A stretch of 22,521 nucleotides of DNA, from positions 1 to 22,521 of IMG/VR virus record IMGVR_UViG_3300020450_000102. The stretch is one strand, 5' to 3'. Below, one piece after another: positions 1 to 22,521 of the stretch; position 1 is the stretch's first letter; each line of letters opens with the position of its first letter. The notes beneath the pieces are model-generated. The model saw only the letters and a program-made list of their open reading frames with translations. It was not told the origin of the DNA and searched no databases. This stretch comes from a virus. A program made the position numbers and the translations under genes.

Positions 1-215
1 ACGGACTTGGTGCCCACAAAGAACTTACCATTCTCAGGATTAGTACCAAACACTATGGCAGGAGCACCATCCCATTTGACAGACAGTTTAGTAACTGTCA
101 CAAGTTCCTTGATAGCATCTATTGCAACCCTACGTCCTTGGAGAATCGAATCTTCTGGATGTTCTAGGTGCTTGTTTGGCATAGGATCTCTGTCTATACC
201 TGTATTATACTCCAT
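1..215 (-). CDS. KxDG-motif protein, 5' part only (truncated by window edge)
   Basis: The reading frame runs off the left edge, so only about 71 N-terminal residues are visible. They contain KHLEHPEDSIL, then KWDGAPAIVFGT and KFFVGTKSV. The K-x-D-G core matches motif I of nucleotidyltransferases (DNA and RNA ligases, capping enzymes), where the lysine is adenylated, and I recall similar KxDGAPA proteins in other T4-like cyanophages. Whether it is an active ligase cannot be judged from the fragment. Two starts are possible: ATG at 215, or the in-frame ATG at 182 (MPNKHLEH), which has an AGAGA a few bases upstream. The frame is open back to the stop of the upstream gene at 252-254, so the two genes are read in tandem. 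Confidence 0.7.
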   Translation of the reverse strand, partial: MEYNTGIDRDPMPNKHLEHPEDSILQGRRVAIDAIKELVTVTKLSVKWDGAPAIVFGTNPENGKFFVGTKS

Positions 216-242
216 TTCAGAGGGTAATAGGACAGTAGTGTG

Positions 243-269
243 CCAGTTTATTTACTGGAGTTTCCAGTA
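243..269. repeat. Nested inverted repeats at the end of the 465-aa gene
   Basis: TACTGGA (253-259) and TCCAGTA (263-269) form a perfect 7-base stem with a 3-base loop, overlapping the last codons and stop of the 465-aa gene. CCAGT at 243-247 can pair instead with ACTGG at 254-258, so two hairpins compete. No U-run follows on the minus strand. It may protect a 3' end or modulate the next gene, whose start is about 40 bases on. Confidence 0.4.
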
Positions 270-1649
270 CACAGAAGACTTGTCTGACTGTGAGGATGCG
301 TACAAATATATCTCTTTCATTATCTGATCAGCATCTTTATGAGTTGATACCCAATCCAATAATTTTAATCCCGCATACTTACTATACTTCCATGCTTGTT
401 CTGCCTCTGTTTTAATCCATGTCAAATCAGTTGATTTATTCTTTAAACCTTTTGCCTTATATTTTACCAGTAACTTATAAATCTCTTCATCTAACTTACC
501 ATTCTTAGCCTTAGCCCAAGTATCTGTTGCACCATACTCAGGTAGTGTACCAAACTTAGCATCCTTCAATAGTTCTTGTACCTTCTTACCTTGTATCTTA
601 CCTTGTGCAGCAGACTTACCTTTTAATTCCAACTTCCAATCACCCTTAGTAGGACCACCAAAGTTTCTTGCTTGAAACTTCTCAAAGGTACTTGTACCAT
701 AGTACAAATACACATCCATAGGATGATTATCTTTCTTTCTACCATTATCGAATGTTAAATCGTACTTTGCAAAGTGTGCTTTCTCATTCTGCTTTCTCTC
801 TGCAGCAGGTATATCATTCAACAATTTTATCTTAGGTGAACCTTCAATCTTTTTCAAAGATATACCAACTAACTGTTCTTCTACTCGCAATTGTAATAGA
901 GCATTGTTTAAACAATCAATAGTAGTTTCTTTATCAAGATGTTTCTTTACTTTAGTCTTATCTTTCACCATCCATATATCAGCAGGATTCCATTTGTCTT
1001 CTGATGATAAGTTAGTTTGACCTTTTACTCTATTAAATGCATTCTTAACTGCACCATCATCGATGATGGCATCACCTCTAACAAATGTCCATCCCTTACC
1101 ACCCACAGTATTAAAGATAGCATTGGCACCTGCCCAAGATGAATCCTGCCATTCTTTTCCTAGTGACATAATTTCATCCAATTTAGCAGTTACATCACAA
1201 TGTTTCATACCACATTTAAAATCATCTACAGTAAATGCTTTCTTCTTTTCTATGTTAGGACAGTAATATCTCATAGCAGCATAAACACACTGTGCAGATT
1301 CTACTAGTGCAGTTTGTGCAGCACCACCACCAGATCCTTTACTGTTCTCTGGTTTAACTTCTATCCTAATAACTTGCTTATCTCTTATAGGAATATCTAA
1401 GGAAGTACCTTTTGCATTAACTGTAATTCCTGGATAGTTTTCATCTAATGCACCTTGTATATTCTCAACTGCTGTAGTTCTTTTTGTTTGAGGAACAAAA
1501 ACTTTTAATGCTATCTGAATTTTCTTAGTTGAGTCCTTGTCCTCTACATTCTTAACATCAAATAAGTAATAGGAATAATCATCACCCCCCAATGCATTCA
1601 TTACATCTTCGAATGCTTGTTTATTATGTGGGGGTATTGTTATTGCCAT
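252..1649 (-). CDS. Conserved cyanophage protein of unknown function, 465 aa
   Basis: Soluble protein of 465 residues without signal peptide or membrane segment. I recognise it as a type seen in T4-like cyanophages but know no assigned function. Visible landmarks are an I-R-I-E-V-K-P stretch near residue 95 followed by a Gly-rich GSGGGAAQTALVESAQC segment, a KWNPADIWMV motif near residue 220, and a Lys-rich KLELKGKSAAQGKIQGKK segment near residue 345. The E-V-K after beta-like residues, followed by the S/G-rich loop, is loosely reminiscent of PD-(D/E)xK nucleases, but this is inference only. The start at 1649 is ATG with only a distant GGAG. An ATAAATA motif at 1674-1680 lies just upstream and could be a late promoter. 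The last codons form a short stem-loop with the intergenic region. Confidence 0.85.
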   Translation of the reverse strand: MAITIPPHNKQAFEDVMNALGGDDYSYYLFDVKNVEDKDSTKKIQIALKVFVPQTKRTTAVENIQGALDENYPGITVNAKGTSLDIPIRDKQVIRIEVKPENSKGSGGGAAQTALVESAQCVYAAMRYYCPNIEKKKAFTVDDFKCGMKHCDVTAKLDEIMSLGKEWQDSSWAGANAIFNTVGGKGWTFVRGDAIIDDGAVKNAFNRVKGQTNLSSEDKWNPADIWMVKDKTKVKKHLDKETTIDCLNNALLQLRVEEQLVGISLKKIEGSPKIKLLNDIPAAERKQNEKAHFAKYDLTFDNGRKKDNHPMDVYLYYGTSTFEKFQARNFGGPTKGDWKLELKGKSAAQGKIQGKKVQELLKDAKFGTLPEYGATDTWAKAKNGKLDEEIYKLLVKYKAKGLKNKSTDLTWIKTEAEQAWKYSKYAGLKLLDWVSTHKDADQIMKEIYLYASSQSDKSSVYWKLQ

Positions 1650-1673
1650 TAGTCAGACACAGGTCTCCACTAA

Positions 1674-1680
1674 TATTTAT
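1674..1680 (-). promoter_or_regulatory. Late-promoter-like ATAAATA motif
   Basis: The minus strand reads GAATAAATATTAG here, close to the T4-type late promoter core (TATAAATA, recognised by gp55-type sigma). It overlaps the stop codon of the 67-aa gene and sits 25 bases before the ATG of the 465-aa gene. A start site about 10 bases downstream would leave a very short leader. It is a single short A+T-rich motif, so chance occurrence is possible. Confidence 0.4.
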
Positions 1681-1880
1681 TCTCCAAGACTATCATTAAG
1701 TCCTTCTTCGACTTGTTCTAATAAAGGAACTACATGAAGAATATTATCAATATTAGATAACATGTCTGCGATGTGTTTTGATATGTATGGTTTCTCAGTA
1801 CGTGCTGCAAATGATAATGCGTTACGTAAATCTTCTTGTGCCTCTATGAGAGAGGATTCAACTTGTTGTGATAGTGCCAT
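1677..1880 (-). CDS. Small conserved cyanophage protein, 67 aa
   Basis: A 67-residue, probably all-helical acidic protein (MALSQQVESSLIEAQEDL at the N terminus, then NALSFAARTEKPYISKHIADML). It resembles a small protein I recall from several cyanomyoviruses, with no known function. No membrane segment or cysteine is present. The start ATG at 1880 follows the stop of the upstream 56-aa gene by one base, with GGAATTAAC as a weak ribosome site, so translational coupling is likely. Confidence 0.75.
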   Translation of the reverse strand: MALSQQVESSLIEAQEDLRNALSFAARTEKPYISKHIADMLSNIDNILHVVPLLEQVEEGLNDSLGE

Positions 1881-1881
1881 G

Positions 1882-2052
1882 TTAATTCCAGTGTCGGATT
1901 ACTCCTGCGATAATAAAACAATTAGTGATAAGATAAGTAAGAAAGATGAAAGATCGTATAAGGAGTACAATATTATCATACCTCTTGGTCTTCTCATCAG
2001 AGAACGAACCCAACGCATACTTCCATACTCTCCATAATTTAGTGAGGGTCAT
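1882..2052 (-). CDS. Small membrane protein, 56 aa, conserved in cyanophages
   Basis: A short gene found by reading the minus strand between its neighbours. It starts MTLTKLWRVWKYALG, continues through a charged stretch (SDEKTKRYDN), and ends in one long hydrophobic segment (about residues 28-51) followed by VIRHWN. The WRxWxYALG start and GVIRHW end match a family of tiny membrane proteins I recall from T4-like cyanophages; function unknown. One transmembrane helix is expected. The ATG at 2050-2052 overlaps the last codons of the 27-aa membrane peptide gene in another frame, and the stop is one base before the next ATG, so three tiny genes are chained. Confidence 0.75.
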   Translation of the reverse strand: MTLTKLWRVWKYALGSFSDEKTKRYDNIVLLIRSFIFLTYLITNCFIIAGVIRHWN

Positions 2053-2122
2053 AGGCATAAACCATACCCACGATGATTGCTACTATTAATAAGATAGCAA
2101 TAGATCCAAAAATTAAATGCAT
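2039..2122 (-). CDS. 27-residue membrane peptide
   Basis: A 27-codon ORF whose product is almost one transmembrane helix: MHLIFGSIAILLIVAI then IVGMVYAYDPH. Its ATG overlaps the mazG stop as TAATG. The best evidence that it is expressed is an AAGGAG sequence at 2130-2135, seven bases before the ATG, one of the strongest ribosome sites in the window and placed exactly for this start. Its 3' end overlaps the start of the 56-aa membrane protein. I do not know a function. A single-helix peptide could act at the inner or thylakoid membrane, for example in lysis control or photosystem interaction, but that is speculation. Confidence 0.65.
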   Translation of the reverse strand: MHLIFGSIAILLIVAIIVGMVYAYDPH

Positions 2123-2523
2123 TACAAATCTCCTTCTTTACGGTTTTCAGAGTAGTGGGCATCAAATTCCCCACCAGGATATCTTGATTTTAACTTATCT
2201 ATATTCATTTCAATAACCTCATCTAGATCTACTCCTAATCCCATACATGCTTGCATAACATACCACATAACATCACCCAACTCACGTTTAAGATGCCACA
2301 GGTTCTCATTATTAACTGGTTTACCTTGGAAGATTATCTTCTTAATAATCTCAGTGAACTCACCCGACTCAGCACACAATCCTACTGCAGCAGTAAGCAA
2401 TCTATGAGTATCAAAATCTTGATAATATAAATCTGCTATACGATGAGTAAATGCATCACCATCTTTGCTCTCATCAGAGGTTACACCATCAACAAATTGA
2501 GCATACTTTTTAAGATCAATCAT
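2122..2523 (-). CDS. mazG: MazG-like nucleotide pyrophosphohydrolase
   Basis: A 133-residue member of the all-alpha NTP pyrophosphohydrolase (MazG) superfamily, which converts (d)NTPs, and in E. coli MazG possibly (p)ppGpp, to monophosphates. The metal-binding pattern is visible: AESGE with E52 and E55, then KRELGDVMWYV with E81 and D84. The C-terminal RYPGGEFD fits cyanophage MazG proteins. Single-domain length is usual for phage versions; E. coli MazG has two copies. It starts inside the end of gp41 (overlap of 8 bases) without a good ribosome site, so coupling is likely. It is common in cyanomyoviruses, where a role in nucleotide pools or the starvation signal has been proposed but not settled. 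Confidence 0.93.
   Translation of the reverse strand: MIDLKKYAQFVDGVTSDESKDGDAFTHRIADLYYQDFDTHRLLTAAVGLCAESGEFTEIIKKIIFQGKPVNNENLWHLKRELGDVMWYVMQACMGLGVDLDEVIEMNIDKLKSRYPGGEFDAHYSENRKEGDL
2130..2135 (-). promoter_or_regulatory. Strong ribosome binding site (AAGGAG) of the 27-aa peptide
   Basis: The minus strand reads AAGGAG followed by seven bases and ATG. The site lies inside the last codons of mazG, and no other start codon is well placed for it, so it supports translation of the tiny membrane peptide. Confidence 0.65.
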
Positions 2524-3886
2524 ACTTTAGGTCTTGGAAAGTTTTCTTTGATTTAAATTTTTGAACTAGATCAGTCTCAGGTTGACCAGCATCAACTAGG
2601 TCTTTCTGAGATTCCTCTATATCATACAACCTCATCTTTGATCTGTCAATACCTATACAAAATCTTTTGTAAGAAGTAGGATCATTATACCTATTCTTCA
2701 ATTGCTTAACCATTATCTGTCCCAAGCCTTCCAACTCTTCTGTAGAAATAAGGGCAAACATAAGGTCAGCAGTAGCAGGGAGTCCAAAAGATTCAGAGGT
2801 GTCAGTAAGGTCGACATCGCTACTACCGTAACCGCTACGAGTAGTTTGAGTGGCAGATATAATCGGAACGTTCGCCTCAACTGCGAGACCCCTAAGTTCT
2901 TCTGCGATTGCTTTAACATAAGTATAAGAATTTACAATGGATCCTTTGTACCTTTGAGAGGCACATATATTTAAATAATCTACAAATATAATATCAGGTC
3001 GAATAGATCTCTTAAGAGCAAGATCATTAAGAAGAGATTTAAAATGTCCAACGTGTGCAGAAGCAGTAGGATACTCTTTAATAATTAATTTACCTTGAGT
3101 TTTCTTAGAAAGATTTGCAATCTTCTTTTCAAACATTACTTTCGGAAAATCTGAAAGTTTTTGAATGGGGATGTTGAGTAAATTCGCATCAATGCGTTCA
3201 GCGATTTTCTCCTCCGCCATTTCCAACGTGATGTAAAGTACATTTTTCCCTTGAAGAAGGGCAGAGGCAGCACAGTGACACATAAACAAAGACTTGCCCA
3301 CACCAGTACCAGCAAGTGCGATATTAAGAGTCTTGTTAGGAAGACCACCCTTCGTAATTTTATTGAAGAGAGATAAATCAAAAGGGATTTTATCTTCTTT
3401 GCGATGATAGAAATCATATCTTGCTTCTGCGTCTGAGACATAATCGTGTCCTACGTGTTGATCGAATGATACACCAAGTGCTTCTGATAAAATTTGAGGA
3501 ATGGCACCCTTATCTTTCTTAGAGTCCTGACCATCAGCAATCTTAACACTCTCCATAAGAGATAAGTAGATCGCACGTTCTTGACACCACTTCTCGGTAG
3601 CATCTAGTAACCAGTCATGGTCTGATATATCATCAGAAAGAACATTTAAAACTCCAATAACATCTTTAAATTGTTCTTCAGTTAGATCAGTTCTTTCTTG
3701 ACACTCAATCCCTAAAGCATTAAGAGACGGTAACGCATCATACTGACTAACATATTCATGAATCTCTAAGAAGATAATCTTATGTTCACGTGCAGTAAAG
3801 TATTCTGACTTAAGGAATGGTAATACTTTTCTGGTATACTTTTCACTGTATACCAGATTACTGAGAATAGTTACTTCTAAGTTCAT
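2516..3886 (-). CDS. 41: Replicative DNA helicase, gp41 (DnaB-like)
   Basis: A 456-residue RecA-type hexameric helicase that unwinds DNA at the phage replication fork and works with a primase. The Walker A motif GTGVGKS lies at residues 193-199. DIIFVDYLN at about 298-306 is Walker B with D303. A SATQTTRSGY segment near 345 is the DnaB H3-like motif, and a C-terminal region with IDRSKMR follows. The length is close to T4 gp41. The ATG at 3886 overlaps the stop of the upstream oxygenase gene (ATGA) and lacks a ribosome site, pointing to translational coupling. It lies downstream of uvsX and gp43 in the same direction, in the usual cyanomyovirus order. Confidence 0.95.
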   Translation of the reverse strand: MNLEVTILSNLVYSEKYTRKVLPFLKSEYFTAREHKIIFLEIHEYVSQYDALPSLNALGIECQERTDLTEEQFKDVIGVLNVLSDDISDHDWLLDATEKWCQERAIYLSLMESVKIADGQDSKKDKGAIPQILSEALGVSFDQHVGHDYVSDAEARYDFYHRKEDKIPFDLSLFNKITKGGLPNKTLNIALAGTGVGKSLFMCHCAASALLQGKNVLYITLEMAEEKIAERIDANLLNIPIQKLSDFPKVMFEKKIANLSKKTQGKLIIKEYPTASAHVGHFKSLLNDLALKRSIRPDIIFVDYLNICASQRYKGSIVNSYTYVKAIAEELRGLAVEANVPIISATQTTRSGYGSSDVDLTDTSESFGLPATADLMFALISTEELEGLGQIMVKQLKNRYNDPTSYKRFCIGIDRSKMRLYDIEESQKDLVDAGQPETDLVQKFKSKKTFQDLKYD

Positions 3887-4500
3887 AGGTAGTGAAGATA
3901 GGATCCGAGAATGTATTTTGTACCTTTAGTAACTGGACGACCTGCATGGCGATACATCCAATTTGGAGGGAACACTAATATTCTAGCACACTTTGGAGTA
4001 ATTGCATGATGAATTTTTGGGAAGTCTGTAGTTCCACCTTCCTCAACGTCATTCAAATATAAAAAACATACCAAAAATCTACGGGCAGAATTATGATCTC
4101 CAACATCAACATGATCTGCAAATGCATCATCAGAATCTTCACGATATCGTTTAATTCTAAACTCCTCAAAGGCATATTTAGCAGGAAAATCTGGACCCAT
4201 TTCCAACTCATCTACGTACCGACTAACAGCTTCAATAAAATAAGATTGAACTTGTGCTTGATGACTCATCCATTCAACATCCCTTGCCGCATACCGTTCA
4301 GATATATTCATCTCAGTAAACGTAGGTCTTTGTGATCTATCGATGTATACGTGATGATCTTCCGAAGAATTAAATGATTTTATAATATCATCACAGAATT
4401 CTTTATCGCAAATATCATCATAGACTTTTATATAATCTATAAGTCTTTCACAAGGTTTGATTACATCAGATAAAGAAACTTGTAAAGGATTAACTTCCAT
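3883..4500 (-). CDS. 2OG-Fe(II) oxygenase, prolyl-4-hydroxylase-like
   Basis: Predicted dioxygenase of 205 residues that would couple 2-oxoglutarate decarboxylation to oxidation of an unknown substrate. The iron ligands are visible as H130-x-D132 (ADHVDVGDH) and distal H185 (MYRHAGRPV), followed by [14 protein letters not shown], which carries the basic residue for 2-oxoglutarate. The segment [16 protein letters not shown] is characteristic of P4H-type enzymes. A longer frame exists to 4530, but the start at 4500 (MEVNPLQ) has an AGGAG at the right distance, while 4530 lies deep inside uvsX. It overlaps uvsX by 11 bases and gp41 by 4. The substrate in phage is unknown; protein prolines, nucleobases and small metabolites are all possible. 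Confidence 0.88.
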
Positions 4501-5500
4501 AACGAAACTCCTGTGCAGCAATTTCATCAAGTGCTTGCATCACTTCAGCAGTAAAATATGTTTCTGGATCCTTAAGTATTTGTTTGGCATAAACTTTCTT
4601 ACCATTCATCTCATATCTACCTGCTACATTCTTCCACAATCCACCCTTCTCACCTAATTCTAACAACCCATAATACCTATCAAGACCTTTATCATAATAT
4701 AAACGTGTTTCAATTTGAGAATTCTCTTTCGTTAGTCTGGACTTTTGGGCTTTGCATTTGATAATATTTCCAACAACCTCAGTACCATCCTTTTCCTTCT
4801 TTTTTGATAGATATATAATTGTTGATGAAGCGTATTTGAGTCCACTTCCACCTCCCATTTCTTTCGTAGGAACATAAGAACCAATTACATCATATGTATG
4901 ATTTGTAACGAGCATTGGAACATTTGCTTTACCTAACTTAAGAGTAAGAACACGGAACGCACCTTTAATAAGTTGACTCTTAGTCATGTCACGTACCTGT
5001 TTATCTGCTACAACGTCTGCAATCTCCTTCTCTGTAGAAAGCATACCTAGAGAATCTAAAACAAACATTAAGGGTTGACGCTTATCTTCTGGTTGATCTA
5101 CATAATTGTCTAAGATTCTACATGCTTGAGTTCGGAACTGTTCGATAGTTGCAACAGGAACTATCAACATACGGTCAGATGCAATACCACGATCTTCAAT
5201 CATCTGCTTAGATATAGCAGACTCAGATTCAAAATAAATTACTCCAGCATCGGGATTGCTGTCAAGAAAATGCTGAACAATCCCAAGGCAAAAGAAAGTC
5301 TTGCCAGTAGAAGACTCACCAGCGATAGCAGTGATTTTGTTTGAGGGAACTCCACCGTAGATTGAACCGCTAACCAAAGCATTGAAAATATGACTACCAG
5401 TGTCAATGAAATTAGCATTGTCTCCTGCTGAGACACCATCACTAACAAGTCCTGCATACTCATTACCAATCTCCTTTGCTACATCTGTTAAAAAACTCAT
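4490..5500 (-). CDS. uvsX: UvsX, RecA-like recombinase
   Basis: A 336-residue strand-exchange protein that coats single-stranded DNA and drives recombination-dependent replication and repair. Walker A is GESSTGKT at residues 61-68, the catalytic glutamate lies in YFESES near residue 91, and Walker B is LMFVLDS with D149. A DNA-contact loop with [14 protein letters not shown] follows near residue 217. It is somewhat shorter than T4 UvsX (391 aa). The ATG at 5500 overlaps the stop of the upstream 50-residue ORF (ATGA) and no ribosome site is visible, so its synthesis probably depends on translation of that ORF. Confidence 0.95.
4508..4512 (-). promoter_or_regulatory. Ribosome binding site fixing the start of the P4H-like oxygenase
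   Basis: AGGAG on the minus strand, seven bases before the ATG at 4500 and inside the uvsX 3' end. It favours 4500 over the longer in-frame start at 4530. Confidence 0.7.
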
Positions 5501-5649
5501 GGACTTTTTTTAAATAATTTTGTAATGTAATTAGAACGTTTCATGGCACGTTCAAACCATTCTGCTTCTGATTTGTCGAAGAACTCCTTCTCATTAGGAT
5601 TTTCTCCAGCACTGAAGGCTTTCTGATATTCAACAATGTATGTGGTCAT
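5497..5649 (-). CDS. 50-residue basic/acidic protein between gp43 and uvsX
   Basis: Short [21 protein letters not shown] and on to FKKSP, 50 residues, hydrophilic and probably helical, with the pattern [19 protein letters not shown]. Support comes from the junctions: its ATG overlaps the gp43 stop (ATGA at 5646-5649) and its stop overlaps the uvsX ATG (5497-5500), so it fills the gap exactly. No ribosome site of its own is seen. Function is unknown. A small helical protein placed between polymerase and recombinase could be a replication accessory factor, but its role may simply be to carry ribosomes into uvsX. Confidence 0.7.
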
Positions 5650-8132
5650 CCGAATAAAAATTCAAGGTTAGCAACTTTTTCTGGCTTCCATCCTATTGTA
5701 TCCATAATGACTTTAATTGGTTCAAGAAAACTCTTGCTAAATTGTAAGTCATAATCCACCTGTTTGTCAAGCCCAAATTCATGAGGAAAAGTGCTTAAGA
5801 AACTAATCACATTTTCTCCGATCTTGTTGGGTGTCTTTAAGTATACAAATTTAATCTTTTCGCCATCCTGTATTAAGGGATACTTATGTTTCAATTTGTT
5901 TTTCTTATTATGAAAATTGTAGAGTAATGCTCCTCTAACATGAATAGGTGTTCCCTTTGCGTAAAGGGTAGCAGGATGTGCCCATTTATTTAGATTATTA
6001 CAACCTCTTGGAAATGAGATATCTTCAATAGGTAATGATGTAAACTCTTCCCTAAAATCAGCAATAAATTTCTGTGCTGCGTCCTCATCTTTATTCATAA
6101 TAACTGTCAATGCGTCTCTAATTGCTGTACGACAAGCAGCAGGAGTAGAGGACTTAACTGCCTCCAAACCCATGATTTTAAGTTTAGGTTTCTCATATCG
6201 AACACCTTCACTATCCCACACATTAAGAATGTAACGTTTCTTAGCAGTCCATATACCTTTATTAGCAATGTTCTCTCGCTTCATGAACATTTTCTGTTCA
6301 TAAGCACCTACGTACTTGGCCAATTCTTCATAAGAACTCGTAATATACTTCTCAAGTTCCATCTCACAGATCTTATTAAGGAACGACACAATGCTCTTAT
6401 CAGTTTTCTCTCTGCCCTTGTATACAGTTTCGACCAAAGGACCAAGGTTGAGGTAGATACTATCAGTATCACTAGCAATAACATAATCTTCCTCCTCTGT
6501 TTTAAGTATCTTGTTTAGATACTTATTCATTTTGTTTTCAATCCAACGGATGCTAACCTGCCCACTAAGAGTAATCGCCTCAGCATTAGATAAGTTGTAG
6601 TATCTAAAGTACTGGTTTCCAATGGCACCATAAGCCGAATTGAGCTGTATTTTTCTAGCCATTTGGATGTTATTGAATTTACTAATATCTCTTTGTAGTT
6701 TGGCACTTGGCGAAACTTCATAGTCCCGCTTCGCTTGGAGCATTTTCTTTTTATAAATCGTTCGCTCATCATAAATCTTCTGCATAATTTCTGGTAAGAA
6801 CCCATACACATCCTTACGATACTGAGCACCGTTAGCACATGTTGCGAATTCAGGATCAATCTCTACCTCTTGATTTAAGATCCTCTCAACGCTCGCACTG
6901 GGATGTCTAGTCTCCCAGAGGGTCTCTGGGGAAATATTGTACTGCATAATAAGATGAGGATACAGACTATTGAGGTCAAAACTGACAACCCAATCATACT
7001 TTCCTGGAATCGGTTCTTTGACATAAGCACCTGCGTATTTTTCATCTTTTTTAGATCCCTTTCGGGGTGGAACAACAATGTTCTTTTCACGTAGGTAATT
7101 ATAAATGATGGTATCCCACATGCGAACCTGTGAGTACACATCCTCAAAGTTTACCTTCGCATCATAAGACATAGTAATTGCTAGTTCTAGCAACTTCATC
7201 TTATCTTCAAGACGGTCAATTAGTTCAACGTCTTGGATGTTATATTCCATGAACTTCTGCCAATCAGAGGTATAGAAGTCCTTGAAGTTTTCGTATTCAG
7301 AGTGATCAACTTTTCGCTGACCAAGTTCGACGAAAGCGATGTGGTCAAGTCGGTAAGACTCTTGATTTGAATATGTAAACTTACGATATAGATCAAGGTA
7401 ATCAAGGATATTGACACCAGAGATATCATAAGCATAATTTTTACGTCCTTGGACATAGACTTCTCTCTCATTAGCACGGTTCCATGGTGACAAACTCTTC
7501 ATCCATTTCTCACCAAGAACTCTGTTTACACGTCTAGCAATGTATGGTACGTCATATAGATTCACGTTCCAACCAGTTAAGATGTCAGGGGTATTCTCAA
7601 CCCACCAACCAAGAAAATGATTTAACATTTCCTTCTCATTCCAAAAGATATGAGTCTCTACACCTTCTGGTGCTTCAAATTCACGAGTTGCCCAACAGTA
7701 ATACTGCTTTGTCACCATGTCTTTAATGGTGATTGACAACATTTCTTCTGCTGCTTCTTCTACATTAGGGAATCCATTCTCGCATTGAACCTCAATGTCC
7801 ATTGCATAGATCTTCATCTGATTGATACTATAATCAACCTCATCAGGAAACTCTTGGGTAATAAACTGATATACAAATCGCTCATACCCATGAACTTTAA
7901 ACCCTTCAACATTCTGATACTGTTGAATAAACTCCCTTGCTTCTCGTGAAGATTCAAATTTAACTGGGCGAACATTCTCACCCTCTAGAGTTTTATACTT
8001 CTCCTCCTTGTTTGAAGTTACAAATAAGGTAGGACTAAAATGGGCACGAGATTGGACTCTTTGCCCATCCTCGTACCCACGATAGAGAATTGTATTACCT
8101 GCAAGTTGAACGTTGGTGTAGAACCTACTCAT
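5646..8132 (-). CDS. 43: DNA polymerase, family B, gp43
   Basis: The replicative polymerase with 3'-5' proofreading, 828 residues (T4 gp43 is 898). Motifs in order: Exo I YAMDIEV, Exo II around WNVNLYDVPYIARR, Exo III YNIQDVELIDRL, Pol A SFDLNSLYPHLIMQYN, Pol B KIQLNSAYGAIGNQYFRYYN, Pol C ASDTDSIYLN, and KKRYILNVWD. A longer frame runs to 8171, but starting at 8132 (MSRFYTNVQLAG) places the exonuclease residues at D112 and E114, the same numbers as in T4, and gives the usual N terminus. The start overlaps the upstream Sm-like gene by 8 bases. An AAGGAG lies 13 bases upstream, farther than ideal. All catalytic residues seem intact, so it should be active. Confidence 0.97.
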   Translation of the reverse strand: MSRFYTNVQLAGNTILYRGYEDGQRVQSRAHFSPTLFVTSNKEEKYKTLEGENVRPVKFESSREAREFIQQYQNVEGFKVHGYERFVYQFITQEFPDEVDYSINQMKIYAMDIEVQCENGFPNVEEAAEEMLSITIKDMVTKQYYCWATREFEAPEGVETHIFWNEKEMLNHFLGWWVENTPDILTGWNVNLYDVPYIARRVNRVLGEKWMKSLSPWNRANEREVYVQGRKNYAYDISGVNILDYLDLYRKFTYSNQESYRLDHIAFVELGQRKVDHSEYENFKDFYTSDWQKFMEYNIQDVELIDRLEDKMKLLELAITMSYDAKVNFEDVYSQVRMWDTIIYNYLREKNIVVPPRKGSKKDEKYAGAYVKEPIPGKYDWVVSFDLNSLYPHLIMQYNISPETLWETRHPSASVERILNQEVEIDPEFATCANGAQYRKDVYGFLPEIMQKIYDERTIYKKKMLQAKRDYEVSPSAKLQRDISKFNNIQMARKIQLNSAYGAIGNQYFRYYNLSNAEAITLSGQVSIRWIENKMNKYLNKILKTEEEDYVIASDTDSIYLNLGPLVETVYKGREKTDKSIVSFLNKICEMELEKYITSSYEELAKYVGAYEQKMFMKRENIANKGIWTAKKRYILNVWDSEGVRYEKPKLKIMGLEAVKSSTPAACRTAIRDALTVIMNKDEDAAQKFIADFREEFTSLPIEDISFPRGCNNLNKWAHPATLYAKGTPIHVRGALLYNFHNKKNKLKHKYPLIQDGEKIKFVYLKTPNKIGENVISFLSTFPHEFGLDKQVDYDLQFSKSFLEPIKVIMDTIGWKPEKVANLEFLFG

Positions 8133-8373
8133 TCTGTGCGTTGTACTCCTTGGTAATTTCTTCTGATGCATCCACTATAGTCAAAACTGACTCAGATGTC
8201 AAGAACAAATCACGTTGTGAAGCAAACGAAGGAAAGGGTGACAATACTCCTTCAGGAGAAATGCTAAAACATTTTTCAACTAAGATTGCAGGTTCTTCAT
8301 CCAACTCAGTCACTTGACCGATTAGATACTCACTCCTGTTTGTCATCAACAGGATCTTCAGATTCGATGCCAT
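8125..8373 (-). CDS. Sm-like (LSm-type) small protein, copy 1 (82 aa)
   Basis: Small beta-rich protein starting MASNLKILLMTNRSEYLIGQ. It resembles two other proteins in this window (119 aa at 8330-8689, 98 aa at 18305-18601): each has a charged turn after the first strand (TNRSEYLIGQ, RNGEDVICDI, TGEEIIAEVV), a central P-aromatic (here LSPFPSF), then a hydrophobic strand leading into a helix with EYN or KYN/QYN. This pattern suggests the Sm fold, and a crystal structure of an Sm-like protein of putative cyanophage origin exists as I recall. The frame extends to a TTG at 8385, but GGAG at 8380-8383 fits ATG 8373. It overlaps both neighbours and precedes gp43. RNA binding is inferred, not shown. 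Confidence 0.7.
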   Translation of the reverse strand: MASNLKILLMTNRSEYLIGQVTELDEEPAILVEKCFSISPEGVLSPFPSFASQRDLFLTSESVLTIVDASEEITKEYNAQNE

Positions 8374-8689
8374 TTGTTGCTCCAACTAATTGATTGTATT
8401 TTTCGACTACATCATCATGTGTTTCATATGCACTGATAATTTCATCATAACGAACGATAATTTTTTGATCCTTTGCAAGAGGTACATAAGGTTCCATCGT
8501 AATTTCAGGATTACTAAGTTTATGAATGTTACCTTCATCATCGTCAGCAGTTATTCCTTCAGAAATCCAAACACTATATGGTTGAATTAACTGATACCCA
8601 AGGATCTTTTTATCTCCTTCTTGACTAATTTCACGGATGTCACAAATGACATCTTCACCGTTTCTTGTTCTTACGACCCTTACGCTCAT
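8330..8689 (-). CDS. Sm-like (LSm-type) small protein, copy 2 (119 aa)
   Basis: The longest of three mutually similar proteins. The N-terminal RVVRTRNGEDVICDIREI looks like an Sm1 strand pair, the middle has MEPYVPLAKDQK, and the strand QKIIVRYDEIISAYE leads to the helix VVEKYNQLVGATNGI, closely matching VVEQYNKIFGTTSDI in the 98-aa copy at 18305. An acidic, disordered-looking tail (ESEDPVDDKQE) is unique to this copy. The frame is open to 8785, but GGAGGG at 8693-8698 places the start at 8689 (MSVRVV). It overlaps the preceding 76-aa gene by 35 bases and the 82-aa copy by 44. A role in RNA binding or translation control is plausible by fold only. Confidence 0.72.
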   Translation of the reverse strand: MSVRVVRTRNGEDVICDIREISQEGDKKILGYQLIQPYSVWISEGITADDDEGNIHKLSNPEITMEPYVPLAKDQKIIVRYDEIISAYETHDDVVEKYNQLVGATNGIESEDPVDDKQE

Positions 8690-8885
8690 AGTCCCTCCGT
8701 TCGATTTCGTGTACTGCTTCCTTGATAATATCCTTAAGGATTCTATCTTCGGGTATATTTTTTTGTTCTGCGATGGGTCTAACATGCCGCAGAAGTTCTT
8801 CAGTATAACCTGAAGGTACCTCTAATGTCAAGAGGTCTGACTCACCACCATAGGTGTTTGGTTTTAAATTCAAATAGACATTCAT
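8655..8885 (-). CDS. Small conserved protein of unknown function, 76 aa
   Basis: Begins MNVYLNLKPNTYGG, continues with LLTLEVPSGYTEELLRHV, and ends in a very basic tail (DYERKGRKNKKR) that could bind nucleic acid. I do not recognise a domain. The frame also contains a TTG at 8897 and an ATG at 8888; the ATG at 8885 is preferred because GGAGG at 8891-8895 lies five bases before it, while the others are too close to or upstream of that site. It is the first gene after the hairpin at 8903-8923 and leads into the Sm-like pair and gp43, so it may head that transcription unit. Confidence 0.7.
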   Translation of the reverse strand: MNVYLNLKPNTYGGESDLLTLEVPSGYTEELLRHVRPIAEQKNIPEDRILKDIIKEAVHEIERRDYERKGRKNKKR

Positions 8886-8902
8886 CATATCCTCCAAATA
8901 AA

Positions 8903-8923
8903 AAGAGACCCATCGGGTCTCTT
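8903..8923 (-). terminator. Rho-independent terminator-like hairpin
   Basis: A perfect 9-base inverted repeat, AAGAGACCC / GGGTCTCTT, with a three-base loop. On the minus strand it is followed directly by TTTATTT, giving a U-run with the stem's own final Ts. It follows the stop of the oxygenase gene at 8949 and ends about eight bases before the GGAGG of the next gene. It fits a terminator of the pstS-oxygenase transcript, but because it nearly touches a ribosome site it could also be a 5' leader hairpin or attenuator. Confidence 0.7.
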
Positions 8924-8932
8924 CTGTTGTAT

Positions 8933-8938
8933 AGTATA
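8933..8938 (-). promoter_or_regulatory. Possible -10 element (TATACT) before the hairpin
   Basis: The minus strand reads AACTATATACTATACAAC between the oxygenase stop and the hairpin. TATACT resembles a sigma70 -10 box. No recognisable -35 is seen about 17 bases upstream. If used, the transcript would start almost at the base of the hairpin, making the hairpin a 5' leader structure. Confidence 0.3.
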
Positions 8939-8948
8939 TAGTTATTTT

Positions 8949-9575
8949 TTAATTCGTGTGTCTATCGTTGTTGATAGTTGTTGTTCCAGGAGCAAATAAC
9001 GTATGTTTAACGTAATCTACATAACCTCTAATATTATATGATATGATAGTCCTTCTTATATCAGTTTTAGTAACAGGTGCTTCATGTAGTAGAGATGAAG
9101 GGAAGAGTATCATATCTCCTTCTTTTACATTTGGTTGGAAGACCTCTACGTCACAATCCCAAGGTTGTCTAAATGGTGAGAAGAACCTAGTAGACTCATG
9201 TACCTTTGGATCAAACTCAACATAGATAATTGACGACCATCCAGTAAATCCATGACAGTGTGTCTTATGCACCACATTGTTATAGTATTTTTGATACCAC
9301 ATTTCAACAAACTCTACTGGATTACCATCCATAAAGCTTTTCAGGTATGGTTTAATTACATCTACTACTGTATGGAAATAACTAGGAAACTCTTTAACCT
9401 GTGCATTGATAAAAAAGTCAGTATACAATCCACTACCACTTGGTTCCAATTGAGAATCATCCTCTGGTGGTAGAGCAGCAAGTATTTTCTTTTTATTTTC
9501 AGACCAATTCTCTATAGGATAATATACTATAGGAACAGTGAACATAGGATTTACATATCCCAATTCTTTATCCAT
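8949..9575 (-). CDS. 2OG-Fe(II) oxygenase, PF13759-like
   Basis: A 208-residue predicted dioxygenase of the family with a histidine-rich first ligand pair. Visible residues: HKTHCHGFTGWSSIIYVEF with H106-x-H108 as likely metal ligands, then EGDMILFPSSLLHEAPV with H164, then DIRRTIISYNIRG with R174/R175 for 2-oxoglutarate. The W-Y-Q-K-Y-Y-N stretch before the first ligand and the GDMILFPSxLxH segment are typical of this family, which is common in marine phages. No signal peptide, so cytoplasmic. It follows pstS by about 30 bases. It is clearly different in sequence from the two other oxygenases in this window. Substrate unknown. Confidence 0.85.
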   Translation of the reverse strand: MDKELGYVNPMFTVPIVYYPIENWSENKKKILAALPPEDDSQLEPSGSGLYTDFFINAQVKEFPSYFHTVVDVIKPYLKSFMDGNPVEFVEMWYQKYYNNVVHKTHCHGFTGWSSIIYVEFDPKVHESTRFFSPFRQPWDCDVEVFQPNVKEGDMILFPSSLLHEAPVTKTDIRRTIISYNIRGYVDYVKHTLFAPGTTTINNDRHTN

Positions 9576-9605
9576 AATTTAAACTCAGGTTTCTTTATAT
9601 TAGCA

Positions 9606-10568
9606 CTATTTACCAATACGGTCAACAGCATCCCTTGACTTCTGTAGTATGTCACCTCTCAGTGGTACATAACCTAGCACAGATGCCTTCTCTTGATACT
9701 CTGTAGAGAGTAACGTTCTAAAGGTATCCTTCACTGCTTCAGTCTTACTACCATTACCAGTTTCATAAGCAAGTATCCATGTAAGCGTAGCAATGGGGTA
9801 AGCACCTTCTGCTGCAGGGTTAGGGTCTGTCCCTGCGAGGTTTTCATCGAGTGTAATACCATTGAGTGCCAAAGCACCCGACTCAACTGATGGTGTAATA
9901 AACTCACCATTCTTATTCTCAAGGGCAGCAGCAACAACTTCACCCTTAATGTAGGACTGATTAACATAACCAATAGCACCAATTTGATTTCTAATGTTGC
10001 CAGCAACACCAGCATTACCTTTGTTACCTATGCCCACAGGCCAAGCAACTGATTTCGCAACTCCAAGTTTCCACTTCTTACTAAACTCATTCATCGATCT
10101 AGTAAATGCAGCAGTAGTACCTGAACCATCAGAACGGTACACCCATGTCATCGCATGGTCATCACATCCTACCTGTGACCAGTTGTTGATCTCACCAATA
10201 GCAACCTGTACTGCTTGCTCTTGTGTAAGTTTAAGATCACAACCAGGCATATTATAACCGAAAGCAATAGTGCCTCCAGTCATAGGTATCTGTACTAGAC
10301 CTCGTTTTGATTTAGCAATGTCTGCATCCTTCATAGGATCATCGGATGCTCCGAAGTCCACTGTTTCATCAAGGAATGCTTTTCTACCTGAACCACTACC
10401 AACTGCTTGGTAGTTTACTCTGTTACCTCCTGACTTTGCGTAGTCAGAGAACCATCTTTGATATACCTTAGATGGAAAAGAAGCACCTGCTCCACTAAGT
10501 CTAGTCCGTGCCTCGGCACAACCAGGTATTAGGGTAGCAAGTGCTGCTAATGCGATAAGCCTTTTCAT
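9606..10568 (-). CDS. pstS: Phosphate ABC transporter periplasmic binding protein PstS
   Basis: A 320-residue phosphate-binding protein, a well-known cyanophage auxiliary gene thought to help the infected cell take up phosphate. The N terminus MKRLIALAALATLIPGCAEA is a signal peptide; IPGC could serve as a lipobox, or cleavage could follow AEA. Phosphate-site motifs are present: GAGASFPSKVY, GSGSGRKAF, DFGASDDPM and RSDGSGTTAAF. The length matches the family and no damage is seen. GGA five bases before ATG 10568 is the ribosome site. The upstream region carries two 8-base Pho-box-like repeats and a TATATA element, so it may be induced by the host PhoB-type regulator under phosphate starvation, as reported for cyanophage pstS. 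Confidence 0.96.
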   Translation of the reverse strand: MKRLIALAALATLIPGCAEARTRLSGAGASFPSKVYQRWFSDYAKSGGNRVNYQAVGSGSGRKAFLDETVDFGASDDPMKDADIAKSKRGLVQIPMTGGTIAFGYNMPGCDLKLTQEQAVQVAIGEINNWSQVGCDDHAMTWVYRSDGSGTTAAFTRSMNEFSKKWKLGVAKSVAWPVGIGNKGNAGVAGNIRNQIGAIGYVNQSYIKGEVVAAALENKNGEFITPSVESGALALNGITLDENLAGTDPNPAAEGAYPIATLTWILAYETGNGSKTEAVKDTFRTLLSTEYQEKASVLGYVPLRGDILQKSRDAVDRIGK

Positions 10569-10603
10569 TAGGATCCGCTTAAGGACTCTTGTATATAGAG
10601 CAG

Positions 10604-10622
10604 TTTAATCTAATCTTAATCT
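10604..10622. promoter_or_regulatory. Pho-box-like tandem repeat upstream of pstS
   Basis: The plus strand reads TTTAATCT, a 3-base spacer, then CTTAATCT. Both match the cyanobacterial Pho-box unit PyTTAAPyPy(T/A), and the 11-base period matches the known arrangement (three units separated by 3 bases). A possible third unit (GTCAAGTA, 10626-10633) matches only 5 of 8. The repeats overlap the stop codon of hsp20 and lie just upstream of a TATATA sequence near 10593-10598 on the pstS strand. The consensus reads on the strand opposite to pstS, which is a reason for caution. Confidence 0.5.
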
Positions 10623-11056
10623 GCTGTCAAGTAATCCTTACGTGTATGATGTTCTGGTACTATTTTTCCCAGTTCCACGGACAAGAGTCCGTCGGCAAAA
10701 ACGACCTGTCGAACTTCGCAATCTTCGCTGAGTGTCCAAGAGCGTTTGAATGAACGTTGTGCCAAGCCCCTGTGTTGATATGTTGCATCTGTTTCCTTAT
10801 CTTCTTTGATGCCTTCAACATGTAATTTTCCAAACTCCGTGAAGACTTTGACCTCTTCTTTCTTGAAGCCTGCAAGTGCGACTTCCAATCTCGATTCATG
10901 ATTACTCAAATGCACCAAATTATATGGTGGATAATTAGTTTGGGATTCCGTCTCCCAGAACCTATTTAGATAATCATCTATTCCAATGCCGTTACGAGTA
11001 ATCTTCTCCATGAGTTCAGGAAGATTTGCAGCATGGTATCTTGCTAGTGTGTTCAT
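10616..11056 (-). CDS. hsp20: Small heat shock protein (Hsp20 family)
   Basis: A 146-residue alpha-crystallin-type chaperone that would hold unfolded proteins during infection. After an N-terminal arm (residues 1-45, NRFWETESQ) the crystallin domain starts at YPPYNLVHLSNHESRLEVALAGFKKEEV, continues with FGKLHVEGIKE and RGLAQRSFKRSWTLSEDCEV, and ends with ADGLLSVELGK. This follows the IbpA layout. AAGGAG lies four bases before ATG 11056, a strong site. It is typical of cyanomyoviruses. The leader contains a late-promoter-like TTAAATA and a small GTGTC/GACAC hairpin. The coding region is noticeably more G+C-rich than most of the window (about half in 10681-10740 by count). Confidence 0.95.
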   Translation of the reverse strand: MNTLARYHAANLPELMEKITRNGIGIDDYLNRFWETESQTNYPPYNLVHLSNHESRLEVALAGFKKEEVKVFTEFGKLHVEGIKEDKETDATYQHRGLAQRSFKRSWTLSEDCEVRQVVFADGLLSVELGKIVPEHHTRKDYLTAD

Positions 11057-11084
11057 AGTTCTCCTTTAAAAGCGAGTGTAAATT

Positions 11085-11103
11085 GTGTCCCTTACGGCGA
11101 CAC
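11085..11103 (-). promoter_or_regulatory. Small hairpin in the hsp20 leader
   Basis: GTGTC and GACAC flank a 9-base centre (CCTTACGGC), giving a 5-base stem. It lies between the late-promoter-like motif and the hsp20 start. It may shape the 5' end of the mRNA, but the stem is short and could be chance. Confidence 0.3.
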
Positions 11104-11105
11104 TA

Positions 11106-11130
11106 TTATTTAACCATAACCTTTAAATAA
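11106..11130. promoter_or_regulatory. Palindromic pair of divergent late-promoter-like motifs
   Basis: TTATTTAA at 11106-11113 and its exact reverse complement TTAAATAA at 11123-11130, separated by 9 bases. Each half contains TAAATA, the core of T4-type late promoters, and the halves point outward: one to hsp20 on the minus strand, one to the plus-strand cassette. The region 11057-11195 holds no gene, and both neighbours need a promoter here because they are divergent. A second A+T-rich element, TTATAAAC near 11166-11173, is another candidate for the plus strand. Confidence 0.5.
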
Positions 11131-11195
11131 ATGGAAGTGTTCTCTACCGCACAATTTATGGGGGTTATAAACACCTATATAGTTCACAGATAACA

Positions 11196-11708
11196 ATGTC
11201 AAATGGCATGAAAAAATTTATTCCTTTTATTATGCTTGCAACCTTTGGTGCTTTGATAACCCCAGTGAGGGCAGACATTACATCTAGATTTGCTTCTAGT
11301 GTGCAACTAAGTGTTGGTGGGGCTCACACAACAGCTGAGAGGATAGGATCCTCGTATGCTATCAGTGGCTCAAATATTGATACCACAGATGGCACGACGG
11401 TTAACACAGTCAGTACGGGTGCTATAGCATCAGGTGTTTATTCGCCTGGAACTATTGCAGCAACACAGGACACACCAGGTGCAGCATTCAGCTTTAGCCA
11501 GTCATATACTCAAGCTGATGCGATTCCAGGTAGTGCTGTAACAGTTGGTGCATCACAAAACTTTGGTGATATATCAAGTACTTCTGCTGGAACTACTGGT
11601 GACCTTGCTGGTCAAGTTACTAGTGCTCATACTTTTGCTAGTGTAGCAGCAGGTGGAGCTAATACTTCAGCTACGACTCAGTTCGTAACAGAATTGACCA
11701 TTAAGTAG
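11196..11708 (+). CDS. Secreted Ser/Thr/Gly-rich protein A of the plus-strand cassette
   Basis: A 170-residue protein with a clear signal peptide: MKKFIPFIMLATFGALITP then VRA and cleavage before D. The mature part is small-residue-rich (Ser, Thr, Ala, Gly), without cysteines, and looks beta-rich. The motif TPGAAFSFSQSYTQAD is shared with the next gene (TPGAAFQFTQSYQGPG), so the two are probably paralogs. The ATG at 11196 is used here, but the in-frame ATG at 11208 (MKK) would give a more standard signal peptide; neither has a clear ribosome site. I recall similar proteins in other cyanomyoviruses but no function. Periplasmic export, or a role at the cell or virion surface, is inferred from the signal peptide only. 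Confidence 0.8.
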   Translation: MSNGMKKFIPFIMLATFGALITPVRADITSRFASSVQLSVGGAHTTAERIGSSYAISGSNIDTTDGTTVNTVSTGAIASGVYSPGTIAATQDTPGAAFSFSQSYTQADAIPGSAVTVGASQNFGDISSTSAGTTGDLAGQVTSAHTFASVAAGGANTSATTQFVTELTIK

Positions 11709-11718
11709 GTGATAAAGG

Positions 11719-12183
11719 ATGAATAAATTTATCCTATTATTCTTATTATTAATTCCGTCTAGAACTCTTGCTGTGCCAGTGGTCCCCAACTTCCAGCAAG
11801 GTTCGATGACGAGCCATACCGAGACTGAATCTACAGTCACGGAAACCATAAATTCAGTTGATTATCGTACAGGATGGGAATATTCAGTGACAGGTGTAGG
11901 GATCTCCAACGATGGAGCGGCTTTGAATCCCAACGTCAACACCTCAACAGTGACAATAGAGCCAAGCGTCGGCACCAATGGAGACATGGTGACAGGAAGC
12001 GTAGTATCTTCTCACGATGCATTGGACTTCTCCAGTCAAAGCAATTACACAATGACAACTCCAGGTGCGGCGTTTCAATTCACCCAGAGTTATCAAGGCC
12101 CAGGCATGACCAATCAAACTCTCATACAGAGAGTCACCACAATCGAATCCGTCACAGACACAACAAGCGTGTTTACGCAGTAA
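11719..12183 (+). CDS. Secreted protein B of the plus-strand cassette
   Basis: A 154-residue protein with signal peptide MNKFILLFLLLIPSRTLA and probable cleavage at TLA before VPVVP. The mature part is rich in Thr, Ser and Val, probably beta structure, and carries TPGAAFQFTQSYQGPG near the C-terminal third, matching protein A. It begins 10 bases after gene A. Base use differs from most of the window: 11881-11940 is about 50% and 11941-12000 about 53% G+C by count, with many C-ending codons, unlike genes such as mazG. A second frame (frame of gene C) stays open across most of it. This could mean recent acquisition from a G+C-richer relative. Function unknown. Confidence 0.8.
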   Translation: MNKFILLFLLLIPSRTLAVPVVPNFQQGSMTSHTETESTVTETINSVDYRTGWEYSVTGVGISNDGAALNPNVNTSTVTIEPSVGTNGDMVTGSVVSSHDALDFSSQSNYTMTTPGAAFQFTQSYQGPGMTNQTLIQRVTTIESVTDTTSVFTQ

Positions 12184-13199
12184 TAGCAACGGTTCTCGGT
12201 TTTAATTCTTTACCTATAGGAGCACTAGCTCAAGGTGTAGGTGGTGTTAGTGCTACTGCTAATCCTATAGCCAATAGTTCGGGCTCGGTCACGAACCAGG
12301 CAATACAAGTTTTACAAGGTCCATACGTAACTAACACCTACGGTGGTGGTGTGTCATGTCAAGGTACGACTATGAATATGACACCATACATTCAGTTCGC
12401 TGATAGTAGGAAAGATCCATGGGAAGATTTTTATAACGAACCACAATATAATACTAGTGATACTACAGGTAAGATGGTTCCTACCTATGTTAATGTCAAG
12501 AATTATCCTTGGGAAGAGTGGTATGACGATAGAACATATACAGATGAAAATGGTGATGAAGTAAGATGGTTCCCAGATGGATCAGATATTACAATCATTC
12601 AAGATGTAGACAGTCCTAATGGTGTACCAGATGTAGTTGATACTGGTGGGGAAATGACCCCATCATGGTTTAAACCTGTGCGTACTGACATGAGAGCAAA
12701 CCAATCCTTTAACGTAGGTCTCTCTGCTACGCTTTCAATACCACTCAACAGGGGTATGCAACGTAGATGTAAGGAGGCAGCAGAAGCACAGATAGCATCC
12801 GTTCAACAGTTGACTGCTAATAAAAGATTAGACTTCGAAATCGCTCGTCTCAAAAATTGTGGTGAGCTCATGAAGGCTGGTATTATGTTCCATCCCAAAT
12901 CACCTTATGCTTCTATATGTTCTGACGTAGTTGTAACAGCACCAGGTGGACAGATCATTCCACACGAACACCAGATACCACAACCTAGTTGGACTAACCC
13001 TTCTTCTTCAAAGGAGGTAGACCTTTCTTCTCTCGGTACTTCTCAGTCATCCTCTCAGTCAAGTTTGGACGGCGTTCCTCTTTCTTCCCAAGTAATTTTT
13101 GAACCTTCGTCATCACCTTCTTCACAACAGGCTTCACAGCCTTCAGGATCAGATCTGCTAGGGGTTTGGCAAATAGGGCGGATGCAGTCGCAACCGTAG
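12147..13199 (+). CDS. Secreted protein C of the plus-strand cassette, no canonical start codon
   Basis: About 350 residues. A signal peptide is evident (RHRHNKR, then VYAVIATVLGFNSLPIG, ALA, cleavage before QGVGG), but no ATG, GTG or TTG precedes it until ATG 11874, deep inside gene B. The coordinate given is an ATC codon just before the basic region; ATA at 12183, overlapping the gene B stop as TAATA, is the alternative. The mature part contains SVTNQAIQVLQGPYVTNTYGG, acidic WEDFY/WEEWY repeats, and a helical segment with CKEAAEAQIASVQQL and RLDFEIARLKNCGELM. I recall this protein in many cyanomyoviruses without known function. The last 68 residues, Ser-rich, are read antisense to the opposing gene. 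Confidence 0.7.
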   Translation: MRHRHNKRVYAVIATVLGFNSLPIGALAQGVGGVSATANPIANSSGSVTNQAIQVLQGPYVTNTYGGGVSCQGTTMNMTPYIQFADSRKDPWEDFYNEPQYNTSDTTGKMVPTYVNVKNYPWEEWYDDRTYTDENGDEVRWFPDGSDITIIQDVDSPNGVPDVVDTGGEMTPSWFKPVRTDMRANQSFNVGLSATLSIPLNRGMQRRCKEAAEAQIASVQQLTANKRLDFEIARLKNCGELMKAGIMFHPKSPYASICSDVVVTAPGGQIIPHEHQIPQPSWTNPSSSKEVDLSSLGTSQSSSQSSLDGVPLSSQVIFEPSSSPSSQQASQPSGSDLLGVWQIGRMQSQP

Positions 13200-13896
13200 C
13201 AATCGTTGCTGTAGTTGTTACAACACCTACTGATGGTAGAAACTGTTCCACTGCTGGTACTGGTTCCCAGATGGTCTCACAGATTTTACCGTCAGGTGTT
13301 AGTTTATATTCTTTTACTTGCTCATCACCCTTCTGATTCCTATCACCTATACGTCTTGCATTGAGTGGAGGACATTCTACTGGGCCATCTGGTGTTGGTG
13401 TGTCTGGTGTTCCTGGTGCTGATGGTGTATCTAAAGGTTGAGGATCATCTGTATCAACACCTTCATCACCTTCTTCTGGTTCTGTATTAATTGTCTGCCA
13501 AAATAATTCTCTATAATCATAGTCAGGTGGTTGGTAGTAGGGCATACCAGCATCACATAGTGTGGTCTGTCCTTTAGGATCATCGTTAACTAGATTCTTA
13601 TTAGTAGATGGATCCTTCTTAGCATTCTCTTTGTGTACTGTTACACAACCAGGCATATTAACAATAGGTGTACCAGCAGTAACGGTGACTGGAACATCTA
13701 TTGGTATTGCACTGGGTGGATTAATCAACCAATTACGTGTATCTCGAATATTAACATTCCTTATATCTGCAACATAGGTATTACGAACACCTATAGTATA
13801 ATTACCAATCAAAGGTATTCCTGTTCCGTTGACTGTTATGTCAGGTATATTAAGTCCACGGAGAGTAATATTAGGTACATTATGAATAGGATCCAT
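12994..13896 (-). CDS. Conserved cyanophage protein with hydrophobic C-terminal region, 300 aa
   Basis: Begins MDPIHNVPNITLRGLNIPDITVNG, with NMPGCVTVHKENA and DAGMPYYQPPDYDYRELFWQT in the first half. A Pro/Thr/Asp-rich linker near residues 135-175 (PQPLDTPSAPGTPDTPTPDGP) follows, then VEQFLPSVGVVTTTATIATVATASALFAKPLADLILKAVKPVVKKV, a hydrophobic then amphipathic stretch, and a strongly basic tail. I recall near relatives in many cyanomyoviruses with this tail, so the C-terminal frame here is the conserved one. A membrane or virion association is likely from sequence but unproven. It overlaps the 3' end of the plus-strand gene C by 206 bases tail to tail, with no terminator between. Confidence 0.83.
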   Translation of the reverse strand: MDPIHNVPNITLRGLNIPDITVNGTGIPLIGNYTIGVRNTYVADIRNVNIRDTRNWLINPPSAIPIDVPVTVTAGTPIVNMPGCVTVHKENAKKDPSTNKNLVNDDPKGQTTLCDAGMPYYQPPDYDYRELFWQTINTEPEEGDEGVDTDDPQPLDTPSAPGTPDTPTPDGPVECPPLNARRIGDRNQKGDEQVKEYKLTPDGKICETIWEPVPAVEQFLPSVGVVTTTATIATVATASALFAKPLADLILKAVKPVVKKVMTKVQKLLGKKEERRPNLTERMTEKYREKKGLPPLKKKG

Positions 13897-13910
13897 AGGT
13901 AAGTATCCAT

Positions 13911-14168
13911 TTATTTTGGAGGTAACTCCTTCTTATAATCTTTAGGGTCTTTCAATCCTTTAACAGGACCACTAGTTTTTGGCCAAGCATTAACTAATTG
14001 TAGATATACTTCTTCTCTTACTACTTGACGTATCTCTTCTATACGTGCGTCTTGTCTTTTCTGAGGACCACCAGTTTGTTGGTCGACGACATGATTGCCA
14101 CCGACAAACGCACCAGTACCTACTACTGCTACTGCTGTTCCAGTTGATGCTATCTTTTGGATATCCAT
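13911..14168 (-). CDS. Small membrane-anchored protein of unknown function, 85 aa
   Basis: MDIQKIASTGTAVAVVGTGAFVGGNHVV forms one Gly/Ala/Val-rich hydrophobic segment at the N terminus, followed by a charged helix (RIEEIRQVVREEVYLQLV) and a Lys/Pro-rich end. A single membrane helix or signal anchor is likely. The ATG at 14168 overlaps the upstream stop as TAATG, with AAGGA seven bases before it. It belongs to the run of five genes from 15494 to 12994. I do not recognise a domain. Confidence 0.75.
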   Translation of the reverse strand: MDIQKIASTGTAVAVVGTGAFVGGNHVVDQQTGGPQKRQDARIEEIRQVVREEVYLQLVNAWPKTSGPVKGLKDPKDYKKELPPK

Positions 14169-14776
14169 TAGCAGTCCTTCATCATCTCTGCCATATCTCC
14201 ACCAAGTTCAGCACCTTGATCACCACCAAACATTGTTACCCAACCAGCAGCAAGCCAACCAACAAAAGGAATACCACTAACGGCAGGAGCAGCAGCAGCA
14301 CCAACGCCACTACCAACGAGACGACCAGTCTGTTCTCCACCACCTCTTGCTTTGAGGCAAGCGATTGTTTTTGCTGAGAGATCTCCGTTTGGATTTGCAG
14401 CTGCTTGGATTGCAAGTGCTGCTGGATCAATCCATGCTGTCTTGGTTGATACTGGTCCTCCATGGTGTGCTGCACCATCGGCAGTAAATTCGATAACTTC
14501 TTTAGTAGTATTATTAGCGAGTCCCAGAAACCCACCTTTTGCTTTCCTATCAATAGTAGTGACCATAGTCTTAGGATCGTTAGCTCTATAACTCACACTA
14601 TAACCATCTTCACTAACATGTGCTTCATAGGAAGTGTATTCTCCTACTGGCATATTCAAACTAGGAAGTTTAGATGAATCTCTCCTAGCAAGCATACCAA
14701 TCATACCTATATGAGATATGCCTATAACTCCACCCAATCCAAGGGCAAACCATTTTGTTAAATTAATTTTATCCAT
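14168..14776 (-). CDS. Conserved cyanophage membrane protein, 202 aa
   Basis: N-terminal hydrophobic helix (KWFALGLGGVIGISHIGMIGML, about residues 8-30), then a soluble part with KLPSLNMPVGEYTSYEA, SVSYRANDPK and GGFLGLANN, and a Gly/Ala-rich hydrophobic C-terminal segment (GRLVGSGVGAAAAPAVSGIPF, VGWLAAGWVTMFGG), ending in a cysteine. At least one and perhaps two or three membrane spans. I recall the same protein beside the same neighbours in other cyanomyoviruses, function unknown. The ribosome site GAGG lies six bases before ATG 14776. The glycine-zipper-like C-terminal part could insert in membranes, which would suit a role in DNA entry or lysis, but this is inference. Confidence 0.8.
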   Translation of the reverse strand: MDKINLTKWFALGLGGVIGISHIGMIGMLARRDSSKLPSLNMPVGEYTSYEAHVSEDGYSVSYRANDPKTMVTTIDRKAKGGFLGLANNTTKEVIEFTADGAAHHGGPVSTKTAWIDPAALAIQAAANPNGDLSAKTIACLKARGGGEQTGRLVGSGVGAAAAPAVSGIPFVGWLAAGWVTMFGGDQGAELGGDMAEMMKDC

Positions 14777-14791
14777 AACGATCCTCGTAAT

Positions 14792-15055
14792 TTAAAAAGC
14801 GTTTCCTGGAACAGGAAGTCCCATGCTGCCACCACCTATAGAAGCTTGAGGTGTAGGTGGTACAAGATCAGGAGTTCCTATAGGAAGATCTCCACCAAGA
14901 CTACCACCTAGACCGCCACCAAGACTACCAAGTGCTTTCTCTGTAACACTCTCTATGATGGCATCCTTTTGTACATAAAGATAAACGCCACCGCCAACAA
15001 CGGCAAGAGATACAACGCTAGACGCAATAGCAAGTACATTTACAATTTTCTGCAT
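14792..15055 (-). CDS. Small membrane protein with Gly-rich tail, 87 aa
   Basis: Starts MQKIVNVLAIASSVVSLAVVGGGVYLYV, a single hydrophobic span, followed by a short polar stretch (QKDAIIESVTEKALG) and a repetitive SLGGGLGGSLGGDLP segment, then a Pro/Gly tail ending GNAF. The frame is open upstream to 15106, but the start at 15055 avoids overlapping the 144-aa gene and has a GAG ten bases before it. It resembles a conserved cyanophage membrane protein I recall without a function. It is part of the five-gene run. Confidence 0.77.
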   Translation of the reverse strand: MQKIVNVLAIASSVVSLAVVGGGVYLYVQKDAIIESVTEKALGSLGGGLGGSLGGDLPIGTPDLVPPTPQASIGGGSMGLPVPGNAF

Positions 15056-15059
15056 GATT

Positions 15060-15494
15060 TTAAATCTCGTAAGTTTTCTTTTCTTTGCTGTTAGGATCAA
15101 CCGCAATGATTTTTAGTGGTGCTTGTTCAATACGAATAGTCTGAGTAGGACCACCGTTACCACCTCCATTTCCACCACCGTTGCCATTCATCTTCATAGT
15201 ACCGTCACCCTTTTTAGATGCAGTCTGAATTCCGAAGCTAGCTAAAACCCCAGTAAAAACCGAAGCTATAAAAGTTGGATCGATTTTCTGCTGTGGTACA
15301 CCTGGGATGGCGACGTAATTTAAAGTCAAAATTCCGCCCGACCAGGCAAGAACGGTAATGCGAACAAATGTACTAATGATAGCAGCTTGCTCGTCAGCAT
15401 CGGGAAGTATAGCATCCTTAGCTTTGCCAAAGAAACCTTTCTTTTTTTCTTCAGGTTGTTCTTCGACAACCTCTTCTTTAATCTCTTCGGCCAT
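15060..15494 (-). CDS. Conserved cyanophage protein with two hydrophobic segments, 144 aa
   Basis: Acidic then basic N terminus (EEVVEEQPEEKKKGFFGKAK), followed by STFVRITVLAWSGGILTLNYVAI and a second hydrophobic stretch DPTFIASVFTGVLASFGIQTA, then a Gly/Asn repeat (NGNGGGNGGGNGGPT) and a beta-like C terminus. I recall a close relative in many cyanomyoviruses. Size and two hydrophobic segments are compatible with a holin, but there is no lysozyme gene next to it, so that remains a guess. It is the first gene of the five-gene run and follows regA by 28 bases. No ribosome site is visible before ATG 15494, and a TATAAT lies about 20 bases upstream. Confidence 0.8.
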   Translation of the reverse strand: MAEEIKEEVVEEQPEEKKKGFFGKAKDAILPDADEQAAIISTFVRITVLAWSGGILTLNYVAIPGVPQQKIDPTFIASVFTGVLASFGIQTASKKGDGTMKMNGNGGGNGGGNGGPTQTIRIEQAPLKIIAVDPNSKEKKTYEI

Positions 15495-15513
15495 GAAAAG
15501 TATTTGTAACTAT

Positions 15514-15519
15514 ATTATA
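15514..15519 (-). promoter_or_regulatory. TATAAT element upstream of the five-gene membrane-protein run
   Basis: The minus strand reads GATATATAATATAG in the short gap between regA and the 144-aa gene. TATAAT is a perfect -10 hexamer, but no -35 is recognisable and the sequence could also be a degenerate late promoter. Position, just before a new functional group, makes a promoter plausible. Confidence 0.4.
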
Positions 15520-15522
15520 TAT

Positions 15523-15951
15523 CTATTCAGAAGGTTGCCTTTTCTTACCGATATTATATTTGGACTCAAGAGTCCATTCACCCTTTTCTTTGTATGCAAT
15601 AACTTTAATTTGACTTAGGGGTGCTGCCTGTGTAACAGCATCCTCCTTTACAATCTCTACTAAACCCCAATCAGATAAAAGTTTGATGATACGATTTCGA
15701 CGTTGAACATCATTCTCAGATAGGTTTGCTTTCTTACCATCCAGTGCAAAGAGTTCCTTAAAATGCACTATGTAATACTGTCCCTTCTTATGAAGAATGT
15801 GGCATGATTGAAATAGTTTCTTTTCTTTTCTAGAAGCAACTCCAATACGTGTAAGAGTCTCACGAACTTTAAGGAAATCATCTGGTTCCTTTAAGTTCAC
15901 CTCCACCATATCATTCTTTGTCCATTGAACTTCTTTAGGTTGTTCGCTCAT
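15523..15951 (-). CDS. regA: RegA translational repressor of early genes
   Basis: A 142-residue homologue of T4 RegA (122 aa), which binds the start regions of early phage mRNAs, including replication genes, and blocks ribosome binding. The conserved stretch EPDDFLKVRETLTRIGVA, then KLFQSCHILHKKGQYYIVHFKELF, and LLSDWGLVEIV are close to T4 by memory. The protein has about 10 extra residues at the N terminus and a basic tail KKRQPSE. GAGG lies nine bases before the ATG in GAGGTTATAAATTATG. In T4, regA lies between gene 62 and gene 43. Here it also follows gp62 but gp43 is several kilobases away. Confidence 0.95.
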   Translation of the reverse strand: MSEQPKEVQWTKNDMVEVNLKEPDDFLKVRETLTRIGVASRKEKKLFQSCHILHKKGQYYIVHFKELFALDGKKANLSENDVQRRNRIIKLLSDWGLVEIVKEDAVTQAAPLSQIKVIAYKEKGEWTLESKYNIGKKRQPSE

Positions 15952-15991
15952 AATTTATAACCTCATGTATTCAGTTTTTATTGTGATGTAG

Positions 15992-16144
15992 TTAAGTTGG
16001 TTCCGCAATACTTTTTGTCATATAGCTAAGTTGTTCTGGAGTTAACGTCTTTAAAGCAGCAACTGCTTCCTTTAAATCATCATCAGAAATACCTTCTGGA
16101 GCAGTCTGCTTAATATATGCCTCTATCTTTGCATCACTTGTCAT
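15992..16144 (-). CDS. 50-residue protein resembling the gp62 C-terminal tail
   Basis: Short ORF MTSDAKIEAYIKQTAPEG, then ISDDDLKEAVAALKTLTPEQLSYMTKSIAEPT. The second half matches the end of gp62 just upstream (SSDKAIQALRILTPNQLNYIKEKL): both show A-x-x-A-L-x-x-L-T-P-x-Q-L-x-Y. An AGAGGA nine or so bases before ATG 16144 is a good ribosome site, and the gene sits neatly in the gp62-regA gap, so I believe it is translated. Function unknown. It might be a duplicated module that binds the same partner as the gp62 tail. Confidence 0.72.
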   Translation of the reverse strand: MTSDAKIEAYIKQTAPEGISDDDLKEAVAALKTLTPEQLSYMTKSIAEPT

Positions 16145-16156
16145 CGGTTGGTCCTC

Positions 16157-16561
16157 TCATGGTTTCTTACCTCCTTTATTTAGTTTTTCTTTAATGTAAT
16201 TTAATTGGTTTGGAGTTAAGATCCTTAAGGCTTGAATTGCTTTATCACTACTATAACCATAGTATTTTTTCACAAGGTCAAGATCTTTCACCGTTTGCTT
16301 TTTACCCCAAGGAGAAAATCTCTTTCGGGATCTGACGGTATTTATAAAGAAATCGTACTGAAGTTTCTTATCTAAGTTAGGATATTGATTCATCTCATTT
16401 GCATACATCACAGTATCGATGTGATGTGACATACATTTATTAATTACAAAAGGAGTATAATTCTTTTCCCAAGCAGGATCTTCATCCTCCATGAGGTTCT
16501 TCTTTGTTAAATTAATAGTGTTCAAATAATCCTTAAGAGGATAACGATCATCATATGCCAT
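16157..16561 (-). CDS. 62: Clamp loader small subunit gp62
   Basis: A 134-residue relative of T4 gp62 (187 aa), the subunit that joins four gp44 ATPases to form the clamp loader that places gp45 on DNA. The recognisable core is PFVINKCMSHHIDTVMYANEMNQYPNLDKKLQYDFFINTVR followed by RFSPWGK and KKYYGYSSDKAIQALRIL. Short length is usual in cyanophages. GGAGG lies six bases before ATG 16561, and the start overlaps the upstream oxygenase gene by 11 bases. Unlike T4, where 45-44-62 are adjacent, here six other genes lie between gp44 and gp62. Confidence 0.9.
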   Translation of the reverse strand: MAYDDRYPLKDYLNTINLTKKNLMEDEDPAWEKNYTPFVINKCMSHHIDTVMYANEMNQYPNLDKKLQYDFFINTVRSRKRFSPWGKKQTVKDLDLVKKYYGYSSDKAIQALRILTPNQLNYIKEKLNKGGKKP

Positions 16562-17135
16562 AGAGTTCCTCCATTAGTTTTTTCTCATTAACTTCCATAT
16601 CACTTCCCCATAATCTCTTTTCTTTATCAAAATAAACTTTGTTATGACATCCTCTAGTCCTTACATAATGCATAAAGAATTGAAGATACTCTTTTCCTCT
16701 ATAAGGATTAACCCTATAATGTGGAACTAGATGTCCCAGATACAAAACAGCGTCACCAGGATTTAATGAGAGTTGCTTATCATAACATCCAAATAACCAT
16801 TCTTCATCACCATCTAAATGAATTGTTAAAGATACTTCACATGCTGCACGATCTTCATGTTTAGGAAGAGTATCACCAGTCCTATAGATTCTAGACAAAC
16901 AATACGTTGGAACAAGGTACTCACCAACAATCTCATTTATGAGTGAATTTTTATCACACATAATTTCCAATCCAAATGTAGGATTGTAAATAGAAGATGC
17001 ATTAGGTGCAACCTCCTTCCAATCACTAGGTTTCATCCTAGTATGACGAAGTTCACGAACACATTCTGCTGCGTATTCAGGGGAGATGAAGTTTTCTATT
17101 AAGGCAAACTTTGCGTCTAAAAATTCTTGTTTCAT
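16551..17135 (-). CDS. 2OG-Fe(II) oxygenase, third type
   Basis: A 194-residue predicted dioxygenase. Metal ligands: LPKHEDRAACEVSLTIHLDG gives H93-x-D95, and LGHLVPHYRVNPYRGKEYLQFFMHYV gives H139, with R146 or K148 for 2-oxoglutarate. The segment SLNPGDAVLYLGHLVPHYR is a typical strand before the distal histidine. The C terminus adds about 30 residues. Cytoplasmic, with AGGA seven bases before ATG 17135. It overlaps gp62 downstream and the 119-aa gene upstream. It differs from the two oxygenases at 3883 and 8949, so the three are not recent duplicates. Substrate unknown. Confidence 0.85.
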   Translation of the reverse strand: MKQEFLDAKFALIENFISPEYAAECVRELRHTRMKPSDWKEVAPNASSIYNPTFGLEIMCDKNSLINEIVGEYLVPTYCLSRIYRTGDTLPKHEDRAACEVSLTIHLDGDEEWLFGCYDKQLSLNPGDAVLYLGHLVPHYRVNPYRGKEYLQFFMHYVRTRGCHNKVYFDKEKRLWGSDMEVNEKKLMEELYGI

Positions 17136-17491
17136 AACTTTTTCCTGACTGGTACCTCAATAGTCCATGATGGTGATTCTAATTTAACCATCTTAAACTG
17201 TTGTCTATTCTTCTCATAGGTAGCAGCAGGTTCATTACCAGCAGTCTCACCATAATGAGTTTCCTTTATATCCAAATATTCTAAGATAGCTTCATCTACC
17301 ATTTGAAATAGTGTATCCCATGTTAGAGTATCTCTCAACTTAGATGCAATTCTATCAATATCATTCCCATCAAGATACTCACCCTTGCATATCTTACTAG
17401 AGTAATCTCCATATTGAGTTTGGAGTTTTGCTCTGATCTCTACCAACTTGTTAAGGTTGATAGTGATCTTTACATCATCATCAATTTCCAT
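17132..17491 (-). CDS. Protein of unknown function, 119 aa
   Basis: Soluble acidic protein: MEIDDDVKITINLNKLVEIRAKLQTQYGDYSSKICKG, a helical region with DIDRIASKLRDTLTWDTLFQMVDEAILEYLDI, a linker, and a basic strand end SWTIEVPVRKKL. I do not recognise a domain. It overlaps dam upstream by 11 bases and the oxygenase downstream by 4, so it is in the same transcription unit. No clear ribosome site; coupling to dam translation is likely. Confidence 0.75.
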   Translation of the reverse strand: MEIDDDVKITINLNKLVEIRAKLQTQYGDYSSKICKGEYLDGNDIDRIASKLRDTLTWDTLFQMVDEAILEYLDIKETHYGETAGNEPAATYEKNRQQFKMVKLESPSWTIEVPVRKKL

Positions 17492-18308
17492 AATTAGTTA
17501 ATACAAGTTCTTTACGTTGTTGTTGGTTCTTCATATAATCACCAACGGATCTCATAGTATACGTATGATCATATTCAGATGTATTCCAGTTAATAAATCT
17601 ATCTTTAATTAACTGTGATGAATTATATGATATCATCTGATGATTAGTATTTCTATCACATTCTTGAGCAAAAAAGTCATGATCAAATCCTTTATGCATA
17701 GAACCTTTTTTACCATATAAAGAAGACTTTATTTCATAAGGAGGGTCAAGATAAGTAAAGACCTCTTTATTATCACAAGACATTCTCTCATAGGAGATAT
17801 TAGTTATAACCCAGTTCTCTATTAGTTTAGAATACTCTGGTAACTTTTCTATGCCTCGTAAACTGAAGTTGGAGTCTGAGGCTTGTTTGGAGAAGGAACT
17901 CGATTCGGTAAGACCACTGAAAGAACACTTATTAACAATATAAAAACTAACAGCACGAGTGGTGAGACTGGCTCTGGCATCGTTAACCAGTTCTTTACTC
18001 TCGATAAAAAGTTCTCTTGCTCTATCTGGGGTGGGGTATGCTCTTTTAAATGCTTTGAGCCTGGTCGTAATTTCATTTGATTCATCCTGTAGTTGTTGCC
18101 AAAAATTCACTAGAGGTTCATATAGATCATTGACCCACATGTCTAAGTGAGGATATGTCTGTGACATATAAAGAGCAACAGATCCACCTCCAAGAAAAGG
18201 TTCTCTATACTCTTTATACTTACTCATATCAGGTAAGAACTGTGCCATCTTTTTAACAGCACGAGACTTACCTCCTGGATAACGAAGAGGTGTTTTCAAA
18301 GAGGTCAT
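17481..18308 (-). CDS. dam: DNA adenine N6-methyltransferase, Dam/D12 class
   Basis: A 275-residue methyltransferase that transfers a methyl group from SAM to adenine. Motifs in the order of the D12 (alpha) class: PLRYPGGK at residues 7-14, EPFLGGGSV near 36-44 (SAM binding), and catalytic DPPY at 188-191, with ISYNSS near 225. The length matches T4 Dam (259). By analogy GATC is the likely target, but this is not visible in the sequence. GATC occurs many times in the window and is not obviously avoided. No restriction enzyme gene is adjacent, so it acts as a solitary enzyme, perhaps against host restriction. It overlaps the Sm-like gene by 4 bases (ATGA). Confidence 0.93.
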   Translation of the reverse strand: MTSLKTPLRYPGGKSRAVKKMAQFLPDMSKYKEYREPFLGGGSVALYMSQTYPHLDMWVNDLYEPLVNFWQQLQDESNEITTRLKAFKRAYPTPDRARELFIESKELVNDARASLTTRAVSFYIVNKCSFSGLTESSSFSKQASDSNFSLRGIEKLPEYSKLIENWVITNISYERMSCDNKEVFTYLDPPYEIKSSLYGKKGSMHKGFDHDFFAQECDRNTNHQMISYNSSQLIKDRFINWNTSEYDHTYTMRSVGDYMKNQQQRKELVLTNYGN

Positions 18309-18601
18309 AAAATTAGTTGCTTACCAGGAGTAATAATATCACTTGTTGTACCAAAGATTTTATTATACTGCTCAACTACCTGAGGTGCAACTGCAACAGA
18401 ATATATAACATGTTTCATATCCAAAGCAATCTCAGGAAATTCTGGATCAATAACAGTTGCCCATGGAGCAAATCCTACCTGATCCTGATGTGGAATTATA
18501 GTTAGAGCATTCTGAATAGTCAGAATACCGTTCTTCCAATCTACAACTTCAGCGATAATCTCTTCGCCAGTTATTAAGCGTATTAGTTTTAAATCAATCA
18601 T
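18305..18601 (-). CDS. Sm-like (LSm-type) small protein, copy 3 (98 aa)
   Basis: Starts MIDLKLIRLITGEEIIAEV, continues GILTIQNALTIIP, has the P-aromatic FAPWATVIDP, then ALDMKHVIYSVAVAPQVVEQYNKIFGTTSDII. The ends of copies 2 and 3 are very alike (VVEKYNQLVGATNGI and VVEQYNKIFGTTSDI), which I take as clear evidence of common origin. The LITGEEIIAEV opening is the same type as known phage Sm-like proteins. This copy lies about 10 kb from the other two, between dam and the 78-aa gene. AAGG lies about ten bases before ATG 18601. A role in RNA binding is a fold-based inference. Confidence 0.75.
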   Translation of the reverse strand: MIDLKLIRLITGEEIIAEVVDWKNGILTIQNALTIIPHQDQVGFAPWATVIDPEFPEIALDMKHVIYSVAVAPQVVEQYNKIFGTTSDIITPGKQLIL

Positions 18602-18603
18602 GT

Positions 18604-18840
18604 TTAGATACCTTGATCTTTAGTTTTTTGGAAGAATTCTTTTAAAGATGATGAAACATTAGGTGGTTCAGGATCCTTATAACCCTTAATCCTTTTCCAC
18701 TTACCATACATTGCTTGCATCCTCCATGATTGAGCAAGACTATGAGGTCCATTTTCTAGCAACTCAAGTTCTCTTGAGTCACTTGTGTATGCTTTGAACT
18801 CTTCTCTCCAATTGGTGTCATCAAATGGTTTCTTAGTCAT
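18604..18840 (-). CDS. Small conserved protein of unknown function, 78 aa
   Basis: Hydrophilic 78-residue protein, MTKKPFDDTNWREEFKAYTSDSRELELLENGPHSLAQSWRMQAMYGKWKR and then KGYKDPEPPN. It is rich in charged and aromatic residues, without cysteine or membrane segment. I recall such a protein in cyanomyoviruses with no function. The frame extends to 18879, but that would lie inside pyrE; the ATG at 18840 overlaps the pyrE stop by 8 bases, the spacing seen throughout this unit. Confidence 0.75.
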   Translation of the reverse strand: MTKKPFDDTNWREEFKAYTSDSRELELLENGPHSLAQSWRMQAMYGKWKRIKGYKDPEPPNVSSSLKEFFQKTKDQGI

Positions 18841-19381
18841 TGGTAATGTCCTCCAGAGTGAATAAAGATACAAATTCAATCTTATTATGTTCCCAAATCT
18901 TATGGTTTTCCATACGATCTACGATAGCAACTACCTTATTAACAGTGTAACCATAACCACGTAGAACATTAACTGCCTTCATAGCACTGCCACCTGTAGT
19001 AGTTACATCCTCTAGGACTGTGACAACAGAACCCTTATCAGGTTTCCAACCTTCAATGACTTCCTTGGTACCATAATCTTTAGGATTCTTCCTAATAATT
19101 AGAGCATCGATATGACCCCCCTTGTAGTATGCTCTCTGTGCAACACCACAGACTAGAGGATCACCACCTAGGGTGAGACCACCAACTGCTACTGACTTAG
19201 GATCTAACATCTTTACCATCAGAGATGATAAGAGTGCGTTACCCTCACACGATAGTGTTACAGGTTTACAGTTAATATAATGCTCTGATCGTTGACCAGA
19301 TGATAATGTATACGCTCCCTTTTTATATGCTCTCTCCTTTAAGAGATTAAGAAGGGTCGCTTTGTGATTTTCATAAGTCAT
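18833..19381 (-). CDS. pyrE: Orotate phosphoribosyltransferase
   Basis: A 182-residue enzyme that joins orotate to PRPP to make OMP, the penultimate step of pyrimidine nucleotide synthesis. The PRPP-binding loop VTVLEDVTTTGGSA lies near residues 120-133, and LIIRKNPKDYGTKEVIEGW carries the flexible-loop lysines. YINCKP near residue 35 and GGLTLGGDPLV near 67 match the family. The length is slightly short of bacterial PyrE (about 210) but all key parts are present. Phage pyrE would raise the UMP and thus dNTP supply. The ATG overlaps the gp44 stop (ATGA at 19378-19381). It is inserted between the clamp loader genes. Confidence 0.93.
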   Translation of the reverse strand: MTYENHKATLLNLLKERAYKKGAYTLSSGQRSEHYINCKPVTLSCEGNALLSSLMVKMLDPKSVAVGGLTLGGDPLVCGVAQRAYYKGGHIDALIIRKNPKDYGTKEVIEGWKPDKGSVVTVLEDVTTTGGSAMKAVNVLRGYGYTVNKVVAIVDRMENHKIWEHNKIEFVSLFTLEDITND

Positions 19382-20322
19382 TTAAAGTTACACTCCAACA
19401 TTAATTGAGTTAGACAGGCAAGGAGGTTAATCTCCTGATCCACCACAAAGGCAGACTTGTATTGATACTCAGCAATAATTAATACTGCTGCGGCAACACT
19501 AGGACCATCCATCACAGAGGACAGATTGTCATATAATTTACGCATTATAGAAACAGGATCACTATCAAGATTCTGAGTAACCCACTTCTTCACATCATTG
19601 AACTTCTTATTCTTTAATGCATCTACCAGTGTATCTATCTTAGCATCACCTAACGTTGCAAGGATTCCAGTGTCGATATCACCTGTAGAGCTATATCTCT
19701 GGAGTTCGTTAAGGACTCTTCTGAAGTCTGGGAAGTATTGTTGGACGACTGTGGCAACCACTTTGTCATTGAACCGTACTTTCTCTCTGGACAAGATATC
19801 TCTGCATCTTTCAAAGAACTCTGCCGCCAGAGTTTGTTTAGTTTTTCCACGGACATTGAAATCAATTACTGTTGTTCTACTATGTAATGGTTCTATGATT
19901 TTATTCTTAAAGTTACACGTGAATATGAACCTGCAGTTCTTTTGAAACTCTTCAATCGATGCCCTGAGGAGTAGTTGTACATCCGATGTCGTATTGTCTG
20001 CTTCATCAATAATGAGAACTTTATGACGAGATGTAGATGTAAGAGAAACAGTAGCAGCAAAGGATTTTGCCTGATTGCGTACAGTGTCCAAGAATCTACC
20101 CTCATCAGACCCATTAATGACATAACTATCTACCCCTAATTCGTTACATAGTGCTTTAGCAATGGTTGTCTTGCCTACACCAGCAGTACCAGAAAGTAAT
20201 AGATTGGGAATCTCACCCTGATCTACAAAACCTTTAAAGGTACTCTTCACATCTGTAGGAAGTATACAGTCCTCAATAGTTTTCGGACGATACTTCTCTA
20301 CCCATAAAAAATCATTAGGCAT
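19378..20322 (-). CDS. 44: Clamp loader large subunit gp44 (AAA+)
   Basis: A 314-residue AAA+ ATPase that with gp62 opens and loads the gp45 clamp; T4 gp44 is 319 residues. Motifs: WVEKYRPKTIEDCILP at the start, Walker A GTAGVGKT at about 45-52, Walker B VLIIDEADN with D106/E107, arginine finger HSRTTVIDF near 148-150. A longer frame goes to 20376, but the start at 20322 (MPNDFLWVEKYRP) gives the normal family N terminus and an 8-base overlap with gp45. GGAA is a weak ribosome site, so coupling to gp45 is probable. Confidence 0.95.
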   Translation of the reverse strand: MPNDFLWVEKYRPKTIEDCILPTDVKSTFKGFVDQGEIPNLLLSGTAGVGKTTIAKALCNELGVDSYVINGSDEGRFLDTVRNQAKSFAATVSLTSTSRHKVLIIDEADNTTSDVQLLLRASIEEFQKNCRFIFTCNFKNKIIEPLHSRTTVIDFNVRGKTKQTLAAEFFERCRDILSREKVRFNDKVVATVVQQYFPDFRRVLNELQRYSSTGDIDTGILATLGDAKIDTLVDALKNKKFNDVKKWVTQNLDSDPVSIMRKLYDNLSSVMDGPSVAAAVLIIAEYQYKSAFVVDQEINLLACLTQLMLECNFK

Positions 20323-20974
20323 TAGGTTCCAGTGCAATAAAGTATTTAATGCCACTACCTTGGAAGAGGGCAACATTCTGCTTACTAATAGTTACATTAT
20401 AATCTCCAGCAAGAAGTTTTAAATTCTCTACCTTGAAACAATAACAGAATTCATCATCACTAACACCAACCTGAACTGAGTAACTATTAGAAGTATCATT
20501 CTTCTTATCAGTTACACATAAACTCATCTCAGTACCATCTCCATAAAGACATAGGTCTGGTAATTGATAGACCATAGCAGCACGTTGAAGTTGCTGCAAA
20601 ATACCTGCCTCAAGACGAAACTTAACATCCACAGAAGGAATGGTAATCTCTTTCTCTGGAGGTTGGGTAATTATATCAGGGTCAGCATAGAAGAAACGAG
20701 TCTTAGACTTTCCACGCTGATCACTTACAGTGACATAATTTGAATCTGTAGTATCGATCTTTGGTTGATCAAATAAAGATAGACCTCCAAGGAATACTCC
20801 CAGATCATAGATGGAAATTTGGGAGTCAAACTGCTCTTCAACATCAGCAATAGCAAGTATATTCTTATTAATACTAAGCGTAGCAATTTGATTGCCAGGT
20901 TTAATAACAATAGATTTGTTGATAGAACAAAAGTTCTTAAGGACTTCAATTGTTGGTTTGGTAATTACTGTCAT
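20315..20974 (-). CDS. 45: Sliding clamp gp45
   Basis: A 219-residue DNA polymerase processivity clamp; T4 gp45 is 228 residues and trimeric. It starts MTVITKPTIEVLKNFCSINKSIV, has the typical NQIATLSINKNILAIADVEEQF strand, and ends with NVALFQGSGIKYFIALEPNA, close to other cyanophage clamps as I recall. In T4, gp45 is also needed for late transcription, bridging DNA-loaded clamp to gp55 and gp33, so it may link replication to the late-type promoters seen in the window. It starts one base before the DUF3310-like stop and overlaps gp44. Confidence 0.94.
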   Translation of the reverse strand: MTVITKPTIEVLKNFCSINKSIVIKPGNQIATLSINKNILAIADVEEQFDSQISIYDLGVFLGGLSLFDQPKIDTTDSNYVTVSDQRGKSKTRFFYADPDIITQPPEKEITIPSVDVKFRLEAGILQQLQRAAMVYQLPDLCLYGDGTEMSLCVTDKKNDTSNSYSVQVGVSDDEFCYCFKVENLKLLAGDYNVTISKQNVALFQGSGIKYFIALEPNA

Positions 20975-21286
20975 TTACTTGTCATAATCAACGGAGAAAG
21001 GAGTGGATGTAGACTGGAGAGCATTTGCTGCAGCAGTCTTGTCATTAAAGTGTAGAAGGAGTACAGCATAATGGATAATCTTAATGATGTCCTTACGTGC
21101 TGTACCCTTTCTATCATACCTTGAGGCATATTTCAATATGTTAGACCTACAGAATGCCTCTGCGTCACCTACTGAATCAATCAAGTCCAATGTCTGAACA
21201 TTGTTTGAGGAGTAGTGACCCCTGTAAGTCCCACTGATATAATCAGAGACCTCTTTCAAGATCTCATTTTCATTGTACTTCATCAT
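20975..21286 (-). CDS. DUF3310-like phage protein, 103 aa
   Basis: A 103-residue protein with DAEAFCRSNILKYASRYDRKGTARKDIIKIIHYAVLLL, which fits the DUF3310 (phage 'nucleotide kinase-like') pattern: a G/S-N-x-x-K-Y-x-x-R-x-x-x-K-G core followed by a K-x-x-x-Y/H-Y helix. No kinase activity is established for the family. The start at 21286 (MMKYNEN) has GGAG nine bases upstream. It lies 3 bases after the CobS-like stop and one base before gp45, so it belongs to the replication unit. Confidence 0.75.
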   Translation of the reverse strand: MMKYNENEILKEVSDYISGTYRGHYSSNNVQTLDLIDSVGDAEAFCRSNILKYASRYDRKGTARKDIIKIIHYAVLLLHFNDKTAAANALQSTSTPFSVDYDK

Positions 21287-21289
21287 ATT

Positions 21290-22357
21290 TTATTTCTCCT
21301 CATCAGTATACTCTGAATCTTCTCCTGCGTCAACCTTAGTATAGAGATCTAGGAAAGATTGTTTAGTATCGTCATCAAAACGATTCACACACTTAGTAAT
21401 AGCATCCAAACGATTACCAAAAATGTCATATGCCTGAACGATATGAACCAAACGACGAGTGGTAATGACCTCATCTACTCCACCATCAAAGAAAGTCTTA
21501 CGAATAATACCTGCCCACTTGATTAGGTTATCAGTAAACTCTTGATCACATCCAGCATTGAGTAGGATCTTAGTCTCTATAGTAGAAGTAGGATACTCTT
21601 GCTCAAATGTTACAGGAAAACGCTCAAGGAATGCTTCATTAAGAATATTAGTTCCAACAAAACGACCATCCTCAGAACCTTTACCCTTAGTGTTTGCAGT
21701 TGCAATAACATTGAATCCACTAGAAGGACGCACATACTTACCGATCTTCTTAAGGAACACTCCTTTACCTTCTAGGACGGACTGGAGACACAAGATCTTG
21801 TTAGATGCTAAATCAATCTCATCTAGAAGCAACACAGCTCCCCTCTCAAGAGCTTCCACGACTGGTCCGTTATGCCAAACAGTATCACCATTAACAAGAC
21901 GGAACCCACCAATAAGATCATCTTCATCTGTTTCGATTGTGATGTTAACACGAATCAACTCTCTCTTCGCTGCAGCACATGCTTGCTCCACAGACATTGT
22001 TTTACCATTACCAGAGAGTCCTGTAATAAAAGTAGGATAAAATTTACGAGATGAAATAACTTTGCGTACACTATTGAAATTACCAAAAGGAACATAAGAA
22101 TCATCCTTTTCAGGTATGTAATTTGCAGCAGAATTTACAGCAGGTGCTTCATATGCTTTCTCAATTTGTTCAGCAGTCAAATTCCACTTACCAATACCTG
22201 CTTTATAAGATTTCAAACGCTTACAAGCAGTAGCATAAGATAGTTTTAGTTGACTTGCTGCCTCTTTAACATTCTTGCATCCAACTTCATCTCCAACATG
22301 TTCAGAAAGATACTGAACTAATTGCTCAGTGGTCACAGGGTTTGGGGCGAAAGTCAT
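21290..22357 (-). CDS. cobS: CobS-like / MoxR-type AAA+ ATPase
   Basis: A 355-residue ATPase annotated in cyanophages as CobS, the small subunit of cobaltochelatase, which inserts cobalt into corrin rings. Residues 8-70 look like a small helix-turn-helix-type domain (VKEAASQLKLSYATACKRL). Walker A is GLSGNGKT at 113-120, VLLLDEID near 175-182 is Walker B, and NVIATANTKGKG is sensor 1. No CobN or CobT partner is present in the window, so true cobalamin work would need host subunits; a remodelling ATPase of the MoxR type is an alternative. AGAGAA precedes ATG 22357. The tail is acidic (DAGEDSEYTDEEK). Confidence 0.88.
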   Translation of the reverse strand: MTFAPNPVTTEQLVQYLSEHVGDEVGCKNVKEAASQLKLSYATACKRLKSYKAGIGKWNLTAEQIEKAYEAPAVNSAANYIPEKDDSYVPFGNFNSVRKVISSRKFYPTFITGLSGNGKTMSVEQACAAAKRELIRVNITIETDEDDLIGGFRLVNGDTVWHNGPVVEALERGAVLLLDEIDLASNKILCLQSVLEGKGVFLKKIGKYVRPSSGFNVIATANTKGKGSEDGRFVGTNILNEAFLERFPVTFEQEYPTSTIETKILLNAGCDQEFTDNLIKWAGIIRKTFFDGGVDEVITTRRLVHIVQAYDIFGNRLDAITKCVNRFDDDTKQSFLDLYTKVDAGEDSEYTDEEK

Positions 22358-22382
22358 AAGTTCTCTTGTTGTCTATACACAT

Positions 22383-22388
22383 ATTATA
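22383..22388 (-). promoter_or_regulatory. TATAAT -10-like element before the CobS-like gene
   Basis: The minus strand reads GTTATAATATGTG, with a perfect TATAAT placed about 25 bases before the ATG at 22357 and right after the hairpin at 22396-22415. No recognisable -35 sequence is found at the usual distance; that region is the G-run of the hairpin. It is plausible as an early promoter for the whole replication unit. Confidence 0.5.
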
Positions 22389-22395
22389 ACAGGAA

Positions 22396-22415
22396 ACCCC
22401 CCCGAATGGGAGGGT
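22396..22415 (-). terminator. GC-rich terminator-like hairpin
   Basis: On the minus strand ACCCTCCC, loop ATTC, GGGGGGGT: an 8-base stem with one T-G wobble, followed by TTCC. It lies 12 bases after the stop codon of the truncated upstream gene and just before the TATAAT of the CobS-like gene, so it separates two transcription units. The U-run is short, so efficiency is uncertain. Confidence 0.6.
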
Positions 22416-22426
22416 CTAGTGGACAC

Positions 22427-22521
22427 TTATTTAACTGTCACCCAATCTGGTTGTCGGGATGGGTCACGAAGATAATTAGATGCAACCCAAGGTTTGCTGC
22501 CAATGTAATTTTTGTAAGCAG
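22427..22521 (-). CDS. C-terminal end of an unidentified protein (truncated by window edge)
   Basis: Only the last 30 codons are visible, ending KPWVASNYLRDPSRQPDWVTVK and stop at 22427. The frame is the only minus-strand one open over the whole stretch up to a plausible stop just before a terminator-like hairpin. Too little sequence is present to assign a family. Confidence 0.5.
   Translation of the reverse strand, partial: AYKNYIGSKPWVASNYLRDPSRQPDWVTVK

Follow-up and report, generated by a model that had tools for sequence, protein, structure and literature searches.

The 27-codon open reading frame (ORF) that follows mazG in a T4-like cyanophage genome is shown, by the pattern of nucleotide substitution among its relatives, to be a real protein-coding gene under purifying selection, and from that selection we infer that the 27-aa peptide is translated. 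It belongs to a family of single-helix microproteins that end in the tail motif [YF][DN]PH. This family is the new part of a chain of small genes, the two other products of which, 56 and 67 aa long, fall in existing PHROG families; a literature search, with subscription papers and preprints outside its scope, found no paper on it. We favour, at a probability of roughly 0.45, the reading that the peptide is a phage-specific early membrane microprotein which would modulate a host membrane protein while docked by its tail on a conserved partner.

The window, that is, the whole stretch of DNA analysed here, comprises 22,521 bases and is the virus record of a T4-like cyanophage. Among named phages, Prochlorococcus phage P-SSM7 is closest to it by DNA (79.7% over 76% of window positions 1600-2560). 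The chain that follows mazG comprises two predicted small membrane proteins and one soluble helical protein (Table 1). A preliminary description had reported the layout of this region, with a 27-aa ORF preceded by AAGGAG seven bases before its ATG, a TAATG junction between the end of mazG and the start of this ORF, an overlapping 56-aa ORF, and a 67-aa ORF that begins one base past the 56-aa stop, and our analysis confirmed it, this last junction reading TAA C ATG. It also stands, on conservation and selection, that all three ORFs are genes and that the 27- and 56-aa products are predicted membrane proteins. For the 56-aa ORF, an alternative start at 2058 gives a 58-aa form, and relatives such as P-SSM7 begin at the equivalent of 2052; the gene has no evident Shine-Dalgarno (SD) sequence of its own. 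The order in P-SSM7 is gp41, mazG, purH2, a small CDS, 'Rnf-Nqr' (56 aa), 67 aa and denV, with purH2 an insertion relative to the window. Elsewhere in the window, two long plus-strand ORFs (11719-12183 and 11874-13199) overlap by about 300 bases in different frames, and the longer one probably starts further downstream.

Table 1. Features of the small-gene chain and of its flanking genes in the window.
Feature	Position	Strand	Remarks
27-aa single-transmembrane (TM) microprotein MHLIFGSIAILLIVAIIVGMVYAYDPH	2039..2122	(-)	[YF][DN]PH family member
AAGGAG ribosome-binding site	2130..2135	(-)	Nested in the mazG 3' end, 7 bases ahead of the microprotein ATG
14-nt overlap	2039..2052	(-)	The ATG and opening codons of the 56-aa gene lie, in a different frame, within the microprotein YDPH* codons
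56-aa protein, short N-terminal helix and long helix with one TM stretch	1882..2052	(-)	phrog_1679; 'Rnf-Nqr' T4-GC 416 in GenBank
67-aa two-helix hairpin protein	1677..1880	(-)	phrog_1179; T4-GC 61
mazG, 133 aa, upstream gene	2122..2523	(-)	Pfam MazG PF03819, E 7e-11
gp41-like DNA primase-helicase, upstream of mazG	2516..3886	(-)	Annotation of matching records
465-aa protein, downstream of the chain	252..1649	(-)	phrog_1462, function not known

The family has a common architecture, in which a hydrophobic stretch of about 18-20 residues runs from almost the N-terminus (the predicted helix begins at residue 2-4) and is followed by a short tail carrying [YF][DN]PH, with 0-3 residues after the motif. 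We assembled 80 distinct single-helix peptides of 24-29 aa with a C-terminal [YF][DN]PH, and the window peptide has this length range, the one hydrophobic helix and the C-terminal motif. Length changes among members preserve the frame, and the start codon is ATG, TTG or GTG. A tblastn search of the phage collection with the 27-aa peptide returned no match, even at E 10; this blank reflects a limit of the method, because a relative then turned up in P-SSM7 when we read the DNA upstream of its 56-aa gene, where the frame of the window peptide reads MHLVLPIICIGLIVLVIVYSVLNRYDPH.

The first sample combined an IMG/VR pattern scan for MHL...YDPH* with the loci fetched with the 56- and 67-aa proteins. 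It held 66 distinct stretches, 54 of them in frame (the 12/66 out of frame were dropped) and 53 of these hydrophobic; the in-frame, non-hydrophobic stretch of locus L238 was excluded from the counts. For a third subfamily (...RYYDPH), the pattern ...IRYYDPH* retrieved 33 loci, and in 32 of these the hydrophobic frame, 24-25 aa long, is open. Since both patterns select for YDPH, only members retrieved by other means count as evidence that those codons are conserved. When 36,524 short ORFs of the collected loci were searched with a profile, members ending YNPH, YDPHN, YDPHCN and YNPHHH were added that the MHL...YDPH* pattern had passed over. The motif also occurs in loci (L108, L110, L112, L114, L115, L118-L120, L126, L166 and L167) and named phages (P-SSM2, P-SSM3, P-SSM4 and P-RSM3) that were not selected by a YDPH pattern, and 34/80 distinct members sit in loci fetched by no microprotein pattern or profile. 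The C-terminal motif persists even in places free of any overlap with a downstream gene.

Among 47 distinct DNAs of the 28-aa members, pN/pS was 0.32, and it was 0.41 overall once the pattern-selected MHL and YDPH codons were excluded. Within two large subfamilies, dN/dS was 0.115 (n = 28) and 0.112 (n = 15) with these codons excluded, and 0.09 when they were kept. Five DNAs, up to 18 nt apart, encode one identical peptide, and the two alternative frames are closed by stops in 28/28 and 27/28 sequences of one subfamily and in 15/15 and 15/15 of the other. The two observations that the preliminary description had singled out as decisive, conservation of the reading frame and the synonymous pattern, thus both speak for coding, with the frame conserved in relatives and the substitutions coding-like. 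Common descent of the microprotein subfamilies is likely, and we go no further than likely because they share little beyond hydrophobicity and the tail.

Hydrophobic short ORFs lie ahead of the 56- and 67-aa genes more commonly than by chance. Among loci that no pattern or profile for the microprotein had fetched, 22/100 distinct 56-aa loci (18 with the tail motif, 3 with YKYWV and 1 other) and 8/66 distinct 67-aa loci (all 8 with the motif) showed a hydrophobic ORF of 20-45 aa that has a strong SD and stops where the following gene starts. The same was seen at 11/593 control starts of long ORFs, of which 11/11 proved on inspection to be other frames of the 56-aa gene itself. With the pattern-fetched loci included, the counts were 25/111 and 18/90, respectively, against 17/1148 in the control. 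The YKYWV ending recurs in P-RSM6, where a hydrophobic ORF of 24-25 aa with a strong SD lies between mazG and the 56-aa gene (L266 1258-1332), and before the 56-aa gene of L117, L157, L158, L160 and L161; this type may be a divergent form or a replacement of the microprotein. Other hydrophobic ORFs, of 23-28 aa and resembling M(W/N)YI..W.....KLGVFKK, overlap the 56-aa start in L049, L053, L069, L073, L079 and L080 and possibly form a second microprotein family. These ORFs, that of L004 and the YKYWV type were not counted as members, and P-RSM6 was scored as motif-less.

The strong SD of the microgene is embedded in the conserved C-terminus of MazG, ENRxxGD, the Gly-Asp codons of which provide it. 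Across 60 distinct mazG ends (one mis-framed end was dropped), the Gly codon is GGA in 39/47 cases in which the peptide follows, as compared with 3/13 cases in which it does not (Fisher p = 1e-4, uncorrected for kinship); GGT is the main choice in the latter group (10/13). This association suggests that the Gly codon is selected for the downstream start. Such a strong SD does not mark the family as a whole, for behind genes other than mazG neither GGAG nor GGTG occurs in 19/28 contexts.

Upstream of the microgene, the 72 distinct contexts have a gene of the mazG cluster (43), an unknown 107-aa gene (8), purH2 (7), psbA (1) or, in the rest, others; downstream lie the 56-aa gene (36), the 67-aa gene (20) or, in the remainder, other genes. 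The psbA context is that of locus L186, in which a microprotein relative sits directly behind psbA (confirmed as phrog_182). The sequence is kept across these many neighbourhoods, and the microgene therefore moves as a unit. The main text of Sullivan et al. 2010 places hot-spots for extra genes close to gp5, together with tRNAs, and close to psbA (PMC3037559); the copy of P-RSM4 follows a tRNA immediately, some 1 kb downstream from gp5, and that of L186 lies at psbA. Often the following gene starts, in another frame, inside the stop region of the microgene (taTGACCCTCAyTAA). The variable bases of this overlap, examined in loci of which part had been selected for YDPH, leave the peptide unchanged and alter the downstream protein (MTLT, MTLI, MIHI, MTHI).

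Sigma70-like promoters with 11/12 consensus bases and 17-base spacing, ending 23-26 bases before the start, precede the microgene in 5/71 contexts, which fall in two types (L209, L216, L225 and L237; and L200); a crude null, made by shuffling two-base blocks, reaches 11/12 at 0.33%. T4-like cyanophages have early, middle and late expression clusters (PMC5082946), and these near-consensus promoters suggest that the microgene is expressed early. Two further contexts with 10/12 promoter bases (L202 and L219; null 2.8%) were not used as promoter evidence. By eye, a terminator-like hairpin and T run end at the microgene ATG in L200 (minus strand, microgene 8018-8104) and in L186 (minus strand, 694-780). 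In L200 the hairpin follows the near-perfect sigma70 promoter, so that the transcript would start with the hairpin, a possible case of leader control.

We widened the family profile stepwise (A1, A7, A8) and then ran it on whole phage records, locating a microprotein copy in 12/23 named records: P-SSM7, P-SSM2, P-SSM3, P-SSM4, P-RSM1, P-RSM3, P-RSM4, P-TIM40, P-TIM68, S-SSM4, S-SSM7 and the single-cell virus AG-345-P14. Most of the 23 had entered the sample because they carry the 56- or 67-aa gene, and ACG-2014a because of its mazG. Queries with microprotein DNA matched P-SSM7 and the AG-345-P14 contig as well. Profile A7 includes the peptides of P-SSM7, P-SSM2 and P-SSM3, and A8 additionally those of P-SSM4/P-RSM3, P-RSM1, P-RSM4, P-TIM68, P-TIM40 and S-SSM4. 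With profiles that lacked the peptide of the phage in question, P-SSM2 was matched at E 1.7e-4, S-SSM7 at E 3e-4, and P-RSM1, P-RSM4, P-SSM4, P-RSM3, P-TIM68 and S-SSM4 at E 1e-5 to 1.3e-3. The weakest copies are those of P-TIM40 and S-SSM7; in P-TIM40 the copy reached only E 0.03 by such a profile, another stretch there scoring slightly better (E 0.012). This second match (E 0.005 or 0.012) lies inside a 69-codon frame with the motif in mid-frame, and we read it as chance, as we do a second match in P-TIM68 (E 0.07) that has no motif. Each carrier record thus holds one credible copy. No credible copy was found in 11/23 named records, and a direct search for the tail codons in ten of these 11 gave 7 matches, 0 of them in the microprotein frame; the microprotein is therefore not required by all such phages. 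By host, read from the phage name where the record states none, a copy is carried by 9/10 Prochlorococcus isolates and by 2/10 Synechococcus isolates (Fisher p = 0.0055, uncorrected for kinship; the 3 single-cell virus contigs of the 23 records were excluded).

In none of the nine annotated cultured-phage records inspected at the place (P-SSM7, P-SSM2, P-SSM3, P-SSM4, P-RSM1, P-RSM3, P-RSM4, P-TIM68 and S-SSM4) is a CDS annotated in the microprotein frame. The microgene occupies a gap between two CDSs in eight of them, and in P-SSM7 it is overlapped by a CDS of another frame. In P-SSM2 it spans about 59,795-59,881 of GU071092.1, and in P-SSM4 the gap that holds it is 149,730-149,812. This P-SSM7 CDS (ADO98922, T4-GC 714; GU071103.1 151361-151477, L001 1888-2004) overlaps the real microprotein and is probably a wrong call. 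The earlier expectation that gene finders would miss the first two ORFs of the chain therefore holds for the 27-aa ORF and fails for the 56-aa gene, which is often annotated.

The peptide had one match among 151 host-family genomes, and so had the 56-aa protein, both on the same contig (L302), which carries a T4-like DNA polymerase. A host origin of the microprotein was rejected on these counts and on a scan of the genome collection with the 56-aa protein, which gave 12 loci. Plainly phage neighbours were a DnaB-like helicase (L299), a clamp loader (L305), a virion or tail protein (L303) and the T4-like DNA polymerase of the L302 contig; in L304, L306, L307 and L308 the single neighbour tested in each had no informative PHROG match, and the neighbour check left out L297, L298, L300 and L301. 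As far as tested, the microprotein family is phage-specific.

The profile of phrog_1679 matches residues 5-58 of the 56-aa protein in its 58-aa form (E 4e-27), and that of phrog_1179 matches residues 1-64 of the 67-aa protein (E 2.2e-27). By tblastn, the 56-aa protein was found in 241 phage-collection records (matches were taken up to E 10 and may include a few by chance) and the 67-aa protein in 202; 218 and 191 of these, respectively, cover 80% or more of the query. Purifying selection acts on both proteins, with dN/dS of 0.10 for the 56-aa protein (95 DNAs) and 0.18 for the 67-aa protein (77 DNAs). The AlphaFold2 model of the 56-aa protein has a short helix at residues 3-13 and a long helix at 23-55 that includes the hydrophobic stretch (mean pLDDT 81), and that of the 67-aa protein is a two-helix hairpin (pLDDT 90); no PDB relative of either was found by profile or by Foldseek with these models (E <= 0.001). 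The 'Rnf-Nqr' label that several GenBank records attach to the 56-aa family (T4-GC 416) is without support from Pfam or NCBIfam profiles: the best NCBIfam match was RsxE at E 0.13, in 1/12 members, and Pfam gave no Rnf/Nqr match. The terms rnf, transmembrane and 416 are absent from the main text of Sullivan et al. 2010 (PMC3037559). The 67-aa gene follows the microprotein or the 56-aa gene in P-SSM7, P-SSM3, P-SSM4, P-RSM3 and P-RSM6, and the 56-aa gene often occurs without the microprotein.

For the microprotein itself, none of the libraries searched (Pfam with the window peptide alone) gave a convincing family match. Weak matches of the window peptide to phrog_6829 (E 0.2) and to Pfam Flp1-like (E 0.15) were judged to be chance between hydrophobic stretches; its NCBIfam match to MyrrCad (E 0.0028, 17.1 bits vs a cut-off of 33) and the matches of other members to phrog_9430 (E 0.0071, 3/19) and to phrog_12443, 'membrane protein' (E 0.023, 1/21), were likewise ascribed to chance. 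No named holin family was among the matches to PHROG and NCBIfam profiles, or to Pfam for the window peptide, and the small-subunit profiles of photosystems and cytochromes (PDB and NCBIfam; Pfam for the window peptide) gave no convincing match, Psb34 reaching E 0.28 in 1/19 members. The photosystem or lysis machinery that the preliminary description had suggested as a target thus gained no link by sequence, in the libraries searched, to a photosystem subunit or a holin, despite the one psbA-adjacent relative.

Under the reading we favour, the microprotein would be made early or in mid-infection and would insert in the host membrane with its tail in the cytoplasm. A K or R lies at most three residues before the motif in 68/80 distinct members (the window copy is among the 12 without), and by the positive-inside rule this charge, which the window copy lacks, points to a cytoplasmic tail. 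The Y[DN]PH tail may then dock on one conserved membrane partner, of host or phage, and docking may alter the activity or stability of that partner, as with other single-helix regulators of membrane complexes. We favour binding of a partner by the tail because a helix from residue 2-4 and a short conserved tail leave little beyond insertion and tail contact. Translation of the 56-aa protein is probably coupled to the microprotein stop, and this protein may act in the same membrane. A bolder proposal, which we hold to be rather doubtful, is that T4-like phages of Prochlorococcus carry, almost as a rule, one stand-alone, mobile, early takeover microprotein whose Y[DN]PH tail captures a conserved host membrane component.

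Behind the early-regulator reading we rank superinfection exclusion and a photosynthetic accessory role, and behind these lysis and a mere leader function. Exclusion would mean that the microprotein, alone or together with the 56-aa protein, acts early in the membrane to keep out the DNA of a second phage; this would fit a small membrane peptide in an early-type setting that is phage-only as far as tested, patchy in presence and found in shifting neighbourhoods. We nevertheless consider exclusion unlikely, as the peptide has no convincing link to a named family, and a tail so strongly conserved across very different phages would suit a shared conserved target better than an arms race. Somewhat less probable again is an accessory subunit that binds PSII, cytochrome b6f or NDH and sustains electron flow during infection. 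Such complexes typically contain tiny single-helix subunits, psbA immediately precedes one relative, and nearly all Prochlorococcus isolates searched (9/10) carry a copy. Against this, no host homologue was found in 150/151 host-family genomes, in contrast to known cyanophage photosynthesis genes, which have host homologues; no subunit in PDB, Pfam or NCBIfam matched convincingly, and psbA is adjacent in only 1/72 contexts.

We give little credence to a holin-like, antiholin-like or amurin-like lysis factor. Its small size and single hydrophobic helix would suit such a role, and cyanophage holins are poorly known, but no endolysin is annotated beside the microgene in the 9 annotated records inspected, of the lysozymes seen, the one closest to a copy is the gp5 tail lysozyme, some 1 kb upstream in P-RSM4, and no named holin family was matched. 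Lysis is disfavoured because the usual setting is beside mazG and early-type promoters stand in five loci. Equally improbable is an ORF that merely ferries ribosomes from mazG to the 56- or 67-aa start, its peptide unused, as might be read from the downstream ATG that is usually nested in the YDPH* codons, the 56-aa gene without an evident SD and the mazG GGA codon that goes with the presence of the peptide. In its pure form this leader reading was rejected because of the signs of selection: with the motif codons excluded, dN/dS within subfamilies is about 0.11, [YF][DN]PH is kept where nothing overlaps the tail, and the variable bases of the overlap change the downstream protein and not the peptide. 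Some copies of the peptide stand behind a promoter or ahead of unrelated genes.

T4-like cyanophages are among the most abundant viruses of the ocean, and carriers of the microgene such as P-SSM2, P-SSM4 and P-SSM7 are laboratory isolates. Since a conserved gene of about 80 bases is unannotated in 9/9 inspected records, transcriptomes and proteomes read against those annotations would have missed it, and its frame, start and sequence can be used directly to re-examine existing RNA-seq and mass-spectrometry data from infections. The strict tail motif turns the search for a partner into a concrete experiment. If the tail does capture a host membrane component, identifying it would expose a point at which ocean photosynthesis or membrane biology is controlled and on which the phage depends.

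Several known systems invite comparison. T4 Imm and Sp are small early membrane proteins that bring about superinfection exclusion by blocking DNA entry of a second phage. They resemble the microprotein as small early membrane proteins of T4-like phages, but are larger, and the likeness is one of description, no similarity having surfaced in the libraries searched. PsbT and PsbM of PSII and PetN of cytochrome b6f are single-helix subunits that share with the microprotein its size, its one helix and a photosynthetic host; the microprotein differs from them in that it has no convincing profile match and no host homologue in 150/151 genomes. KdpF, CydX and AcrZ are small single-TM regulators of membrane complexes. 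We know of no [YF][DN]PH tail signature in these three, and no relation to them surfaced in the libraries searched; by description, they and the microprotein are alike in being about 25-50 aa long, with one helix and a short tail.

Follow-up and report, generated by a model that had tools for sequence, protein, structure and literature searches.

The locus examined here raises the question of what several small, mutually similar proteins do among the replication genes of a marine phage. The window, i.e., the whole stretch of DNA analysed, is the 22,521-nt IMG/VR fragment IMGVR_UViG_3300020450_000102, which is very near Prochlorococcus phage P-SSM7 (Kyanoviridae). It encodes three of these proteins, designated A, B, and C (Table 1), which are 96, 92, and 100% identical to their P-SSM7 counterparts, respectively. 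The first-pass annotation gave their coordinates and lengths correctly, without the strand, which is minus for all three, and it also placed them correctly: B and then A are located immediately upstream of gp43, and C is beside dam. The order of transcription is cobS, gp45, gp44, pyrE, a small ORF, C, dam, ..., gp62, regA, ..., hsp20, pstS, ..., B, A, gp43, uvsX, and gp41; thus, C is placed between the small ORF that follows pyrE/gp44 and dam. B and A share 44 bp in overlapping frames, and A in turn runs into the gp43 ORF at its 3' end. We set the start of B at the conserved MSVR at 8689, not at the longer-ORF start at 8785. The P-SSM7 annotation of B carries approximately 32 extra N-terminal residues, and conservation favours the internal ATG (MSVR...).

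Other genes in the window were also noted. A small basic protein matching phrog_730 (unknown function) is encoded just upstream of B at 8655-8897 (-), overlapping the longer ORF start of B. Three oxygenase-like proteins are encoded at 3883-4530, 8949-9575, and 16551-17135 (-). The first two carry the PHROG label 2OG-Fe(II) oxygenase, while the third is labelled ferrochelatase, as is an adjacent P-SSM7 gene; the overlapping PHROG labels suggest mislabelling.

Table 1. Sm-fold paralogs and neighbouring features, with positions in the window
Feature	Position	Strand	Evidence or remark
A, Sm-fold paralog 1, 82 aa	8125..8373	-	phrog_483 2.7e-30; PF20198 DUF6561 1e-9
B, Sm-fold paralog 2, 119 aa	8330..8689	-	phrog_431 5e-44
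C, Sm-fold paralog 3, 98 aa	18305..18601	-	phrog_527 5e-37; PDB 3BY7 1.6e-7
Acidic loop L3 of A, residues 22-28 TELDEEP	8290..8310	-	Corresponds in position to the RNA-contact loop of Sm1
Loop L5 of A, residues 58-62 LTSES	8188..8202	-	Corresponds in position to the Sm2 Arg-Gly
gp43 DNA polymerase ORF, directly downstream of A	5646..8171	-	P-SSM7 annotation
gp43 C-terminal peptide NLEFLFG, predicted T4-type clamp-binding end	5649..5669	-	Sequence
DNA adenine methylase gene dam, immediately downstream of C	17481..18308	-	P-SSM7 annotation
regA translational repressor, within the same gene cluster	15523..15951	-	P-SSM7 annotation

The three proteins are true paralogs. Profiles built from 45 A, 49 B, and 20 C non-redundant sequences were compared with hhalign and gave probabilities of 97.9% for A-B (E 6e-13, score 73), 98.2% for B-C (E 6e-14, score 79), and 85.6% for A-C (E 6e-6, score 35). 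Column-shuffled controls (40 per pair) scored 18.6 or less, with a maximum of about 17 for these three pairs, versus 35-79 observed, and reversed profiles remained below 2%; these controls rule out a chance resemblance. The mutual similarity of three diverged proteins claimed by the first-pass annotation is, therefore, significant at the profile level. B also cross-matched phrog_527 (8e-11) and phrog_483 (5e-6) among the PHROG profiles. All three PHROG families in Table 1 for A, B, and C carry the label 'unknown function'. A is a member of PF20198 (DUF6561; 38.7 bits against a cut-off of 27), a family without an assigned function that is here tied to the Sm fold; B scored 26.7 bits, just below the cut-off, and C did not match.

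The count of three copies was correct for the window; however, a fourth paralog, encoded just beyond this stretch in related genomes, had been missed. This protein, D (phrog_471), joined A, B, and C at profile-profile probabilities of 94-97%. It is encoded between uvsW and gp55 (121610-122053 in P-SSM7), in the same place in other cyanomyoviruses, and its annotation as 'methylamine utilization' is a mislabelling. D matched Pfam PF16243 (Sm_like) at 1.6e-43, a family that A, B, and C did not reach in the Pfam profile search, and it adds a conserved C-terminal tail of its own. In a tree of which the root was not fixed and in which the branch of pelagiphage HTVC008M was long, A (99/97), C (100/90), and D (99/92) each formed a single clade, and A fell within or beside B. 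This pattern indicates that the genes were duplicated before the group spread. We propose that duplications preceding the spread of Kyanoviridae gave rise to B and, in tandem with it, A, as well as to C beside dam and D on the uvsW/gp55 side.

The first-pass annotation assigned A, B, and C to the Sm fold and referred to a structure of putative cyanophage origin. That structure is 3BY7, an Sm/LSm-like protein from an uncultured marine organism with a putative cyanophage origin, and the assignment is borne out. The AlphaFold2 models of A (pLDDT 86.9) and B (pLDDT 85.5; low confidence in the acidic tail from residue 109) consist of barrel strands followed by a C-terminal helix (residues 71-81 in A and 92-106 in B). 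In VIA-align, 3BY7 was the best match of both models, with Z 13.3 and an rmsd of 1.3 over 77 residues for A and Z 13.5 and an rmsd of 1.2 over 81 residues for B, followed by a long list of Sm/LSm chains at Z 6-8. An OB-fold or another barrel is ruled out because 3BY7 and Sm/LSm chains filled the fold lists. The Sm1-like turn and the Sm2-like stretch align across the families, and the elements of the shared layout described in the first-pass annotation (a charged turn, a P-aromatic, and a strand and helix at the C terminus) occupy equivalent positions in the A and B models and in the family alignment.

C is linked to the fold by its sequence similarity to 3BY7, and profile similarity to 3BY7 was also found for B (3.8e-8), D (2e-7), and A (1.4e-3). 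C represents the nearest class: 3BY7 scored 51 bits with the C profile versus 34-42 with those of A, B, and D, and it was sister to C in the tree (support 96/69). A and B stand farther away, at 18-29% identity.

The set belongs to the core of one phage group. Single-sequence tblastn searches returned 302, 300, 336, and 318 phage records for A, B, C, and D, respectively, nearly all of which were, by name, cyanophages or phages of marine Synechococcus or Prochlorococcus. A, B, and D were present in all 10 complete cyanomyovirus genomes compared, and C was present in 4 (P-SSM7, syn9, S-SM1, and ACG-2014f; located elsewhere in S-SM1), such that A, B, and C co-occurred in 4/10. HTVC008M carries a single copy, which occupies the place of D and is flanked by a helicase gene and gp55, and no homolog of A, B, C, or D was found in T4. 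Positions in the replication/late-transcription cluster were fixed across the cyanomyoviruses compared. Among viral contigs, 81 of 82 B-bearing loci contained A (A homologues being collected from B loci), gp43 followed A in 74/81 homologous loci, and the B/A overlap was nearly always retained.

When 84,980 species genomes were scanned using the B alignment, only two relatives were recovered, and a host origin for the B family was rejected on this basis. One was a fragment in a Rhodopirellula MAG. The other was in the Nonlabens xiamenensis assembly, on the 188-kb contig NZ_RMVE01000006.1 (31752-42066), which carries regA, hsp20, B, A, gp43, and uvsX. Since cyanophage regA, gp43, and uvsX accompany A and B, we interpret this contig as phage DNA; it is probably a contaminating cyanomyovirus genome. 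Taken together, we regard the Sm fold, paralogy, and synteny of this set as established with near certainty.

Two annotation irregularities were encountered in these comparisons. The A gene of S-WAM1 (about 142507-142746) is unannotated, its place in GenBank being taken by a hypothetical ORF that runs in the opposite direction. The gp43 annotation of Synechococcus phage ACG-2014f is split in two, with small ORFs in between, which may reflect an intron, inserted genes, or a frameshift.

Concerning function, we favour a role as protein adaptors. All four families are strongly acidic, with median pIs of 4.41 (A), 4.42 (B), 4.64 (C), and 4.92 (D) and median charges per subunit of -9, -14, -6, and -7, respectively. 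A and B have the most negative charge per residue among the 25 window genes checked, in which RegA and gp62 are basic and several other proteins are also acidic. Column counts revealed that the Sm2 Arg-Gly of loop L5 is absent from all four families: the position is Thr-Ser in A, Asp-Met/Lys in C, and variable in B and D, often K/R followed by a residue other than Gly. Loop L5 of A contains neither Arg nor Gly (T59 in 72/78 and S60 in 76/78), and its loop L3 is a near-invariant ELDEEP (E23 in 73, D25 in 71, E26 in 72, E27 in 75, and P28 in all of 78). The strong negative charge and the missing RNA-binding signature suggest that these proteins do not work as RNA chaperones, but keep proteins of replication and transcription together. 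In our reading, A, B, C, and D belong to a single ancient family of ring proteins with the Sm fold, which is centred on cyanophages and has 3BY7 as the structural prototype. The paralogs would assemble into small acidic rings, either homo- or hetero-oligomers, which would bind proteins as adaptors within the machinery of phage replication and late transcription. A precedent comes from the hosts, in which cyanobacterial Hfq works together with a protein partner, PilB, and binds no RNA (PMC10989914). We give about an even chance to acidic Sm rings being adaptors of the replisome and late transcription and not RNA chaperones of the Hfq type. Ring formation by A and B, an adaptor function, the partners of A and B, and the tethering of D to the gp45 clamp are all points that we infer.

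The main rival is RNA binding, in which rings would act on phage or host mRNAs or sRNAs in the manner of Hfq/LSm, possibly alongside RegA. The first-pass annotation proposed a system of this type, and the features described above speak against it. Furthermore, searches of Pfam and NCBIfam (E up to 1) with A, B, and C returned neither an Hfq nor an LSM match, such that membership of those families by profile is rejected, and a common gene cluster does not show that the paralogs and RegA act together. However, an acidic pI leaves room for a local basic patch, and charge is no proof against RNA binding. The Sm fold of A and B itself, the frequent K/R at the Sm2 Arg position in B and D, and the near-invariant K6 and invariant R54 retained by A are consistent with RNA binding. 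The authors of the 3BY7 structure reportedly inferred nucleic-acid binding from it. In addition, the Hfq of the hosts shows no RNA binding, and hfq is missing in some Prochlorococcus (PMC10989914); therefore, a phage might bring its own. On balance, we regard RNA regulation as a real possibility, albeit a rather doubtful one.

Another explanation is an obligatory hetero-oligomeric ring of A, B, and D, resembling the eukaryotic Sm heteroheptamer that arose from a single LSm, with C as an optional homo-oligomer. The universal presence of A, B, and D versus the patchy occurrence of C, the overlapping B-A tandem, the ancient duplications, and the single HTVC008M copy at the D position are all in its favour, and a hetero-oligomeric ring is compatible with the tandem arrangement of A and B. 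However, D is encoded some 20 kb from A and B, and the solved relative, 3BY7, crystallized as a homo-oligomer of five identical chains and is reported to be a homopentamer. This proposal appears unlikely in its obligatory form; it is partly compatible with the adaptor reading as well as with RNA binding.

The most specific idea on adaptor function comes from the tail of D. D consists of an Sm domain, a linker (mean column identity 0.31), and a conserved tail (0.60). The tail motif [LFI][ED]x[LIFM][FY] was present in 54 of 57 non-redundant D sequences against a shuffle mean of 0.5. A clamp-like tail in the other paralogs was rejected because the motif was absent (0/49 B, 0/20 C, and 1/45 A). 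The gp43 ends compared here share the D pattern (NLEFLFG, SLEFLFG, and SLESFFT), as does the T4 gp43 end (SLDFLFG). The T4 gp43 C terminus binds the sliding clamp and is interchangeable with the C termini of gp55 and gp33 (PMC2988020). A T4-type hydrophobic/acidic clamp-binding end was absent from cyanophage gp55, including that of S-PM2, whereas gp55 of HTVC008M retains such an end (KLEYFMQ) and its D lacks the tail; judged from these sequences, the apparent exchange of the motif between gp55 and D amounts to little more than a single contrast between lineages, with cyanophages on one side and HTVC008M and its near relatives on the other. Moreover, a review of T4 late transcription notes that the sequence of the S-PM2 gp33 homolog gives no evident sign of clamp binding (PMC2988020). 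The D tail, the contrast in gp55 ends, and the S-PM2 gp33 homolog together make D a candidate late-transcription clamp tether, in which D would be tethered to gp45 through its C-terminal tail. A and B have no such tail, and this argument is not directly transferable to them. We consider it quite improbable, as a complete scheme, that Sm rings replaced the T4 gp33/gp55 tethers, with D linking the late RNA polymerase to gp45, A and B performing a related job at the polymerase, and replication thereby being coupled to late transcription.

To our knowledge, most cyanobacteria do not have Rho. Independent small protein-binding tasks unconnected with replication, such as host-takeover inhibition in the manner of the anti-Rho protein Rof, an Sm-like protein that inhibits another protein through direct binding (PMC11018626), would suit small acidic proteins, but appear improbable, since throughout the family the paralogs strictly keep their places among replication and late-transcription genes, which mobile takeover genes typically do not.

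Individual Sm-like cyanophage proteins were already known from 3BY7 and Pfam Sm_like. We found no description of a paralog set in the literature searched on Sm-like proteins and cyanophages, a search outside which the 3BY7 structure paper falls. New as far as searched are the ancient core set of paralogs within the replication cluster, in which DUF6561 and three unnamed PHROGs are united, and the resemblance of the D tail to a clamp-binding end. Of the four genes, three are found almost universally in one of the most common phage groups of the ocean, where they are located among replication genes and annotated as hypothetical or 'methylamine utilization'; recognition as an Sm-fold set provides these core genes with a testable function. 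It also bears on a question from the review on late transcription, namely, what connects late transcription with the sliding clamp in cyanophages, given that the S-PM2 gp33-like protein has no obvious clamp-binding end (PMC2988020).

The paralogs share the Sm barrel, the Sm1-like turn, and the Sm2-like hydrophobic pattern with the RNA-binding rings of Hfq and Sm/LSm proteins. In contrast to these, their helix is at the C terminus and not the N terminus, besides the differences in charge, signature, and profile matches described above. 3BY7, the sequence of which is contained in TIP60 cages, has the same fold, but is one solved protein, whereas three to four diverged paralogs occupy fixed places in each genome here, which parallels in viruses the duplication that Sm rings underwent in eukaryotes. 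In comparison with the late-transcription tethers gp33 and gp55 of T4, cyanophage D adjoins gp55 and bears a predicted clamp-binding tail similar to that of gp43; unlike either T4 protein, it carries this tail on an Sm fold.
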